Of a stretch of DNA of 64,000 nucleotides, positions 1 through 64,000 are shown piece by piece. The stretch's first letter is position 1; each line of letters starts with the position of its first letter. The notes beneath the pieces were generated by a model. The model was not told where the DNA came from. It ran no database searches and worked only from the letters and a program-made list of their open reading frames with translations. The translations under genes were made by a program, and so were the position numbers. The DNA is from Rhizobium sp. BT03 (lineage in GTDB: Bacteria; Pseudomonadota; Alphaproteobacteria; Rhizobiales; Rhizobiaceae): positions 382,820-446,819 of the forward strand of contig NZ_CP125643.1 of the NCBI RefSeq assembly GCF_030053155.1, given 5' to 3'.

Positions 1-1
1 T

Positions 2-1117
2 TCGGTAATCCTCAGGGAGTCGGGTCTGCCGAAGCCCTATTCAAATTCGAAACCTCTTAAGATTGAGCTTGTGGAACTGACGCCGCCTGGCCCCATGGAG
101 GTGTTGGTCAAGATCAAGGCTGCCGGTGTCTGCCACTCTGACCTGTCCGCAATCAATGGGGACAGACCGCGTCCGCTTCCAGTCGCTCTAGGCCATGAGG
201 CATCTGGCGTCGTCGCAGCAATCGGACCGAGTGTCGAGAAGGTTGAGGTTGGTGACCATGTAGTCATGTCATTTCTGCCGGTTTGTGGCCATTGCTCATA
301 TTGCGCTGAAGGCCGCGCCAGCCTCTGCGAACCGGGCTACCAGGCCAATGCTGCAGGAACGCTTCTATCCGGCGGCAAGCACATCCGTTTGAGAGGATAC
401 GAAATTAACCACCATAGCGGCGTTTCTGCGTTTTCCGAATATGCTGTCGTGTCGGCGAGCTCGGTAGTCAAAGTGACCAAAGATATCGATTTGGCGACAG
501 CTGCTCTCTTCGGCTGTGCCGTTATGACCGGCGTTGGAGCTGTGATGAACACGTGTGGGGTCCGCCCAGGCCGTAGTGTGGCGGTAATCGGGCTCGGCGG
601 CGTAGGCCTTTCGGCGATACTTGGCGCTGTTGCGAGCGGTGCAAGCGATATCGTGGCGATCGACCTAATCCAAGCGAAGCTGGATCTTGCCAAGGAGCTG
701 GGAGCGACGAAGACTTTTTTGGCCACCTCGCCGAATATTGTTGCCCAAGTAAAAGGCGCGACAAGCGGCGGGGTAGACTACGCGATAGAGATGGCTGGAT
801 CCAAAAAGGCATTCGAGCTTGCATATGAGATTACCCGGCGCGGAGGGATGACCGCTACGGCCGGACTGGCCAGCGCAAATTCCCGTTTCGAGGTTTCGCC
901 CTTGCCGTTGGTCGGAGAGGAGAGAACGATCAAGGGCAGCTATATGGGTTCCTGCGTGCCATCGCGCGACATACCCCGCTATATCGACCTTTACCTCAAA
1001 GGTAAGCTGCCAGTGGACAAATTGCTGTCGAGCACTGGCCCCCTTGATGAGATCAATGAGGTTTTCGACCGTCTTGACAGGGCCGAGATCAATCGACACC
1101 TAGTCTTGATGGACTGA
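2..1117 (+). CDS. Zinc-dependent alcohol dehydrogenase (MDR family), 5' partial
   Basis: Medium-chain NAD(P)-dependent alcohol dehydrogenase, probably oxidising an alcohol intermediate of the surrounding catabolic cluster. The reading frame is open to the window edge, and the residues before the GTG at 71 still match the family's N-terminus (ILRESGLPKPY), so the true start lies a few codons outside the window. Visible motifs are the catalytic-zinc region GVCHSDL and GHEASG, the structural-zinc spacing CGHCSYCAEGRASLC, and the Rossmann loop GLGGVGLSA. The length is normal for the family. The stop overlaps the start of the next gene by one base, so the two are translationally coupled. The family is certain; the substrate is unknown. 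Confidence 0.9.
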   Translation, partial: SVILRESGLPKPYSNSKPLKIELVELTPPGPMEVLVKIKAAGVCHSDLSAINGDRPRPLPVALGHEASGVVAAIGPSVEKVEVGDHVVMSFLPVCGHCSYCAEGRASLCEPGYQANAAGTLLSGGKHIRLRGYEINHHSGVSAFSEYAVVSASSVVKVTKDIDLATAALFGCAVMTGVGAVMNTCGVRPGRSVAVIGLGGVGLSAILGAVASGASDIVAIDLIQAKLDLAKELGATKTFLATSPNIVAQVKGATSGGVDYAIEMAGSKKAFELAYEITRRGGMTATAGLASANSRFEVSPLPLVGEERTIKGSYMGSCVPSRDIPRYIDLYLKGKLPVDKLLSSTGPLDEINEVFDRLDRAEINRHLVLMD

Positions 1118-1911
1118 TGGCGGGGAGAATTCTCTTGAACGAGTGGACAGTGCTCGCCATCCATTACGGCACCGCGCAAAGACCAGTAAGTGACCTGATA
1201 CTAGAGACGAATGACATTCATGATCGTCCATCACAAATCGACTACTTCGTGTGGCTGATCCGTCTCGAGGACCGATTAATTCTTGTTGACACTGGTTTCG
1301 AAGCCGGAGAGGGCGCGGCCAGAGGGCGGACCCTCTTGATCCATCCGGTGGCAGCACTGAGCAGCCTTGGCATCAAATCCAGCGAAATTACTGATGTCGT
1401 TGTGACACACCTGCACTACGATCACGCCGGAAACCTCCCGGCCTTTCCTAACGCCACTTTTCACATTCAGGATCGGGAGATGGCGTATGGAACGGGGCGG
1501 TGTATGTGCCATGAGCGAATGCGTCGGCCTTTTGCTACAGAAGGTGTCGTCGACGCGGTCCGGCTCGTTTTTCAGTCACGGGTACGGTTCCATGATGGGG
1601 ATGGGGAAATTGTTCCTGGATGCAGGGTGCATCTGGTTGGCGGTCACTCGAAAGGTTTGCAAGTTGTTACGGTGGCAACAGGCGGCGCTTTGCTGGTTAT
1701 CGCTTCCGACGCGCTTCATTTCCAGCACTATCTTGAAAATGACGGCGCGTTTCCCCTGTTTGCAGATTACCTAGAGGTCATCGAGGGTTACAACAAGCTC
1801 CGCGTCCTTGCCGGAGCAAACGGACTCATCATTCCGGGTCATGACCCTGAGGTGCTACAGAAATTTTCTCCCCTTGCGCCAGACCTCCAGTTCGCTAGAG
1901 TTCTCCTGTGA
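1117..1911 (+). CDS. Metallo-beta-lactamase-fold hydrolase (AHL-lactonase-like)
   Basis: Predicted 264-residue MBL-fold metal hydrolase. The metal-binding HxHxDH signature THLHYDHAGN is at about residues 97-106. Further ligands are likely the His in VGGHSKG, the Asp in ASDALHF and the C-terminal His in IPGHDPE. Size and motif layout resemble the N-acyl-homoserine lactonase and quorum-quenching subgroup, but in this catabolic context it may hydrolyse a lactone or ester intermediate instead. ATG at 1117 overlaps the TGA of the upstream dehydrogenase, so the two genes form an operon. No signal peptide is visible, so it should be cytoplasmic. Confidence 0.85.
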   Translation: MAGRILLNEWTVLAIHYGTAQRPVSDLILETNDIHDRPSQIDYFVWLIRLEDRLILVDTGFEAGEGAARGRTLLIHPVAALSSLGIKSSEITDVVVTHLHYDHAGNLPAFPNATFHIQDREMAYGTGRCMCHERMRRPFATEGVVDAVRLVFQSRVRFHDGDGEIVPGCRVHLVGGHSKGLQVVTVATGGALLVIASDALHFQHYLENDGAFPLFADYLEVIEGYNKLRVLAGANGLIIPGHDPEVLQKFSPLAPDLQFARVLL

Positions 1912-1948
1912 CCCACAATAAACCGATTGAAATTTTTTGCTGTTTGCA

Positions 1949-1963
1949 GACAATCGGGTTGTC
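1949..1963. promoter_or_regulatory. Possible GntR autoregulatory inverted repeat
   Basis: GACAA-5 nt-TTGTC perfect inverted repeat about 70 bp upstream of the gntR start. It carries the same GACA/TGTC half-sites as the seven operators listed elsewhere, but the spacing is wider. Autoregulation is an inference. Confidence 0.4.
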
Positions 1964-2031
1964 CTACGAAACGCTCCGGCAGTATATTGATTCTGTGCGT
2001 CACTAGAAATTTCATCGAAGGTTTGTTGTGA

Positions 2032-2721
2032 ATGGGAACGATCGACCTCCAGATTAGACGTCAAAACGCCTCTCTTCGAATCCTTGTTGAGGATAAGCTC
2101 CGGCAGGCTATTTCAAGTGGCCGTTTCAAGCCCGGGCAGCGGCTGGTGGAGCGCGAGTTGTGCGAACTTATCGGGGTTGGCCGAACTTCAGTTCGCGAGG
2201 CGCTACGCCAGTTAGAAGCTGAAGGGCTTATTACTAGCTATCCGCATCGGGGGCCGGTTGTCAGCACTATCAGCTACGAGGAGGCTAGGCAGCTTTATAG
2301 TGTACGCGCGCTGCTTGAAAGCTTTGCCGGCCAGGAGTTCGCCGAGAACGGTTCGAATGAAGAGATCGTTGCTCTCCTCGAGACCGTGGAAGCGTTCGAA
2401 GCCGCAGCCAAGAGCGGTTCCGGAACGCGGATCATCGAAGCCAAGACCGCTTTTTACGATTGTTTGATGACCGGCAGCAAGAACGTGTTTGTGAAGCAAA
2501 TGCTCACGTCGTTGCACAACCGGGTCACATTGTTGCGGATGACATCGATGACCCAGCCAGGGCGGCTGCAGAACAGCGTTTTCGAAATAAGAGAGATTGC
2601 GGCCGCTATTGCGTTGCGTGATGGCGACAGGGCAGCCGCGCTTTGCAAGCGCCATATCGAAATCGCGGCTAAGGTGGCGTTGGACTACTTGAGCAAGAAC
2701 CCCGTCGAAACCTCCGAGTAG
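2032..2721 (+). CDS. GntR-family (FadR/VanR subgroup) transcriptional regulator
   Basis: 229-residue regulator. An N-terminal winged helix lies at about residues 15-80, with the GntR signature GVGRTSVREALRQLEAEGL. It is followed by an all-helical FCD-type effector domain at about 85-220. Members of this group usually repress catabolic genes and release DNA when a pathway intermediate, often a carboxylate, binds. It lies between the dehydrogenase/MBL pair and the hydrolase gene. The recurring GACA-N3-TGTC palindromes upstream of neighbouring operons have the form bound by this subgroup, so it is the obvious candidate regulator of the whole cluster. ATG 2032 is the first start in the frame. Confidence 0.92.
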   Translation: MGTIDLQIRRQNASLRILVEDKLRQAISSGRFKPGQRLVERELCELIGVGRTSVREALRQLEAEGLITSYPHRGPVVSTISYEEARQLYSVRALLESFAGQEFAENGSNEEIVALLETVEAFEAAAKSGSGTRIIEAKTAFYDCLMTGSKNVFVKQMLTSLHNRVTLLRMTSMTQPGRLQNSVFEIREIAAAIALRDGDRAAALCKRHIEIAAKVALDYLSKNPVETSE

Positions 2722-2754
2722 TTCCACAAAACGAAGTTCAGGCGACGGCTAAGG

Positions 2755-2768
2755 TTGACAGATTGTCT
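2755..2768 (+). promoter_or_regulatory. Operator/promoter copy A (upstream of hydrolase)
   Basis: TTGACAGATTGTCT, the consensus form of the repeated site. The core GACA-GAT-TGTC at 2757-2767 is a palindrome, and its first six bases form a perfect sigma-70 -35 box. CTTACC lies 17 bp further on as a weak -10. It is 83 bp upstream of the alpha/beta hydrolase start. Confidence 0.72.
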
Positions 2769-2850
2769 GAAAATCTGCTTACCTCTCTTATGGGAGGTGA
2801 GACACAGGAAGTGCGGCTTCCCAACAACATCATTTTGTTAGGGAGGACGT

Positions 2851-4080
2851 ATGGGCGCCCATGCCGAGCTGATTAAACGCGTAACCCTGGCGATCGAAGA
2901 TCCGGAGCTACCGCGACTGACCCCAGGTCTTACAACACGGATCTCGTTGCAAGTTGGACCAGAAAAGTCATCACTTGCTGTGGGAGGCGGGATAGTCGCA
3001 CTGGACGGCGCGGACGAAAATGCTGACGTCATACTGAGTGCCCCAGAAGGAGCTTGGGAAAAGGTTATGCAGGTGCCGCCGCCGGCAACCTACCATTCGT
3101 TCACCGCCTTTCAACTCGCTAACCCTGAGTTCACGTTATCTGGTTCGCCCGTAGCAATCGCTCAAGCGCGTCCCGCTCTGGAGCGACTGTTCGAAATCGT
3201 CGTAGCGTCTCCGCCCCTAGTTGCGCCGAAGGTCGATCGAAATATTGAACAGGTCACCGGACGCTATAAGCGGGTAGAGGTCGGCGGCGTAGAACACGAT
3301 ATCTTTTACGAGGAAGCCGGTGCAGGAACTCCTATCCTTTTCCTCCATACGGCTGGCGCAGACGGCCGTCAGTTTCTACCGCAACTCTCCGACACTGGGT
3401 TTGCGCGTACGAACCGATTGATCTCAGTTGATCTGCCGTTTCACGGACGTTCGATGCCTCCTTTAACTTGGGACGGCTCGCCCTATCAACTCACAACGGA
3501 TCTCTACCTGACCTGGTGCACGGCGATACTCGACCAGCTCGTCGGAGACAGAGCTATCGTCGTTGGAGGATCTATGGGCGCGGCGATGTGCATGGTGCTG
3601 GCGGCGGAGCGACCGGAACGTCTAATGGGTGTAATTGCGGTCGAGCCGCCGTTGAAGTCAAAGGGCCGTCGCAACCCCTTTCAACACAACGTCAACGTTC
3701 ATGGGTCGCTTCATAACTCAGCCTATGTCCGCGGAATCATGAGCCCGCTCAGCCCGCAAGAAGAGCGACGCCGCGCCAGTTGGATCTACTCGCAGGGTGC
3801 TCCTGGAGTTTATCCCGGCGATCTTTCGTTCTACAGCGACGAGTTCGACGGTGCCGTCGTCGGTCCGAAGATTGATGCCAAGCGAACACCGACCGTTCTT
3901 CTCTCCGGGACCTATGACTACTCTGCGACGCCTGCAGACGGAGCAGCGCTAGCGGCCCTCATTCCTGGCAGCCGTCATGTCGTTATGGAGGGGCTTGGGC
4001 ACTTTCCGATGTGCGAAAATCCTGACTATTTCCGGAGCTTCTTGCAAGACGCTATTCGGTTCGTCGAAGATAACGGCTGA
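2851..4080 (+). CDS. Alpha/beta hydrolase with extra N-terminal domain
   Basis: 409-residue hydrolase. The C-terminal part (about 140-405) is an alpha/beta-hydrolase fold with oxyanion strand FLHTAGADGRQF and nucleophile elbow GGSMG (Ser near residue 241). The likely acid is in GTYDYSA and the catalytic His in EGLGHFPM. The first ~120 residues form an additional domain that looks SCP2-like, with a hydrophobic-ligand-binding appearance; that assignment is tentative. Ester, lactone or C-C hydrolysis of a pathway intermediate is possible. It stands alone behind operator copy A with a GGAGG ribosome site, so it should be induced with the other operons. A broken IS256-type element follows immediately. 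Confidence 0.85.
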   Translation: MGAHAELIKRVTLAIEDPELPRLTPGLTTRISLQVGPEKSSLAVGGGIVALDGADENADVILSAPEGAWEKVMQVPPPATYHSFTAFQLANPEFTLSGSPVAIAQARPALERLFEIVVASPPLVAPKVDRNIEQVTGRYKRVEVGGVEHDIFYEEAGAGTPILFLHTAGADGRQFLPQLSDTGFARTNRLISVDLPFHGRSMPPLTWDGSPYQLTTDLYLTWCTAILDQLVGDRAIVVGGSMGAAMCMVLAAERPERLMGVIAVEPPLKSKGRRNPFQHNVNVHGSLHNSAYVRGIMSPLSPQEERRRASWIYSQGAPGVYPGDLSFYSDEFDGAVVGPKIDAKRTPTVLLSGTYDYSATPADGAALAALIPGSRHVVMEGLGHFPMCENPDYFRSFLQDAIRFVEDNG

Positions 4081-4108
4081 TCACAAAGCAACCGCGTTGG
4101 CCATTTAC

Positions 4109-4141
4109 CGATCGTGTCCCAGTACGTGGCGTAGGTGACGG
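4109..4141 (+). repeat. Left terminal inverted repeat of the IS256-type element
   Basis: Begins CGATCGTGTCCC and aligns with the reverse complement of 5389-5421 with about six mismatches over 33 bp. Confidence 0.75.
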
Positions 4142-4269
4142 TAGGGAGTAAAGCCGAGCGCCCGCGCGCTTCTCGTTGCGCTGTAGCGGGTGATCGGCTT
4201 TGCGGGCGGCCATCAGTGTTTTCCGCTAGGGTCGGGTTGTTCAAGACCAACCTGACGGAAAGATCACCG

Positions 4270-5313
4270 ATGACCAATGACATGATGAACGTGCGCTCCC
4301 TTGTTGAGAAGAGTGCCGATGCAGATTTGTTGCGTGAGATGATTGGCTTTGCCGCCGAGCGGCTGATGGAGTTGGAGGTCGGCTCGGCTACGGGTGCTGA
4401 CTTCGGTGTGAAGAACCCCATGCGGCTCACTCAACGCAATGGCTACCGTGACCGCGATTGGGAGACGCGGGCTGGCACCGTCGAGCTTCGCATTCCGAAG
4501 CTGCGCAAAGGCAGCTACTTTCCGAGCTTCCTTGAACCGCGCCGCATGGCAGAGAAAGCTCTGACGGCCGTTATCCAGGAAGCGTATATCCAGGGAATCT
4601 CGACTCGTTCTGTCGACGACCTGTGGTGGATGCGACCTATCTCAAGGTCCGGCGTGGCGGCCGCATCGTCTCAGTCGCCGTCATTATCGCGGTCGGCGTC
4701 AATAACGACGGTCGGCGCGAGGTCCTGGGTATGGAAGTTGGCACCTCGGAGGCCGAACCGATCTGGACGGAATTCCTGCGCAGGCTAACGCGCCGCGGTC
4801 TACGCGGGGTGAAGTTGGTTGTCTCTGATGCACATGAGGGCATCAAGGCTGCCGTTTCCAAGGTTCTCAATGCCACTTGGCAAAGGTGCCGGGTTCACTT
4901 CATGAGGAACGTGCTCGCGCATGCTGGAAAGAGCGGCAGGCGGGTCGTATCCGCCTTCATCGCGACGGCCTTTGCCCAGGAGACCCCGGAGGCAGCAAGC
5001 CGCACAATGGCGCAGTGTCGCCGATCAAATCAGGCCGAAAGTGCCGAAGCTTGCCACCATCATGGACGACGCTGAAGAGGACGTGCTCGCCTACATGACC
5101 TTCCCGAAAGAGCACCGGGCAAAGCTGCACTCGACGAATCCAATTGAGCGTCTCAACGGCGAAATCAAGCGACGCACCGAGGTCGTCGGCATCTTTCCGA
5201 ACGACGAAGCCATCGTCCGTCTCGTCGGCGCACTGCTGCTCGAACAGAATGACGAATGGGCCGTTCAACGCGCCAAGTATATGACGCTTGAGACCATGGC
5301 CCAAATGAGATGA
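4270..5313 (+). pseudogene. IS256-family (mutator) transposase, disrupted
   Basis: Transposase remnant in three pieces. Frame 1 from ATG 4270 runs to the motif STRSVDDL near 4620. The match then continues in frame 3 at VDATYLKVR (first catalytic Asp), with roughly 40 expected residues missing, so an internal deletion also broke the frame. A second shift near 4995 returns to frame 1, which carries SVADQIRPKVPKLA and ends in STNPIERLNGEIKRR (catalytic Glu) and LETMAQMR. The middle piece keeps the second Asp in VVSDAHEGIKAA. All DDE residues are still encoded, but no single product can be made, so the element cannot move by itself. Confidence 0.88.
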
Positions 5314-5388
5314 GCCCCAAATCAGCCTGCCCCGCTGTGGCACGCTGATATCCCCTTCCGACCCATGTCGGGAAAGCACGGCCATCAG

Positions 5389-5421
5389 CCGCGACCTACA
5401 CCACCTCCCGGGACACGATCG
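5389..5421 (-). repeat. Right terminal inverted repeat of the IS256-type element
   Basis: Ends GGGACACGATCG on the plus strand, the partner of the left repeat at 4109-4141. Confidence 0.75.
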
Positions 5422-5796
5422 TATCACCTTGTATTCCGGACTAAACTTATGCCGACAGCGTTGCGATAGAGGGCATTCGGAACCAGCATGCGGCTATTCC
5501 GGAAGGTCGGCACTCGCATGACGTCATCTGACCGACATCGTGGGGTTATTCGACAAAAATTGCGAAATGTCCTTGATCCAGTTTCCGCTGTTAGATCTAG
5601 TTGTCGCCGGCAGTCCTTCTCCTTCTCTATCATATTTGCTGGAGCGTGCCGCAAGTCCGACAAGAGCTGCGCCTAGGCCAACAGCTCTGTGCTGTCATTG
5701 ACGGGTTAGGAACACGTCAATGATCAACGAGGCTGGAGCCTTATACCCGGTGTTCCTGCCTCAAATGTAAGGGCATGACGAGTGCCGCCCTTTCCT
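5422..5796. other. Non-coding stretch between IS remnant and SDR gene
   Basis: I see no credible gene. A 9-bp inverted repeat (TCATTGACG / CGTCAATGA, 5695-5723) lies about 75 bp beyond the stop of the minus-strand SDR. It could act as a weak 3' end, although there is no T tract. Confidence 0.5.
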
Positions 5797-6564
5797 TCAC
5801 TTGACCAGGTGGTTTCCGATCGAGGAGCCGCCATCGACCGTCAGAATGCTACCGGTCGCGAACCTCGAACGATCGGACGCAAGAAAAAGCATTGCTTCAG
5901 CAATCTCTTCAGCTGTCCCCATCCGATCCATGACGGCACGGGCGTTGAAATCGCTGCGAAGCTTCGCGGGGTCCTTCGCTTCGGCGAAGATTTTCGTGAA
6001 GTAAGGAGAGTCGATTGTCCCTGGAGCGACCGCGTTGACACGAATTCCCTCTTTCGCATGATCCATGGCCATCGCGCGCGTCAGCGAAGATATTGCTCCT
6101 TTCGATGCTACGTAGGCAGTCCTGTCCGCGATTGCTGAGGTTGCGGTGTAGGAAGTCGTATTGATGATCGAACCTCCGCCGTTCCGTCGCATAACAGGAA
6201 TGACGTACTTTGAGCAAAGGAAGATCCCTTTGACGTTTACGGACATAATCCGGTCCCAAGTTTCTTCAGGAATGGTCACCACATTCCCCGTCGTTCCGAA
6301 CCCGGCATTATTGACGAGCACGTCGACCCGGCCCCACTTTGCGGTCGTCTTCTCAACCATGCTTTCCGCGTCCTTGGCGGACGAGACGTCGACGCGAACA
6401 CCGAAAGCCTTCGAGCCGATCTCGTTCGCCACACGAACCGCGGCGTCTTCATTGACATCAGCAACAACCACATAGGCGCCGTTCTTTGCGAAAAGCTCGG
6501 CTGTCGCACGACCAATGCCGCTGCCGCCCCCTGTGACGATACAAACTCTTTGATTCAAATCCAT
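5797..6564 (-). CDS. SDR-family NAD(P)-dependent oxidoreductase
   Basis: 255-residue classical short-chain dehydrogenase. It has the cofactor loop TGGGSGIG near the N-terminus, NNAG near residue 88, the active-site YVASK near residue 155, and a C-terminal FATGSILTVDGG typical of glucose/3-ketoacyl-type SDRs. ATG at 6564 was chosen over the longer frame because GAGGAG lies just upstream. It is divergent from the flavin reductase gene and shares a promoter region with two operator copies. It probably interconverts an alcohol and a ketone in the same pathway as its neighbours; the substrate cannot be read from sequence. Confidence 0.9.
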   Translation of the reverse strand: MDLNQRVCIVTGGGSGIGRATAELFAKNGAYVVVADVNEDAAVRVANEIGSKAFGVRVDVSSAKDAESMVEKTTAKWGRVDVLVNNAGFGTTGNVVTIPEETWDRIMSVNVKGIFLCSKYVIPVMRRNGGGSIINTTSYTATSAIADRTAYVASKGAISSLTRAMAMDHAKEGIRVNAVAPGTIDSPYFTKIFAEAKDPAKLRSDFNARAVMDRMGTAEEIAEAMLFLASDRSRFATGSILTVDGGSSIGNHLVK

Positions 6565-6607
6565 CGACCATCTCCTCATTTTTGGGTGCCTTAGAAGACA
6601 TTTTAGC

Positions 6608-6621
6608 AGACAATCTGTCAA
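6608..6621 (-). promoter_or_regulatory. Operator/promoter copy B1 (SDR side)
   Basis: Reads TTGACAGATTGTCT on the minus strand and faces the SDR gene. It is paired with copy B2 29 bp away, giving a divergent promoter with one operator per direction. Confidence 0.72.
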
Positions 6622-6635
6622 TTGTGAAAATCCAG

Positions 6636-6649
6636 TTGACAGATTGTCT
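6636..6649 (+). promoter_or_regulatory. Operator/promoter copy B2 (flavin reductase side)
   Basis: TTGACAGATTGTCT facing the flavin reductase gene. The -35 TTGACA is followed 17 bp later by TTTATC as the likely -10. The operator therefore covers the -35 and the adjoining spacer, as expected for repression by steric block. Confidence 0.74.
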
Positions 6650-6698
6650 GCTGATCTGTTTATCTAGGCTCGATCGAATTTGGCCGTGGGAGGACAAT

Positions 6699-7208
6699 AT
6701 GGCCGATACCAGCACTGAGGCGCAGTTGGCTTTTAAGGCAGCTATGCGTCGGTTCACATCAACCATCTGCTTGATCACGACCGAACTCAACGGGGTCCGT
6801 CATGGCATGGCCGCCACCGCGGTCCAGTCGGTTACCGCGGACCCACCAACTGTTCTTGTCTGCATCAACCAATCGGCTTCGGTGAATCAGCCTTTGAAGA
6901 TCTCCGGGAAGTTCGCCGTGAACATGCTGCATCTTTCACATGCCGATCTTGTGCCGCTGTTCAGTGGGCAATTGAAGGGTGAAGAGCGCTTTCATTACGG
7001 CGAGTGGCTGTCTCTCGACGGCATGCCGGTCCTGTCCGATGCGCAGGCGGCGTTTGTCTGCAAGCTAAAAGATGTCGTTCACGTTGGAACGCATGATGTT
7101 GTGCTCGGAGAAGTGCTCGAAGCACGGTTCATCGAGTCAATCGCGCCGCTTCTCTACGAAAACGGTCAACTCGTCAGGTCGTCGTCCATCAGTGGATCGG
7201 CCGCATAG
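6699..7208 (+). CDS. Flavin reductase (HpaC/RutF-type)
   Basis: 169-residue flavin reductase-domain protein. It carries the family pattern near the start (FTSTICLITTELNG, then HGMAATAVQSVTADPP) and the central FAVNMLHLSHADL. Such proteins reduce FMN or FAD with NAD(P)H and hand the free reduced flavin to a partner monooxygenase; RutF does this for RutA. The luciferase-like monooxygenase two genes downstream is the natural partner. ATG 6699 is preceded by GGGAGG. It is the first gene of the operon read from operator copy B2. Confidence 0.9.
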   Translation: MADTSTEAQLAFKAAMRRFTSTICLITTELNGVRHGMAATAVQSVTADPPTVLVCINQSASVNQPLKISGKFAVNMLHLSHADLVPLFSGQLKGEERFHYGEWLSLDGMPVLSDAQAAFVCKLKDVVHVGTHDVVLGEVLEARFIESIAPLLYENGQLVRSSSISGSAA

Positions 7209-7271
7209 TAGGTGGCTTTAACCACCAATCACATCACTCATCGAAAGCCCAAGGGCGGCAAGGAGAAAAGC

Positions 7272-7688
7272 GTGAGCAATATGGCACCCGCAAGAGAAAT
7301 TCATGGACGTGAAGTCACAGAGCGCTTTGAGCGCGGACTAAAGACCCGGCGCGAAGTCTTGGGGGGGGGCTATGTTGATGCGTCGGTCAGCAAAGCCACC
7401 GACTTCAATTGGCCGATGCAAACCCTCGTCACAGAATACTGCTGGGACGCGATTTGGAATCGGCCGGGCCTGGAGCGCAAGCAGCGCAGCATCCTCAATC
7501 TCGGGATGATTTCGGCCCTCAATCGTCCGCATGAGCTGAAACTGCATGTTCGCGGAGCAATCAACAACGGTCTTACCAAAGAGGAAATTCGGGAGGTTTT
7601 CCTCCAGGTTTCGATTTACTGCGGTGTTCCTGCGGCCATCGACAGCTTCCGCGTGGCAGCGGAAGTTTTCGACGAGATGGGCATCTAG
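7272..7688 (+). CDS. Carboxymuconolactone decarboxylase-family protein
   Basis: About 138-residue CMD-domain protein, PcaC-like. It has the characteristic run RSILNLGMISALNR, HVRGAINNGLTKEEI and the C-terminal VSIYCGVPAAID. PcaC decarboxylates gamma-carboxymuconolactone, but many CMD proteins have other functions and no other beta-ketoadipate gene is present here. Start: GTG 7272 follows AAGGAG. An ATG at 7284 is possible, and the in-frame codons back to 7212 lack a good ribosome site. It sits between flavin reductase and monooxygenase, so it likely acts on the oxygenase product or its follow-up. Confidence 0.87.
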   Translation: MSNMAPAREIHGREVTERFERGLKTRREVLGGGYVDASVSKATDFNWPMQTLVTEYCWDAIWNRPGLERKQRSILNLGMISALNRPHELKLHVRGAINNGLTKEEIREVFLQVSIYCGVPAAIDSFRVAAEVFDEMGI

Positions 7689-7748
7689 TTATTCAACGCA
7701 TTTGAGTGGGCTGAGCATCATCCGTTGCCAGCCCGAGGAGGGACTACA

Positions 7749-8870
7749 GTGACCGCACAAGACGATTTCCGCGCTGCCGGAAACCCAATGTTCAATGATA
7801 ACAAGCTCAAGCTCGGCGTATTTGGCACGAATTGCTCGAATGCATGCGCGATTACGCTCGCTGAGACAACGTTCGAACCTACCTTCGACCACAACGTCGA
7901 GATTGCAAAGAAGCTTGAGGCAGCCGGTTGGGAATGCATGGTGCCGATTGCACGCTGGCGTGGTTTTGGCGGTCCTTCAAACTTCAATGGCGTGAACATG
8001 GATACGTTCACCTGGGCGGCCGCTCTCGCGGCGGTCACCACGAAGCTCCAGTTCTTCTCAACGACTCACATTCCGACGCTAAACCCGATTGTTGCAACCA
8101 AGATGGCGACAACAATCGATCACATCTCGAAGGGTCGATACGGCCTCAATCTCGTTACCGGCTGGTTCACTCCCGAAATGGAAATGTTCGGAGTTCCTAT
8201 GATGGAGCACGACACCCGCTATGAATACGCCACTGAATGGATGGATATCGTCGAGACGCTCTGGAAACGCAATGGCGTTACCTTCGAAGGCGAGTTCCTC
8301 AAAGTCAAAGACGCCTTCAGTGAACCCAAACCCTACAACAAGGCGGGTCGCCCGCTCCTGATCTGCGCCGGCGCCTCGGGCAAGGGACTGCATTTCACCG
8401 CCAAGTTCTGCGACTTCAACTTCGGCTTCATGCAAGACATGGAATCCGGCGCTGCCTGGGTCAAAAAGGTGAAGGACCTGGCGCGTACTGAATATAACCG
8501 TGATCTTGGCACATTCACAGCTTGCCCCGTTATCGTTCGCGAAACGGAGAAGGAAGCAAAGGAATACTACGACTACTACGTCAACCAGAAGGGTGACTGG
8601 GAGGCATGCGAGAACATCTGTGAAGTTCTGCAGGTGCAATCTCAAAACCATTCTGCCGAAATGTATCAAAAATTCAAGGAACGCTTCGTCGCTGGCTGGG
8701 GTGGATACCCGATCGTCGGCAATCCAGAACAAGTCGCCGACAAGCTCGTGGATCTCAGCAATACAGGCGTCAACGGCGCCTTGCTGACAATGGTCGATTA
8801 CAACGAGGAACTTCCCTTCTTTAACGACCGTGTCATGCCGCTGCTCAAGCAAGCCGGTCTGCGCAACTGA
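7749..8870 (+). CDS. Group C (luciferase-like) FMN-dependent monooxygenase, RutA-like
   Basis: 373-residue bacterial-luciferase-fold monooxygenase that uses reduced FMN and O2. It shares with pyrimidine oxygenase RutA and relatives the motifs ARWRGFGG, NPIVATKMATTIDHIS and GRYGLNLVTGW, then GRPLLICAGASGKG and the C-terminal loop WGGYPIVGNPEQVADKL. GTG 7749 is preferred because GAGGAG is placed correctly before it; an ATG at 7725 precedes that ribosome site. RutA-group enzymes cleave heterocyclic C-N bonds or oxidise heteroatoms through flavin-N5 oxygen adducts. RutB- and RutC-type genes are absent, so uracil is an unlikely substrate. This is probably the key oxidative step of the cluster. Confidence 0.9.
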   Translation: MTAQDDFRAAGNPMFNDNKLKLGVFGTNCSNACAITLAETTFEPTFDHNVEIAKKLEAAGWECMVPIARWRGFGGPSNFNGVNMDTFTWAAALAAVTTKLQFFSTTHIPTLNPIVATKMATTIDHISKGRYGLNLVTGWFTPEMEMFGVPMMEHDTRYEYATEWMDIVETLWKRNGVTFEGEFLKVKDAFSEPKPYNKAGRPLLICAGASGKGLHFTAKFCDFNFGFMQDMESGAAWVKKVKDLARTEYNRDLGTFTACPVIVRETEKEAKEYYDYYVNQKGDWEACENICEVLQVQSQNHSAEMYQKFKERFVAGWGGYPIVGNPEQVADKLVDLSNTGVNGALLTMVDYNEELPFFNDRVMPLLKQAGLRN

Positions 8871-8879
8871 ACCAGTCCT

Positions 8880-8927
8880 CGGGACGGCGATTGCCGTCCC
8901 GACACGAACTCTGCCAGATTCTGGCAG
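8880..8927 (+). terminator. Two tandem hairpins after the monooxygenase gene
   Basis: Perfect 8-bp stem GGGACGGC/GCCGTCCC (8881-8900) followed by CTGCCAG/CTGGCAG (8911-8927) and then GATTTT. The T tract is weak, so this may be a partial terminator or a 3'-stabilising structure that sets monooxygenase and binding-protein mRNA levels separately. Confidence 0.55.
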
Positions 8928-8993
8928 GATTTTCGCGGCTGGCGGCCAAAGGGGCCGGCGGTTGAGCGGAACCACAAGGGGAGGAGGCCCTGA

Positions 8994-10163
8994 ATGCTGA
9001 AGAAAATCGTTGCAGCGCTTTTTACGCTGTCGAGCCTTTATCACATGAACGGCGTGGCGAAGGCTGACGGCCTCGATTCGTTGCCGCCGGACCAAAAGGC
9101 GCTTTACGAGAATATCGATCCCGCCATTCCGCTCGGGGGGACGGTGTACAAAGATTTTGTTCCAAAACGTCCACCGCCGTGGAAAATTGGTTATGCATCC
9201 ACATATGCCGGTAATACCTGGCGCGCGAACATCCTGGACGAATTCACCAACGTATTGCTTCCGAGATATAAGGAAGCAGGCCTAGTCTCCGATCTAATCG
9301 TCACGCAGTCTGACCTCAAAGACGCTGTCCAAATCCAGCAGATGCGGCAGATGGTTGACGACGGTGTTGATGCGATCGTCATTTGCTGCTCGAACATTAC
9401 CGCACTTAACAAGACCATAGAGTATGCTCATTCGAAAGGCGTGCCAGTCTTCTCAGTCTCGGGCTATGTCACATCACCCTACGCAATCAATGCCACAGAG
9501 AATAACACCGACGGTGGCTACAAGGCTGCTGAATGGCTTGCCAAGGAAATCGGTGAAAAAGGCAACGTCCTGATGGTATCGGGCATCCCCGGTTTCGCAT
9601 CATCGGACAGCTTCGACATCGGCGCGAAGAACGCGTTCGATAAATTCCCCGGTATCAAAATTGTAGGCACGATAGCTGGCAAATGGACCGACCAGGTCGC
9701 CCAGGTTGAGGTTCAGAAGTTTCTTGCCACCAATCTTGCTGAGGTTAATGGCATTCTCGTTCAGTCCGCTTCAGAAAACGGTGTCGTGAACGCAGTACAG
9801 CAATCCGGCCGCGACATGATGCCTATCGTGCTCGGGGGTGAGGCTTCGGCAGCCTGCTACTGGCGTAAGAACCCTGATTTCATAAGCAAGAGCTTCCATT
9901 TCTGGCCGCCGCGGTCTGATGCCCGCCTTGTGTGGGACGTCATGATGCGAACGCTCGAAGGCCAGGGACCAAAGATCCAGTCGATTCTTCGTCCTGCGCT
10001 TCCTTACACCATTGATGACGTGAAGGAAGTGCTGAAGGAAGATTGCGATCCCAATTCCACGGATTGGATCGAGCCGAAGAACAACGGCTGGTGGCCTGCA
10101 GACGTCGCTGCAAACTACTTCGAACGTCCTGAAGATCCGTTAGCTTGGCGGCCGAAGAAGTAA
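8994..10163 (+). CDS. Periplasmic sugar-type ABC substrate-binding protein 1
   Basis: 389-residue secreted binding protein of the ribose/TorT-like type (peripla_BP_4 fold). It starts with a Sec signal (MLKKIVAALFTLSSLY, cleavage near VAKADG) and has the typical DGVDAIVICCSNITALNKTI and NTDGGYKAAEWLAKEIGEKG segments. The long region before the first domain and the Trp-rich C-terminus are longer than in RbsB. ATG 8994 follows GGGGAGGAGG. No permease or ATPase is adjacent. It likely shares the importer encoded at 17767-21266, which has its own binding protein, giving two receptors for one transporter or two related ligands. Confidence 0.88.
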   Translation: MLKKIVAALFTLSSLYHMNGVAKADGLDSLPPDQKALYENIDPAIPLGGTVYKDFVPKRPPPWKIGYASTYAGNTWRANILDEFTNVLLPRYKEAGLVSDLIVTQSDLKDAVQIQQMRQMVDDGVDAIVICCSNITALNKTIEYAHSKGVPVFSVSGYVTSPYAINATENNTDGGYKAAEWLAKEIGEKGNVLMVSGIPGFASSDSFDIGAKNAFDKFPGIKIVGTIAGKWTDQVAQVEVQKFLATNLAEVNGILVQSASENGVVNAVQQSGRDMMPIVLGGEASAACYWRKNPDFISKSFHFWPPRSDARLVWDVMMRTLEGQGPKIQSILRPALPYTIDDVKEVLKEDCDPNSTDWIEPKNNGWWPADVAANYFERPEDPLAWRPKK

Positions 10164-10237
10164 TGAATGTTCTCCGGAAGGAGACCTCCCAGCCTCCCGC
10201 GTCGGTTTCTATAATCGGCGCGGGAGGTATCTGCGAT

Positions 10238-11458
10238 TTGATTGGAAATAGTGTGCTGGACTTTCACAGAATTCAACGTTTGCCGCCTTATGTTTTCGAA
10301 CAGGTCAACCGTTTGAAAGCAAGCGCGCGAGCGGGCGGCGCCGATATCATTGATCTCGGCATGGGAAACCCCGACCTTCCCACTCCTCAGTCGATCGTCG
10401 ACAAGCTGTGCGAGGTCGTGCAGGATCCGCGCACCCACCGCTATTCCTCCTCCAAGGGCATTCCGGGGCTGCGCCGTGCCCAGGCCGCCTATTATGCCCG
10501 CCGTTTCGGTGTCAAGCTCAACCCGGATACCCAGGTGGTCGCCACCTTGGGCTCCAAGGAAGGCTTCGCCAACATGGCGCAGGCGATCACCGCGCCCGGC
10601 GACGTGATCCTCTGCCCGAACCCGACCTATCCGATCCACGCCTTCGGTTTCCTGATGGCGGGCGGCGTGATCCGCTCGATGTCGGTTGAGCCGGATGAGA
10701 GCTTTTTCCCGCCGCTGGAGCGGGCGGTCCGGCATTCGATCCCGAAGCCGTTGGCGCTGATCCTCAACTATCCGTCGAACCCGACGGCCCTCGTCGCGAC
10801 GCTCGATTTCTATAAGGACGTCGTCGCCTTCGCCAAGAAGCATGACATCATCGTGCTTTCCGACCTTGCCTATTCCGAGATCTACTTCGACGGCGCTTCG
10901 CCGCCATCGGTTCTCGAAGTGCCGGGTGCAATGGATGTGACCGTCGAATTCACCTCGATGTCGAAGACCTTTTCCATGCCCGGCTGGCGCATGGGCTTTG
11001 CCGTCGGCAACGAGCGGCTGATCGCGGCGCTCACCCGCGTCAAGTCCTATCTCGACTACGGCGCCTTCACGCCGATCCAGGTGGCCGCGACCCATGCGCT
11101 GAACGGCGACGGTTCCGACATTGCGGAGGTTCGCAACGTCTACAAGCGTCGCCGCGACGTCATGGTCGAAAGCTTCGGGAAGGCCGGCTTCGACGTGCCG
11201 CCGCCGGCTGCCACCATGTTCGCCTGGGCAAAGATCCCGGAAAAGTTCCGTCATCTCGGTTCGCTGGAGTTTTCCAAGCTGCTGGTCGAGAAGGCCGACG
11301 TCGCCGTTGCACCGGGTATCGGCTTCGGCGAAATGGGCGACGACTACGTCCGTCTGGCGCTCGTCGAGAACGAACACCGCATCCGCCAGGCTGCGCGCAA
11401 CATCAAACGCTGGCTTAGCGGCGACGAGAAATTTGAAATCAACGTAATGAATCAGTGA
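10238..11458 (+). CDS. PLP-dependent aminotransferase (class I/II, AlaC/AatB-like)
   Basis: About 406-residue fold-type I aminotransferase. It has LGMGNPDLPTP near the start, the substrate/PLP Asn in NYPSNPTA, the Asp in LSDLAYSEIYFDG, the PLP lysine in SMSKTFSMPGWRMGF (near residue 243) and the carboxylate-binding Arg in DDYVRLALVEN. It strongly resembles the chromosomal alanine/LL-diaminopimelate-type aminotransferase of rhizobia. The family homology begins only at about 10259 (FHRIQRLPPYVFEQVN). TTG 10238 follows GGGAGG; GTG 10253 and ATG 10163, which overlaps the upstream stop, are alternatives. From about 10330 the DNA is more G+C-rich at third positions than its neighbours, suggesting a recent chromosomal origin. 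Confidence 0.9.
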   Translation: MIGNSVLDFHRIQRLPPYVFEQVNRLKASARAGGADIIDLGMGNPDLPTPQSIVDKLCEVVQDPRTHRYSSSKGIPGLRRAQAAYYARRFGVKLNPDTQVVATLGSKEGFANMAQAITAPGDVILCPNPTYPIHAFGFLMAGGVIRSMSVEPDESFFPPLERAVRHSIPKPLALILNYPSNPTALVATLDFYKDVVAFAKKHDIIVLSDLAYSEIYFDGASPPSVLEVPGAMDVTVEFTSMSKTFSMPGWRMGFAVGNERLIAALTRVKSYLDYGAFTPIQVAATHALNGDGSDIAEVRNVYKRRRDVMVESFGKAGFDVPPPAATMFAWAKIPEKFRHLGSLEFSKLLVEKADVAVAPGIGFGEMGDDYVRLALVENEHRIRQAARNIKRWLSGDEKFEINVMNQ

Positions 11459-11469
11459 AAGGATACCCG

Positions 11470-11868
11470 ATGCCAATCTTCGGATCATGCCAATGCAAAG
11501 CGGTAACGTACCAGGTTCAGGAAATTGATGGACCCATGTGGAATTGCTTCTGTCAAACATGCCGGAAGTCACACGCCGCTGATCACAATACCGCTGCGAA
11601 GGTGAAAAGCGAGCACTTCAAGATCCTTACAGGCCAAGATACGCTTCATAGCTTCGAATCGACGCCTGGAAAGCTGCGGTGGTTTTGTTCGGTATGTGGC
11701 TCGCACGTTTATGCGGAGCGGCCGGCCAGCCCGGAGCTCAAAGTCGTTAGAGCCGGCACGTTCGATACCGATCCTGGAAGTGTGCCGATGTCAAACGTAT
11801 GGGTATCGCATGCGGAACCTTGGCTCGCCCATGATCCATCGAAGGCAAGCTCACCAGAGTTCCCGTAA
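11470..11868 (+). CDS. GFA-fold (glutathione-dependent formaldehyde-activating-like) protein
   Basis: 132-residue zinc-binding protein of the GFA/CENP-V family. Cys pairs are visible at FGSCQCKAV, CFCQTCRKSH and FCSVCGSHVY, which form the two zinc sites. Characterised members act on S-hydroxymethylglutathione-type adducts, but most are uncharacterised. ATG 11470 is preceded by GAAAGGA; in-frame GTG 11455 overlaps the upstream stop. It is likely co-transcribed with the aminotransferase. A role in handling an aldehyde released by the pathway is conjecture. Confidence 0.82.
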   Translation: MPIFGSCQCKAVTYQVQEIDGPMWNCFCQTCRKSHAADHNTAAKVKSEHFKILTGQDTLHSFESTPGKLRWFCSVCGSHVYAERPASPELKVVRAGTFDTDPGSVPMSNVWVSHAEPWLAHDPSKASSPEFP

Positions 11869-12186
11869 GTGACCGGGATACTACCTGTCGTAACTGAGGT
11901 GGAGCCACGGCGACCGTATATCAAGCGGCAACGCCTCATTCCGTGTCCAGGAGGTTCTAACGCAAACGTGCTGGGTCGGTAAAAGCGGCAGGGATTGCAG
12001 ACAGTAGGTGCGCTTGCACGGCGAGCCCACCCATTGAGAGAATAAAGTCGTACGAGACAGAAGACTTCTGCGAAGCAATCCAGCCTTCGAGGTTGGGAAA
12101 TTACGGGTTGTGAGGGCTCAGGACACCGCAGGACTATTTTTGCCCCCACGGGTCCTCAACGACCTCCATTGCGGTGTGAGTGAAAA
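11869..12186. other. Non-coding stretch before the FMN reductase gene
   Basis: No recognisable gene on either strand. The open frames here show no family motif. The 3' part carries the promoter and weak operator copy F. Confidence 0.5.
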
Positions 12187-12200
12187 TTGTAAGATTGTCT
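12187..12200 (+). promoter_or_regulatory. Operator/promoter copy F (weak)
   Basis: TTGTAAGATTGTCT, two mismatches from the consensus site, 28 bp before the FMN reductase start. It keeps the GATTGTCT half. It would place ribBA and the FMN reductase under the same regulator, probably with lower affinity. Confidence 0.5.
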
Positions 12201-12228
12201 TATGCGAGAATGTTGGGAGTCCTGTGAC

Positions 12229-12747
12229 ATGAAAGTTGTTGTAATAACGGGGAATTTATCGCGCCCCTCGAAAACCCGGGCCGTAGCAGACTTCATGGTG
12301 GATCGGGTGCGCGCGTCCGGCAACGAAGCAAGCTGCTGGGACCTTGTCGACCTTCATCCGCACCTTGGGGCAACAGTGTTGCCCTCCAGCGCCGCTGAGA
12401 TTGTTAAAGCGGCACTCAACGATATTTTGGCTAGTGACGTGCTAGTTGTTGGTAGTCCGGTCTACAAAGCATCTTACACTGGGTTGCTGAAGCATTTATT
12501 CGACCTTGTCGACATGAAAGCGCTTAAGGGCCGCTATGTGATCCCTTTTGCAACCGGTAAAGCATCGAGTCACAAGCCGCTCGTCGAAGCCTCGATGGAA
12601 GCCTTATTCGACTTTTTCGAAGCGCAAATACATAGCCGTTTCATTTTCGCTCTCGATGAAGATTTTCAGAACGATGCTCTTTCTGAGAACCTGCGCGCGC
12701 TTGTCGACAGAGAGCTCGATGCCGCGCGTCGCGCCGTCAGCCCATAA
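12229..12747 (+). CDS. NADPH-dependent FMN reductase (SsuE/MsuE-type)
   Basis: 172-residue flavodoxin-fold FMN reductase. It has the N-terminal phosphate loop GNLSRPSKTRA, the family signature VVGSPVYKASYTGLLKHLFD and the following PFATGKASSHKP. SsuE and MsuE supply FMNH2 to two-component monooxygenases. This is the second, structurally unrelated flavin reductase of the cluster. ATG 12229 was chosen over the upstream ATG 12202 because family homology begins at KVVVITGN. The ribBA start is 17 bp beyond its stop with a strong GGAGGAGG site, so the two genes form one operon that makes and reduces flavin. Confidence 0.9.
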   Translation: MKVVVITGNLSRPSKTRAVADFMVDRVRASGNEASCWDLVDLHPHLGATVLPSSAAEIVKAALNDILASDVLVVGSPVYKASYTGLLKHLFDLVDMKALKGRYVIPFATGKASSHKPLVEASMEALFDFFEAQIHSRFIFALDEDFQNDALSENLRALVDRELDAARRAVSP

Positions 12748-12763
12748 TAAGGAGGAGGATTCC

Positions 12764-14044
12764 ATGTCTTTTTCGAGCATAGATGAGGCGATCGAGGCGA
12801 TCGAAGCGGGCGAGATGGTTATCGTGGTCGACGACGAAAACCGGGAGAATGAAGGCGACCTAGTCGTTGCTGCCGAAAAAATAACAGCTGAGCACATCGC
12901 TTTCATGATGAAATATGCGAGAGGCCTTATCTGCGTGCCACTTCCAGCCGAACGTCTCGACAAACTCGAGATCCCCCTGATGGTCACACGTAATTCGGAC
13001 TCACTGCAGACGGCATTTACCGTTTCCGTCGATTGCAAACACGGCACAACGACAGGGATTTCAGCCGAAGATCGAGCAGCAACCGTCAAGTCGCTCATCG
13101 ATCCGCAGACGCGGCCGGAAGACCTATCGCGACCGGGTCACATTTTTCCTTTGCGTGCAAATCGTCTCGGTGTCCTGGGCCGTCCTGGCCACACCGAAGC
13201 TGCCGTGGATCTTGCACGACTTGCCGGCCTGGCGCCGGCTGGCGTAATCTGCGAGATCGCCAATGACGACGGAACCATGTCTCGACTGCCAGATCTCGAG
13301 AAGTTCGCAATCGAACATGGCCTGCACATAGTAACGATCGACGCTTTGATTGAGTACTGCAGGAGTCGTGATACGAGGGTAAAGCGTTACGCGCAGTCCT
13401 TTATGCCAACGCGGTTTGGGGATTTCAAGGCAATTGCTTATCGCGATAGTTTGACGGGAACGGAACACTTAGCTTTGACACTTGGCGAGTTGTGCGAGAA
13501 GGAAGACGTTCTGGTACGGGTGCATTCTGAATGTCTGACAGGTGAGGCGTTCCGGTCCATGCGATGCGACTGCGGTCAACAGCTCGAAATGGCTCTTCGG
13601 GCGGTCCAGTTAGCGGGCGCTGGTTGCGTGATCTACATGCGTGGGCAAGAGGGGCGTGGCATTGGCTTAGGAAACAAAATTGCGGCTTACAGCCTGCAGG
13701 ATCATGGTCGTGATACTCTTGAGGCAAATCGGGAACTCGGCTTCGCATCTGATTCCCGCGAATATAACGCAGCGGCGGATATCATCCGCGACCTCGGTAT
13801 CGGCAGCGTTCGGCTTCTGACCAACAATCCTACAAAAATAGAGGCGCTGCGAACGTCAGGCGTCATCGTGTCGTCTCGCCAGAGTCTGATCGCCGCATCT
13901 AGCGCGTCCAACATCACTTATTTTAAGACAAAGCGCGATCGGTTTGGCCACCTGTTGGACCAGGACACGTCAGCTGAACACGTCGGCCGGAGCAACGTCT
14001 TTTCAGTGTTTGGCGCGCAGGTGTTCTCTGGACCCCTTGGATAA
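12764..14044 (+). CDS. ribBA: Bifunctional DHBP synthase / GTP cyclohydrolase II
   Basis: 426-residue fusion catalysing both entry steps of riboflavin synthesis. Residues 1-200 are 3,4-dihydroxy-2-butanone-4-phosphate synthase, with the acidic loop VVDDENRENEGDLV and GHTEAAVDLARLAG. Residues from about 207 are GTP cyclohydrolase II, with zinc cysteines in SECLTGEAF and MRCDCG, then GQEGRGIGLGNK and LLTNNPTK. Both active sites appear intact. No FMN riboswitch precedes it. Expression instead follows the FMN reductase promoter, so this looks like a pathway-dedicated, FMN-insensitive extra copy that raises flavin supply for the monooxygenase. An analogous coupling is known for rib genes in lux operons. 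Confidence 0.93.
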   Translation: MSFSSIDEAIEAIEAGEMVIVVDDENRENEGDLVVAAEKITAEHIAFMMKYARGLICVPLPAERLDKLEIPLMVTRNSDSLQTAFTVSVDCKHGTTTGISAEDRAATVKSLIDPQTRPEDLSRPGHIFPLRANRLGVLGRPGHTEAAVDLARLAGLAPAGVICEIANDDGTMSRLPDLEKFAIEHGLHIVTIDALIEYCRSRDTRVKRYAQSFMPTRFGDFKAIAYRDSLTGTEHLALTLGELCEKEDVLVRVHSECLTGEAFRSMRCDCGQQLEMALRAVQLAGAGCVIYMRGQEGRGIGLGNKIAAYSLQDHGRDTLEANRELGFASDSREYNAAADIIRDLGIGSVRLLTNNPTKIEALRTSGVIVSSRQSLIAASSASNITYFKTKRDRFGHLLDQDTSAEHVGRSNVFSVFGAQVFSGPLG

Positions 14045-14227
14045 CGGAGCCGCCCTCGCCACTTACCTGCCGGTGATTGTAGGGGGCCGCCTTTGACCGG
14101 CAGAGTCCTAGAGCTTTTGCGTGGGCCCTGCCAGCACATCATTCGTGCAGGCCTATCGGAGTGATGTGGCCCGCGATTGCATCGAAAGCAGCGTTCGACC
14201 ATATCTCGTCTTGAGCACGGCTGTTCC

Positions 14228-14255
14228 GACGGATCGCATTTAATCGCGGTCCGTC
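14228..14255 (+). terminator. Rho-independent terminator after ribBA
   Basis: 10-bp stem (GACGG and CCGTC outer pairs, CGC/GCG inner, one wobble) with an 8-nt loop, followed by TTGTCTTT. It lies between convergent ribBA and the minus-strand dehydrogenase. Confidence 0.7.
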
Positions 14256-14280
14256 TTGTCTTTCGAAAAGTCTCGCAAAA

Positions 14281-15387
14281 CTAATGCTTCATGCGAAGGA
14301 TCGGCTTAATGACTTTGCCGCTCTCGGAATCAGCCATCGCCTCGTTGATCTGGTCGAGGTCATAGAACTGAACCAGTTTGTCGAACGGGAAAAGTCCCTG
14401 CTGCCAATACTCGATCAACTGCGGGACGAACTCGGACGGAACGCTTTGTCCTTCGACAACGCCGATCAATGTGCGGCCGAAAAGGAAGTTCCCGATATCG
14501 ATCGTGCCTTCAGTGCCGAGAGCGGACGAGCCAACGAGACCGCATGTTCCCGGCGTACCAAGGCAGTCGACTGCCTGACGGAAAACTCGCGGCGAACTCG
14601 TGCATTCCAAGCTGAAATCAACGCCTGCGGGGACGATCTTCCTGATCGCGGCAACGCTGTCCAATTTGCGGGCATTTATCGTGTGCGTCGCCCCGAGTTC
14701 GCGCGAAAGTTCCAGCCGTTCATCGTTCAAGTCGATCACGATGATGGTCGCGCATCCGGCGATTTTCGCGGCCATCGTAGCCGCCATGCCAACCGCACCA
14801 GCACCGAACACTGCTATTGACGAGCCGGGCTTCGGCTTGAGGCAATTCAGTACCGCGCCAGCACCGGTCTGAAGCCCGCACCCGAGCGGTCCGATCAACT
14901 CGAGTGGAACATCCTTTGCAACCTTCACGGCGTTTCGTTCGCTGGCGATGGCGTAGGTTGCAAATGACGACTGCTCGAAGAAGCAGCCACTAATCTGTTT
15001 CCCGTGAGAATCATGGATCGGGCAGGTGCCATCCGGACGAGTGCCGCGGAAATTGCGACCGAAGAAGTCCTCGCAGTAGAAAGGTGTACCGGAAAGGCAC
15101 TTTTCGCACTTGCCGCAATAGGCGTAGCTCAAAGCAACGTGATCACCGGGCACAAGATCTTTAACTGCGCTCCCGACGGCCTCGACGACGCCAGAGCCTT
15201 CGTGTCCCAACACAACAGGTTGAGGTACGTCATATCCCTGGTCCCTGACCACCAGGTCGGTATGACATACCCCCGATGCGACGATGCGGACCAAAATCTC
15301 GTCTGCACGAGGTTCCTCAATCCCTATGCACTCCAAGATCAAGGGCTTCGCCTTTTCGCGCGAGACCGCCGCATATGCCTGCTTCAT
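14281..15387 (-). CDS. Zinc-dependent alcohol dehydrogenase (aryl-alcohol dehydrogenase-like)
   Basis: 368-residue medium-chain dehydrogenase. It has GVCHTDL and GHEGSG (catalytic zinc), CGKCEKCLSGTPFYC (structural zinc) and GAGAVGMAATMAAK (NAD binding). The LGCGLQTGAGAVLN segment and the long insert before it resemble benzyl-alcohol/geraniol dehydrogenases of the XylB group. Start is ATG 15387, behind GGAGG; the longer frame to 15417 adds unconserved residues. It is a single-gene unit under operator copy D and is closely related to the dehydrogenase at 21325, so the cluster keeps two paralogues of this subgroup. Confidence 0.9.
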   Translation of the reverse strand: MKQAYAAVSREKAKPLILECIGIEEPRADEILVRIVASGVCHTDLVVRDQGYDVPQPVVLGHEGSGVVEAVGSAVKDLVPGDHVALSYAYCGKCEKCLSGTPFYCEDFFGRNFRGTRPDGTCPIHDSHGKQISGCFFEQSSFATYAIASERNAVKVAKDVPLELIGPLGCGLQTGAGAVLNCLKPKPGSSIAVFGAGAVGMAATMAAKIAGCATIIVIDLNDERLELSRELGATHTINARKLDSVAAIRKIVPAGVDFSLECTSSPRVFRQAVDCLGTPGTCGLVGSSALGTEGTIDIGNFLFGRTLIGVVEGQSVPSEFVPQLIEYWQQGLFPFDKLVQFYDLDQINEAMADSESGKVIKPILRMKH

Positions 15388-15440
15388 GTAACTGTTCCTC
15401 CAAGGCTCACAACGCAATTCGCGCGAACGTACTCATCGTC

Positions 15441-15454
15441 AGACAATCAGTCAA
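15441..15454 (-). promoter_or_regulatory. Operator/promoter copy D (dehydrogenase)
   Basis: Reads TTGACTGATTGTCT on the minus strand, one mismatch from consensus. TACGTT lies 17 bp beyond the -35 part. It is about 54 bp upstream of the dehydrogenase start. Confidence 0.68.
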
Positions 15455-15749
15455 TAATTACTCTAAAATTAGATCAGTTCAACCGGAGCAGGGCTGCATT
15501 TTTGCAAAGTCACGAGTGAACGCTGATTTGAAGTGATCAAAGGGTTCCGATGCATGTTCGAAAGGGAGCATGCGTCTTGTCCCGCTTTGGGCTGAAAGAT
15601 CGGCTGACGAAAATTTAGTAGCAACGTGTGAGGCGAGCCGGATGGCGTCGCTTGCCGACGTCGAGCCGGTTCTGAAGGCTATCGACAGCTTCGAGACACC
15701 GGTATTGCCAAGTTCAACCGACTACAAACGATGCTACTGCCAGCCAGGC
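15455..15749. other. Non-coding stretch between dehydrogenase promoter and phosphatase gene
   Basis: About 295 bp in which I find no supported gene. An 89-codon plus-strand frame here overlaps the end of the phosphatase gene and has no family features. Confidence 0.5.
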
Positions 15750-16379
15750 TTAACAGACAGTACCAACCAGGACGTTAGTCTTCTCGATGATCGAGAGGTC
15801 CGACGCAATCCGGTATACAGTTGGCGCGGCGGTCGGTGACTCAATAGCGAGCGTATCCTGGATCGTGAGGCGTTCGATGCCCTGCTTTAGTGACCTGATC
15901 GTATTCCCGTGGGCCACCACAAGAACCGATTTCCCTCTCAACAAGGGGGGGAACACTTCGCTTATCAAAAAGGGCAGAACCCTCGCGCTTATGTCCCGTA
16001 TGCTTTCTCCCCCAGGTGGTGGAGTGCTGTACGAGCGGCGCCAAACCTGGACAACATCCTGGCCCCACCGCTCACGTGCCACGTTCTTGTTGATGCCGGT
16101 GAGCTGTCCGTAGTCGCGTTCGTTCAACTCGGTTCTCCTGATTGGCTCCAGCAGATCGCCGTTGGTTTCGTTCAAAATCGCTCTGCAAGTGTCGACTGTG
16201 CGCAAGAGGGCAGAGCTAAACGCAATATCGAACGAGATGCCGAGGTTCGCGAGCAGTGAGCCGGCTCGCCTGCTCTCAGACCAGCCCTCCTGTGTGAGCG
16301 GCACGTCGCTCGTACCCGTGAACTCCCCGCGCGCGTTCCCTTCGCTTTGGCCATGCCGGACAATCACCAGAGTGGACAT
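15750..16379 (-). CDS. Phosphoglycerate mutase-like histidine phosphatase
   Basis: 209-residue histidine-phosphatase-superfamily protein closest to dPGM (GpmA) of alphaproteobacteria. It has the catalytic loop VRHGQSEGN near the start, TELNERDYGQLTG (catalytic Glu), PPGGESIRD and the second His in VVAHGNTIRSLKQG. Length fits bacterial dPGM. In GpmA the signature is usually RHGxSxWN; here Gly replaces Trp, which is common in rhizobial GpmA. Its promoter carries operator copy E, so it is probably induced with the pathway. It could be an extra glycolytic mutase or a phosphatase for a phosphorylated intermediate. Confidence 0.82.
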   Translation of the reverse strand: MSTLVIVRHGQSEGNARGEFTGTSDVPLTQEGWSESRRAGSLLANLGISFDIAFSSALLRTVDTCRAILNETNGDLLEPIRRTELNERDYGQLTGINKNVARERWGQDVVQVWRRSYSTPPPGGESIRDISARVLPFLISEVFPPLLRGKSVLVVAHGNTIRSLKQGIERLTIQDTLAIESPTAAPTVYRIASDLSIIEKTNVLVGTVC

Positions 16380-16427
16380 TCATAACCCTCCCATCGATTT
16401 AGCGAACACGAATATTGTCGCACCATC

Positions 16428-16441
16428 GGACAATCCGTCAA
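16428..16441 (-). promoter_or_regulatory. Operator/promoter copy E (phosphatase)
   Basis: Reads TTGACGGATTGTCC on the minus strand, two mismatches from consensus. ACAATA lies 17 bp beyond the -35 part, a good -10. It sits 49 bp upstream of the phosphatase start. Confidence 0.62.
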
Positions 16442-16505
16442 GTGCGACTATGTGCAAGTGAAAACAAAACGATGTCGAAAAAACAAACGTCGAAGTTTAT
16501 ATTTA

Positions 16506-16519
16506 TTGACAGATTGTCT
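16506..16519 (+). promoter_or_regulatory. Operator/promoter copy C (ABC transporter operon)
   Basis: Exact TTGACAGATTGTCT about 115 bp upstream of the binding-protein start, with TACCAA 17 bp beyond the -35. It is oriented toward the transporter operon. Confidence 0.72.
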
Positions 16520-16634
16520 GATAGCTCATACCAATGCACTCCGCCGTATTGAGGAGAGTCCGGCACGGCTTGGGAAGGCAAGGCTCTCGCCTTAACAGAC
16601 AATGCCGCCCAGAGCGGCCGGAGGAGGAATTTTC

Positions 16635-17723
16635 ATGAAGAGACGTACATTTCTACAAGCGAGCGGGGCAATTGCTGTAGCCGGCACGTTCGGAATGCCG
16701 GGGATTCTTCGCGCCGACGACGCGATCAGTATCCTACCTGACACTTGGCCCTCCGAAGGCGCCAACCCAATTGTCGACGCGGGTAAGTTCAAGAAGTCAG
16801 GCCCGTGGAAGATCGGACACAGCCACTACGGCCTCGCTGGTTCAACGCATACCTACCAGACGGCGTTTGAAGCCGAATATGAAATAAAAAAGAACAAGGA
16901 TCGGATCGCTGATTACCAGTTCCGGAGCGCTGATCTCAATGCCTCCAAACAAGTTGCCGATATCGAGGATCTGATCGCCCAGAAGGTCGATGCGATCATC
17001 ATCGCACCGCTAACCACCGGTTCCGCCGTCGAGGGCATCAAGAAGGCAAAGGCTGCTGGCATTCCAACCGTAGTCTATCTCGGACGCGTCGACACCGAGG
17101 AGTTTACGGTTCAGGTCCAGGGCGACGACTTCTATTTCGGGCGCGTGATGGCTCAGTTCCTCGTCGACAAGCTTGGCAACAAGGGCAAGGTATGGGTTCT
17201 GCGTGGCGTCGCCGGGCATCCCATCGATGCAGATCGTTATGCAGGCGCCATGGAAGTCTTCAGCAAGTCTGGACTTCAGATCACGTCGACCCAGCACGGA
17301 AGCTGGTCTTATGAGGACTCAAAGAAGATCGCCGAAAGCTTGTATCTCTCCGACCCAGATGTCGCGGGCATCTGGACCGATGGAGCCAACATGTCTCTTG
17401 GCGTTTTGGATGCCTTGCAGGAGGCTGGCGCCTCAACGATCCCGCCAATCACGGGCGAAGCACTTAACGGCTGGATGCGTCGTTGGAATGACGAAAAACT
17501 TTCCTCGATCGGTCCGATTTGCCCACCCGCTCTGTCTACTGCCGCGCTACGGGCCGCCTTCGCCTTGCTGGATGGGAAGCCGATTCAGCGTAACTGGACG
17601 AACCGCCCCAAGCCGATCACCGACGAGACGCTCTCCCAGTTCTATCGCGCAGATCTCACTGATGCGTACTGGGCGCCGACCGAAATGCCGAACGAAAAGC
17701 TCCTTGATTATTTCAAGGCTTGA
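16635..17723 (+). CDS. Periplasmic sugar-type ABC substrate-binding protein 2 (Tat signal)
   Basis: 362-residue binding protein of the ribose/TorT-like group. The N-terminus MKRRTFLQASG followed by a hydrophobic stretch and ILRADDA is a twin-arginine signal, unusual for this family, which normally uses Sec. The domain starts near GPWKIGHSHYGLAGS and includes IEDLIAQKVDAIIIAPLTTG. ATG 16635 has a very strong GGAGGAGGAA site. It is the first gene of the transporter operon behind operator copy C, and a hairpin separates it from the ATPase gene, consistent with excess binding protein over the membrane complex. It is only distantly similar to the binding protein at 8994. Confidence 0.88.
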   Translation: MKRRTFLQASGAIAVAGTFGMPGILRADDAISILPDTWPSEGANPIVDAGKFKKSGPWKIGHSHYGLAGSTHTYQTAFEAEYEIKKNKDRIADYQFRSADLNASKQVADIEDLIAQKVDAIIIAPLTTGSAVEGIKKAKAAGIPTVVYLGRVDTEEFTVQVQGDDFYFGRVMAQFLVDKLGNKGKVWVLRGVAGHPIDADRYAGAMEVFSKSGLQITSTQHGSWSYEDSKKIAESLYLSDPDVAGIWTDGANMSLGVLDALQEAGASTIPPITGEALNGWMRRWNDEKLSSIGPICPPALSTAALRAAFALLDGKPIQRNWTNRPKPITDETLSQFYRADLTDAYWAPTEMPNEKLLDYFKA

Positions 17724-17730
17724 TGAACTA

Positions 17731-17752
17731 CGGGCACGATCACTCGTGCCCG
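17731..17752 (+). terminator. Intercistronic hairpin after binding-protein gene
   Basis: 9-bp perfect stem CGGGCACGA/TCGTGCCCG with a 4-nt loop and no T tract. It probably protects the upstream mRNA or attenuates transcription into the ATPase gene, as is common in binding-protein operons. Confidence 0.6.
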
Positions 17753-17766
17753 TATCCCTGTCGAAG

Positions 17767-19308
17767 ATGGAAATTCCCATGAGCACGCTTGTCGAGATGG
17801 TCGGCATCAACAAATCGTTTGGTTTCACGAAAGTCCTTTCGGACGTTCGCTTTTCCCTGGAACGTGGCTCCGTGCACGCTCTGATGGGGGAAAACGGCGC
17901 GGGGAAGTCCACCCTGATGCGTATTCTGGCGGGGGTATATCAGCCGGGCGCAGGAAGTGTTCGGCTCCGCGGGGAGGAAGTCAATTTCCGTTCCCCTAAG
18001 GAGGCACGGTTGGCGGGAGTGTCGACGGTGTTTCAGGAGTTTACCCTGATCCCCAATCTCACCGTTGCTGAGAACATGTTCCTGGGCCACGAACCTCGTC
18101 GCATTGACGGTTCGATCGATAGCGTCGAGGTAGTGAAACGCGCTCGCGCTTTGCTGGCTGACGTATTTCCACAGCTCGACGCAACCGCGATCGTCGAGAC
18201 ACTGACTGTCGCGCAGCAGCAGGCAGTAGAGATCGCGAAGGGACTTACGTCGAACGCGGACGTATTCATCTTCGACGAGCCAACGGCGGCGTTGAACTCG
18301 ACCGATGTCGCGCATCTTTTCAAGGTTATCCGCGACCTTAAGGCTCAACATAAGGCTGTCGTCTACATCTCTCATCGCATGAATGAAGTCTTCGAACTAT
18401 GCGACACCATCACCGTCATGAAAGATGGCGCTTGGGTAAGGACTGCAAGAGCGCAGGACTTCAACTTGCAAACGCTGGTAGCGACAATGGTTGGTCGCGA
18501 ACTTCAGAACTTCTTTCCGCCGCGCTCGCAGGCCACCGGAGCGGCAATGCTGGAGGTTTCGGACTTGCGCCTCGACGACAGCAGCTCGACAGTCACTTTC
18601 GTTGTCAGAAAAGGTGAAATCATCGGGCTGGCAGGGCTCGAAGGACAGGGCCAGCGAGAGATAATGCGTGCCATTGTGGGCGTTGAATCGCCAAAGGCCA
18701 TCGCCGTGTGGCGTGCCGGCCCCGACAACAGCATGCACGTGGTGAATGTAGGGTCAGGGTTCGCTCGCGCGGTCGGATCAGGAATCGGTTTTATCCCTGA
18801 GGACAGGAAGCAGGAAGGGCTGTTCCTGCGCCTGCCTATCTACGACAACATCGCGCTGGGAAAACAGCTCAATCGGAATATGGCAAGCGTTGCGTGGCGA
18901 TCGGTGTCGAGGGTCCGCGAGGTGATCAAGTCGTTACGAGTTGCGGCCGCCGATCCCAATGCGCCCGTAGGTAAACTCTCGGGCGGGAATCAGCAGAAGG
19001 TGCTGCTGGGCCGCTGGTTGCTCTCCGGAGTGGACATCCTCGTTATTGAGGAGCCCACGCGCGGCGTCGACGTCGGTGCAAAGGCAGAGATTTACAGATT
19101 GCTGCGGGACTTCAGTGATCGTGGCGGTGCGGTCGTGGTTTCGTCGCGCGAGCACGCTGAGCTTATAGGGCTCTGCGACAGCATTTTGGTCGTTCATGAC
19201 AGGAAGATCGTCGGGCAGATGTCCGCAGAGGGGGCGACCGAGGAAAGAATCCTCGAGACTGCGCTGGGGGCGAGTGCGTCACCGGATCCCCGTGCTGCGG
19301 TGCATTGA
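17767..19308 (+). CDS. Sugar-type ABC transporter ATPase (RbsA/MglA-like, double NBD)
   Basis: 513-residue duplicated ATPase. NBD1 has Walker A GENGAGKST, the signature-like LTVAQQQAVEIAKGL and Walker B VFIFDEPTAAL. NBD2 has a degenerate P-loop region (GLAGLEGQGQREIMR) typical of this family, the signature LSGGNQQKVLLGRWL and Walker B ILVIEEPTRGVD. ATG 17767 is used; ATG 17779 is equally possible. Frames further upstream belong to another reading frame of the binding-protein gene. It powers import with the two permeases immediately downstream. Confidence 0.92.
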   Translation: MEIPMSTLVEMVGINKSFGFTKVLSDVRFSLERGSVHALMGENGAGKSTLMRILAGVYQPGAGSVRLRGEEVNFRSPKEARLAGVSTVFQEFTLIPNLTVAENMFLGHEPRRIDGSIDSVEVVKRARALLADVFPQLDATAIVETLTVAQQQAVEIAKGLTSNADVFIFDEPTAALNSTDVAHLFKVIRDLKAQHKAVVYISHRMNEVFELCDTITVMKDGAWVRTARAQDFNLQTLVATMVGRELQNFFPPRSQATGAAMLEVSDLRLDDSSSTVTFVVRKGEIIGLAGLEGQGQREIMRAIVGVESPKAIAVWRAGPDNSMHVVNVGSGFARAVGSGIGFIPEDRKQEGLFLRLPIYDNIALGKQLNRNMASVAWRSVSRVREVIKSLRVAAADPNAPVGKLSGGNQQKVLLGRWLLSGVDILVIEEPTRGVDVGAKAEIYRLLRDFSDRGGAVVVSSREHAELIGLCDSILVVHDRKIVGQMSAEGATEERILETALGASASPDPRAAVH

Positions 19309-19320
19309 GGAGGATAACTT

Positions 19321-20262
19321 ATGAATTCATTTGCCAGTCGCCTGAAGCTCCCTTATCGCGCGGGAGCGATCGGGCTTTCCATTGGAACGCTCCTGGTGAT
19401 GGTTGTCGCCTCGGTAATATTATTGCCGGACTTCATGGATCCGGAGAATTTGTCTAATCTCCTGGCGCAATCGACGGTGCTCGTCATCTCGGCTCTCGGT
19501 CAGACGTTCGTCATTCTCACTGGCGGCCTCGACGTGTCGGTTGGGTCCGTCATCAGTCTAACGACGACGATCATGACGCTTGATCTTCCTGAGATAACCC
19601 GCGTGCTTATCTGCATCGCGGTGGCGATGGGGTTCGGAGTAGCGAACGGTTACGGTGTCGCGCGCCTCAATGTACATCCAATCATCATGACGCTGACAAC
19701 AATGGGCATCGGCCAAGGTATCGCGTTGATCATTTTGCCAATCCCAGGCGGGCGCGTGCCGGAGTGGCTTTCCGGCTCGGTAGCCGGATCCATCGGCCCC
19801 GTACCTAACTCATTGTTTTGGTTGATCACGGCATCGCTCTTCGCATCCTGGATTCTCTATCGTCGTCCCTTCGGCCTCTACCTCTTCGCTTCCGGCGGCA
19901 ATGACTTCAACGCACGGATGAACGGTGTTCCCGTCGAGCGCACCATCATCAAAGCGTATGTTCTTTCCGCTCTATTCGCATGCGCTGCGGGGATGTTTCT
20001 TGCAGGTCGCCTTGCATCGGGTGATCCTAAGGGCGGCGCTTCATTCGGGATTGAGTCTGTAACGGCTGCAGCATTGGGTGGGGTCCACCTCGCCGGGGGC
20101 ATCGGAAGCATTGTGGGAACCGTCGTTGGCGCGGCGATCCTCGGGACAGTGAATAATGTGATGAATCTGGCCAACGTCTCTGCATTTCTTCAGTCGGTCG
20201 TCAAGGGTGTGTTGCTTCTCGTACTCGTCGTTTCGCAGCGACGCAAAACAATCGGACTTTGA
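19321..20262 (+). CDS. Sugar-type ABC transporter permease 1 (RbsC-like)
   Basis: 313-residue integral membrane protein of the RbsC/BPD_transp_2 family, with about 8 to 10 hydrophobic helices. It contains the conserved LSNLLAQSTVLVISALGQTF and LTGGLDVSVGSVISL segments, and GTVVGAAILGTVNNVMNL near the C-terminus. ATG 19321 follows GGAGGA at a 6-nt spacing, 12 bp after the ATPase stop. It pairs with the next permease as a heterodimer. Confidence 0.92.
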   Translation: MNSFASRLKLPYRAGAIGLSIGTLLVMVVASVILLPDFMDPENLSNLLAQSTVLVISALGQTFVILTGGLDVSVGSVISLTTTIMTLDLPEITRVLICIAVAMGFGVANGYGVARLNVHPIIMTLTTMGIGQGIALIILPIPGGRVPEWLSGSVAGSIGPVPNSLFWLITASLFASWILYRRPFGLYLFASGGNDFNARMNGVPVERTIIKAYVLSALFACAAGMFLAGRLASGDPKGGASFGIESVTAAALGGVHLAGGIGSIVGTVVGAAILGTVNNVMNLANVSAFLQSVVKGVLLLVLVVSQRRKTIGL

Positions 20263-20267
20263 AAGAA

Positions 20268-21266
20268 ATGGACTTCTCGATGACCACATCAGACTCGAAA
20301 ACTGAAGCACCATCTCGCTCATTGAGGGGTAAGAGCGCCATTTCGTGGATACTCGGGCTACCGCCCGCATACTATGTGCTCGCAATCCTGGTTGCGGTTG
20401 CTCCAGCAGTGAGCGCCACGCTCATAAATCCCAACTACTGGTTTGTAATCCTCAAGCAGTCAGCGCCGCTCGGGATCGCGGTGCTCGCCCAGTCGCTTGT
20501 CATGCGGGTGCGATCCATCGATCTCTCTGTCAGCGGTATTTTCGCGTTCGCGATTTATCTGGCCAGCTCGGGCCAGCTCAACAACTATCCACCGCTAATG
20601 ACCGTCCTCATGCCTGTTGTGATTGGGCTAGCTGTGGGGGGTGTAAACGGAATACTCGTAGCATACGTGCGCGCTTCTGCCGTTATCTCCACACTAAGTG
20701 TTTCGGCCATTCTGATTGGGATCGTCCAATACATGAGCGCCGGCCGCGCGCCCGGTTCAACGCCAAGCTGGCTTCGAATACTTACGAGCGGCAATATCCA
20801 CGGCCTTTCCTATTCCGTGGTCCTGTGGATCGTCATCGCCGCCCTGATTTCTATCGCATTTCGCTTTCTCATCGTCGGGCGTTACTTCAGGGCCGTCGGC
20901 GACAATCCGAGGGCGGCGGAAACTACAGGAATTCCGTTGGCACGTACGATTTTTGTCTCGCACACGCTCGCGGGCGCCCTGACAGGCATCGCGGCCCTGG
21001 TCCAGGTATCCGCGTTGGCGGTCGGCACCATCAAGCCAGGCTTCGACACCTTCATGAATGCTCTCGCCGCCACGATCCTCGGCGGTGTGACGTTCGGCGT
21101 CGACCGGGGCGGCGTCGCCGGGCCGTTCGTTGCCGTCGTTGCCTTCAGCTTCCTGTTCGCGATGCTGACCGTCTTCGGCATCCAGGAGCCGGGCAAGCTT
21201 ATCGTCCAGGGCGTGATCATTGCATTTGCCGCAATCATCTACGGTGCGCGCGCGGGTCGCGTCTAG
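20268..21266 (+). CDS. Sugar-type ABC transporter permease 2 (RbsC-like)
   Basis: 332-residue permease of the same family. It has about 8 to 10 helices and the motifs APLGIAVLAQSLVMRVRSID and LGGVTFGVDRGGVAG. Possible starts are TTG 20259 (overlapping the previous stop), ATG 20268 and ATG 20280; 20268 is chosen for AAAGAA upstream. The last third is more G+C-rich than the first part, which may be local composition. It is co-transcribed with permease 1. Confidence 0.9.
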   Translation: MDFSMTTSDSKTEAPSRSLRGKSAISWILGLPPAYYVLAILVAVAPAVSATLINPNYWFVILKQSAPLGIAVLAQSLVMRVRSIDLSVSGIFAFAIYLASSGQLNNYPPLMTVLMPVVIGLAVGGVNGILVAYVRASAVISTLSVSAILIGIVQYMSAGRAPGSTPSWLRILTSGNIHGLSYSVVLWIVIAALISIAFRFLIVGRYFRAVGDNPRAAETTGIPLARTIFVSHTLAGALTGIAALVQVSALAVGTIKPGFDTFMNALAATILGGVTFGVDRGGVAGPFVAVVAFSFLFAMLTVFGIQEPGKLIVQGVIIAFAAIIYGARAGRV

Positions 21267-21324
21267 TCCGTCGGGCCGATCAAGTCATTCCCGTAGCAAT
21301 TGCGGGAGAACGCAGGAGAATATA

Positions 21325-22428
21325 ATGGTGAAAATCACTGCGGCTGTCGCCGTGAAGCCAAAGAGCCCGCTGGAGTTCCGTGAACTCGAACTGGCTGACC
21401 CCGAAGGCAACGAGATCCTGGTTCGCACGGTTGCGAGCGGGATCTGCCACACGGACTTGCTGCTTCGCGACGGTATTTTTGGCCCGCCGGCACCGGTGAT
21501 CCCGGGGCACGAAGGCGTCGGCGTCGTCGAGGCGGTCGGACCAGAAGTTCAGAGCCTCAAAGTGGGTGATCACGTCGCACTGAGCCAGAGCTCATGCGGA
21601 TTCTGCGCCGACTGCCGCCGTTCTCACCCAATGAACTGCCAAAATTATACCCAGTACAATCTTACGGGGCTTCGTCCGAATGGTAAGAAGGCATTGCTCT
21701 GCGATGAAGTTGGCATTGGCAGCAATTTCGTGGGCCAGTCGTCCTTTGCGACGCATATCCTTGCGACTGAAAACAATGCAGCGCTTTTGCCGAAAACAGA
21801 CCTCGACCTTACCGACGCTGCGCCACTCGGGTGCGGCATGGCAACGGGTGCAGGAACAGTGATAAACGCGATGAAGCCGGAAATAGGGTCGACGATAGCC
21901 GTTTTCGGCGCAGGTGCTGTCGGCATGGCCGCCGTGATGGCCGCCAAAGTTCGTCGGTGCAGCAAGATTATCATCATAGATCTGAATCAGCAGAGGCTAG
22001 ACATGGCCATGGGGCTTGGTGCCACACATGCGATCAACGGCAAAGATCCCGACGTAGTCAACCAGATCCATGCGCTGACGGGCGGCGGTGCCGACTTCGC
22101 GATCGACGCAGTTGGCATCATTCCGGTTATTCTGAACTCGATCAAGTGCACCCGTGCCGGCGGGCACGTTGTCTTGCTCGGCCTCGACGCGCTCGGGAAC
22201 GACATTCCCATCCCCCTCGATCTAATGGTGTTCAATCGCAAGATCCAGGGTGCGATCCTTGGTGATCAGATTCCACAGCTGTTCATTCCGCAGATGATGG
22301 ATCTTAATCAGGCTGGGCTTTTCCCCTTCCAAAAATTGATCACCAAGTATCCCTTCGAGAAGATCAACGAAGCGATCGCGGACGCCGAAGCCGGGCGAGT
22401 GATCAAGCCGGTCGTCGTTTTCAATTAG
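21325..22428 (+). CDS. Zinc-dependent alcohol dehydrogenase (aryl-alcohol dehydrogenase-like)
   Basis: 367-residue MDR dehydrogenase with GICHTDL, GHEGVG, structural-zinc CGFCADCRRSHPMNC, the subgroup segment LGCGMATGAGTVIN and the NAD loop GAGAVGMAAVMAAK. It is a clear paralogue of 14281-15387. ATG 21325 follows CAGGAGAA. With 58 bp after permease 2 and 12 bp before the next gene, it belongs to the transporter operon, which suggests the imported compound or its first product is an alcohol. Confidence 0.9.
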   Translation: MVKITAAVAVKPKSPLEFRELELADPEGNEILVRTVASGICHTDLLLRDGIFGPPAPVIPGHEGVGVVEAVGPEVQSLKVGDHVALSQSSCGFCADCRRSHPMNCQNYTQYNLTGLRPNGKKALLCDEVGIGSNFVGQSSFATHILATENNAALLPKTDLDLTDAAPLGCGMATGAGTVINAMKPEIGSTIAVFGAGAVGMAAVMAAKVRRCSKIIIIDLNQQRLDMAMGLGATHAINGKDPDVVNQIHALTGGGADFAIDAVGIIPVILNSIKCTRAGGHVVLLGLDALGNDIPIPLDLMVFNRKIQGAILGDQIPQLFIPQMMDLNQAGLFPFQKLITKYPFEKINEAIADAEAGRVIKPVVVFN

Positions 22429-22440
22429 GAGCCAGCGCAA

Positions 22441-22752
22441 ATGACATCGAAGAAGTCAGAGGAACAGCACCTTGTCGTTGAATTCAAAACCACGTCCCAA
22501 AATCGAAATCGCGTAAAAGAACTCCTTCAGGAATTCATTGGACCCGCCCGCGAAGAGTCTGGTTGTCTCTACTACGACCTCTACCAGCGGTCGGACGATC
22601 CGAACACTTTCATCATCTTAGACGGCTGGCAGAATGAGGCGGCTGTCGTTGGCCATGGCGAACATCCTAATGTCAAGCGGGTGCTGGAGCCTCTTCTTCC
22701 ACTGTTGGTGAGTCCACCGTCGATTAATGTAAATACCCGTATCAGCGACTGA
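22441..22752 (+). CDS. Antibiotic biosynthesis monooxygenase-domain protein (YgiN-like)
   Basis: 103-residue ABM-fold protein with EESGCLYYDLYQRSDDPNTF and the conserved HPNVKRVLEPLLPLL end. The fold dimerises as a ferredoxin-like barrel. Members such as YgiN oxidise quinols without a cofactor, but many have unknown activity. It lies 12 bp after the dehydrogenase and before the NADH:quinone oxidoreductase-like gene, so a role in hydroquinone or quinone handling is plausible but unproven. Confidence 0.85.
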   Translation: MTSKKSEEQHLVVEFKTTSQNRNRVKELLQEFIGPAREESGCLYYDLYQRSDDPNTFIILDGWQNEAAVVGHGEHPNVKRVLEPLLPLLVSPPSINVNTRISD

Positions 22753-22814
22753 TCGGGCGCAATGGCCATTTCTACGAGGCGCGCGCCCCGAGCGCGCAGG
22801 TTTGGGGAGACGAA

Positions 22815-24080
22815 ATGGATACGCATCGAGTTGTCGTAGTCGGCGGTGGCTTTGCCGGACTCCAGTTAGCGAAGGACCTCAAGTGTCCCGACACTTCCAT
22901 AACGATCGTCGACAGGCGCAACCATCACCTCTTTCAACCGCTCCTCTACCAAGTTGCCACGACTGTATTGGCAACCTCGGAGATAGCCTGGCCCATCAGA
23001 GCATTGTTCAGAGGACGAAAGGATGTATCGACGCTGCTGGGCGAGGTTGTTGGCGTTGATACCGAGGCACGCGTAGTATCGCTCAAGGATGGGAATGCTA
23101 TTCCCTATGACACGCTCGTTCTCGCGACAGGTGCAAGGCACGCCTATTTTGGCCGGGACGAGTGGGAGCCGTTTGCGCCCGGGCTAAAGGCACTCGAAGA
23201 CGCGACGACCATCCGGCGGCGGCTTCTTCTCGCGTTTGAGAAGGCCGAATTGGAGGCTGATCCCGAACGGCGGAAGGCAATGCTCACGTTCAGCATAATC
23301 GGAGCAGGCCCGACAGGCGTGGAGATGGCTGGGATTATAGCGCAACTGGCCCAACGAACCCTTGTTGAGGAGTTCCGTAGCATCGACACCAGATCGGCGC
23401 GCATCCTTCTCATCGAGGCAGGTCCACGTGTCCTACCCGTGTTCCCGGAAGCACTTTCGAGATATGCCGAGCAGTCGCTAATCAAGATGGGCGTCGAAGT
23501 GAGAACAGGCATTCCCGTGACGGCATGCAACGAGAACGGCATCGCGATCGGAGATGAGTTCGTTTCAAGCCGGACCGTCATCTGGGCTGCGGGGGTGCAA
23601 GCGTCGAACGCCGCCGCCTGGGTCGGTGCTGAAAAGGACAGGGCGGGTAGGGCGGTCGTGCAGCCAGATCTGACTGTTGGCGGTAAGCCCGAGATTTTTA
23701 TTATTGGAGATACTGCCTCCGTGAAGGCCGCTGATGGAACACCCGTCCCCGGAGTGGCTCCCGCCGCCAAACAGCAAGGCAAATATGTCGCTTCGGTAAT
23801 TGAAGCACGACGTCTGGGTACACCCACTCCAAGTGCGTTCAGATATAGGCATCTGGGAAACCTGGCTACCATCGGGCCGAATTCGGCTGTTATCGACTTT
23901 GGGAAGATCCGGCTCAAGGGCGGAATTGCATGGTGGATTTGGGGGCTTGCCCATATCTACTTCCTGATAGGTACGAGGAGCAGATTGGCAGTGGGACTAA
24001 GCTGGCTATGGATCTTTGTTTCCGGCCATCACTCCGCACGTTTGATCACGCAAAAAGAAACCTTAAAGGATGAGGTTTAG
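22815..24080 (+). CDS. ndh: Type II NADH dehydrogenase (FAD-dependent NADH:quinone oxidoreductase)
   Basis: 421-residue NDH-2. It has the FAD-binding VVVVGGGFAGLQLAKDL at the N-terminus, NAD-binding IIGAGPTGVEMAG near residue 160, and the second FAD motif IFIIGDTASVKAADG followed by VAPAAKQQGKYVA. A C-terminal hydrophobic segment (AWWIWGLAHIYFLIG) anchors such enzymes to the membrane. It would reoxidise NADH from the three dehydrogenases directly into the quinone pool without proton pumping. It is the last gene of the putative transporter operon. Confidence 0.9.
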   Translation: MDTHRVVVVGGGFAGLQLAKDLKCPDTSITIVDRRNHHLFQPLLYQVATTVLATSEIAWPIRALFRGRKDVSTLLGEVVGVDTEARVVSLKDGNAIPYDTLVLATGARHAYFGRDEWEPFAPGLKALEDATTIRRRLLLAFEKAELEADPERRKAMLTFSIIGAGPTGVEMAGIIAQLAQRTLVEEFRSIDTRSARILLIEAGPRVLPVFPEALSRYAEQSLIKMGVEVRTGIPVTACNENGIAIGDEFVSSRTVIWAAGVQASNAAAWVGAEKDRAGRAVVQPDLTVGGKPEIFIIGDTASVKAADGTPVPGVAPAAKQQGKYVASVIEARRLGTPTPSAFRYRHLGNLATIGPNSAVIDFGKIRLKGGIAWWIWGLAHIYFLIGTRSRLAVGLSWLWIFVSGHHSARLITQKETLKDEV

Positions 24081-24376
24081 TCGCTAGCGCGAGCACGCCC
24101 GAGTCTGCTGGGCCGTGAATGGAGACCATCAAAGGCCAGACATTTGGGAATCGGTTGCGAAGCGATGGTTGGCAGCAGGTAACAATTCTGTCGGAGTTCC
24201 ATATATAACAATGATTGATCTTCGCACTATCAACTTAGGCGACTTCGACTGCGTCGAATTCACGGCGAGGACTGGCCGCGACAAGTCAATTGCCCTGTCC
24301 GCCTGTCGTTAGCGATAAGCGGGCCTCATGCTTGAATACCGTTTCGGGAAGGAAGTGATGATGTGGAGAGTTGAGA

Positions 24377-25342
24377 GTGTCCCCCTCTAAGATTGACCAT
24401 TTCTCGCTCAAAGGTACCTGCAGCGAGGAACTCGCGGCAGCGCTTTCGAGGCTTTCCCCGCAATCTGAAGCGCATGTACATGGCGATAAGACGATCGCCT
24501 ACGATGTACATGCGATTACCAATGGTCCGATTGCAGTTATTGCCGCGCACTACGAGGGCGACCTAACCGTCCAGCACCGGGGACCGGCGGAGGCAAACAT
24601 CATCATGCTTCCACTACATGGGCGATCGGTCGTTACCGTTGACGGCAGACAAATCCCGTCAGAGGGAACGCGGGGCGTTTTCGTGAACAGTATGTCGGCG
24701 AGTACGACCCAATTCATTGGGCCCAGGAAACATTTGGGGCTTAGGATCGCCCATGATGAGCTGACGCGCCGTTTGGGATGTCGGCTCAATACGCCAATAA
24801 GAGGCAGCCTCGATTTTTCGCCAGAAATCGACCTATCGGTCGGGTTCGGCTCCCTTTTGGTTCAACTGGTACCAGTGCTGTATGCTGGATTACGAGACGG
24901 AACCCTCCTTCAATCACCGATAGCACTTCATCACCTCACTGAAACGACGATGGAGCTTTTGATCGAAGCTGCGCAGCATCGCTACTCATCTGAGTTATGC
25001 CGCGTTGCTGAATCACCCTTACCCAAGGCCGTTAAGCGGGCGGTCGACTATATGCGTGCCAATATTACTCGGCCGCTATCTCTTGAGGAAATCGCAACGG
25101 CTTGTGGCGTAAGCCGACGCACTCTTCAAAGCGGTTTTCGCAACTTTCGGAATACGACCCCTCTGGCATTCCTGCAGCACCTACGGTTGGAATTAGTGCA
25201 TCAGGAACTGATGACAGGCGAACCTGGCCTCTCGGTCACGCAGGTCGCTCTGAAATGGGGCTTCGTGCATAGAGGCAGATTTTCTGCGGACTATCGCAAG
25301 CGCTATGGGGTACTTCCCTCGGAAACATTGCGTATATCATAA
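24377..25342 (+). CDS. AraC-family transcriptional regulator
   Basis: About 321-residue activator-type regulator. The N-terminal half (to about 200) is an AraC-binding-like sensor with IIMLPLHGRSVVTVDGRQ. The C-terminal half has two helix-turn-helix motifs, SLEEIATACGVSRRTLQSGF and SVTQVALKWGFVHRGRFSAD, ending YRKRYGVLPSETL. GTG 24377 has GGAG at good spacing; TTG 24371 would be too close. It is similar in type to FeaR/AraC_binding_2 regulators of aromatic-amine or alcohol metabolism. Its target is unknown. It lies downstream of the catabolic cluster and upstream of a chemoreceptor. Confidence 0.88.
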   Translation: MSPSKIDHFSLKGTCSEELAAALSRLSPQSEAHVHGDKTIAYDVHAITNGPIAVIAAHYEGDLTVQHRGPAEANIIMLPLHGRSVVTVDGRQIPSEGTRGVFVNSMSASTTQFIGPRKHLGLRIAHDELTRRLGCRLNTPIRGSLDFSPEIDLSVGFGSLLVQLVPVLYAGLRDGTLLQSPIALHHLTETTMELLIEAAQHRYSSELCRVAESPLPKAVKRAVDYMRANITRPLSLEEIATACGVSRRTLQSGFRNFRNTTPLAFLQHLRLELVHQELMTGEPGLSVTQVALKWGFVHRGRFSADYRKRYGVLPSETLRIS

Positions 25343-25634
25343 GCAGATTGCGCCGACCGAGCTACGATCAGCCGGCACGCTCGACCGTCCTCAAGGCTTG
25401 CAGCAACAGCACTCTCCAGAAAAGCCGACTGCCTCGGCCCAAGATCTGTCTTGCAGATGATCCCCTGAACGCGACGATGTTCCGATCTGCGCAACGCAGT
25501 TCAAGACCACTACAGGGGTTAATCTTATAGTAATTATGCCGAGGTCATCTCACACATAGCGGTCAATGTCGCAATGTTCTGGACCGCGTCGCTAATGGAA
25601 GCCGGTGTAATTTATAGTCGTCTATGAGGAACAT

Positions 25635-27896
25635 ATGTCGAGACTGCCGCTATCTCTACTTTTAATGATTTTGGCAATTATCCCGTTGACGGCGTTCGTA
25701 ATCATCGGAGTATCAACATCACTGGGATATTACCGAGAATACTCTACCTTCCGCAGCGCACAAACAACGCAGCGACTTGGGCGGGAAGGCGGATTCCTCG
25801 CCCAAGCTATAGCGGCGGAAGCGTTTGCAGGCGCCGACGTGCGTCGGGCAAAGCAAGCTGCATCGGACAGGGCTTTTACAGCGGTCTTTTCCGCTTACGA
25901 CTCTTGGAAAAAGGCATTCGACGATCCGGCCATAGAACGGGCGGTACAGATCATTCGTGAAAGGCGGGACAATATCGATAGCTTCCGCCGGCGCGTCGAT
26001 GACGGAACGGCTAGCGAGGCGGAGGGAGCTGTTGCTTTGCGCCCAGCTGCCCTTGCGGGCTTGGAGCTCGTCCGTCGCACTGGGGCGACTGTCAATGATT
26101 TGGATTTAGCACGCCAAATTACCGGTTTTCACGCGCTCATGCAGATCACGGAAGCTAGTTTGCTGGAGATCAGGCCCGGCCGAGCCTACGTCAAAAATTC
26201 AGCCATGTCCGTCGATCTATTTTCGTCCCTCTTACAGTCAAAAAATCTAAAGCAGCTTTATGTGCCTGCGATGCAGGAATTTCTCCCCGCCGATCTCGTC
26301 AAATCTTATGACGACTTCGAGGCCAGCGCCGCAGGCAAGTTCATCGCGGGCGTTCGCGATCAGATGTATGCAAACCAGCCGGGCGTTTCCTTCCCCCCCG
26401 AGACGTTGGATCGATGGAATGAAATCACCCAACAGCGGGCTGCTTTGTTGACCGCACTCATTATGCGCACCGGCGACGAGTTGGACGAGATGGCATTTCA
26501 GCGTTACGCCGATCTTCGCAATGCCTTTATCGGCTACTCCGGCGCCACGCTTCTGATCATGTCTACGGTACTCATTTTGTGCATTTCGGTCGTTCGGAGA
26601 ATTTCAAGCTCCATTCGGACTCTGACAAGCCGAATGAAGGCACTCGCAGAAGGCGATACGTCGGCGCCGGTGCCCTTGACGATCCGACGCGACGAGATCG
26701 GGGACATGGCGCGTTGCCTTGAGTTTTTCCGCGGCGCGGCCATACAGAAAAGTAACCTGGAGACATCCGCGGAAGCTGAGCGCATTCGTTCTGACCAAGA
26801 GAAGCTGGATATTCAGGTAAGGGCGGAAAAAGAAGCAGAAGAGCGCCTCATCCGAGCGACGACGGCATTGGCAACCGGGTTGAAGCGGATGGCGGATGGA
26901 GACTTGATTTATGAAATTGAGGAGCCGTTAGCGCCACAGTTTGAAAGTTTGCGCAGGGATTTCAACGCTTCCATTCGTCAGCTCCGGGACGTGCTTGTTA
27001 CCGTCGGCCATTCAGTCGAAACGGTCACGAATGGCAGCTCGGGCGTCTCGGCCGCATCTGAAAATCTTTCAAGACGCACGGAGCAGCAGGCGGCTTCGCT
27101 CGAGGAAACTGCAGCGGCGTTGGAGGAGATAACCGTCAACGTTGCATCGACCACGAAGAGGACGGCTGAGGCGCGCGGAGCCGTCCAACAGATGCGAGAT
27201 CATGCGGAAATGTCCGGTCGGGTTGTACGCGATGCTATCGGCGCCATGAATCGCATTGAAAACTCCTCCAAGCAGATTTCCCAGATCATCAGCGTCATCG
27301 ACGCGATCGCCTTCCAAACGAACCTCCTGGCGCTGAACGCCGGCGTCGAAGCAGCGCGTGCTGGCGACGCGGGAAAAGGCTTTGCGGTTGTTGCCCAGGA
27401 GGTCAGGGAGCTTGCACAGCGCTCAGCGACAGCGGCAAAAGAAATCAAGGATCTCATCGGCAATTCAGCTCTTGCCGTCGACGAAGGCGTAAGGCTCGTG
27501 AGTGAAACCGGATCGGGCCTGAGAACGATTGAAGAGCTTGTGCAGGATGTAAATCTTCATATGGACGCAATCGCAACGGCCTCCCAGGAACAATCGTCGG
27601 GCCTGCGCGAGATCAACGGCGCGGTTAACCATATGGACCATGCCACTCAAGAAAATGCGAGCATGGTCGCGGAGATGAATACTGCAGGATCGCACCTCGC
27701 TCAAGAGAGCCAAAGCCTAGCCGCACTGTTGAAACATTTCCACTTCAAAGACGAGAGCGGGAAGCCACAGAAGGTCACGGGCGAACTTGGGAAGAGCTTC
27801 CCGCCCGGTCAGACAATGGTTGACCGCGGAGACTATCCGATGCGCCGTGGTAACCTGGTGCTCGCGCCTTCGAATGATGATTGGCAAGCGTTCTAA
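25635..27896 (+). CDS. Methyl-accepting chemotaxis protein with NIT-like periplasmic domain
   Basis: 753-residue chemoreceptor. TM1 is at about residues 6-28 and TM2 at about 298-318. The ~270-residue all-helical periplasmic region resembles nitrate/nitrite-sensing NIT domains ([21 protein letters not shown]). A HAMP domain follows TM2 ([20 protein letters not shown]), with a second HAMP-like segment near residues 410-465. The signalling tip is [20 protein letters not shown]. The protein ends DDWQAF, an xWxxF pentapeptide of the kind that tethers CheR/CheB. The ligand is unknown. Proximity to the catabolic cluster suggests taxis toward its substrate, which is inference. Confidence 0.9.
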
Positions 27897-28071
27897 ATGA
27901 TATGGGCGGCGTCGCCGACCACATGCAAATACACGTCTTTGATGATTCTGAATGAGAGCGATATCCCGGTGGGGTAGCGGCATGGTACTCCGCCAAATGA
28001 CTTGTGCGGTCCTAACAAAATGCTGGCTTGACGCATGATTGCTCAGCCACGTGACAAAGCAGGACAGGCAC

Positions 28072-30870
28072 ATGAAACACGTACGTCAATCGGAACGCAC
28101 ATCCCGCCCCGAACAGCCTGTGGAAGTGCAGATGCCGACTGATGCTCAAATCGACCAGGGGCGTGGAGCCTTCCGCAACGCGGTCAATGCCAGCCCTCCG
28201 CTTGCCACGGGCACGGCCCCGCCATTTTCGGAAGCCTCCGTTGTCCGGCCATCGCACGGTCACGACGCAGATGTCGCAAGTCTGAAGCAACCGTTTGAGA
28301 AGGCTTTCCGGGCGAATCCCCGGCATCCTGCGACAAACATCGACTTGCCATTCAACGCCGAAGAGATGTCCAGTGCCGTCGTACTCGACGCGATCCCGTT
28401 ACCCGTCTTCTTCAAAAACAGAGATGGGATACACCTTGGTTGCAACAGGGCCTTCGAAAGCTTCTCCGGCCGCTCAAAGGGAGATATTATCGGAAAAACC
28501 GTTTTCGATTTGGTGCCCGCACCCATAGCCGAGACGTATGCCGCGTTGGACGAGGCGCTTTTTGCAAATGGCGGTGTTCAGCAATATGAAGCAAAGGCCA
28601 CCACCGAGAATGGTGGTGTCGTTGATCTTTTACTCAGCAAGACCGCAATCACTGATATCGCTGGTAACAGGATCGGCTTGGTTGGCGCGATGTTGGACAT
28701 CACAGAGCGAAAACGTGCGGAGCATGATCTCAAAGAGGCTCTTGAATTCGCAGAGGGAATTATTGCCGCCATTCCTGACGTTCTGTTCGAGGTAAATGCC
28801 GACGGTCGCTACCTGCAGGTCTGGGCAAGGAATCAGGAGATCCTGGCGCAGCGAAAAGAAGTGCTGCTCGGCAAGCTTGTCCGCGATGTGCTCCCTCCAG
28901 ATCAGGCCGACATCGCTATGCTGGCTCTTGAAGAAGCCGATGAAACCGGCGCCTCCTACGGTCGTTGTGTCCGTATAGCCCTACCAAACGGCGAATCCCG
29001 TTGGTTTGAACTGTCGGTCGCAAGGCGACCAAGCAGCAATCACTCAACCGTCACTTTTCTGGTGTTATCTCGCGATATTACCGAACGAAAGCACGCCGAG
29101 GGCACGACTATTGAAGCTCGGGCTCGCCTCCTAAGTGTCCTGCAGACCATTCCGGATATGGTATGGCTGAAAGACGTAACAGGCAAATATCTGTTGTGCA
29201 ATCATGCCTTCGAAGAATTGGTCGGCAAGGCAGAAGCGGAAATCGTCGGGAAAACGGATTATGACCTGTTTACTCCCGAACTCGCCCAGTTTTTTCGTGA
29301 CAAGGATGAGGAGGCCATGCAAGCCGGCCGTATTCTCATCAATGAGGAACGGTTTACCGCTCACGAGGACGGTCGATCAACGCTTTTGGAGACTCGTAAG
29401 GTTCCGGTATTCACGGGGGGAAAGCTGATGGGGATCCTCGGCGTCGCCCGCGATATCACCGAACTGGACACGTCCCGTAAGAAAATCCATCAGATGGCAT
29501 TCTACGATTCTCTGACCGGCCTGCCTAACCGGACACTTTTCAATGAACGGCTACGCGAGATGATCGGGGACGCGGCTTCGGCGGGCCAGCGAGCCGGGGT
29601 GATGCTGATCGACATGGACCATTTCAAAGCGATCAATGACACTATGGGACATCCCGTCGGTGACGAGTTGCTGCGGCAGGTGGCGACACGCATGAAAAAA
29701 GGCGTCCGTGCCAGCGACACCGTGGCGAGACTCGGTGGAGATGAATTTGCAGTCTTGCTGCCCAATGTTCAGGACAATGACGATTTGGCTCAAATTGCCA
29801 GCAGAATGCTTGCCGCATTCGGCGAACGCTTCATGCTTTCCGACAGGGAGATCTTTGTATCCTGCAGCATCGGGATATCGGTATTTCCAAATGACGGCGA
29901 CGCTCCCGACGATTTGGTGAAATATGCGGATTCTGCGATGTATTTGGCGAAGCGCTCGGGGCGTAGCAACTTCCGCTTCTACTCAAAGGATCTCACGATT
30001 GGGGCTGAAAAGCGCCTAGCGCTAGAATCAGACCTACGCCTAGCTTTGAAACATGAGCAACTTGAACTCCATTATCAGCCAAAGGTCCTATTGGACAACG
30101 GAAAGGTGATCGGTTCAGAAGCACTGCTACGATGGCATCATCCGAAGATGGGAATGATCCCTCCGGGAGAATTCATAGGTGTCGCCGAGGAAACGGGATT
30201 GATCATCGATCTTGGACGATGGGTGCTGCATGAGGCGTGTTGCACGGCTGCCGTCATGAATGCAGATGGACTGCCCCCGCACAAGATTGCGATAAATTTG
30301 TCTCCTAAGCAGTTTCAATGCCCGCGTTTGTCGCAAACGGTGGCGGACGTATTGCAGGAAACCGGTTGTCGTGCGGAGTGGATCGAGGTTGAAATAACTG
30401 AGAGTCTCCTGCTCCATAACTGCGAGGGCGTTTCGACGACACTCTCTCAATTGCATGCGAGCGGAATTTCCATAGCGATCGATGATTTCGGCACCGGCTA
30501 CTCATCTCTGAGCTATTTGGCTAACTTTCCCATTGATACCCTCAAAATTGACCGGTCATTCATCAATCGATCCGACAAGCGAAGTAGAGAACTGGTCAAG
30601 GCAATTCTCTCAATTGCGCGCTGCCTAGGGCAAAATGTAGTCGCTGAGGGCGTGGAGACGGTCGATCAAGAAAAATTCTTGGCTGAAAGCGGCTGCGCTG
30701 TGGCACAGGGGTTCTACTATAGCAAGCCCATCCCGAAGTCCGAACTTCTCGCTGCAAACGCAGTGCTCGAGTTCTCTCGCGGTGATTCCCATCTTACGCC
30801 GATGCCCGCAGAGGAAGGGGTGGCACTCATGCGCTTGCCTCCCGCATCTGTTGGGACCCGAACCGCGTGA
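28072..30870 (+). CDS. PAS-PAS-PAS-GGDEF-EAL signalling protein (c-di-GMP turnover)
   Basis: About 932-residue cytoplasmic protein. Three PAS/PAC modules occupy roughly residues 110-220, 225-345 and 350-470, each ending with an ITERK-like or DITEL linker. A diguanylate cyclase domain (LTGLPNRTLF, catalytic RLGGDEFAVLL) is followed by a phosphodiesterase domain with SEALLRWHHP, ITESLLLHN, IDDFGTGYSSLSYL and VAEGVETVDQ. Both catalytic signatures look intact, so it may switch between making and degrading c-di-GMP. No membrane segment is visible. Start ATG 28072 is preferred (AGGA upstream); in-frame starts exist back to 28039. Confidence 0.92.
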   Translation: MKHVRQSERTSRPEQPVEVQMPTDAQIDQGRGAFRNAVNASPPLATGTAPPFSEASVVRPSHGHDADVASLKQPFEKAFRANPRHPATNIDLPFNAEEMSSAVVLDAIPLPVFFKNRDGIHLGCNRAFESFSGRSKGDIIGKTVFDLVPAPIAETYAALDEALFANGGVQQYEAKATTENGGVVDLLLSKTAITDIAGNRIGLVGAMLDITERKRAEHDLKEALEFAEGIIAAIPDVLFEVNADGRYLQVWARNQEILAQRKEVLLGKLVRDVLPPDQADIAMLALEEADETGASYGRCVRIALPNGESRWFELSVARRPSSNHSTVTFLVLSRDITERKHAEGTTIEARARLLSVLQTIPDMVWLKDVTGKYLLCNHAFEELVGKAEAEIVGKTDYDLFTPELAQFFRDKDEEAMQAGRILINEERFTAHEDGRSTLLETRKVPVFTGGKLMGILGVARDITELDTSRKKIHQMAFYDSLTGLPNRTLFNERLREMIGDAASAGQRAGVMLIDMDHFKAINDTMGHPVGDELLRQVATRMKKGVRASDTVARLGGDEFAVLLPNVQDNDDLAQIASRMLAAFGERFMLSDREIFVSCSIGISVFPNDGDAPDDLVKYADSAMYLAKRSGRSNFRFYSKDLTIGAEKRLALESDLRLALKHEQLELHYQPKVLLDNGKVIGSEALLRWHHPKMGMIPPGEFIGVAEETGLIIDLGRWVLHEACCTAAVMNADGLPPHKIAINLSPKQFQCPRLSQTVADVLQETGCRAEWIEVEITESLLLHNCEGVSTTLSQLHASGISIAIDDFGTGYSSLSYLANFPIDTLKIDRSFINRSDKRSRELVKAILSIARCLGQNVVAEGVETVDQEKFLAESGCAVAQGFYYSKPIPKSELLAANAVLEFSRGDSHLTPMPAEEGVALMRLPPASVGTRTA

Positions 30871-31148
30871 AGCCTACGGCTAACAGCGCGCAGGATCCAC
30901 GCCACCTGCGGCGCTGTTTATACCGCACTCATCCAACGGAAGCCCAAACTACTCTGGGCGATTGGATAAAACGCGGACCAATAGGAACTACTTAAAACTT
31001 CAGGTGCTTTGATGTTCCGAAATATGCAGGCCCTGTACCGAATTGCGCGACGAAACATACGTTGACGTGTTTTCGCTTTCGATTGCCATTGCAAAGACTT
31101 GCCCAGTACAATCTACTATTCTGCGTCAATATCGTCAAAAGCATAACC

Positions 31149-31355
31149 GTGCAAAAGCTCATCCCATTTCCCCATCCGAATAGAAGTTCTGCGGATTTGA
31201 AAAGTTCAACTGCGAATTCGAATGGCTCCGGACATTTCGACATCATCCAATCGCTGAAATCGGAACTTCACGATTTGGCTAGTGCCGTAAATCAGTTGGA
31301 GGCGCTATGTGAGTCATACCGATCCCAAGCTGATACGTGCTCGCAACCTGACTGA
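31149..31355 (+). CDS. Small hypothetical protein
   Basis: 68-codon frame from GTG 31149, with a Pro/Ser/Asn-rich start and a helical C-terminal half (SLKSELHDLASAVNQLEAL) that could form a coiled coil. The frame continues upstream to 31062 without better initiation signals. I do not recognise the family, and there is no strong ribosome site. It sits in the otherwise gene-poor junction between the signalling gene and plasmid-transfer DNA. Confidence 0.35.
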   Translation: MQKLIPFPHPNRSSADLKSSTANSNGSGHFDIIQSLKSELHDLASAVNQLEALCESYRSQADTCSQPD

Positions 31356-31611
31356 ACGACTGAGCGTCCGCGCTTGTCATCGTATTCCCTATGACCCTCT
31401 CTGGGCGTGGCGGCCAGTGGTTCGTTGAATCTTGCCAAACGTTCCCGGATCCCACCACTTCCCGAACACGGGAGCTTCAATTCGATCAACTCGAAACTTT
31501 CGGCCATTTGAACGGGTGGCGGAAAAAAACGCCAGCGATTGCGCCGTGATTTCGTAATGGTTCTGCCTATTTGCTGAAGGCGGTCGGCCGATTGGAATGC
31601 TCCATCAGACC

Positions 31612-31877
31612 TCAACTTACCGGCAGCAAGGACTGCAGGTTCGATAGCTTCTTTTCGTGGATGAGGATATACGGATCCTCGAACTCTACCCGCATCTTGT
31701 CCTGGTTGGCGACGAAGTAGGGGCTGAGGTACGGGTCGAATTGCATGCGCGCGAAGACTACGAGTTTGGTCTCGGCGGTCTTGGCTTCCTCGACGAAATG
31801 GCACTCTCGTTGCTAACCTTCTCCATTGCGTCGACGAGGAACGGCCGCGCAAGGTCGATGCCACGCTTCGGGTCCAT
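31612..31877 (-). pseudogene. groEL fragment (chaperonin pseudogene)
   Basis: On the minus strand, from ATG 31877, codons for MDPKRGIDLA resemble the GroEL segment around residue 115. They run through an altered stretch to DAMEKVSNE. After a one-base frameshift near 31803, codons for [11 protein letters not shown], then [19 protein letters not shown] and [20 protein letters not shown] match the GroEL apical-domain entry region. A stop follows at 31612-31614. Several internal residues expected in GroEL are missing, and both ends of the gene are absent, so this is a decayed fragment of about 85 codons out of about 545. It probably marks an old recombination joint with chromosomal DNA or a second plasmid. 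Confidence 0.85.
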
Positions 31878-32135
31878 CGATTCATCCCGGACGCTCCCGC
31901 CTTGCGTAATAGACTGGATTTTTCATTTCTGCCTGGGTTTCAAACCTGTCTCGCCGTGGTGTTGCTGCATCCCGTCCTGCCCCGGCTTTTGGTCCTGCCA
32001 GGCTCGCGCTGCCCGCAACGGCTTTGCCGTCCTTCACTTCGTTGCGGCCCTGCGGGTGCTGGCCGCACTTGCAGCCTGGCTTTTGGACCGCCGTAGCAGG
32101 TCGCGATGGCCGCGACCTCGAACGGAGGTTCAGAG

Positions 32136-33056
32136 ATGAACAGGCAGCAATCCAATCAACGATCCGATATCTACAGCCGCATCACCACCAAGATCATCGC
32201 CGATCTCAAACAGGGCGTCCGTCCATGGACCAAGCCATGGACGACGGGAGGCTGGACAGCCGAGGTCAGCCAGCCACTGCGCCACAATGGCCAACCCTAC
32301 ACCGGCATCAATGCTCTGCTCCTCTGGTCTGAAGCCATCGCCCGCGGCTTTGCATCACCAAGGTGGATGACGTTTCGCCAGGCAATCGAGCTCGGCGGCG
32401 CCGTCCGCAGGGGCGAAACCGGCACGACCGTCGTCTTCGCCAGCTCTTTCATCCGCGCCGAGACGACGGAGACAGGCGCCGAAATCGAACGCGACATCCC
32501 CTTCCTCAAAACCTACACCGTGTTCAACACCGACCAGATCACCGGCCTTGATGGCCTTGCCCATTCCATCGCGCCTGACCAGGATTGGATGAGCCGCATC
32601 GGTGCTGCCGGCCGCTTCTTTGCCAATACCGGCGCCCTGATCCGCCATGGAGGATCGGCGGCCTATTATGCTGCTGCCCGTGACTACATCCAGATGCCGT
32701 GCTTCGACGCCTTCCGGGACGATGCATCCTATGTCGCCGTTCTCAGTCACGAGATGACGCACTGGACCGCTGCACCGCGAAGGCTCGATCGGGATCTCAG
32801 CCGCTATGCGAAAGACAGGAGCGAACGCGCCCGCGAAGAGCTCATTGCCGAACTCGGCAGCTGCTTTCTCTGCGCCGATCTTGGTATCGTCCCCGAGCTC
32901 GAACCACGCCCCGACCATGCAAGCTATCTCGATGACTGGCTCAAGGTTCTCGGCAGCGACAAGCGTGCCATCTTTTCAGCGGCAGCTCATGCCCAGCGCG
33001 CGGTCGACTATCTGCATGACTTGCAGCCGGACCTCAACGAGGAGGAGGCGGCGTGA
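32136..33056 (+). CDS. ardC: ArdC-like antirestriction / ssDNA-binding metallopeptidase-fold protein
   Basis: 306-residue ArdC-family protein. The N-terminal ssDNA-binding domain has the start pattern DIYSRITTKIIADLKQGVRPW and NGQPYTGINALLLW. The C-terminal zincin-like domain has the metal motif SHEMTHW (HExxH). ArdC proteins of conjugative plasmids protect incoming single-stranded DNA from restriction early after transfer. ATG 32136 is chosen because GGAGG lies upstream. A G+C-rich leader with several potential hairpins (about 31970-32130) precedes it, which may serve early expression from single-stranded DNA; that point is speculative. Confidence 0.9.
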   Translation: MNRQQSNQRSDIYSRITTKIIADLKQGVRPWTKPWTTGGWTAEVSQPLRHNGQPYTGINALLLWSEAIARGFASPRWMTFRQAIELGGAVRRGETGTTVVFASSFIRAETTETGAEIERDIPFLKTYTVFNTDQITGLDGLAHSIAPDQDWMSRIGAAGRFFANTGALIRHGGSAAYYAAARDYIQMPCFDAFRDDASYVAVLSHEMTHWTAAPRRLDRDLSRYAKDRSERAREELIAELGSCFLCADLGIVPELEPRPDHASYLDDWLKVLGSDKRAIFSAAAHAQRAVDYLHDLQPDLNEEEAA

Positions 33057-33166
33057 GCCGTCTCCTTCTTAGCCACCCGGACGCCGCCCACTGCCGCGAC
33101 CCGACGGCCGCAAGCTCCTATCCCGCGAACCGGCGTCTAAAATCGTCAGGCATTGACCTCGCGCAG

Positions 33167-33349
33167 CTAGTGGGGCGTGTTCACCGGCATATTGAAGTGA
33201 CGCGCGAAGTATTCCGACGGCGTCGTCATGCGGCCCGTGGTGAGAACCAGCGCATCCCCTCGACCGTCGATGCTGAAAATCACGCGACTGTGCAGGCTTG
33301 CAACCTCCTCCGGCAGATCCTCCCTTAGCATCGCGATGGCGGAAGCCAT
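33167..33349 (-). CDS. Small hypothetical protein
   Basis: 60-residue frame with protein-like composition (AIAMLREDLPEEV and VIFSIDGRGDALVLTTGRM), suggesting a small alpha/beta protein. ATG 33349 is the only conventional start; the frame is open upstream to about 33440 without one. I do not recognise the family. It is convergent with ardC. Confidence 0.45.
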   Translation of the reverse strand: MASAIAMLREDLPEEVASLHSRVIFSIDGRGDALVLTTGRMTTPSEYFARHFNMPVNTPH

Positions 33350-34120
33350 CGTCCGCCGAGGGCGAACGAGAACGATGTCCCGCGCGAACGAGTCGTCGTG
33401 CGTAGCATCGAGAGAAGCGTTGATGACAGCGGGTCGTCGGATGATCTATTTGGAACTAGCAAAAAATATTGCTTTGATAAATTTGCGCTGACAGCTTTGG
33501 CCGCGGCCTCAACACGAGCGGGTGCCTGCAGCCGCTGGCGCGCATTGGAAAGATGGAGGCGGACGGTTTGAATGGATAAGTTTCAGTCTCCTATGGATAG
33601 CACCGTCACTATCGCCGTCGGATAAAAGCTGCAAACAACGTCTTTCCTGTTTCGTCAGATCCTGCCTGGGATTAGCGATCTCTCCGTCCAAACGCGTTGG
33701 ACCCGTTCATGAAATCTGTTTTCGCTTGGCGCGTAATGCCGGATAGACACTGGAGAGCCAACCATCGGCGCCCTCACCGGTAGGTCATGTTCCAGCCGAG
33801 TTCGCCGGTGCGCAACGCGCTCCATATGCTGAGCGGCGACGGAGATAGGGAACGCACGGGCGGGGGCAGTCGGTCCCGCCTCCCTTGACGGCCGCTATGC
33901 TGAGGCTCCTGCGGCTGCCCTTGTTCCGCCCTTAGCGTGGCGAGAATTCCCGAAATCCGCCTCACGGCGCCGCTATGCTGATTTCTCCGATACTCTTCAT
34001 TGTTTGATTGGAACCCGCCTGCGGGCGGGTTGCCCGATCGTCCCTGATGGCTGCCGGCAGCCATGCGATCGGGAGTTGTGAGTGATTCGCCATCTCGCCT
34101 CATCAAACATCGAAAATCAG
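33350..34120. other. Gene-poor stretch between ardC region and transfer operon
   Basis: About 770 bp with no frame I can support. It contains a 13-bp direct repeat GCCGCTATGCTGA at 33891-33903 and 33969-33981, and the hairpin block at 34012-34073. Confidence 0.55.
34012..34073. repeat. Tandem strong hairpins / cruciform block
   Basis: First hairpin AACCCGCC-TGCG-GGCGGGTT (34012-34031). Second is a nested structure with 8-bp outer arms CCCGATCG/CGATCGGG (34033-34040 and 34066-34073) enclosing an 18-bp perfect palindrome ATGGCTGCCGGCAGCCAT (34047-34064). It lies just beyond the 3' end of the minus-strand regulator gene, so it may terminate that transcript. Confidence 0.6.
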
Positions 34121-34492
34121 TCAGTTTAACCCCGCCTCCTGGCTGGCGCGGAAAGAGCTCAGCTTGCTCAGGAGGTCCTGAGAGATCTCGAATTGCCGCG
34201 CCGTCCCCCGGCCCATGGCGTTCTTCCCCATCGTCTCCAAAAGCATTCCTCGCTTTACCAAAAGGTCGACCGTCTCCTTCACACCGCTGCGTGTTAGCTC
34301 GGTAATCTCAATGATATTAGAGAGTGTTAGCTTCTGGTGGGCCTGAGTCATCGTATAGAGGATCGTCATCATGCCGATCTGCTTCAGCCTCGCCTGGGGG
34401 GTCTCGTCCTCCAGCGGATGGTCGAGGATCTCATGGAGAATGAGTCCGGAGAAGGCAAGGTTGTGCCATTGCGTTTTAATCGCGCTTGTCAT
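34121..34492 (-). CDS. Winged-helix (MarR-like) transcriptional regulator
   Basis: 123-residue regulator with a winged-helix core (MMTILYTMTQAHQKLTLSNI, then ITELTRSGVKETVDLLVKRG as recognition helix and wing). ATG 34492 is preferred; the longer frame to 34570 runs into the divergent promoter. It is transcribed away from the VirB-type operon, whose first gene starts about 100 bp off, so it is a good candidate for controlling transfer genes. It resembles in position, though not demonstrably in sequence, the repressors of other rhizobial VirB-type systems. Confidence 0.75.
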   Translation of the reverse strand: MTSAIKTQWHNLAFSGLILHEILDHPLEDETPQARLKQIGMMTILYTMTQAHQKLTLSNIIEITELTRSGVKETVDLLVKRGMLLETMGKNAMGRGTARQFEISQDLLSKLSSFRASQEAGLN

Positions 34493-34590
34493 GTCATTTA
34501 ACTGTGTTATATACGGCAGTATGAATGCGGGCAGGCAGATTGGGTCTCCCGAAACGCAATAGGGCGCCATCGTCTCGAAGGATCCTGTTC

Positions 34591-35127
34591 ATGAAAAGCC
34601 TTCTCCTGAATTCACTGCTTACAGTCTGCTTCGTTGCGCCAACCTATCTTATTTTCGGCAGTAAAGCGCGGGCCGAGGATTGGGGATGCCAGGTTATCCT
34701 ATGCCTTTCCAATCCCGGCGGGCCGACGCAATATGCAGAATGCCGGCCGCCAATCCAGAAGCTGTGGCGGGAGCTTGCCGAGGGGCACTCATTCCCGACC
34801 TGCAGCGGCGTCGGTTTTCAGAGTTCGCAGCCGGGCTATGAACCCTATTATTGCGATGCGGGGTACAAGCTCACGACTGATAGCGGTCGCGGCGGTCGGC
34901 AAGCAACCTGCGTGTCGACATCGCCGCAGCCGGTGAGCAACAGCCTCTGCTGGGATGGGAACGACTATACTTCCCGCGACAATTCGGTCCTGTCGCCACA
35001 TTGGCAGCGCGTGGACGGGCACCGCCAGTGCATGGGCTATCTGATAAGTCGTCCGAATGTGCGATCGCAGCCGCACTATGTCGATGTCACCATCGACGGC
35101 GCCGGTAAACAGCGCGTTTGGTACTGA
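34591..35127 (+). CDS. TrbM/KikA-like conjugal transfer protein
   Basis: 178-residue exported protein and first gene of the transfer operon. It has a signal peptide (MKSLLLNSLLTVCFVAP, cleavage near ARAEDWG) followed by the TrbM/KikA/MpfK-type pattern CQVILCLSNPGG and ECRPPIQKLW. Several further Cys residues could form disulfides in the periplasm. Members of this family accompany VirB-type systems and have no firm biochemical role. ATG 34591 is chosen as the start of the signal peptide. It is 3 bp from the VirB1 start. Confidence 0.75.
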   Translation: MKSLLLNSLLTVCFVAPTYLIFGSKARAEDWGCQVILCLSNPGGPTQYAECRPPIQKLWRELAEGHSFPTCSGVGFQSSQPGYEPYYCDAGYKLTTDSGRGGRQATCVSTSPQPVSNSLCWDGNDYTSRDNSVLSPHWQRVDGHRQCMGYLISRPNVRSQPHYVDVTIDGAGKQRVWY

Positions 35128-35130
35128 CCG

Positions 35131-35790
35131 ATGGGTGCTGCATTCGTCGAAATCGCGCAAACCTGTGCGCCGATGGTTCAGGTCGAGACGCTGGCCGGCA
35201 TTGTCAGCCTTGAGAGCCGTTTTCAGCCTTTCGCCATTCGCATCAACAGCGGCCCGCCACTCGCCGCCCAACCCGGATCGAAGGCGGAGGCGATTGAGAT
35301 TGCGACGTCTCTGATTGCCGATCACCAGGCTATTCAGATCGGGCTCGGCGGCATCGCGATAGAGGACCTTCAAAAACTGAAGCTATCCGTGGCCGACGCC
35401 TTTGATCCCTGCCTGAACCTCAATGCGACGGCCAGGCTTCTCGACGGATACTACCGCGCCGCATTACGCGCGGGGGATCCGGCTCAGGCCGAAAGGGTGA
35501 TGCTCCAGTCCTACTACGGCCGCGATGATCCATCCCTCGGCGCCATGGTCAAATATGACGAGCAGGTACGCCAGGAAGCAAAGCGGTTATCGCCGATTGC
35601 TGCCTCCCTTGTGATTGGCGAGCCCGATGGCCGGGCCGGGCCTGGAGAGCCGACGCAAGATCAGGTGGCGCCGGCGCTTGCGAAGCAATCCTTCCAAACC
35701 GCCGAGGCCACATCCTGGGATGTTTTCAGCTCAGGTCGGCAATCCTCGGTTCTCGTTTTCCAGAATGATCGATCGGAGCAGAGTGAATGA
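35131..35790 (+). CDS. virB1: VirB1-like lytic transglycosylase
   Basis: 219-residue SLT-domain protein that opens peptidoglycan for assembly of the secretion channel. The catalytic Glu is in GIVSLESRFQPFAIRIN near residue 30. NLNATARLLDGYYRAAL and SYYGRDDPSLGAM follow as the substrate groove. No obvious N-terminal signal precedes the domain; export may use an atypical start, as with other short VirB1 proteins. Its last codon overlaps virB2 by 4 bp. Confidence 0.88.
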   Translation: MGAAFVEIAQTCAPMVQVETLAGIVSLESRFQPFAIRINSGPPLAAQPGSKAEAIEIATSLIADHQAIQIGLGGIAIEDLQKLKLSVADAFDPCLNLNATARLLDGYYRAALRAGDPAQAERVMLQSYYGRDDPSLGAMVKYDEQVRQEAKRLSPIAASLVIGEPDGRAGPGEPTQDQVAPALAKQSFQTAEATSWDVFSSGRQSSVLVFQNDRSEQSE

Positions 35791-36086
35791 TATCCAAAGC
35801 CAGACTTCGCCCCCTTGCGGCATCCACGCTGATGGCGGTCGCCATTGTCATGTGCCTGGTCGAGCCAGCCTTCGCCCAGGCCGCCGGCATCGAAACCGTG
35901 CTGCAGAACATCGTCGACATGCTGACCGGCAATATCGCCCGTCTGCTGGCCGTCATCGCCGTCATCATCATCTGCATTGCCTGGATGTTTGGCTACATGG
36001 ATTTGAGGCGGGCCGGCTTCTGGATTATCGGGATCGGCGGCATTTTTGGCGCCACCGAGCTGGTCAACACCATCGTCGGAGGCTGA
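35787..36086 (+). CDS. virB2: VirB2-like conjugative pilin
   Basis: 99-residue pilin precursor. It has a long signal (cleavage near EPAFAQAAG) followed by two hydrophobic segments, RLLAVIAVIIICIAWMFGYM and AGFWIIGIGGIFGATELV, as in VirB2/TrbC. ATG overlaps the virB1 stop. It forms the T-pilus-like fibre. Confidence 0.9.
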   Translation: MISKARLRPLAASTLMAVAIVMCLVEPAFAQAAGIETVLQNIVDMLTGNIARLLAVIAVIIICIAWMFGYMDLRRAGFWIIGIGGIFGATELVNTIVGG

Positions 36087-36091
36087 CCGGC

Positions 36092-36430
36092 ATGGCAAGC
36101 GCTCCCAGCCTCGAAGAAGACATCCTGTTCCTCGCCTGCACCCGCCCGGCGATGATCGCAGGCGTGACGATGGAGGCGATGGGCGTCAACATCATGCTGA
36201 CGACCATTCTCTATATCACAGCGGGGTCGATCGCCTATGCGCTGATCGGCGTCGTCTTCCACGTCGTGTTCCGGGCGCTCGTCAAGCACGACCACAACAT
36301 GTTTCGGATCCTGATTGCGTGGATCGAAACCCGTGGCCGCTCCCGCAATGCGGCCTATTGGGGCGGCACCACGCTCTCGCCTCTGACGCTCACCCGACGT
36401 TATGACGAAAGGGATCTCAGCTTTGTCTAA
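36092..36430 (+). CDS. virB3: VirB3-like inner-membrane protein
   Basis: 112-residue VirB3 protein with the typical start LEEDILFLACTRPAMIAGVT and one or two membrane segments (LTTILYITAGSIAYALIGVV). It assists pilus assembly with VirB4. ATG 36092 is 5 bp after virB2. The 3' end overlaps virB4 by 29 bp. Confidence 0.88.
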   Translation: MASAPSLEEDILFLACTRPAMIAGVTMEAMGVNIMLTTILYITAGSIAYALIGVVFHVVFRALVKHDHNMFRILIAWIETRGRSRNAAYWGGTTLSPLTLTRRYDERDLSFV

Positions 36431-38789
36431 CATTGCGACGCTCCGGTCGCGCGAGCTCGGGCCGCAGACCTTCATTCCCTACGTCAGGCATGTCGACGAG
36501 ACGACCATTGCGCTCGAATCCCGAGCGTTGATGACAATGATCGCTCTCGACGGCGTTTCCTTCGAAACATCAGACGTCAGGGACCTCAACGGCCTGCACC
36601 GCAGCCTGAACACGCTCTACCGCAATATCGCCGACGAGCGGCTGGCGCTCTGGACGCATGTCGTGCGCCGCCGCGACAATGCCTATCCCGAGGGACGCTT
36701 CGCCAATCCCTTCTCCGACGGTCTGAACGCGAGATATCGGGAGCGGATGGTGAGGGAAGACCTGTTTCGCAACAATCTCTACCTCACCCTTGTCTGGCAT
36801 CCCGGCCGGGATCCTGCCGAAAAGGCGGCCAAGCTTCTCTCCCGGCTGCGCAAGGCCCGCCGATCCGATACCGAGCTCGACGGGCAGGCTCTGAAGCATC
36901 TGCGTGACCGCGTGGCGGATGTCGTCGCCGGCCTGCAGCGCTTCGGGCCGCGGCAGCTCACGCTTCACGAACATGACGGCATCCTGTTCTCCGAGCCGAG
37001 CGAAGTGCTCCACCAGATCGTCGGCGGCCGGCGGGAACCGATTCCGTTGACGGACGGACGAATTTCCTCGGCGATCTATTCCGACCGGGTAATTTTCGGG
37101 CGCGAGACCGTCGAGATCCGTCACGAGGCCGACAGCCGCTATGCCGGCATGTTCGGCTTCAAGGAATATCCGGCGACCACGCGCAGCGGCATGCTCGACG
37201 CTATCCTGACGGCACCTTTCGAGCTCATCCTGACGCAGTCCTTTGCCTTCACCTCAAAGGCCGATGCCCGCACGATCATGGGCCGCAAGCAGAACCAGAT
37301 GGTCAGCGCCGGCGACAAGGCAGCCTCGCAGATCGAGGAACTCGGCGAGGCGATGGACGATCTCGAATCCAATCGCTTCGTTCTTGGGGAACATCACCTT
37401 GCGCTTGCCGTCTTCGCGCCCTCGGTCAAGGAGCTGACCGATCACATGGGTAAGGCGCGCGTCTACCTCACCAGCGGCGGCTCGGTCGTCGCCCGCGAGG
37501 ATCTCGGGCTCGAGGCCGCCTGGTGGGCGCAATTGCCGGGCAATTTCCGCTATCGCGCGCGCTCGGGCGCGATCACGTCGCGCAACTTCGCAGCCCTGGC
37601 GCCCTATCATTCCTATCCGGCAGGCAAGAAGGACGGCAACGAGTGGGGACCGGCGGTCGCCATGCTCAAGAGCGCGTCCGGCTCACCCTTCTATTTCAAC
37701 TTTCATCACGGCGATCTCGGCAACAGTTTCGTCTGCGGCCCGTCGGGTACGGGCAAGACGGTGCTGTTGAACTTCATGCTGTCGCAGCTCGAAAAGCACG
37801 ATCCGCATATGGTCTTCTTCGACAAGGACCGCGGCGCCGACCTCTTCGTACGCGCAGCCGGCGGTACTTATCTGCCGCTGAGGAATGGTGTCGCCACCGG
37901 CTGCGCGCCGTTGAAAGCACTGGAATTCACTGCGGAAAACAAAATATTCCTCACCGGTTGGATCGCCAAGCTGGTCCGATCCGGATCTGGCGAACTATCG
38001 ATCACCGAGTTGCGCGACATCGCCTCGGCGGTCGACGGGGTGGCGGACCTGCCGGTGGAGCGTCGCTCCATCGGCGCCCTGCGCACCTTCCTCAACAACA
38101 CCGATCCCGAGGGCATTGCCGCACGTCTGCGACGCTGGGAGAGGGGCGGGCCGCTTGGCTGGGTCTTCGACAACGAAGCCGACGATATCGGCATTGGCGC
38201 CAGGTTCATCGGCTACGACATGACCGATTTCCTCGACAACGAGGAGATCCGCACGCCGTTGATGGCGTACCTGTTCAATCGTATCGAGCAGCTGATCGAC
38301 GGGCGTCGCATCATCATCGTCATCGACGAGTTCTGGAAGGCGCTGCAGGACGAAGGTTTTCGCGATCTCGCCCAGAACAAGCTCAAGACCATCCGCAAGC
38401 AGAACGGTCTCATGCTGTTTGCGACCCAGAGCCCGCGCGACGCCATCGTATCGCCGATCGCCCACACGATCATCGAGCAGTGCCCGACCCAGATCTTTCT
38501 TCCGAACCCGCGCGGCGACCGCGCCGACTATGTCGACGGCTTCAAGCTGACTGAGCGCGAATTCGAGCTCGTCTCACGAGAGCTCTCCGTCGAAAGCCGC
38601 CGGTTCATCGTCAAGCAGGGGCACAACAGCGTTGTCGCCGAATTGAACCTCAGCGGCTTCGACGACGAGCTCGCCATCCTCTCCGGCCGGACGGCCAATG
38701 TCGAGCTTGCCGATGCCATCCGATCGGAGATCGGCGAGGGACGGGAGGACTGGCTTGCCGTGTTTCACCAGAGGAGGAAGACAGCATGA
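36402..38789 (+). CDS. virB4: VirB4-like conjugation ATPase
   Basis: 795-residue ATPase that energises pilin extraction and substrate transfer. The N-terminal CagE/TrbE domain includes GLHRSLNTLYRNIADERLAL. The C-terminal RecA-like domain has Walker A GPSGTGKTVLL near residue 446, Walker B IIIVIDEFWKAL and LFATQSPRDAI. Its length is standard. ATG 36402 lies inside virB3, and the gene overlaps virB5 by 4 bp, so translation is coupled along the operon. Confidence 0.94.
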   Translation: MTKGISALSNIATLRSRELGPQTFIPYVRHVDETTIALESRALMTMIALDGVSFETSDVRDLNGLHRSLNTLYRNIADERLALWTHVVRRRDNAYPEGRFANPFSDGLNARYRERMVREDLFRNNLYLTLVWHPGRDPAEKAAKLLSRLRKARRSDTELDGQALKHLRDRVADVVAGLQRFGPRQLTLHEHDGILFSEPSEVLHQIVGGRREPIPLTDGRISSAIYSDRVIFGRETVEIRHEADSRYAGMFGFKEYPATTRSGMLDAILTAPFELILTQSFAFTSKADARTIMGRKQNQMVSAGDKAASQIEELGEAMDDLESNRFVLGEHHLALAVFAPSVKELTDHMGKARVYLTSGGSVVAREDLGLEAAWWAQLPGNFRYRARSGAITSRNFAALAPYHSYPAGKKDGNEWGPAVAMLKSASGSPFYFNFHHGDLGNSFVCGPSGTGKTVLLNFMLSQLEKHDPHMVFFDKDRGADLFVRAAGGTYLPLRNGVATGCAPLKALEFTAENKIFLTGWIAKLVRSGSGELSITELRDIASAVDGVADLPVERRSIGALRTFLNNTDPEGIAARLRRWERGGPLGWVFDNEADDIGIGARFIGYDMTDFLDNEEIRTPLMAYLFNRIEQLIDGRRIIIVIDEFWKALQDEGFRDLAQNKLKTIRKQNGLMLFATQSPRDAIVSPIAHTIIEQCPTQIFLPNPRGDRADYVDGFKLTEREFELVSRELSVESRRFIVKQGHNSVVAELNLSGFDDELAILSGRTANVELADAIRSEIGEGREDWLAVFHQRRKTA

Positions 38790-39487
38790 TCCGTACAGGA
38801 ACGATGCGGCCATTGTTCGTATCGGCCGCTCTTTTGGCGTCGGCGGTGCTGGCATCGGCGCAGGGCATCCCCGTCATCGATCAGACATCGATCGCCAAGC
38901 AGATCGAGAGCATTACGCAGCTGAAGTCCCAGCTCGACACCCTGAACCAGCAGCTCCAGCAGGCCCAGCAGCTCTATGGATCGCTGAACAAGATCACCAA
39001 CATGGCCGACGTCGCCAACCTGCTGAACGATCCGTCGATCCGCAAGGCGCTTCCGCAGGACTTCAACGCGATCGAAGGCCTGTTCAAAGGTTCCGGCAGC
39101 GGCGTCTTCGGCAGTTCCGCTTCGAAATTCCTTCAGGATAACTCCAGCTATCGCACCGATGCCGATGATTTCTATGCGCAGGAACTGTCGCGCATCCAGA
39201 ACCAGAACGCCGGCCAGATGAGCCTCGGCCAGCAGATCTACGATGCGGCGACCAAGCGCATCGACGGCATCGATGAGCTTCGCCAGAAAATCTCCGGTGC
39301 GGCCGACGCCAAGGACATCGCCGATCTGCAGGCCCGCCTCCAGGCTGAAACCGCCTTCTTGCAAACCGACGTCTTGCGCATGCAGGGCCTGCAGATGGTC
39401 CAGCAGGCCCAGGTGCAGGTCGATGACCAACGCAAGGCTGAGGACTGGCGCAAGCGCATGGACACGATGGGAGCGGCGCTCAAATGA
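38786..39487 (+). CDS. virB5: VirB5-like minor pilin
   Basis: 233-residue exported protein with a signal peptide (cleavage near VLASAQGIPV). The long helical region rich in Gln (QLDTLNQQLQQAQQLYGSLN) is typical of VirB5/TraC, the pilus-tip component. It overlaps the next gene by 4 bp. Confidence 0.9.
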   Translation: MIRTGTMRPLFVSAALLASAVLASAQGIPVIDQTSIAKQIESITQLKSQLDTLNQQLQQAQQLYGSLNKITNMADVANLLNDPSIRKALPQDFNAIEGLFKGSGSGVFGSSASKFLQDNSSYRTDADDFYAQELSRIQNQNAGQMSLGQQIYDAATKRIDGIDELRQKISGAADAKDIADLQARLQAETAFLQTDVLRMQGLQMVQQAQVQVDDQRKAEDWRKRMDTMGAALK

Positions 39488-39717
39488 AGCGGCTTCTTTC
39501 TAGCGCGGGAATGCTTTTTCTGGCGGCCTGCTCCCCGCAGGCGGAGAAGATTTACACGGTCGATGAGTTCATGGCGGACGATGCTCTGCTCGCGAAAATC
39601 ATCGTCGAATGCCGCAACAATCCCGGCGAACTCCGAGATACGCCCAATTGCTGCAACGCCGAGGCCGCCGACGGCAAGCTGCGGCTGGAGCGCATGCGCA
39701 AGTCGCTCGGGGGCTGA
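39484..39717 (+). CDS. EexN-family entry-exclusion lipoprotein
   Basis: 77-residue lipoprotein: short signal with lipobox LAACSP (lipidated Cys near residue 16), then YTVDEFMADDALLAKIIVEC and NPGELRDTPNCCNAEAADGK, which fits the EexN pattern. Entry-exclusion proteins in the recipient envelope block uptake of related plasmids. The position between virB5 and virB6 is the usual eex site in VirB-type plasmids. The family assignment is by pattern and fairly confident. Confidence 0.78.
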   Translation: MKRLLSSAGMLFLAACSPQAEKIYTVDEFMADDALLAKIIVECRNNPGELRDTPNCCNAEAADGKLRLERMRKSLGG

Positions 39718-39720
39718 GCG

Positions 39721-40653
39721 ATGTATCAGGTCTTCAGCTTCGTCGATGGGCAGTTCAAGGCACCGCTCGAGAACTTCATTTCCTCGGGCACGTCAAATAT
39801 TGCCAGCTGGGTCAGCGGCCCGCTGACGGCGGCACTCACGCTCTATGTCGTGCTCTACGGCTATCTCGTTCTGCGCGGCTCCGTGCAGGAACCGATACTC
39901 GAATTCGCCTTCCGCGCAATGAAGCTCGCCATCATCGTCATGCTGGTCAGGAATGCCGGCGAGTATCAAACCTACGTCACCAATATCTTTTTCGATGCGC
40001 TGCCGCGCGAAATCTCGCAGGCGCTGAACTCCGGCACGGCGCCGAGCGCATCGACCTTCGACAGCCTGCTCGATAAGGGCCAGAAATGCGCCTATGAGAT
40101 CTGGTCGCGTGCCTCCTGGCCGGTCGATATCGTCACCGGCATCGGCGGCATGATGGTCATCGGTGCGAGTTTCATCGTCGCGGCGATCGGCTACATCGTC
40201 TCGCTTTATGCCCGGCTGGCGCTTGCCATTGTGCTGGCCATCGGACCGATCTTCATCGGGCTCGCCATGTTCCGGTCGACCCGCCGGTTCACCGAATCCT
40301 GGATCGGCCAGCTCGTCAATTTCGTCATCCTTCAGGTTCTGGTCGTTGCCATCGGTTCGCTGCTGATCACCTGCATCGACACGACGTTTACGGCGATCGA
40401 AGGCTATAGCGACGTCCTGATGCGGCCGATCGCGCTCTGCGCCATCTGCCTTGCCGCTCTTTATGTCTTCTACCAACTGCCCGGCATTGCTTCGGCTCTT
40501 GCGGCGGGCGGGGCGTCGCTCACCTATGGCTACGGCGCTGCCCGCGATGCGCATGAAAGCACGCTCGCCTGGACGACATCCCACACAGTCAGAGCGGTCG
40601 GCCGCGGCGCGCGTTCCGTCGGCCGCCGTCTGACTCCAGGCCGGACGGAATGA
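39721..40653 (+). CDS. virB6: VirB6-like polytopic inner-membrane protein
   Basis: 310-residue TrbL/VirB6 protein with about six membrane segments, for example LTAALTLYVVLYGYLVLRGS, MMVIGASFIVAAIGYIVSLY and LVNFVILQVLVVAIGSLLIT. It forms part of the inner-membrane channel. ATG 39721 is 3 bp after the EexN stop. Confidence 0.9.
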   Translation: MYQVFSFVDGQFKAPLENFISSGTSNIASWVSGPLTAALTLYVVLYGYLVLRGSVQEPILEFAFRAMKLAIIVMLVRNAGEYQTYVTNIFFDALPREISQALNSGTAPSASTFDSLLDKGQKCAYEIWSRASWPVDIVTGIGGMMVIGASFIVAAIGYIVSLYARLALAIVLAIGPIFIGLAMFRSTRRFTESWIGQLVNFVILQVLVVAIGSLLITCIDTTFTAIEGYSDVLMRPIALCAICLAALYVFYQLPGIASALAAGGASLTYGYGAARDAHESTLAWTTSHTVRAVGRGARSVGRRLTPGRTE

Positions 40654-40692
40654 CGGCCCCCAATGCTTCAGCTAATTGAACAGGTTTTAGGG

Positions 40693-40974
40693 ATGCTCCG
40701 AATCGTTTTATCGCTTTTTCTGACCGCTGGCCTCTTAGGCTGCGGTTCGATTTCCCACCCGTTGCCCAAATGTGATGGTTATTCCCGCCGGCCGCTGAAC
40801 CGCGCCATGTGGCAATGGCAGGACAGTGGAGGCGAGCAGCCGGCGACCCGGGCCGTTCCCGCTGAGCCGACCAGTCACGCCGCCGCCTATGTGCCGGAAC
40901 CATCTTCAGCCACACCGGCCGCTTTCGCGCATTTCGATGTCGCGGGCTCCTACCGTCCATGCGAGGGCGAATGA
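40693..40974 (+). CDS. virB7: VirB7-like lipoprotein
   Basis: 93-residue lipoprotein with lipobox LLGCGS following MLRIVLSLFLTAG. CDGYSRRPLNRAMWQW follows, a pattern seen in VirB7-type proteins that anchor VirB9 to the outer membrane. It is longer than the classical ~55-residue VirB7 because of a Pro/Ala-rich tail. ATG 40693 is chosen so the signal starts properly; the frame is open to 40663. It ends 1 bp before virB8. Confidence 0.75.
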   Translation: MLRIVLSLFLTAGLLGCGSISHPLPKCDGYSRRPLNRAMWQWQDSGGEQPATRAVPAEPTSHAAAYVPEPSSATPAAFAHFDVAGSYRPCEGE

Positions 40975-40975
40975 C

Positions 40976-41647
40976 ATGGTGACCACGAATAACCTCAAAA
41001 GTTACTTCGACAAGGCCCGCCGGTTCGATCAGGACCGGATGATCCAGGTCGAGCGTTCCGCCCGCATCGCTTGGTTCATCGCTGCTTGCGCCGGCACGCT
41101 TGCTGCCGTTTCCGTCTTTGCCGTTGCCGGCCTCACTCCTTTAAAAACCGTCGAGCCCTTCGTCGTGCGGGTCGATAATTCCACCGGTATCGTCGATGTG
41201 GTCTCGGCGCTGACATCCACCGCCGGCACCTACGACGAGGCCGTCACCAAATATTTCGCGGCCAAATATGTCCGCGCCCGCGAGGGCTACGTCTGGAGCG
41301 AGGGCGAGGAGAATTTCCGCACCGTCGCCTTGCTGTCGACGCAGCCGGAACAGACTCGATTTGCCGCAGTCTACCGCGGCAGCAATCCCGATTCCCCGCA
41401 GAACATTTATGGCCGCAGCGCCACGTCGCGGATCAACATTGTTTCCATCTCGCTGATCAACGCCAATGTGGCATCCGTCCGCTATATGAGGACCGTGACC
41501 CGCGGTGACGAGGTGCGCACCACGCACTGGGTTACGACCCTGACCTTCTCCTATGCCAACGCTCCGATGTCCTCGACCGACCGGCTGACCAATCCGCTCG
41601 GCTTCGTCGTCAGCGAATATCGCGCCGATCCGGAGGCCATCAATTGA
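40976..41647 (+). CDS. virB8: VirB8-like inner-membrane scaffold protein
   Basis: 223-residue bitopic protein. A short cytoplasmic N-terminus is followed by a membrane helix at about residues 30-52 (AWFIAACAGTLAAVSVFAVA), then the NTF2-like periplasmic domain with VKYF-like KYFAAKYVRAREGYVW and the C-terminal NPLGFVVSEYRADPE. It overlaps virB9 by 4 bp. Confidence 0.92.
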   Translation: MVTTNNLKSYFDKARRFDQDRMIQVERSARIAWFIAACAGTLAAVSVFAVAGLTPLKTVEPFVVRVDNSTGIVDVVSALTSTAGTYDEAVTKYFAAKYVRAREGYVWSEGEENFRTVALLSTQPEQTRFAAVYRGSNPDSPQNIYGRSATSRINIVSISLINANVASVRYMRTVTRGDEVRTTHWVTTLTFSYANAPMSSTDRLTNPLGFVVSEYRADPEAIN

Positions 41648-42501
41648 GACCGCACTTTCTCCTTCCGCTCATCCTGGCCACCGGGTTTTCGTCTGCAGCG
41701 CTCGCCCTCGAGACGCCGCGCGGCGCCGTGCAGGACAGCCGCATCCGTTTCGTCGACTACCAGCCCTATAACATCACCAAAGTCGTCGGCACACTGCGGT
41801 CTTCGGTGCAAATCGAATTCGCCGCCGACGAGGAAATCGCTCATGTGGCGCTTGGCAACAGCGTTGCTTGGGAAGTGGCGCCGGCCGGCAACATCCTGTT
41901 CCTGAAGCCCAGGGAAAATCAGCCGGTGACGAATATCTCGGTCGTGACGACACGACGGGACGGCTCGACCCGCAGCTATCAGATGGAACTCACCGTCCGC
42001 GACGGCAGCGTCGAAGCCGGTCAGAACACCTATTTCTATGTAAAATACCGCTATCCCGCTGATGAGGCGGAGCGGCGCCGGCAGGAAGCAGCTGCGCGCG
42101 CGCAGGCGGCACAGGCCGGCGAGGCTGATCGCGTGCTTGCCCTTCACGAAGCTTATGGACCGCGCAACTGGCGTTATACGGCGCAAGGGTCCCAGGTGCT
42201 CGAACCGCAAGCGGTCTATGACAACGGCAAGGTCACCACCTTCGCCTTTGCCGGCAACCAGGAAATGCCGGCGATTTATATGGAAAACTCCGACGGCAGC
42301 GAAAGCCTGGTTCCGAAGTCAGTCGACGGCAATCTCGTCCTCGCTCACGCGATCAGCCGCAAGTTCATACTGCGCCGTGGCGGCGACGTGCTTTGCGTCT
42401 TCAACGAAGCCTACGATCGCGTCGGCACCAATCCCGAGACCAACACGACGTCACCATCGGTCGAGCGCGTCGTCAAAATGCCGCCCGGCGCGGCGCAATA
42501 G
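41644..42501 (+). CDS. virB9: VirB9-like outer-membrane core complex protein
   Basis: 285-residue periplasmic/outer-membrane channel subunit. It has a signal peptide (cleavage near ALALETPRG), the VirB9 N-domain segment DSRIRFVDYQPYNITKV and the C-terminal EMPAIYMENSDGSESLVP. Translation likely begins at TTG 41644 inside the virB8 stop (TTGA overlap). No ATG lies near the signal peptide. Confidence 0.92.
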   Translation: MRPHFLLPLILATGFSSAALALETPRGAVQDSRIRFVDYQPYNITKVVGTLRSSVQIEFAADEEIAHVALGNSVAWEVAPAGNILFLKPRENQPVTNISVVTTRRDGSTRSYQMELTVRDGSVEAGQNTYFYVKYRYPADEAERRRQEAAARAQAAQAGEADRVLALHEAYGPRNWRYTAQGSQVLEPQAVYDNGKVTTFAFAGNQEMPAIYMENSDGSESLVPKSVDGNLVLAHAISRKFILRRGGDVLCVFNEAYDRVGTNPETNTTSPSVERVVKMPPGAAQ

Positions 42502-42509
42502 GAGGTGAC

Positions 42510-43682
42510 ATGGCCGAGGAAGAGATTACCCAAATTCCGGGCGAGCGTGCCGAGACGTCGGCCGGCAGCCGGCTCGACAATAACCCGATCCTCAAACGCG
42601 GCGCTGTCGCCTTGGCGATCGTCGCCTTTGTCACGTTCGCTCTCTGGTCGATGCGAGGGCAGGACAAGCCGTCAGACGGTGCCCAGCCGGAGCGCGTTGT
42701 CATCCGGCAGACATCGGATTTCGAACCGGCGAAGGAGCCACAGCCGGTGGCGACACCGCCGCAGGTTCAGCTCCCGACGCCTGTCGCCGCCGAGCAGGCG
42801 CCGACCGACGATGACAAGCTGCTCGACGCTGCCCGCCGTGCGCCGGTCATCGCCTATGGCGGCGAGAAATCGCCGGCGACGCGGCGGCAGGATCAGAATG
42901 CGGCGGCGGATCAGGCCTCGAATTACGTGCCGCTCGGCGCCAATCCCGGCGGCTTCGCCTCGCAGGGCGAAAACGAAGATCAGCGCTTCAACCGCTTGCT
43001 GACGCCGACGCAATTGCAGGGATCGCGTGCAGGGACGTTGGGCAATCGCGATTTCATCGTCGCAATGGGGACATCCATTCCTTGCGTTCTCGAGACCGCG
43101 CTCTCCTCCGATCAGCCGGGGTTCACGAGCTGCGTCATCAACCGGGACGTTCTTTCAGATAACGGCCGCGTTGTGCTGATGGAAAAAGGCACGCAGGTCG
43201 TCGGCGAATATCGCGGCGGCATTCGCCGCGGGCAAAAGCGCGTGTTCGTTCTCTGGAACCGGGCGAAGACGCCGAAAGGCGTGATCATCACGCTGGCATC
43301 GCCGGCAACCGATGCGCTTGGCCGGGCGGGCATCGACGGCTATGTGGACACCCATTGGTGGGAGCGGTTCGGCAGCGCAATGCTCCTGTCGATCGTCGGT
43401 GATGCCAGTTCCTATGCCAGCAGCCGGCTGCAGGACAGCGACGTCGAAGCGCAAAATACCACCAGCGCCGGTCAGCAGGCCGCGGCGATCGCCGTCGAGC
43501 AGTCGATCAACATTCCCCCGACCCTGATGAAACATCAGGGCGAGCTCGTTTCGATCTTCGTCGCACGCGATCTCGATTTCTCCAGCGTCTATCGGCTTCG
43601 CGTGACGGAGCCCCGCAATCGCGTCTATGACCGCGCCGTGCTTGGGGATTTCGGCCCCTCCTCGAAGCTCGTGACAAAATAG
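42510..43682 (+). CDS. virB10: VirB10-like core complex protein
   Basis: 390-residue protein with a single N-terminal membrane helix (GAVALAIVAFVTFALW at about 30-48), a Pro-rich periplasmic stretch and the TrbI/VirB10 barrel domain (SVVINRDV-like SCVINRDVLSDNGRVVLMEKG and GAIDGYVDxHWWERFG-type motif). It spans both membranes and transmits ATP-driven changes. ATG 42510 follows GGAGGTGAC. Confidence 0.93.
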   Translation: MAEEEITQIPGERAETSAGSRLDNNPILKRGAVALAIVAFVTFALWSMRGQDKPSDGAQPERVVIRQTSDFEPAKEPQPVATPPQVQLPTPVAAEQAPTDDDKLLDAARRAPVIAYGGEKSPATRRQDQNAAADQASNYVPLGANPGGFASQGENEDQRFNRLLTPTQLQGSRAGTLGNRDFIVAMGTSIPCVLETALSSDQPGFTSCVINRDVLSDNGRVVLMEKGTQVVGEYRGGIRRGQKRVFVLWNRAKTPKGVIITLASPATDALGRAGIDGYVDTHWWERFGSAMLLSIVGDASSYASSRLQDSDVEAQNTTSAGQQAAAIAVEQSINIPPTLMKHQGELVSIFVARDLDFSSVYRLRVTEPRNRVYDRAVLGDFGPSSKLVTK

Positions 43683-43690
43683 GTTCGGCA

Positions 43691-44719
43691 ATGACTGAAG
43701 CTGCCGACTCCGGCGTCGTGCGAGAACTGCTTTCGCCGCTATCACGCTTCCTGCGCGACAAGACGCTCTATGAGGTCATCGTCAACCGGCCGGGGCAGGT
43801 CGTCACGGAGGGTAGGGAGGGATGGCAGACTTATGAGATGCCCGAACTCTCTTTCGACAGGTTGATGCGTCTCGCCCGCTCGGTCGCGAGCTTCTCCAAT
43901 CAGTCGATCGACGAGACGCGACCGATCCTGTCGGCGACCTTGCCGGATGATGAGCGAATTCAGATCGTCATCCCGCCGGCAACGACGAAGGGAACCGTCA
44001 GCATCACCATCCGTAAGCCATCCTCCGTGTCGTTGACCCTGGAGGATCTCGATCATGGGGGATTGTTCGCCGATGTTGTGCCGGCCCAAGACGACGGGCG
44101 ACGATCAGACCATAGGCTGTTGGAATACTATCGCATCGGTGCCTACAAGGCGTTTCTCCGGGAGGCGGTGTTTGCAAGAAAGAACATCATCATCTCCGGC
44201 GCCACCGGGTCGGGAAAAACAACTCTATCGAAAGCGCTGATCCGCCACATTCCGCAAAGCGAGCGGATTATTTCGATCGAAGACACTCCGGAACTGGTGG
44301 TCCCGCAGCCCAACCACGTTCGACTGTTCTATTCCAAAGGCGGCCAGGGATTGTCTAAAGTCGATGCGAAGGATCTGCTGGAATCCTGCTTGCGCATGCG
44401 GCCCGACCGCATCCTACTTCAGGAGCTCCGAGACGGCACGGCCTTCTACTACATCCGCAATGTCAACTCCGGCCATCCTGGCTCGATCACCACGGTCCAT
44501 GCCGACTCCGCCCGCCTCGCCTTTGAGCAGCTGACTTTGCTGGTCAAGGAGTCGGAGGGTGGTGGGGACCTCGAACGGCACGACATCCGCGAGATGTTGA
44601 CGATCGCGGTCGACATCATCATCCAATGCAAACGGATCGACGGCCGGTTTCGCGTGAGCGAGATTTACTATCGAGACGCCGCGACTGACCTCGGCCGCTC
44701 TTCGTCGGATCGAGCTTAA
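43691..44719 (+). CDS. virB11: VirB11-like hexameric ATPase
   Basis: 342-residue traffic ATPase. Walker A GATGSGKTTL lies near residue 171. IISIEDTPELVVPQPNHVRL is the Asp box, CLRMRPDRILLQELRDG is Walker B, and NSGHPGSITTVHADSA is the His box. It is the last gene of the VirB operon, with its start 8 bp after virB10. No VirD4 follows; the coupling protein is encoded at 52346-54265. Confidence 0.94.
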   Translation: MTEAADSGVVRELLSPLSRFLRDKTLYEVIVNRPGQVVTEGREGWQTYEMPELSFDRLMRLARSVASFSNQSIDETRPILSATLPDDERIQIVIPPATTKGTVSITIRKPSSVSLTLEDLDHGGLFADVVPAQDDGRRSDHRLLEYYRIGAYKAFLREAVFARKNIIISGATGSGKTTLSKALIRHIPQSERIISIEDTPELVVPQPNHVRLFYSKGGQGLSKVDAKDLLESCLRMRPDRILLQELRDGTAFYYIRNVNSGHPGSITTVHADSARLAFEQLTLLVKESEGGGDLERHDIREMLTIAVDIIIQCKRIDGRFRVSEIYYRDAATDLGRSSSDRA

Positions 44720-44762
44720 CGGGTTGCGTCCGGGCCTCTAACAATTCTGTCGGTCTCGACCG

Positions 44763-45341
44763 TCAGTCCAATTGTGCGGCCTTCTCACGCAGGACCACTG
44801 AAAACGCGCGGAGTCCCTGATGGTCCAGTGCATCAATGAATTCGTGAACCGCCGGCACCGTCTTGCGTAAATTCAACCGGGCGCGCCTGATGCTGTCGAT
44901 CAATGCGCTCGAAAAGGTGGAATGGAGGCCCACGAGGAAATTGTCTGGCGATACGCAGGCCACCCCATGAGGCCGAAGGTCCGCGGCTGGGAAATCCTTG
45001 AGATTCCACGTGACAATCACAGAAGCCTTTCCGGCGATGGCTGCAGCTAAAACATGACGATCATCCGGATCCGGTAGCGAGAGGTCGGGGATGAGAATTC
45101 GGTGGTTGCCGACATCGGCATCGGGCAAGACTTTTTTGATCCGATCACGGGTCGCTTCCAGACGGGGGAAGGGTATCTCGGGTGAGCCGATGGCCAGATT
45201 GCGAATCCACTCGGCGTGGATGTCGTCGGTCCAGCGTGCGTCGACGAGACCGTCGAAAGCACACTGGACCAAGACATTACGCAAATGGAAAGGGTAGAGG
45301 ACGCAGGCATCATAGACCGCGACAGGCGGCTTAGAGGCCAT
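44763..45341 (-). CDS. PIN-domain toxin
   Basis: 192-residue PIN-domain protein, likely an RNase toxin. Acidic residues are visible at AVYDACVLYP, in DDIHAEW, in LPDPDDRHVLAAAI and in VIVTWNLKDFP. It is larger than classical VapC and belongs to the PIN_3-like group. The start overlaps the antitoxin end by 11 bp. The pair lies just downstream of, and convergent with, virB11, a position suited to plasmid addiction. Confidence 0.82.
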   Translation of the reverse strand: MASKPPVAVYDACVLYPFHLRNVLVQCAFDGLVDARWTDDIHAEWIRNLAIGSPEIPFPRLEATRDRIKKVLPDADVGNHRILIPDLSLPDPDDRHVLAAAIAGKASVIVTWNLKDFPAADLRPHGVACVSPDNFLVGLHSTFSSALIDSIRRARLNLRKTVPAVHEFIDALDHQGLRAFSVVLREKAAQLD

Positions 45342-45777
45342 GATTGACGATCAGATCCTCTGTGTCCTCGGCCAGCGCGTCGAGGCTTTTCTGGCGAGCA
45401 TCGAGCTTGGCCTTGAGCGAGAGAACATCCTTCAACTTGGCTCGGCGGTGCTTGCCGACATAGCGGAAGGGCAGATCGCCGCGATCCATGCGCAGCACCA
45501 CGAGAGGACGTGAGATGCCGAGGATGGTGGAGGCGTCGGCCGGGCTCAATTCCTGATCTTCCGTGAGCAGGGCAACACGTTCGCCGCGCAACAGATGATC
45601 GAGGAGTGCCTCGACAGGCGCGAGAGCCGAGGCTGGAAGAGAAAGGGTTTGAAGTTGTCCACTTTCACGGCGAATCCGTAGTTCCAGTTGGTCGCCCTCC
45701 GCCAGATTTGGCATAGGCGCGACGGCCTTGCGGTCGCGATCCGACAATTTGGTAAATTGAAGAACATGGCTGGTCAT
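45331..45777 (-). CDS. Helix-turn-helix (excisionase-type) antitoxin
   Basis: 148-residue DNA-binding protein, presumed antitoxin of the PIN toxin that follows. A MerR/excisionase-type HTH is visible at SPADASTILGISRPLVVLRM and LPFRYVGKHRRAKLKDVL. The N-terminal part is uncharacterised. ATG 45777 is chosen because the residues upstream to 45852 look like leader sequence. Confidence 0.78.
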   Translation of the reverse strand: MTSHVLQFTKLSDRDRKAVAPMPNLAEGDQLELRIRRESGQLQTLSLPASALAPVEALLDHLLRGERVALLTEDQELSPADASTILGISRPLVVLRMDRGDLPFRYVGKHRRAKLKDVLSLKAKLDARQKSLDALAEDTEDLIVNHGL

Positions 45778-46288
45778 GGCGAACACCTCTGACCATGTAT
45801 ATAGGGCAAGTCGCTCATAACTGCAATAACTGAAATATCTTCCGCTTTCCATCTCCGATTTCCGGGTGCCATAGGAGCGCGCGGCGAACGAGCTCGACCC
45901 GCCAACTTGAAGCGGTTACCGCCAACGGCAAGCGCTCCGCTTCCGATGTGATCGTGCAATGCAAAGGGGGCCGTCTCACCAACTATGCAGAAAAATAGGG
46001 CCGCTGGAAAACCAGGGCCCTTTAAGGTGTGAAGGTCAATAACCTCCAGAGGGGAACAGCTGATACGATGGCACTGGGAGGAAAACCATCGACTGCATCA
46101 ACTGGAGGCAATATGCTCATATTTTGACCGCTTGGTAAAACATTTTTTTGTGCAGTGCAGCTATGCAGAAATGGCAGAGAGTTCTCTGGGCCGATTTGAC
46201 CGGAATATAGCTTCACGCAGTCGAAATCGCCCGGGCGATGGCTTCCTTTTAGGGCGCCTACGTCGCTGACCAAGGAGGCTGGTGTGGA
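45778..46288. other. Non-coding stretch between TA module and DUF1173 gene
   Basis: About 510 bp holding the toxin-antitoxin promoter and otherwise no supported gene. An 83-codon minus-strand frame (46022-46273) shows no family features. Confidence 0.5.
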
Positions 46289-47479
46289 TCATGGCAGCCG
46301 CGGCATTTCGCCGTCGGCCACACGCCAGATCCACGGCGTCATCTCGGCTCTCGCGGCGATCATCTCATTCAGTGCAACGTCATAGTCTTCGTCGGCCTTC
46401 GTCGGAACGATGAACATGGCGATCGGCGCTGGCTTTGCCTCCGGTAAGGTCACGGAGGCAATCCGCTGGTCGCGCGAAAGATCGAACCGGAGTCCTTTCA
46501 CGCTTCTTCGCTTCAGGCTTGAGAGCCGCTCCAGGAGACGCTGTTCATGGATGGTTTCGAACGGGATCCAGTTCTCGTTGACCACCATCAGCGCCACTTC
46601 CTCGACCGAAGCTATCCCCGCTCCCGAAATGCCGAACGTGGCGATGACGATGAGATGAAACCCCTCGTTGGATCGCCACAGTTCCAGTTCGGTTTCATAT
46701 CGGGCATTCAACCGTTTCCACGCACCCTCATCGAGCATGAAGGGGAAAGGCAGGTGGCGCACCAGCATCTTCTGGCCATCGCGCGCTGAGGAAAATTCCT
46801 TTACCTCTCCGACGGTCATCATCAGTTTCCGCGGACCGGGACCGGTTAACTGGGCGCCGGCCAACATAGCCGCACGCCGCGCTGAAATCCCCTCTTTGTC
46901 GTCCTGATGAAACACTTCCGGGACAAACAAGATATCGCTGAGAGGGCCGCCGCGGACGATCATCTGCTTTGCCGCGTTCACCAGACTGCTGCGCACGCGC
47001 CCCCAGCCGCGTTTCCCGGCCCATAGCGAGGTCCATTCCGTCAGCTCCCCCATGTCCCAGAGATAATGGAGCATCGCGCTGAGCGAGAGCTTCTTGGGCT
47101 CGCTTCGCACAGTCTCCGACGGCTCCGAAGGCGATGTCGACGTCGATCGGCCCCCTCGTTTCGACAGCGAAAAATCGAGTTTCAGCGTTGCCGCACCGGT
47201 CGCCGCGTCGATTTGGATGGCGTTGCCGATCAACGGCCCGAGGCCGGATAGCTCATACGGCGGGTCGTAAGACGAGCAGCCGGGATCATGCTGCCGGCCT
47301 GAGAGCGGCATGCGTTTGATCAGGAATTGGCCATCCATCCGGGCAATGTACATCGGCACCGGCGGTTGCCGACACGGGCAAGATGGCCTGAGCTTCTGTT
47401 CGTAAGCGCGTTCGAGCTGCGGCAGAAACTCTGGAGAACTGTCGTCGAACGCCTGGTTGCCGATCAAAAACTGTCGCAC
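46289..47479 (-). CDS. DUF1173 family protein
   Basis: 396-residue protein of a family found mainly on rhizobial and agrobacterial plasmids. The N-terminus has a Cys-containing segment (LRPSCPCRQPPVPMYI) and HDPGCSSYDPPYEL, a possible zinc site. The middle LSAMLHYLWDMGELTEW and the C-terminal NENWIPFETIHEQRL are family landmarks as I recall them. Function is unknown. It is transcribed alone from an A+T-rich promoter region (47480-47700). Confidence 0.8.
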   Translation of the reverse strand: MRQFLIGNQAFDDSSPEFLPQLERAYEQKLRPSCPCRQPPVPMYIARMDGQFLIKRMPLSGRQHDPGCSSYDPPYELSGLGPLIGNAIQIDAATGAATLKLDFSLSKRGGRSTSTSPSEPSETVRSEPKKLSLSAMLHYLWDMGELTEWTSLWAGKRGWGRVRSSLVNAAKQMIVRGGPLSDILFVPEVFHQDDKEGISARRAAMLAGAQLTGPGPRKLMMTVGEVKEFSSARDGQKMLVRHLPFPFMLDEGAWKRLNARYETELELWRSNEGFHLIVIATFGISGAGIASVEEVALMVVNENWIPFETIHEQRLLERLSSLKRRSVKGLRFDLSRDQRIASVTLPEAKPAPIAMFIVPTKADEDYDVALNEMIAARAEMTPWIWRVADGEMPRLP

Positions 47480-47772
47480 GTCGTTCCTCCCTTGCCTGAC
47501 CGAAGGCTGATCGAGCCGTAAAAGGAAGGCGTAGCATGAGCTTCGCGGACTTTACTAGCGCAAATTAGTTAGTATGTAAATGTTACGGCCGCTGGGGCCG
47601 ATTTCAACGCCATAGGCAGGAAAGAAGATACGTGCATTCCAGCCTCCAAAAATTAAAATTAACGATCATGATAATTAGAAGTCAACGGTGCGTTGATTAG
47701 ACATCAGCCCGTCAAAATGTAGAGGCTGCGCCAGCATAAAGTGAGTTCTAATCGCGGGCTACCCAGCCCTTC

Positions 47773-48049
47773 GAGCCGGCCGGCGCTGAACCGCCAATCA
47801 CCTTGCCGCCTTCCGACTGCCCGATGGCTGCCGGCGTCTCTACATCGCAGCTGACGTCGATGCGGCCGGCCGGCACGTATCGAGGGATTGAGCTGCCGCG
47901 CCCAGGCGCTGGGGATCCTGCCGCTAGTGCTTGCCCCGGAGCTCGGCGACTTCAACGAGGATCTGCGCCGGCTCAGCCCGGAACGGCTCATTGCTAATCT
48001 CAGGGCGCAGCTCGTTCTGGAAAACGCTCTGGCCTTTCTGCCCGCATGA
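47773..48049 (+). pseudogene. C-terminal fragment of a Toprim-domain (primase-like) protein
   Basis: Two frames together encode the end of a plasmid Toprim protein. Codons from about 47799 give HLAAFRLPDGCRRLYIAADV then DAAGRH (the Toprim DxD region) before a stop near 47890. A shifted frame gives CRAQALGILPLVLAPELGDF then NEDLRRLSPERL and ends at TGA 48047. The N-terminal bulk is absent, and at least one frameshift separates the pieces. On other rhizobial plasmids an intact homologue is a standard backbone gene. Confidence 0.72.
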
Positions 48050-48179
48050 TCGAGCCGGACGGGGAAGGTGAGGGCGTGAGGGCCTACAGGATGGCCGGTC
48101 TCTGCCGGTCGCCGCACGGGTAGGCGCCCGCCCGCGGGCCTGCCGAGAGGCGACCCTTACCATGCGGCGGGCGGGCCTT

Positions 48180-48350
48180 CAGCGGGTCGCTCAGGTTTCT
48201 TCCCCTGGCTTCCCGCCGCAATGACGACATGCTCTCGGTCATGCGGCTGGCGTCGTCATCTTCCCCGGCTCCGGCATTACCGGCAATCTGGCCGACAAGG
48301 CCCGCCGACTTGGCATCTCCGTTTGGCAAGCGGCGGGAGATGGCGCGTAA
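48180..48350 (+). pseudogene. C-terminal fragment of a DUF2493 (SLOG-like) protein
   Basis: Codons for ASRRNDDMLSVM in one frame, then after a one-base shift near 48242 codons for AAGVVIFPGSGITGNLADKA then RRLGISVWQ, then TAA. This is the nucleotide-binding C-terminus of DUF2493 proteins found next to Toprim genes on rhizobial plasmids. The rest of the gene is missing. Confidence 0.7.
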
Positions 48351-48399
48351 GCGCCATCTGTCCATACGGCTGAAGGAGATGCTTGCATTTCGTAAAAAT

Positions 48400-48409
48400 T
48401 GTGTACACA
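48400..48409. promoter_or_regulatory. Palindrome upstream of phd-vapC
   Basis: Perfect 10-bp palindrome TGTGTACACA about 26 bp before the antitoxin start, overlapping the probable promoter. Typical of antitoxin autoregulatory sites. Confidence 0.55.
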
Positions 48410-48434
48410 TTTGCCGTTGAAACGGAGCTTCGCC

Positions 48435-48701
48435 ATGACCCAATCTCGGCAGCAGATACCATCTCCCCGCCGTGTCGGCGTGCGGGAATTTCGCGGCAAC
48501 CTGACGTCTTTCCTCAAGCAGGTCGAAGACGGCCAGCGGTTCGTCCTGACGTCCCATCACAAGGTTGTCGCCGAAATCGGCCCGCCGTCAGCCGGCGTCG
48601 TCATGCGGAAACCAGGCGCGCTGCGCGGAAAGATCAAAGTTGCCGATGACTTCGATGGTCTGCCGGCGGATGTTCTGAAGTCCATGGAAGACGGGACGTG
48701 A
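48435..48701 (+). CDS. Phd/VapB-type antitoxin
   Basis: 88-residue antitoxin with the Phd/YefM N-terminal DNA-binding fold (VGVREFRGNLTSFLKQVEDG, then FVLTSHHKVVAEIGPP). The acidic tail (DDFDGLPADVLKSMEDGT) would wrap the toxin. The TGA overlaps the toxin's GTG start. Confidence 0.88.
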   Translation: MTQSRQQIPSPRRVGVREFRGNLTSFLKQVEDGQRFVLTSHHKVVAEIGPPSAGVVMRKPGALRGKIKVADDFDGLPADVLKSMEDGT

Positions 48702-49096
48702 GGCTGCTGCTCGATACACATGCCTTGCTGTGGTGGCTGAACGACGACGAGAAGCTAGGGAACTATGCGCGTCGCCTTATCGGCGATCCCGAGAATGATG
48801 TCCTCGTCAGTGCTGTCTCCCTTTGGGAAATCACTGTGAAGCTGCGCATCGGCAAACTTGATGCCGATATCGAAGAGATTGTTGCGATTTTGCCGGATCA
48901 AGGTTTCGACCGGCTGGATATCTCGGACGCGCATCTTATCGCTCTCGCTGCTCTTCCACTTCATCACCGCGATCCTTTCGATCATCTGCTCATGGCGCAA
49001 GCCGGGGCGGAGGGAGCGTATTTGGTTTCGGACGATCAAAATGTCGCGCTTTATGGCATTCCGTTTGTGACTTGCTCCGATCCTGTTGCCTTGTGA
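48698..49096 (+). CDS. VapC-type PIN toxin
   Basis: 132-residue PIN-domain RNase with LLLDTHALLWWL (first Asp), SAVSLWEITVK (Glu), HHRDPFDHLLMAQA (Asp) and LVSDD. GTG 48698 overlaps the antitoxin stop by 4 bp, giving coupled translation. Confidence 0.9.
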   Translation: MRLLLDTHALLWWLNDDEKLGNYARRLIGDPENDVLVSAVSLWEITVKLRIGKLDADIEEIVAILPDQGFDRLDISDAHLIALAALPLHHRDPFDHLLMAQAGAEGAYLVSDDQNVALYGIPFVTCSDPVAL

Positions 49097-49446
49097 TCTC
49101 ACCGAGCTTGGCTCCGCGGATGAAGCCGGCTCAGATCGTTCCGGTTGCGTGTTTGCCAATGGCGATGTACCTGGCGACCCATCGGCGGCTCAGGTGCTTG
49201 GGAGCGGGCACGTTTGGGGAAGATCACTCATTCGACGCCCGCGTGAACAGCTTCACCCGGGATTGGAGCACGGTCTGCCAACGGCAATGCGGTGCCGCGG
49301 CGACCTCGCCGATCAGCAGAAATGTTATCGAGGTGCTCACAGCCTGCCGCAGCCGGGAGCGGGCGAGGGTATTATGTTGATCGACATGCGGGCGAAGCGT
49401 CCGTGGAGTGTGCGGCCAATATCCCCCAGTGCTTGGACCGGGGGGC

Positions 49447-49485
49447 CATGGTTGTTGTCTCCTTCGATTGCCCCGAACCATTCCT
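49447..49485 (-). repeat. Inverted copy of the DUF736 leader (left outer arm)
   Basis: 39-bp arm, reverse-complementary with about five mismatches to 49667-49705, which includes the ribosome site and ATG of the DUF736 gene. The minus-strand ATG in this arm is followed by unrelated codons, so only the leader is duplicated. Confidence 0.75.
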
Positions 49486-49545
49486 GTTTTATATCGCTCG
49501 TATAGACGACCGCCTGCTTTGGCGGCCAACCCCTGAAGGGGTAAG

Positions 49546-49628
49546 ACTCGCCCGAAATTTTTGCAAAATTCGATTTCGGTTCGTTTATCCTGGTGGAAAA
49601 TAGAATTTTGCAAAATTTTCAGGCGAGC
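49546..49628. repeat. 26-bp near-perfect inverted repeat with palindromic core
   Basis: Arms at 49546-49571 and 49603-49628 match with three mismatches. Each contains the A+T-rich near-palindrome ATTTTGCAAAAT. The 31-bp spacer lies centrally. It could be a protein-binding site or divergent promoter. Confidence 0.7.
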
Positions 49629-49701
49629 TGACCGCAGCAGGTCGGCCGTCTCTTCGTGCGCCATCGGGAATGGTCCTGAGCAACCGAAGGAGACAACAAC
49701 C

Positions 49702-50025
49702 ATGGCCACCACGATCGCAACGCTCACGCAGAAGACCGACGGCATCCTCGAAGGCGTCTTCGCCACGATCCGGGTCAACGCCCCGATCGCCATCGTCCCA
49801 AATGCCAGCAAGGCAAGCGAAGAAGCGCCCGACTACCGCGTCATCCACCGCAAGACGGGCTTCGAGATCGGCGCCGCCTGGAACCGCATCGCGCGGCAGA
49901 CCGGCGAGGAATACCTCTCAGTGAAGCTTGAGGCCCCCGAGATCGGTGTGATCTTCGGCAATCTCGCACCGGCACCCGGCGGCGATCCGAGCAAGAAGGT
50001 GATCCTCTGGAACAGCCCGAACTGA
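49702..50025 (+). CDS. DUF736 family protein
   Basis: 107-residue protein of a family abundant on rhizobial plasmids. It has the sequence landmarks IATLTQKTDGILEGVFATIR, DYRVIHRKTGFEIGAAWNRI and YLSVKLEAPE. Function is unknown; the gene is often strongly expressed and near transfer genes. ATG 49702 follows GAAGGAG. The leader of this gene is duplicated in inverted orientation about 200 bp upstream. Confidence 0.9.
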   Translation: MATTIATLTQKTDGILEGVFATIRVNAPIAIVPNASKASEEAPDYRVIHRKTGFEIGAAWNRIARQTGEEYLSVKLEAPEIGVIFGNLAPAPGGDPSKKVILWNSPN

Positions 50026-50038
50026 AGAACAAAGCGAG

Positions 50039-50060
50039 CGGCCCCGAGCAATCGGGGCCG
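50039..50060 (+). terminator. Hairpin after DUF736 gene
   Basis: 9-bp perfect stem CGGCCCCGA/TCGGGGCCG with a GCAA tetraloop, 14 bp after the stop. There is no T tract. Confidence 0.6.
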
Positions 50061-50096
50061 GCTTCGCCGTATCTCAGGTTTTGCGCGCAACAGCGG

Positions 50097-50129
50097 GATT
50101 GAAAGCGGGCATCGAGCCCGCTTTCAATC
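50097..50129 (+). terminator. Strong 14-bp hairpin
   Basis: GATTGAAAGCGGGC / GCCCGCTTTCAATC perfect stem with a 5-nt loop, followed by CTCCTGTC. Likely a terminator or mRNA-stabilising element. Confidence 0.6.
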
Positions 50130-50202
50130 CTCCTGTCGTGCCACACGAGACCAAGGACACTGGCTGCTCAGATACTTGAAGTCTGCCGTGAGGCTCGTGC
50201 CG

Positions 50203-50314
50203 CCTCAAGGACTTCGCGGCCCCTCCAATTTTCAGCCGACGCCCTGAAGGGCACCGTCAGAAAATCGGTTCCTCCGCTCGCCGGCTCCGCCGGTCGCTGA
50301 CGCGATCCTTGACC
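50203..50314 (+). repeat. Structured leader repeat, copy 1
   Basis: Related to 51270-51374: shared blocks TCAAGGAC, CCTCC-AATTTT, AAAATCGGTTCC and CCTTGACC in the same order, with complementary segments that can fold. It precedes the small gene at 50362. Confidence 0.6.
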
Positions 50315-50361
50315 CGGCCCGATCCTCACGACCCCGGGCGTCATCTTTCACATTTCAGGAG

Positions 50362-50538
50362 ATGACGACGATGACGATTCCACTCGAAATTCAGGTTGAG
50401 GAACTGCGGGCCGAGCTCAGGAACGCCGATCCGGCTGAGCGCCGCCAGATCGAAGCGGAGCTGGAGATCGCTCGGGCCGAACTGAGGGTAGCGATCGCCG
50501 AGCAGGAGGGCGCCATCGACGCCGCGCCACCCTTCTGA
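50362..50538 (+). CDS. Small coiled-coil hypothetical protein
   Basis: 58-residue Glu/Ala/Arg-rich protein (VEELRAELRNADPAERRQIE, AELEIARAELRVAIAEQEG) predicted to form one long helix or coiled coil. ATG 50362 is preceded by TCAGGAG; a second ATG lies at 50371. I do not know its function. It follows a structured leader like that of the gene at 51427, suggesting shared regulation. Confidence 0.6.
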   Translation: MTTMTIPLEIQVEELRAELRNADPAERRQIEAELEIARAELRVAIAEQEGAIDAAPPF

Positions 50539-50619
50539 GGGCGGCGTTTGCCTCCTCGCCTGGGCCGGCGCGCCGGATCGACCGGCGCGTCGACCCGAAG
50601 CTGCGCTTCACGCCGATAA

Positions 50620-50925
50620 TTACCGGCAAGGACCAGGAAGACTTCCGCGGACAGCCCGGACCATGGGTTCCCGTCCGGCATTTGTGTTCGGCCTATAGCC
50701 GCGCGCCCGTTTTGATCGGAGAAGTTCGAGGAACATACGGACTGCATCCTCCTCTCTGTCGAAGTGATGCACCATGGCTTGTCCGATCGTTCCGATGCGT
50801 CCCCATCGCCGCGTCAGGCAAGGTGTGCCGAACAACGTCGGTTCGATTGCGAGCGCGTAGAAGCGCGCCATGTTTTTCGTCGCGTCCGTGCGTTCGATGT
50901 AGAGCTGATAGGGTTGAGTGAGCAT
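50620..50925 (-). CDS. WGR-domain protein
   Basis: 101-residue stand-alone WGR domain: YIERTDATKNMARFYALAIE, then TRRWGRIGTIGQ (the WGR signature) and EEDAVRMFLELLRSKRARGY. ATG 50925 starts the conserved part; the frame is open to 51048. WGR domains bind nucleic acid in PARPs and bacterial proteins. Single-domain versions are common on rhizobial plasmids and have no known role. Confidence 0.85.
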   Translation of the reverse strand: MLTQPYQLYIERTDATKNMARFYALAIEPTLFGTPCLTRRWGRIGTIGQAMVHHFDREEDAVRMFLELLRSKRARGYRPNTNAGREPMVRAVRGSLPGPCR

Positions 50926-51269
50926 GACGGAGAGTCGCCTCTTCCAGCTTTTGCGTCTAACGACACTTATGAATCGATCGGCCCACACCGATTCATTTTT
51001 GTGATGATCGTCGAAGCCGAAGATCATGGATTTGGGCGAGCCGGCCAATCGCCGGCCGGGTGCTATTCGCTCCGCTCACGGAGCCCGAACACCGTCTGCG
51101 CCTCCGGTCACGCCCCCTCTCGCGGAATGACGTGAGCGAATTGCCCAGCCGCAGGGCGGGGTTCTATCCTCGACACCTGCTGCCGGCTCACGCCGGAAAC
51201 GGTCGCGTACCCTTCGGGTCCGCGGGTCTCTTCTCTCTCTGACGTCCAATTTTACTCCAGCAAATCCGG

Positions 51270-51374
51270 CGTCAAGGACGGCGCGCCTCCCAATTTTTCC
51301 GCTGCTGCGTTTCACTGCGCTCTGGAAAAATCGGTTCCCCCGCTTGCGAGCCGCGTTCCGCGGTCCTTGACCCC
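51270..51374 (+). repeat. Structured leader repeat, copy 2
   Basis: Diverged copy of 50203-50314, ending about 50 bp before the gene at 51427. It includes AATTTTTCC and GGAAAAAT, which can pair. Confidence 0.6.
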
Positions 51375-51426
51375 TCTTTGCAACAGAGTGGCCGGTCTCC
51401 GTCATCAAGATGAAGGAGATCACATT

Positions 51427-51909
51427 ATGACAACCGATCAGAACCTCATGCTCTACACCAAGCTTGCCGGCTTCCGGCTCGTCGTCCTGGCAAACCGCTT
51501 CGGCTGCGACAGCGATTTTTCACGAGAGCTTCACCATCGCCTGGTTGAGGGGCTCGACGCGGCAATCGATCGGATCCGCGTCATCATGGAATTGGAACGA
51601 AGTGTTCTCATCGGGGAGGATGAATTCGCCGAATATCAGCTGGAGGGCGAGATCGAGATTTTCGGGCGCTTCACTATCAATCTGCTGGACGAACTCGAAA
51701 TTGATTACGACACGCATGAATTCCGCGTCAACGGCGGCGATTGGATGAGCGCTTGGGCTGCCGACGACACTGGCGTCGATATCAACTATCCTGAGCTCGT
51801 TGCGCTGATTGCGGACGAACTCGGCTCGCTGGCGCCGATCATCAAGGATATCACGTTGGCAACTCGCATCCCGGTCTATGCGGGGCGCGCCGTTTGGTCA
51901 TGGTGGTAG
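51427..51909 (+). CDS. Hypothetical plasmid protein
   Basis: 160-residue soluble, acidic, mostly helical protein (LDAAIDRIRVIMELERSVLI, EIEIFGRFTINLLDELEID). I do not recognise the family. ATG 51427 follows AAGGAG. It lies behind leader repeat copy 2 and in front of an orphan antitoxin gene. Confidence 0.7.
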   Translation: MTTDQNLMLYTKLAGFRLVVLANRFGCDSDFSRELHHRLVEGLDAAIDRIRVIMELERSVLIGEDEFAEYQLEGEIEIFGRFTINLLDELEIDYDTHEFRVNGGDWMSAWAADDTGVDINYPELVALIADELGSLAPIIKDITLATRIPVYAGRAVWSWW

Positions 51910-52067
51910 CAGCACCATCTCACATACTGAGAGGCGACAGACGAGGTTGCCTCTCAGTTGCCGATGGCCCTCAAGTGAGCCGAGGAAGGACGGCTGCGAA
52001 GTTTCACAACAATCGCAGTAATGTTGTAAATGCTGTAAATCCCAGCGATAGCAACAAGGAAGCCCAT

Positions 52068-52337
52068 ATGCCGAAGCCAAGCGGGACGTATTCAACCAGC
52101 GACCTCTCACGTAAATCCGGCGACATCATCGCCGAGGCGCTGCGTCATCCGGTGACGATCACCCAGCGGAACAAACCCCGGCTGGTTCTCCTCAATATCG
52201 AAGATTATCAGCAACTGATCAGGCAGGCAGACCGACGCACCGTCGGCACTATCGAAACGATGCCCGACGAGCTTTTTGCCGAACTCGAAAACGCCGTCGA
52301 CGCCTATGCCGGCGAGGACGAGGTGGGCCGCTCATAA
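52068..52337 (+). CDS. Phd/YefM-type antitoxin (orphan)
   Basis: 89-residue antitoxin-like protein with a Phd fold (YSTSDLSRKSGDIIAEALRH, PVTITQRNKPRLVLLNIEDY) and an acidic C-terminus. No toxin gene follows, because the convergent coupling-protein gene ends 9 bp beyond its stop. It is either a solitary regulator or a relic of a TA pair. Short repeats of TGTAAAT-type sequence (about 52010-52040) precede it and may be its operator. Confidence 0.82.
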   Translation: MPKPSGTYSTSDLSRKSGDIIAEALRHPVTITQRNKPRLVLLNIEDYQQLIRQADRRTVGTIETMPDELFAELENAVDAYAGEDEVGRS

Positions 52338-52345
52338 AACCACGA

Positions 52346-54265
52346 TCATAGCACGGGTTTGACGAAACGATTGACCTTAGCTGCCTGATCCATCTCCTTT
52401 CGCCGGAAGTAGATCGCCCGACCGCAGCGGATCGGACTATGCCCCTGGACGATGATGATCTGCTCGTCCTTCCTCATCGACTGGGTGATCTCGTGCGGCA
52501 TGATCAGCGGCCGGCGCTGGAAGGTGACGTTCTCGGATCTCCTGGATGCATTGTTCTTCGTGTCCCAGCCGATGTTGCGGGAACTGCCCTTCACCTCCAC
52601 CGTCATCTCGCCACATTGCGCAGAGACGTTGCGCGCCGTGTCGAGCGCCTTGATCGCTGCGTAGGAGGCGAAAGCGCAGCCATCGATCCATGACGTCGCG
52701 CCATCCTTCCCGAAATGCCGCTCCAACTGCCCGACCGACTGGTACATCAACATCATCGAGATGCCGTACTTGCGGCCGCGGTCGCGCGCCTCCTCGAGCA
52801 CCCTCATGTAGCCGAGCAGATCGACCTCATCGAGCATGAACAGCGCCCGGCGCTGGAAGGCGCCGTCGGCCTGCACCATGGCGTTGATGAGCGAGCCGAT
52901 GATCACACGAGCGATGCCCGGATAGGAGCGCAGGATCGATGCGGGGATGTTGAGGAAGACGTCCTTCTTGCCCGAAACGATATCACTCGATTTGAAGGCA
53001 TTGCCGCAGACGAGCGCGGCATAGCTGTCGAGCGACAGCCACTGGGTATCCTTCGATGCTGTGGAATAGACGCCCGAAAACGTCTGCTCCGTCATGTTGG
53101 TGAAGACGCCGAGCGTTTCGCGGATGAAGGCCGAAGCGGAATGCTCCTGAATGTCGCGCAGCATAGCGAGCACCGAGGGCTCCGGTTCCGAAACGATCTG
53201 GCGGAGACTGCGCAAGCTTCGCCGGCCCTCATATTCGGGCGAGAGCATCACATGGGCGAGCAGACCGGTCAGGAGGTTGTGCGCCTGGTTCTGGAAGTAG
53301 GATCCCGTCGAGCTTTCGAAGCGAAGGCTTTCCGACAGCAGCATATGGGCAATGCCGACGATGTCCTCTTCCTTTTGCTTGGATGCTTCGATCCCGTCGA
53401 GCACGTTGAAGCCCATGATCGGGTTCGTCGGATCGAGCACCATGACCTCGCGCTTGAGGGCGCGGGCTCGGTGTTCGGCCACCATTGGTGCGACCTCGGT
53501 GGAGGGATCGAGGCAGATCAACGGCCCGCTATAGCGCAGCGCCGTCGGGACGACGTTGCTGGTGGTCTTGTATCCGCCCGATCCCGCGAAAAACAGCATA
53601 TGGGTGGAATCGAAGTCCTGTCTGTAGGTGAGCAATGGCGCCTTCCCGCCCTGTCCCCAGGTGCTACGATCGTTTGCATCGAAGGGAAGCGCATGGACGA
53701 TTTCCTTGTCGACCCGATAGCGCTCACCGACGACGATTTCCCCTTCCGGCGGAAACAGTTTTCCTGCTGCCCTCATGGGCAGCCAATCGGCATCTCCAAA
53801 TATTCCACGCCGGGCACGTTTTATTTCATCTGGGACGACGACGGAGATGCGGGCCGACATCGCCACTGCCATGAAGCCGGCGACGGCGGCGATGACTGCG
53901 ACCATATCAAGATAGGACAGCGCTCGATCCCATGTGATCACTTCGGCCTGCACAGCAGGTGCAAGCCGGCCGAATTCGCGCAGCGCATAGAACGCGGCAA
54001 CACCGAGAAAATACAAAAGGCTTGCCATGGCGACCGGCCTTCGCCGATGCAGCGGCAAGGCCCAAACTGTCAGAAGTCCGGCAAGAGGTCCGAACAGTAG
54101 AGGCGGCACAGGTGCTGCGCGCAGGAACCAGTGTTCTATCTTCCCGGACATGCCGGCGGCGAGTCCCGGCCATCGCCAGCCAACAATGTAGATTGTGATC
54201 GTGGTGACGGCGATCGGTACCAAAACGAGTAACAGGCTCGGATGCGGTTTCCCTCTTAGGCCCAT
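52346..54265 (-). CDS. traG: Type IV coupling protein TraG (VirD4-like)
   Basis: 639-residue coupling protein that brings the relaxosome to the VirB channel. It has three or four N-terminal membrane segments ([20 protein letters not shown] first), Walker [15 protein letters not shown] near residue 225, and Walker [15 protein letters not shown]. It is last in the traC-traD-traG operon, overlapping traD by 10 bp. Confidence 0.94.
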
Positions 54266-54495
54266 CTTACTTTCTCCTCGAGATGCGATGAACCGTTCCT
54301 CAGAGAGGAGACCTTGAAAGCCTCTTCGCCGATATCGCGCAGCCGCCGATGCTCGATGGAGCCTGGGACGAGCCTTGCCATTTCTATGAGGCCGCCGAGC
54401 AGGAACGCCCGATCCGCCTTCGATAGCCCGGCTTTGACGACGATCCCGCCGAGCAGGATCTTTTCGCGCGTGTCGCGCTTGCGGTCAGCCGTCAT
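54256..54495 (-). CDS. traD: Conjugal transfer protein TraD
   Basis: 79-residue TraD of the Ti/rhizobial family ([37 protein letters not shown]). It is a small relaxosome accessory protein. ATG 54495 matches the family start. It overlaps traC by 11 bp and traG by 10 bp. Confidence 0.88.
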
Positions 54496-54772
54496 TTGGA
54501 ACCTGCCCCTGCGCTCCAGCGCCGCTATCTGCTGGTCGACGCGTTTGAGGAGTGGGGCCAGCGGCGCCTTTCCTTTCCCCCTTCCGAAATCGCGCGGCGA
54601 TTTCCTCGATGATCCGATCGACCTCCTCGTCGGCGATCTCCATCTCCGCCAGCCCGGTTCTGGTCGCGGCGCGGGCAAACCGCTCGGCCGATTTAACTAT
54701 CAACAATCGTTTGCGTTCGCGCAGCTTTTCGATCTGGGCGTCGAGATCGGAAATCGATGATTTTGTCGCCAT
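54485..54772 (-). CDS. traC: Conjugal transfer protein TraC
   Basis: 95-residue TraC with a coiled-coil start ([20 protein letters not shown]) and the conserved [20 protein letters not shown], then ARFRKG. In Ti plasmids TraC helps the relaxase at oriT. It is divergent from traA across oriT. Confidence 0.88.
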
Positions 54773-54887
54773 TCCTGGTTCCTTTTCTGCTTTGATGTCG
54801 AAGGTGCGATTATACTAACTAGAATAAAACAGTAAAATGCGCTACCGTGCAACCGGAAAAGCGGCATCGGCCCTTCGGTCCGATCTG

Positions 54888-54925
54888 TTTGAGGGCGCAA
54901 TATACGTCGCTGTCGCGACGTGCTT
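54888..54925. other. oriT: Origin of transfer (oriT), Ti/RSF1010-type
   Basis: Lies between divergent traC and traA. It contains GGGCGCAATATA followed by the inverted repeat CGTCGC-TGTC-GCGACG (54905-54920), very like the nick region of Ti and other rhizobial plasmids recognised by MOBQ relaxases. The expected nick is just before or within the TATA step; this is from family knowledge. Confidence 0.85.
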
Positions 54926-54945
54926 GGGCCAGTCTGGAGACGCCA

Positions 54946-57900
54946 GTGGCGATCATGTTCGTCAGAGCGCAGGTGATCAGCAGGGGATCGGGACGCAGCA
55001 TCGTCTCGGCTGCCGCCTATCGCCACCGCGCCCGGATGATGGACGAGCAGGCGGGAACGTCGTTCAGCTATCGCGGTGGGGCGGGCGAACTGATGTATGA
55101 GGAACTGGCGCTGCCGGATGAGATCCCGGATTGGCTGCGGTCGGCGATATCAGGTCAGTCCGTCAGCAAGGCCAGCGAAGTGTTTTGGAATGCCGTTGAC
55201 GCCTTCGAGACGCGGGCAGATGCGCAGCTCGCCCGCGAACTGATCATCGCGCTGCCGGAGGAGCTGACGCGGGCCGAGAATATCACGCTGGTGCGCGATT
55301 TCGTCCGCGACAATCTCACCTCGAAAGGAATGATCGCCGACTGGGTCTATCACGACAAGGACGGCAACCCGCACATCCACCTGATGACGACGCTCCGGCC
55401 GCTGACGGAGGAGGGGTTCGGGGCAAAGAAGGTTCCAGTGCTTGGTGAGGGTGGCAAGCCGCTGCGTGTCGTCACGCCGGACCGCCCGAACGGCAAGATC
55501 GTCTACAAAGTCTGGGCCGGCGATAAAGAAACATTGAACGCCTGGAAGATCGCCTGGGCGGAAACGGCCAACCGGCACCTGGCCCTTGCCGACCATGACA
55601 TCCGCCTCGATGGCCGCTCCTATGCCGAACAGGGCCTCGACGGCATCGCGCAAAAACATCTCGGGCCGGAGAAGGCGGCGCTGGCGAGGAAGGGCAGGGA
55701 GCTCCACTTCGCGCCGGCCGATCTCGCCCGCCGCCAGGAGATGGCCGATCGGCTGCTGGCAGAGCCGGAGCTTTTGCTGAAGCAGCTCGGCAATGAACGC
55801 TCTACCTTCGACGAGCGCGACATCGCCAGGGCGCTGCATCGTTATGTCGACGATCCCACCGATTTTGCCAACATCCGCGCCAGGCTGATGGCGTCGGACC
55901 AGCTGGTCATACTGAAGCCGCAGGAGATCGAGGCAGAGACAGGAAAGGTGTCGGAGCCCGCGATGTTTACGACGCGGGAGATGCTGCGCATCGAATACGA
56001 CATGGCGCAGTCGGCGCGGGTTTTGTCGGAGCGCCGCGGCTTCGGTGTTTCCGAGCGGATTGTGACGGTGGCGATCGAACGCGTGGAGAGCATCGAGAGC
56101 GGCGATCCCAAAACTCCGTTCCGGCTCGATGCAGAGCAGGTCGATGCTGTCCGTCATGTCACCGGTGACGGTGACATTGCCGCTATTGTAGGCCTTGCCG
56201 GCGCCGGCAAATCGACGCTGCTTGCTGCCGCACGTCTTGCCTGGGAGGGCGAGGGACACAGGGTGATCGGTGCAGCCCTTGCCGGCAAGGCCGCAGAAGG
56301 GCTGCAACACAGTTCCGGCATCAAGTCGCGGACACTTGCCTCCTGGGAACTGGCCTGGGCCAATGGCCGCGATACGCTCCATCGCGGTGATGTGCTGGTG
56401 ATCGACGAGGCCGGCATGGTGGCCTCGCAGCAGATGGCCCGCGTGCTGAAGATTGCCGAGGAGGCTGAGGTAAAGGTCGTGCTGGTCGGCGATGCGATGC
56501 AGCTGCAGCCGATCCAGGCCGGTGCTGCCTTCCGGGCAATTACCGAACGCATCGGCTTTGCCGAGCTTGCCGGCGTGCGCCGCCAGCGTGAGGCCTGGGC
56601 ACGTAATGCCTCGCGGCTGTTTGCCCGCGGCGAGGTCGAGAAGGGCCTCGACGCCTATGCCCGGCATGGCCATCTGGTCGAGGCAGGGTCACGCGAGGAA
56701 ACGATCGATCGCATCGTCTCCGACTGGGCTGCTGCGCGCAGAGAGGCAATAGAGCGATCAACGTCTGAGGGCGGGGATGGCCGCCTTCGCGGTGATGAAC
56801 TGCTGGTGCTCGCCCACACCAACGACGATGTTCGCAAGTTGAACGAGGCGCTGCGATCGGTGATGACGCAGGAGGGAGCGCTTGGCGAAAGCCGAAGCTT
56901 CCGGAGTGAGCGGGGCGCACGGGAATTTGCCGCCGGCGATCGGATCATCTTCCTGGAGAACGCCCGCTTCCTTGAGCCGCGCGCCAAGCACTCCGGGCCA
57001 CAGTATGTGAAGAACGGCATGCTCGGCACCGTCGTTTCCACCGGCGACAAGCGTGGAGATCCGCTGCTTTCGATTCTGCTCGACAACGGCCGCAAGCTCG
57101 TCTTCAGCGAGGACAGCTATCGCCATGTCGATCACGGCTATGCCGCAACGATCCACAAATCGCAGGGTGCTACCGTCGATCGCACCTTCGTGCTGGCAAC
57201 CGGGATGATGGACCAGCATCTGACCTATGTGTCGATGACGAGGCATCGCGACCGCGTCGATCTTTATGCGGCCAAAGAAGATTTTGCGGCAAAACCTGAA
57301 TGGGGACGCAAGCCGCGTGTCGATCATGCCGCGGGTGTCACCGGCGAGCTTGTCGAAACCGGCGAAGCCAAATTCCGGCCTGATGACGAGGATGCCGACG
57401 ACAGCCCTTATGCCGACGTCAGGGCCGACGGCGGAACCGTCCATCGGCTTTGGGGCGTGAGCCTGCCGAAGGCACTCGAGGAGGCCGGCATCCAGGAAGG
57501 CGACACCGTGATGCTCAGAAAGGATGGTGTCGAGCGGGTCAAGGTCCAGATTACCGTTGTCGACGAGAAGACAGGTCACAAGCATTACGAGGAGAGGGAG
57601 GTCGATCGCAACGTCTGGACAGCCAGTCAGGTCGAGACCGCTAGCGCACGACAGGAGCGCATCGAGCGGGAAAGTCATCGGTCGGAACTCTTCAATCCGC
57701 TCGTCGAACGCTTGTCGCGCTCCGGTGCCAAGACGACGACGCTCGATTTTGAGAGCGAGGCCAGTTACCGCGCACACGCTAACGACTTCGCCCGGCGCCG
57801 CGGGCTCGATCATCTCTCGCTTGCCGCCGCCGAGATGGAGGAAAGCCTTACCCGGCGCTGGGCGTGGATTGCCGAGAAGAGGGAGCAGGTGGCGAAGCTC

Positions 57901-59643
57901 TGGGAGAGGGCAAGCGTGGCGCTCGGCTTTGCCATCGAGCGGGAACGGCGGGTCGCCTACAATGAAGAGCGGAGCCAGACGATGGTCGAAGCGACGTCCA
58001 GTGACGCGCGAACTGCATCCCACTCCGTCTCGGGCGCAAGTGCTGCTGAAACACGCTATCTGATCCCGCCGGCCACGTCCTTTGTCAGCAGCGTCGAGGA
58101 GGATGCGCGGTTGGCGCAGCTTGCGTCGCCGGCCTGGACGGAGCGGGAGGTGATCCTGCGGCCGCTGCTGCAGAAGATCTACCGGGATCCGGATGCAGCG
58201 CTCGTCTCCCTGAATGCACTGGCGTCGGATATCGGGGTCGCACCCCGCAGGCTCGCCGACGACCTTGCCGTAGCCCCTGGTCGGCTTGGCCGGATGCGTG
58301 GTTCCGAGCTGATCGTCGACGGACGCGCGGCGCGTGAAGAGCGCAATGTCGCTGTTGCGGGCGTGAAGGAACTGCTTCCGATAGCCCGTGCCCATGCAAC
58401 CGAGTTCCGCAGGAACGCCGAACGGTTCGAACTGCGCGAGCAGACGCGCCGCGCGCATATGTCATTGTCGATCCCGGCGCTCTCCGAACGCGCCATGGCA
58501 CGTCTTATGGAAATCGAGGCGGTGCGCCGCCAGGGCGGGGACGATGCCTACAAGACGGCCTTTGCGCTTACCGCCAAGGATCGATCGGTGGTGCAGGAGA
58601 TCAAGGCGGTGAGCGAAGCTTTGACGGCCCGCTTTGGCTGGAGCGCATTTAGCGCGAAGGCGGATGCGATCGCTGAACGCAACATTGTCGAGCGCATGCC
58701 GGAGGACCTCACGGATGAACGGCGCGGAAAGCTGACCCGCTTGTTCGAAGCCGTGCGACGCTTTGCGGAAGAGCAGCACCTCGCCGAACGTCGGGATCGC
58801 TCAAAGATCGTTGCCGGCGCCAGTGTCGATCTGAGGACAGGGACGGAGAAGGGGGTGGGGAAGGAGAACGTTCCCATTCCCCCGATGCTCGCCGCCGTCA
58901 CCGAGTTCAAGGTCCCCGTTGACGACGAGGCGCGATCTCGGGCTCTTGCTTCGCCTCTCTACCGTCAGCAGCGTGCGGCACTGGCGAACGCGGCAACGAC
59001 AATCTGGCGCGATCCGGCTGAAGTCGTCGGCAAGATCGAGGAACTTCTCCAGAAAGGTTTTGCCGCCGAGCGCATTGGAGCCGCGGTGACCAACAATCCT
59101 GCCGCCTATGGCGCCTTGCGTGGTTCGGATCGCCTGATGGACCGGATGCTGGCCTCCGGCCGAGAGCGGAAAGAGGCGACGCGGACCGTGCCGGAAGCTG
59201 CAGCGCGTCTGCGCGCGCTCGGTGCGGCCTACGCCAATGCGCTCAACTCAGAACGCCAGGCTATCACGGACGAACGGCGGCGCATGGCGGTTGCCATTCC
59301 AGCTCTTTCGAAAGCTGCGGAAGAGGCGTTGGCGCACCTGACGGTCGAGGTGAGCAAGGACAGCAGGAAGCTGAATGTTTCCGCCGCTTCCCTCGATCCG
59401 GGCATTGGCCGGGAGTTTGCCGCTGTCAGCCGAGCGCTCGACGAGCGCTTTGGTCGCAATGCCCTCGTCCGAGGCGATAAGGATATCGCCAACGTAGTGC
59501 CACCGGCGCAGCGCGGAGCTTTCGCGGCGATGCAGGAGCGGCTGAAGGTCCTGCAGCAGACTGTCCGCCTGCAGAGCAGCGAGCAGATCATAGTGGAGCG
59601 GCGCCAACAGACCGCCAACCGCAGTCGCGGCATCAACCTCTGA
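54946..59643 (+). CDS. traA: Conjugative relaxase-helicase TraA
   Basis: About 1565-residue MOBQ relaxase fused to a helicase. The N-terminal MobA/MobL domain (to about 230) starts VRAQVISRGSGRSIVSAAAY and has the metal motif GNPHIHLMTTLRPL. The RecD-like helicase has Walker A GLAGAGKSTLL near residue 415, Walker B VLVIDEAGMV, and motif VI MDQHLTYVSMTRHRDRV. The long C-terminal half is helical with repeated TnpA-like segments. GTG 54946 (VAIMFVRAQ) is the family start; the in-frame codons back to 54847 cover oriT. Length agrees with the long rhizobial TraA type rather than the ~1100-residue Ti form. Confidence 0.94.
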   Translation: MAIMFVRAQVISRGSGRSIVSAAAYRHRARMMDEQAGTSFSYRGGAGELMYEELALPDEIPDWLRSAISGQSVSKASEVFWNAVDAFETRADAQLARELIIALPEELTRAENITLVRDFVRDNLTSKGMIADWVYHDKDGNPHIHLMTTLRPLTEEGFGAKKVPVLGEGGKPLRVVTPDRPNGKIVYKVWAGDKETLNAWKIAWAETANRHLALADHDIRLDGRSYAEQGLDGIAQKHLGPEKAALARKGRELHFAPADLARRQEMADRLLAEPELLLKQLGNERSTFDERDIARALHRYVDDPTDFANIRARLMASDQLVILKPQEIEAETGKVSEPAMFTTREMLRIEYDMAQSARVLSERRGFGVSERIVTVAIERVESIESGDPKTPFRLDAEQVDAVRHVTGDGDIAAIVGLAGAGKSTLLAAARLAWEGEGHRVIGAALAGKAAEGLQHSSGIKSRTLASWELAWANGRDTLHRGDVLVIDEAGMVASQQMARVLKIAEEAEVKVVLVGDAMQLQPIQAGAAFRAITERIGFAELAGVRRQREAWARNASRLFARGEVEKGLDAYARHGHLVEAGSREETIDRIVSDWAAARREAIERSTSEGGDGRLRGDELLVLAHTNDDVRKLNEALRSVMTQEGALGESRSFRSERGAREFAAGDRIIFLENARFLEPRAKHSGPQYVKNGMLGTVVSTGDKRGDPLLSILLDNGRKLVFSEDSYRHVDHGYAATIHKSQGATVDRTFVLATGMMDQHLTYVSMTRHRDRVDLYAAKEDFAAKPEWGRKPRVDHAAGVTGELVETGEAKFRPDDEDADDSPYADVRADGGTVHRLWGVSLPKALEEAGIQEGDTVMLRKDGVERVKVQITVVDEKTGHKHYEEREVDRNVWTASQVETASARQERIERESHRSELFNPLVERLSRSGAKTTTLDFESEASYRAHANDFARRRGLDHLSLAAAEMEESLTRRWAWIAEKREQVAKLWERASVALGFAIERERRVAYNEERSQTMVEATSSDARTASHSVSGASAAETRYLIPPATSFVSSVEEDARLAQLASPAWTEREVILRPLLQKIYRDPDAALVSLNALASDIGVAPRRLADDLAVAPGRLGRMRGSELIVDGRAAREERNVAVAGVKELLPIARAHATEFRRNAERFELREQTRRAHMSLSIPALSERAMARLMEIEAVRRQGGDDAYKTAFALTAKDRSVVQEIKAVSEALTARFGWSAFSAKADAIAERNIVERMPEDLTDERRGKLTRLFEAVRRFAEEQHLAERRDRSKIVAGASVDLRTGTEKGVGKENVPIPPMLAAVTEFKVPVDDEARSRALASPLYRQQRAALANAATTIWRDPAEVVGKIEELLQKGFAAERIGAAVTNNPAAYGALRGSDRLMDRMLASGRERKEATRTVPEAAARLRALGAAYANALNSERQAITDERRRMAVAIPALSKAAEEALAHLTVEVSKDSRKLNVSAASLDPGIGREFAAVSRALDERFGRNALVRGDKDIANVVPPAQRGAFAAMQERLKVLQQTVRLQSSEQIIVERRQQTANRSRGINL

Positions 59644-59746
59644 GGGTCGGGAAAAAGAAAGCGGACAAATGTATGGTTGATTGAAAAAGCACCATCACCC
59701 GATTGTCCGAAGATCGATCTTTCTTTGGGTGGCGAAGCGGACGAAA

Positions 59747-60214
59747 TTATGCATCCGTTCCGCAACGGTCGTTGTAGAGGCGATTGCAGGTTTCACCAGA
59801 TCGCGTGCTGTCTGCGTGAAGCCACTCTATAGCCCCCTCGGACACGGACGTGGCCAGAAACAAGCCTGCTTCCAGCAGCGCGCGGATGCCACAGAAAGTG
59901 ACGAGGTCTCGCGCTGAAACCGTGAAGAACAGGCTTTCACTGGTCGGCCTTATGATCGCGCCTCCACCTTCGAAAGCTAGAAGTCTGTCAGGTCCCACGG
60001 AGACGAGGGATTGGTAGAAGTCCTCGATTTGCGTGCAGATCTTGTCGGCAACGTGCTGCGTGCGCGAGATTGCGACACACGCTTCGGCGACGTGCACGCA
60101 CTTTGGAACATCTTCCTCACCCGCGAATGATGGCGCCCGTGGCAGGACCAGATGCGCGTTGCACGGCGGGCTCAGCTCAACGAAGTGACGGACTTCGCCA
60201 ATCGATTTCTTCAT
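59747..60214 (-). CDS. Hypothetical protein, possibly DUF2218-like
   Basis: 155-residue soluble protein. The C-terminal half (ICTQIEDFYQSLVSVGPDRL, SLFFTVSARDLVTFCGIRAL, EGAIEWLHAD) faintly resembles DUF2218. ATG 60214 has AGGA upstream. It lies 67 bp downstream of the methyltransferase gene on the same strand, so it is probably co-transcribed. I cannot assign a function. Confidence 0.6.
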   Translation of the reverse strand: MKKSIGEVRHFVELSPPCNAHLVLPRAPSFAGEEDVPKCVHVAEACVAISRTQHVADKICTQIEDFYQSLVSVGPDRLLAFEGGGAIIRPTSESLFFTVSARDLVTFCGIRALLEAGLFLATSVSEGAIEWLHADSTRSGETCNRLYNDRCGTDA

Positions 60215-60281
60215 GCTGTTCCTGCCTGTTCGTGAAGACGTGACGCAGTTGCGCTCACGCGACGGTGAAGATGAGGAATCG

Positions 60282-61295
60282 CTAAAGGGTCCAGGATCGC
60301 CCCGATAGCCGCCTTGCCTCGGATTCCGGATAAAGGCGGTAGGGAAGGTCCGCATAGACATATTCTGCCGGAATCGCGGGTGGGGACAGCTTCGATAGGA
60401 ATAGGTCGAGATTCTGCTGACTGTTGCTGGAGACAAGCGTGTAGAAATTGCCGCTGTTCCAGGTGACGAATGAGTGTCCAAAGAACCGGCGTAGTGTTTC
60501 GCTCATCTCCGAAAGGGTGACTTCGTTTCGATCCATTCGCGTCAGCACCGTCTCTTCCTTCGCGCGAATATCTGACGCGCTGAAGAAGCGAGCTTTGAAG
60601 CTATGGTCCTTCTGGCGTTCCCGCCGCCGATATTCCTCGTCGTCTTCATGCCTGAACTTCTCGACGAACATGAAGAGCCCGTTGGTCTTGAGATGCTGCG
60701 AGACGAAACGGATCTGATCGAAGCGATTTGGCGAATACATCTGGAAAGTCGTGTCCTCGAGGATGATATCGAAACCGCTGCCAAACTTTCGGAGCTTCAC
60801 GTCTTCTTGGACCCTTTGCGATGTCAAATGATGAAATGGTCCGTGAAAAAACATGGCATGAGGAGGAACGCCATAGGCATAGAAGCTTCTAAGGTTTTCG
60901 ACGTTGGGACTGCATGACAGCGTTTCTATCCTGCCCTTGCCAAGTTCGCCGATCACACGAGCCATCGTCCCCTCGGCTGTACCTAGCGTGTAGAGTTGCA
61001 GTTGACCCTTTCTGGCCCGCGCGTATTTGAGGATCGCGCCGCCTATGCGGCACTCCTCTTCGAGGCGGTAGGGTATGCTGCTCAAGTAGTGCTTATCGAA
61101 TGGACCTCGGCGCAGCGGATGAAGGGCTGAAAAGCGCCTGAACGTCATGTCCACTGGGAACAAGCGGCGATCGAGCTCGGGCGGACGGATAGGCATTCCG
61201 GCCTCACCGGATGCGGTGGTCGAAAAAAACTCAGAAAGCTCGTTAAGGCGAGGGGCACGGTCGCACTCCTCAATGAAGTCGGCAAATTCACGCAT
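60282..61295 (-). CDS. Class I SAM-dependent methyltransferase-like protein
   Basis: 337-residue protein with a Rossmann-like methyltransferase core: LYTLGTAEGTMARVIGEL (motif I), IETLSCSPNVENLRSFYAYG (motif II), FDIILEDTTFQMYSPNRFDQ and LKTNGLFMFVEKF (motif IV/post). The N-terminal ~90 residues are a lid or dimerisation region (RRLFPVDMTFRRFSALHPLR). Motif I lacks the classical GxGxG, so cofactor binding needs checking. The relatives I know are small-molecule or unassigned methyltransferases. It is divergent from the AraC gene. Confidence 0.75.
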   Translation of the reverse strand: MREFADFIEECDRAPRLNELSEFFSTTASGEAGMPIRPPELDRRLFPVDMTFRRFSALHPLRRGPFDKHYLSSIPYRLEEECRIGGAILKYARARKGQLQLYTLGTAEGTMARVIGELGKGRIETLSCSPNVENLRSFYAYGVPPHAMFFHGPFHHLTSQRVQEDVKLRKFGSGFDIILEDTTFQMYSPNRFDQIRFVSQHLKTNGLFMFVEKFRHEDDEEYRRRERQKDHSFKARFFSASDIRAKEETVLTRMDRNEVTLSEMSETLRRFFGHSFVTWNSGNFYTLVSSNSQQNLDLFLSKLSPPAIPAEYVYADLPYRLYPESEARRLSGRSWTL

Positions 61296-61551
61296 GCGAA
61301 AGCCTGCCTTTCTCTCGCACCATCGCGTTTTTGGGATTCAGGAGGGAAATCGCGCATCCCGAAAAGATTGTGCCGTCAGCGATGATGTCGGCAGAAGATG
61401 ATCGCGAACGTCATGTTTTCGCATCCACGATTTTGATTGGTTTTCATGAAATTGACATGAAATTCGACCTGAGGTTAAAGCCTGGCTTGTTGACAACTTG
61501 GGGTGAGGTAGGGTCGCTACCACACCGGTTTTTCAGGGGAGCAGCTTTCGA

Positions 61552-62436
61552 GTGGGGATCATTCCATCAATTCACCCCGAGAGGATGAAGAAGTCACAAG
61601 GGGAGATCATCCTTCACCAGCAAGGCCTTTGGAGCCATGCCCGCGCTGATGTCGTTCGCCGGCGCAGTCTCGGGCGACAGGTTATCGACGTTGTCGCGGA
61701 TGACCACCTGATCTTCCTCAACATAAGGGGTACGGCGGCATCCGGGGAAAACTTTCTGGACGGACGAAAAGTCGAGTTCAGTCCGCGTCCAGACGGCTCG
61801 CTTGTTTACATTCCGCCCGGTTGCCATTGGAGCGGTTGGGATGAAGGGGATGCTGAGGGTTGTTATCTTATGATAACCGTGACGCAGGATTTTTTTTCAA
61901 ACCTCACGACTAAGCTGCCGCGCGTCGGCACCTTGCGTCCGGAGCTTGGATTTAGAGATCTGCCGATCCAATGCTTGGCGCGGCAGATTGCCGGAGAACT
62001 TTCACACGACGATTCCATGGGGAGTGTGATCGTGGAAGGGCATCTCGCGGCCATCTTCGGACTTCTGCAGCGCCGCTCCGGCACATCTGGCAGATTGTCT
62101 CGAGGAGGATTGTCGCCTACCGTTCTCAAGCGCGTGATAGGGCGGATTGAAGCTCACATCGATCGACCTCCAAGCGTGCGCGCTCTGGCTGAAGAGGCGG
62201 GATTGACCTACGAGCATTTTTCCCGCGCTTTCAAGCAGTCGCAAGGCTCGACGCCCTATGGCTTCTATAACCAACGCCGTCTTGAACGCGTGACCGACCT
62301 TCTCCGCACGACTGCGATCAGCGTGACCGAGATCGCCATCGCCTGTGGCTACTCCAGCGGGAGCCACCTCTCGACCAGATTTCGCCGAGAGACGGGATTT
62401 TCCCCTGCCGAGTACCGGGCGCTCTGGAAGGAGTAG
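61552..62436 (+). CDS. AraC-family transcriptional regulator
   Basis: 294-residue regulator. An N-terminal sensor region is followed by two C-terminal HTH motifs, SVRALAEEAGLTYEHFSRAF and SVTEIAIACGYSSGSHLSTR, ending RFRRETGFSPAEYRALW. GTG 61552 is preceded by AGGGGAG; ATG 61585 is an alternative. It is about 70 bp upstream of an MFS exporter gene and divergent from the methyltransferase, so it probably controls one or both. Confidence 0.88.
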   Translation: MGIIPSIHPERMKKSQGEIILHQQGLWSHARADVVRRRSLGRQVIDVVADDHLIFLNIRGTAASGENFLDGRKVEFSPRPDGSLVYIPPGCHWSGWDEGDAEGCYLMITVTQDFFSNLTTKLPRVGTLRPELGFRDLPIQCLARQIAGELSHDDSMGSVIVEGHLAAIFGLLQRRSGTSGRLSRGGLSPTVLKRVIGRIEAHIDRPPSVRALAEEAGLTYEHFSRAFKQSQGSTPYGFYNQRRLERVTDLLRTTAISVTEIAIACGYSSGSHLSTRFRRETGFSPAEYRALWKE

Positions 62437-62507
62437 CCTGGTTCTGAACTAGAGATAATATCAAATTCGTGAAAGCCGCCAGCTCTTCAGAAGAATAGCA
62501 TGTCCCC

Positions 62508-63764
62508 ATGAACCTGCCAGTAGGGAGTGTGGATGAAGTGGGCGCAACAAAAAGCAGCGGCATAGGGTGTTATGCCTCTCGCGGCATCTATCTCTTCTGT
62601 GTTCTGGCGTCGGCCACTGGCCGGAATGTCTACTTCGTGCTGGCGGCATGGGTTGCGACAGATGTCAGCAAGAGCGCGAGCGCTATAGCTATCCTTTTGG
62701 CGCTCGGCAGTGCCGCCGAGTTGCTCACCAGCAACGTTGGCGGCGTTCTAGTTGATCGATTTGATCGTCGCTTCGTCTGTGTCGCTTGCGATTTATCAAG
62801 GTTGATCCTCATATTTTCAACGGGCATTGGTCTCTCGTTCGGTGACCCACTTGGTGTTCTTTGCCTATCGTGGACCATCTTCGCGTTCATCGACAGAACC
62901 TATTCGACTGCGCTGCAGGCCATCATTCCAGACATCGTGCGTCCTAAGAACCTCACTTCATTCAATTCGGCGTCTTATATTGCGATGCAGGCGGGCAATC
63001 TCATCGCCGCTATCGTCACCGGGTACAGCTTAACCGCCATCGGGATGAATCTGACGTCGATCCTGCCTTCCGCCTTTTTCTGCCTATCACTGTTGGGGCT
63101 GCTGGCACTGCTCGGCCGGCAGCCGCCTTCTCGTTCTCGATCGGATTTGCAGGCAAAGAGCATTCGTCGGATGGATCTGTTGCCGACGACCTTCGTTGTT
63201 CACCCACTGAAGACCATCGCCGTCATGTATGCGTTGACCTATGCGATGGGCATGCTTGTGAGTGTATTGGGCGCCGTATATGTCACGCGCGAACTCAAGG
63301 GGTCGGCGCTAGAGTTCGGTTATCTCGAGGCAGGCTGGGCCCTCGGTTCGATTGCGGGCTGTTCAACCCTTCTTCTCAGAAGGGCGCGTTCGCGACGACA
63401 AAGCATCCTCTTCCAGTCGGCGCTCGCTGGCATTGTTCTGTTGGGCTTTCCGGTTTTCCAGAGCTTTTTGTCCGGGCTCGTTCAACTGGTGTTGCTTGGC
63501 TTCTGCTACAATGTCACGCGGATCCTGATCGATGTACGGGTTCAATCGACCGTTTCAATTGACATGTTGGGGCGGGCGCGAAGCCAGATCCACACGATCT
63601 GTGTTTCGATAGGGCTTCTTGCGTATGGCATCATCGGGACGATCGGAGACGCAATTCCACCTTCGGGGATTTTCGGCCTCTTCGGGGCGCTGATGGTGAC
63701 CGTCGCGCTCTTCTTTTACTTTAACATGGATCGGGGAGCGCCGGCGGAAAGCCGGTTCGTCTGA
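62508..63764 (+). CDS. MFS transporter (EntS/macrolide-exporter-like)
   Basis: 418-residue MFS protein with about 10 to 12 membrane segments. The signature loop between TM2 and TM3 is VGGVLVDRFDRRFVCVACDL, and SFNSASYIAMQAGNLIAAIV lies in the fourth/fifth helix region, a pattern seen in the siderophore and macrolide exporter branch. The substrate is unknown. Next to an AraC regulator and a methyltransferase, export of a modified small molecule is plausible. Confidence 0.85.
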   Translation: MNLPVGSVDEVGATKSSGIGCYASRGIYLFCVLASATGRNVYFVLAAWVATDVSKSASAIAILLALGSAAELLTSNVGGVLVDRFDRRFVCVACDLSRLILIFSTGIGLSFGDPLGVLCLSWTIFAFIDRTYSTALQAIIPDIVRPKNLTSFNSASYIAMQAGNLIAAIVTGYSLTAIGMNLTSILPSAFFCLSLLGLLALLGRQPPSRSRSDLQAKSIRRMDLLPTTFVVHPLKTIAVMYALTYAMGMLVSVLGAVYVTRELKGSALEFGYLEAGWALGSIAGCSTLLLRRARSRRQSILFQSALAGIVLLGFPVFQSFLSGLVQLVLLGFCYNVTRILIDVRVQSTVSIDMLGRARSQIHTICVSIGLLAYGIIGTIGDAIPPSGIFGLFGALMVTVALFFYFNMDRGAPAESRFV

Positions 63765-63766
63765 GG

Positions 63767-64000
63767 ATGGAGACGTCGCCCAATAGCGACCTGGTTTCAA
63801 AAGGTGAGGTGTTGGCCCTCATTTTTGAATTATTCCCTTGGTTGCGTCAGTTTGAGCAGGCATCGCTGAACGACTACGCAAAGGCGGCTTTCTCGGTTGG
63901 ATCGGATCAATCGGGGTGCGTCGCGCGAAGCCAGGCAATGTCTCTATTGCGGTCACGCGTGGCGGCCGTCGCGCAACGTCAGGGTTATTCAGCAGGGGCC
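63767..64000 (+). CDS. Hypothetical protein, 3' partial
   Basis: Open frame from ATG 63767, 2 bp after the MFS stop and with GAGG just upstream, running to the window end (78 codons, no stop). The segment LVSKGEVLALIFELFPWLRQ and later YAKAAFSVGSDQSG are protein-like, but I do not recognise the family. Spacing implies co-transcription with the MFS gene. Confidence 0.6.
   Translation, partial: METSPNSDLVSKGEVLALIFELFPWLRQFEQASLNDYAKAAFSVGSDQSGCVARSQAMSLLRSRVAAVAQRQGYSAGA

Follow-up and report, generated by a model that had tools for sequence, protein, structure and literature searches.

A repeated candidate GntR operator upstream of teu and catabolic genes on the symbiotic plasmid of Rhizobium sp. 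BT03

The repeated sequence found upstream of uptake and breakdown genes in Rhizobium sp. BT03 is best explained as the binding site of two paralogous FCD-type GntR regulators, with a 27-bp dyad as operator and repression released by a plant compound, a reading that we hold with good though not full confidence. The stretch of 64,000 nucleotides analysed here (the window) is the end of the 447-kb symbiotic plasmid of this bean rhizobium. The repetition of the motif is real, and the motif very probably serves as a GntR operator.

Motif copies and the genes behind them

All seven places given for the motif in the original prediction were correct. Exact TTGACAGATTGTCT was present at 2755(+), 6608(-), 6636(+) and 16506(+), with one mismatch at 15441(-) and with two mismatches at 12187(+) and 16428(-). 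Every copy is directed at its nearest downstream gene, as had been proposed, and the seven places serve seven transcription units rather than the six that had been counted. When up to 3 mismatches were allowed, 11 matches were obtained in the window versus 3.6 expected, a number reached in 1 of 100 shuffles. In the whole genome, the exact 15-mer TTGACAGATTGTCTG has seven copies, all on the symbiotic plasmid, and 13 of its 14 matches at up to 2 mismatches lie on the same plasmid, where they extend about 90 kb to the left of the window. At exactly 3 mismatches there were 54 off-plasmid matches, more than the 31 that the reversed control gave genome-wide with 3 or fewer mismatches. The predicted single regulon holds as a GntR-linked set but is larger than proposed, with copies left of the window and a weaker one upstream of gntR1. 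Counting weak sites and including a beta-glucosidase unit, about 12 transcription units carry the motif; roughly 900 bp beyond the site at C4:372806 show no clear gene.

At the left end of the window, a zinc-dependent alcohol dehydrogenase (1..1117, +; annotated in p42d, ORF) starts just outside it and has its operator, C4:381840, upstream of the gene and outside the window. The MBL-fold hydrolase upstream of gntR1 (1117..1911, +; Pfam Lactamase_B 2.6e-16) is annotated in the N-acyl homoserine lactonase family and scored far below cutoff against lactonase family models. The alpha/beta hydrolase (2851..4080, +; Pfam Abhydrolase_1 1.9e-18) has in its promoter a candidate operator that contains an exact 15-mer; of the 27 bp of this operator, at 2755..2781 (+), 26 are identical in R. 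tropici, compared to 48 of 102 flanking positions. Exact 15-mers also form a divergent pair, kept in R. tropici at 49 of 54 bp. One (6595..6621, -) lies in the promoter of an SDR oxidoreductase (5797..6564, -; Pfam, and NCBIfam NF004791 above its cutoff) and the other (6636..6662, +) precedes a run of a RutF-like flavin reductase (6699..7208, +; Pfam Flavin_Reduct 7.5e-34, TIGR03615 below its cutoff), a carboxymuconolactone decarboxylase (CMD) family protein (7281..7688, +; Pfam CMD 5.6e-21) and a RutA-like LLM flavin-dependent monooxygenase (7749..8870, +; TIGR03612 E 9.4e-58, below its cutoff). A periplasmic sugar-type binding protein is encoded at 8994..10163 (+; Pfam Peripla_BP_4 5e-37).

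RutA and RutF of the pyrimidine pathway were the best models for the monooxygenase and flavin reductase, at 196 bits against an equivalog cutoff of 498 and 122 against 255, respectively. The partners here differ from those of the Rut pathway, being the CMD protein, the SDR, MBL proteins and an aminotransferase, and for the substrate of the two enzymes the family models gave sub-cutoff neighbours only.

Further right, a weak operator (12187..12213, +; 2 of 14 mismatched) lies upstream of the FMN reductase/ribBA unit. In S. fredii NXT3, TTGTAGGATTGTCTGATAAT is found upstream of a reductase 74% identical to the NAD(P)H-dependent FMN reductase of this unit (12229..12747, +; Pfam FMN_red 1e-22; CIAT 652 annotation, start mapped by offset). 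The operator at 15428..15454 (-, 1 mismatch) belongs to a zinc-dependent (aryl-)alcohol dehydrogenase (14281..15387, -; family model and CIAT 652 annotation, start mapped by offset) that is 88% identical to its R. tropici counterpart. Its TTGACTGATTGTCTG recurs upstream of the R. tropici orthologue (L188:20561) and of an A. tumefaciens A74a gene likened to it by its annotation as alcohol dehydrogenase (L184:25390). The phosphatase gene, annotated in CIAT 652 as a phosphoglycerate-mutase family protein (pgmY, 15750..16379, -), has the variant operator CGGATTGTCCG (16415..16441, -, 2 mismatches).

The last exact 15-mer of the series (16506..16532, +; R. tropici counterpart L188:21042) is part of an importer promoter; this importer, at 16.6 kb, is teu by sequence comparison. 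It encodes the substrate-binding protein TeuB (16635..17723, +) and the ABC ATPase TeuA (17779..19308, +), both annotated in CIAT 652 and mapped by offset, and the permeases TeuC1 (19321..20262, +; annotated in CIAT 652, ORF) and TeuC2 (20259..21266, +; ORF, with a longer end in the CIAT 652 annotation). TeuB is 92% identical over 362 aa to the product of the R. tropici CIAT 899 gene, the order teuB-teuA-teuC1-teuC2 is that named in R. etli CIAT 652 (teuB alone was compared by identity), and the same motif stands upstream of teu in R. tropici.

The R. tropici teu locus reportedly came from the work of Rosenblueth et al. in 1998 on bean-exudate uptake. Induction by bean root exudate is reported for teu of R. 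tropici (PMC3557214), and raised ABC transporter genes for R. phaseoli Ch24-10 (PMC8581550). Passages citing Rosenblueth et al. 1998 speak of teu induction, uptake and competitiveness and mention no regulator; none was named for teu in the titles and passages searched. Among the matches listed in a literature search with the motif letters, none was by its title a rhizobial study.

Dyad and promoter architecture

The operator better supported by the sequences, though not proven, is a 27-bp dyad, TTGACAGATTGTC-T-GAYAATCTGTCAA, which fills the spacer between the -35 and -10 boxes. Its centre lies 6 bp downstream of that of the GACA-N3-TGTC palindrome previously proposed as the core. That palindrome is intact in the four exact copies but broken at 15441 (GACT), 16428 (GACG) and 12187 (GTAA), and it was probably mis-centred. 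The accompanying proposal of a -35 box with a -10-like sequence at about 17 bp held only in part, as several copies have weak hexamers at the 17-bp distance downstream of the -35 box (CTTACC at 2755, TACCAA at 16506).

Among 101 distinct sites, the best centre was the T of GTC-T-GAY (centre 14), with 65% of pairs over 10 bp; a CAGA-TTG-TCTG dyad (centre 10), to which a change in a base pair at 16428 had pointed, was next at 58%, and GACA-N3-TGTC (centre 8) reached 44%. In the first site of the window, centre 14 would fall at 2768 and centre 10 at 2764. On the 13 plasmid sites, short arms leave the dyad centres unseparated. With 4-bp arms, centre 8 gave 67% and CAGA-TTG-TCTG 69% versus 65% for the 27-bp dyad, and with 7-bp arms the latter two gave 58% each. 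Only longer arms favour the 27-bp dyad over CAGA-TTG-TCTG on the plasmid (53% versus 47%), and at 13-bp arms centre 8 gave 38% versus 53% for centre 14. The right arm of the dyad, which played no part in finding the sites, matched at 77 of 156 plasmid positions, compared to a mean of 36.7 and a maximum of 57 in 5000 random placements; it is weak at C4:356906 (2 of 12) and C4:399325 (3 of 12).

Seven intergenic stretches, all of them kept, were compared with R. tropici. Identity was 191 of 270 at motif positions, a figure lowered by sites without an R. tropici counterpart (C4:356906 and window 16428), versus 558 of 1221 outside, a figure lowered by end gaps. The motif was also considered as part of a larger spread repeat and this was rejected, the base composition of the 101 sites being near random outside positions 0-28. 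The pair C4:356906 and C4:357112 has about 8 extra bases in common.

The GntR pair and its co-occurrence with the motif

The regulator gene in the window, gntR1 (2032..2721, +), is RHE_RS29975 in the R. etli CFN42 p42d annotation and encodes an FCD-type (FadR-like) protein of 229 aa. It has the N-terminal GntR HTH (PF00392, 4.7e-20, 71.4 bits versus a cutoff of 27) and C-terminal FCD domain (PF07729, 8e-27, 94.6 bits versus 24.3) of the FadR/FCD subfamily. Its sequence relatives among GntR-family structures are 7xp0, 3ihu and 4p9f (McbR); FadR proper is distant, with an alignment confined to the HTH (E about 1e-5 to 2e-6). The stretch GVGRTS[VI]REA in the HTH was identical in 28 of 28 distinct proteins; similar stretches are common in the GntR family. 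The FadR operator core is GTC-N-GAC, a type that the window operator would share if centre 14 is right. Regulators of this subfamily typically bind palindromic operators of this kind close to their own gene and their targets, and a small ligand releases them. Compared to the FadR operator, the arms here are longer (27 bp), a G/T mismatch mostly occurs at 3 bp from the dyad centre, and two paralogues apparently share one operator.

The paralogue, gntR2, is found on the same plasmid some 29 kb upstream and is 73% identical to gntR1 (85% in the HTH, 70% in the FCD domain). The motif flanks both genes and also heads the gntR2 operon. The proposal of one factor, the FadR-type regulator at 2032, therefore stood as regards the type, since the motif goes with FCD-type GntR by co-occurrence and adjacency, but not as regards a single protein, since gntR2 is flanked by the same motif. 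Upstream of gntR1, a weak and candidate autoregulatory site (1939..1957, -), absent from the earlier list, reads CCGATTGTCTGCAAACAGC on the minus strand. This match was not significant in the window by itself (12 of 19, p ~0.2); it is conserved in relatives, with minus-strand GATTGTCTG lying no more than 250 bp ahead of gntR at 19 of 22 representative loci.

Co-occurrence of motif and gntR orthologue, suggested earlier as a check, was found in related genomes: the same 33 of 148 genus genomes carry both. The exact 15-mer was present in 33 of 33 genomes with a close GntR (E 1e-60 or better) and in 0 of 115 without (Fisher 1e-33; reversed control 0 of 148), and all 33 have two or four such gntR genes. 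In the family sample it occurred in 7 of 7 genomes with a GntR of at least 69% identity versus 1 of 387 others, and in 0 of 13 whose relatives reach no more than 44-47% (reversed control 0 of 394). One genome, G282, lacks such a regulator and still has the 15-mer, which is taken as chance. Protein searches scored 7 (family) or 19 (genus) of the first-look candidates in each genome. In public genomes, 46 of 48 returned loci had a site within 2 mismatches; in most of the divergent relatives examined, a copy lies just past gntR or in its divergent upstream region. At loci L125 and L126 the site (up to 2 mismatches) does not adjoin gntR, the distance being about 450 bp and 1.6 kb, respectively, and the Acidisoma locus had none within 2 mismatches. 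In Agrobacterium rubi, an exact site separates a flavin reductase gene from a gntR of 57.6% identity, and the annotation there gives the importer a different type. As the same plasmids carry both the regulator and its sites, co-occurrence alone would be compatible with another linked factor.

Predicted regulation and its alternatives

In the proposed mechanism, gntR1 and gntR2 would both bind the repeats. The left end of the dyad is taken as the -35 box and its body would fill the -35/-10 spacer, so that RNA polymerase would be kept off once a dimer is bound; this position makes simple repression plausible. As long as the inducer is missing, expression would be shut down in the units that serve uptake (teu and another importer), oxidation (dehydrogenases, SDR, and the LLM monooxygenase with flavin reductases), hydrolysis and cleavage of glycosides, and probably also in the gntR genes themselves. 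Binding of a plant compound, or of a product of its breakdown, to the FCD domains would cause release and jointly switch on uptake and breakdown of a bean-root substance. We infer a bean-exudate compound as ligand because teu is reported to be exudate-induced, an induction that would then act through GntR.

That only one GntR, originally the one at 2032, binds the sites while the paralogue has another target is a minority possibility of some weight. gntR1 lies inside the cluster of the window and the FCD domains have diverged more than the HTH, but the motif around gntR2 and at the head of its operon argues against it. So do the Agrobacterium A74a and HAMBI 105 plasmids, which have one close gntR place (type-2 group) with the same motif; in A74a, it also precedes an alcohol dehydrogenase and a sugar-type importer in a window-like layout, by annotation. 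It is rather improbable that the GntR proteins act as activators or dual regulators: the weak -10 hexamers of several copies would suit activation, whereas a protein bound to a site that overlaps both the -35 box and the spacer is expected to block polymerase.

Still less likely is binding by a different regulator, such as a LysR protein or the AraC-type protein at C4:371481. ATTGTCTGACAAT occurs within EMSA oligonucleotides for a Pseudomonas LysR-type protein (PMC6422896), so the core alone is no proof of GntR; however, gntR is the regulator adjoining the site in the Agrobacterium, Shinella and A. rubi stretches. An AraC-family gene is annotated about 7 kb from gntR in the A74a stretch. A common strong promoter element (-35 plus spacer) without operator function is very improbable. 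TTGACA is the -35 consensus and most copies lie upstream of genes, but promoter use does not demand a conserved spacer or dyad, and the 15-mer is missing from every genus genome without the regulator. Before the CMD gene, moreover, TTGACA is changed to CAGACA in R. tropici (L188:10435) and to TTGGCC in A. tumefaciens (L183:15690), with GATTGTCTGATAATC kept in both.

That exudate induces teu, and that teu plays a part in nodulation competitiveness, is credited to the 1998 paper; candidate regulators are offered here. A more tentative idea, to which we give somewhat less than even weight, is that the GntR pair is itself the bean-exudate sensor, reading two ligands (e.g. a plant compound and a breakdown product) via different FCD domains on one common operator. 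It would join uptake, catabolism, glycoside and lactone cleavage and chemoreceptor-driven swimming to the root, in a module that symbiosis plasmids of bean nodulators carry in both Rhizobium and Sinorhizobium. With a candidate operator defined, a pair of candidate sensors and roughly a dozen units as targets, the inducer could be sought with purified protein or a reporter, and the promoter set is common to a plasmid block present in bean symbionts of different species.

Distribution of the motif and its link to gntR

The window covers the final 64 kb of C4, a plasmid contig of 446,819 bp in a genome of 6.9 Mb. When the sequence was re-scanned, all seven places in the window where the original prediction had put the motif were found to be correct. 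The exact 15-mer TTGACAGATTGTCTG occurs seven times in the whole genome, each time on C4. With up to two mismatches, 14 places were found, 13 on C4 and one on the chromosome; C4 makes up 6.5% of the genome, giving a binomial probability of 5e-15 for 13 of 14. Random placement over the genome, which would speak against a regulon, was thus not seen for the good copies. At exactly three mismatches there were 62 matches, 8 on C4 and 54 on other contigs, compared to 31 in all for the reversed motif at up to three mismatches in the whole genome. This excess outside C4 may reflect composition or weaker sites.

In the family sample, the exact 15-mer was found in 8 of 394 genomes (reversed control, 0/394), while relatives of GntR1, the FCD-type regulator encoded at 2032-2721, were found in 20 at E 1e-50 or better. 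The motif was present in all seven genomes whose relative reached at least 69% identity and in none of the 13 with relatives at 44-47% only; the remaining motif genome, G282, carries a single copy and lacks a GntR1 relative at that cut-off. In the genus sample, exact 15-mer and regulator were found in the same 33 of 148 genomes, each with two or four gntR copies, although gntR genes and sites lie on common plasmids and the events are therefore not independent. One genome, G406 (C13, C14, C30, C42 and C45), has gntR in four copies together with 14 exact sites, which looks like two full sets, and R. chutanense C5 also has four gntR loci (L084, L093, L111 and L119).

The link between site and gntR was strengthened by divergent gntR loci, most of which also have adjacent sites. 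The site lies 10 to about 40 bp beyond the gntR stop codon in Ensifer, Pararhizobium, two Agrobacterium plasmids and an uncultured Rhodobacteraceae genome (63%). In Shinella and A. rubi (57.6%) it occupies the divergent region upstream of gntR. Distances of about 450 bp in L125 (67%) and about 1.6 kb in L126 (63%) count against adjacency. No site with up to two mismatches was found in two of 48 public-genome loci, Acidisoma (59%) and a hit at 39%, too distant to count as a close relative; Acidisoma has a weaker CGGATTGTCTGTCAATCGG 50 bp upstream of gntR. In 19 of 22 representative loci (out of about 55 gntR places in total), a minus-strand GATTGTCTG lies upstream of gntR at a distance of no more than 250 bp, which suggests autoregulation.

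Shape of the candidate operator

The site set comprised 205 places in the C4 region, in 47 of the 48 public-genome loci and in seven plasmid stretches, 55 sources in all. Without duplicates, 101 distinct 40-mers remained; many are orthologous and hence non-independent. Positions 0 to about 28 were conserved in these, and the sequence beyond was near random. With 10-bp arms, the best dyad centre was the T of GTC-T-GAY (65%), ahead of CAGA-TTG-TCTG (58%) and the originally predicted GACA-N3-TGTC (44%). Only the left 15 bases had entered the choice of sites, leaving the right arm unused. On C4, 77 of 156 positions in this arm agreed with the prediction, compared to 36.7 on average and 57 at most over 5000 random sets; every other offset from -3 to +9 gave 46 or less. 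For the 13 C4 sites the GTC-T-GAY centre, CAGA-TTG-TCTG and the GACA-N3-TGTC dyad scored 65%, 69% and 67% with 4-bp arms, 58%, 58% and 52% with 7-bp arms, and 53%, 47% and 38% with 13-bp arms, so that on C4 alone only the longest arms spoke for the first of the three. ATGACAGATTGTCTGATAATCTGTCAAT and TTGACAGATTGTCTGACGATCTGTCAA are examples of the dyad close to complete. Many promoter copies have the -35 box as their left arm, a spacer filled by the dyad, and a right arm that runs into a T-rich -10, so the proposed operator fused to the -35 box was nearly right, with the palindrome centre probably misplaced by 6 bp.

Genes behind the sites on C4 and in R. tropici

Left of the window, a minus-strand site at C4:356123 lies upstream of a second gntR (gntR2), sites at C4:356906 and C4:357112 between gntR2 and an NAD(P)-dependent oxidoreductase gene, and one at C4:358120 upstream of a CMD gene. 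The sites at C4:372806 and C4:373558 precede an SDR gene followed by chemoreceptor, binding protein and GGDEF/EAL genes. The exact operator at C4:372806 has no clear gene in the roughly 900 bp downstream, and the C4:373558 site is closer to the SDR gene. Sites at C4:381840/381852 precede an MBL-ADH-lactonase-gntR1 run, and one at C4:293186 a glycoside hydrolase 3 gene. The gene runs behind these sites are probably operons. The R. tropici CIAT 899 counterpart of C4:293186 is flanked by that glycosidase gene (94% identical) on one side and by a chemoreceptor gene on the other; further sites in R. tropici accompany hydrolase, SDR, flavin reductase, MBL, ABC, oxidoreductase, CMD, ADH and teuB genes. 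C4:292806-293189 holds a chemoreceptor gene remnant divergent from the glycosidase gene (88% identity over 50 aa to R. tropici), and in R. tropici the motif precedes the intact gene.

Fragmented transposase-like reading frames occupy 4135-5313 of the window between the hydrolase and SDR genes; no annotated genes separate their R. tropici counterparts. The binding protein at 8994-10163 shares 83% identity with an R. tropici protein encoded near an ATPase and permeases with their own operator. These partners are absent at this place on C4, and the gntR2 run encodes a binding protein 67% identical to it. The MBL-fold protein at 1117-1911, upstream of gntR1, is annotated to the N-acyl homoserine lactonase family. 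Its score was far under the lactonase cutoffs, which makes a lactone of the pathway a possible alternative substrate.

Regulator paralogues, bean hosts and the teu importer

GntR1 and GntR2 share 85% in the HTH region and 70% in the FCD region, and their operators look alike. In the tree the type-2 group (10 rows) had support of 100/99, and the order of the remaining rows was unsure. The plasmid search returned one close gntR place each on Agrobacterium plasmids A74a and HAMBI 105, both in the type-2 group and adjoining a gntR-oxidoreductase-CMD-hydrolase-importer-SSADH run. On this basis, type 1 may have been added in bean rhizobia to an older type-2 module.

Among the best 60 of 65 plasmid records, 45 had a GntR of at least 78% identity; Phaseolus was given as the source in 40 and no plant was given in 5, in a sampling skewed toward bean isolates. 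Bean-derived Sinorhizobium fredii also has such a GntR, and relatives at 70-80% are present too in strains with no shown bean link. Bean-rhizobia plasmids match the first 20 kb of the window at 100% identity, and R. etli CFN42 p42d at 99.8%. The genes at 16.6-21.3 kb, mapped by offset, are named teuB, teuA, teuC1 and teuC2 in R. etli CIAT 652, and R. tropici CIAT 899 has a gene 92% identical to teuB. According to published work, teu of R. tropici is induced by bean exudate and required for competitiveness (PMC3557214); the symbiotic plasmids of symbiovar phaseoli CFN42 and CIAT652 carry teu and Mim1 lacks it (PMC4125696); and in R. phaseoli Ch24-10 in bean exudate, ABC transporter genes previously called bean-exudate-induced in R. 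tropici were up (PMC8581550). The motif, which may serve one factor or more and may act by simple repression, is very likely a GntR operator and very likely defines a plasmid-wide catabolic regulon that has teu as a member.
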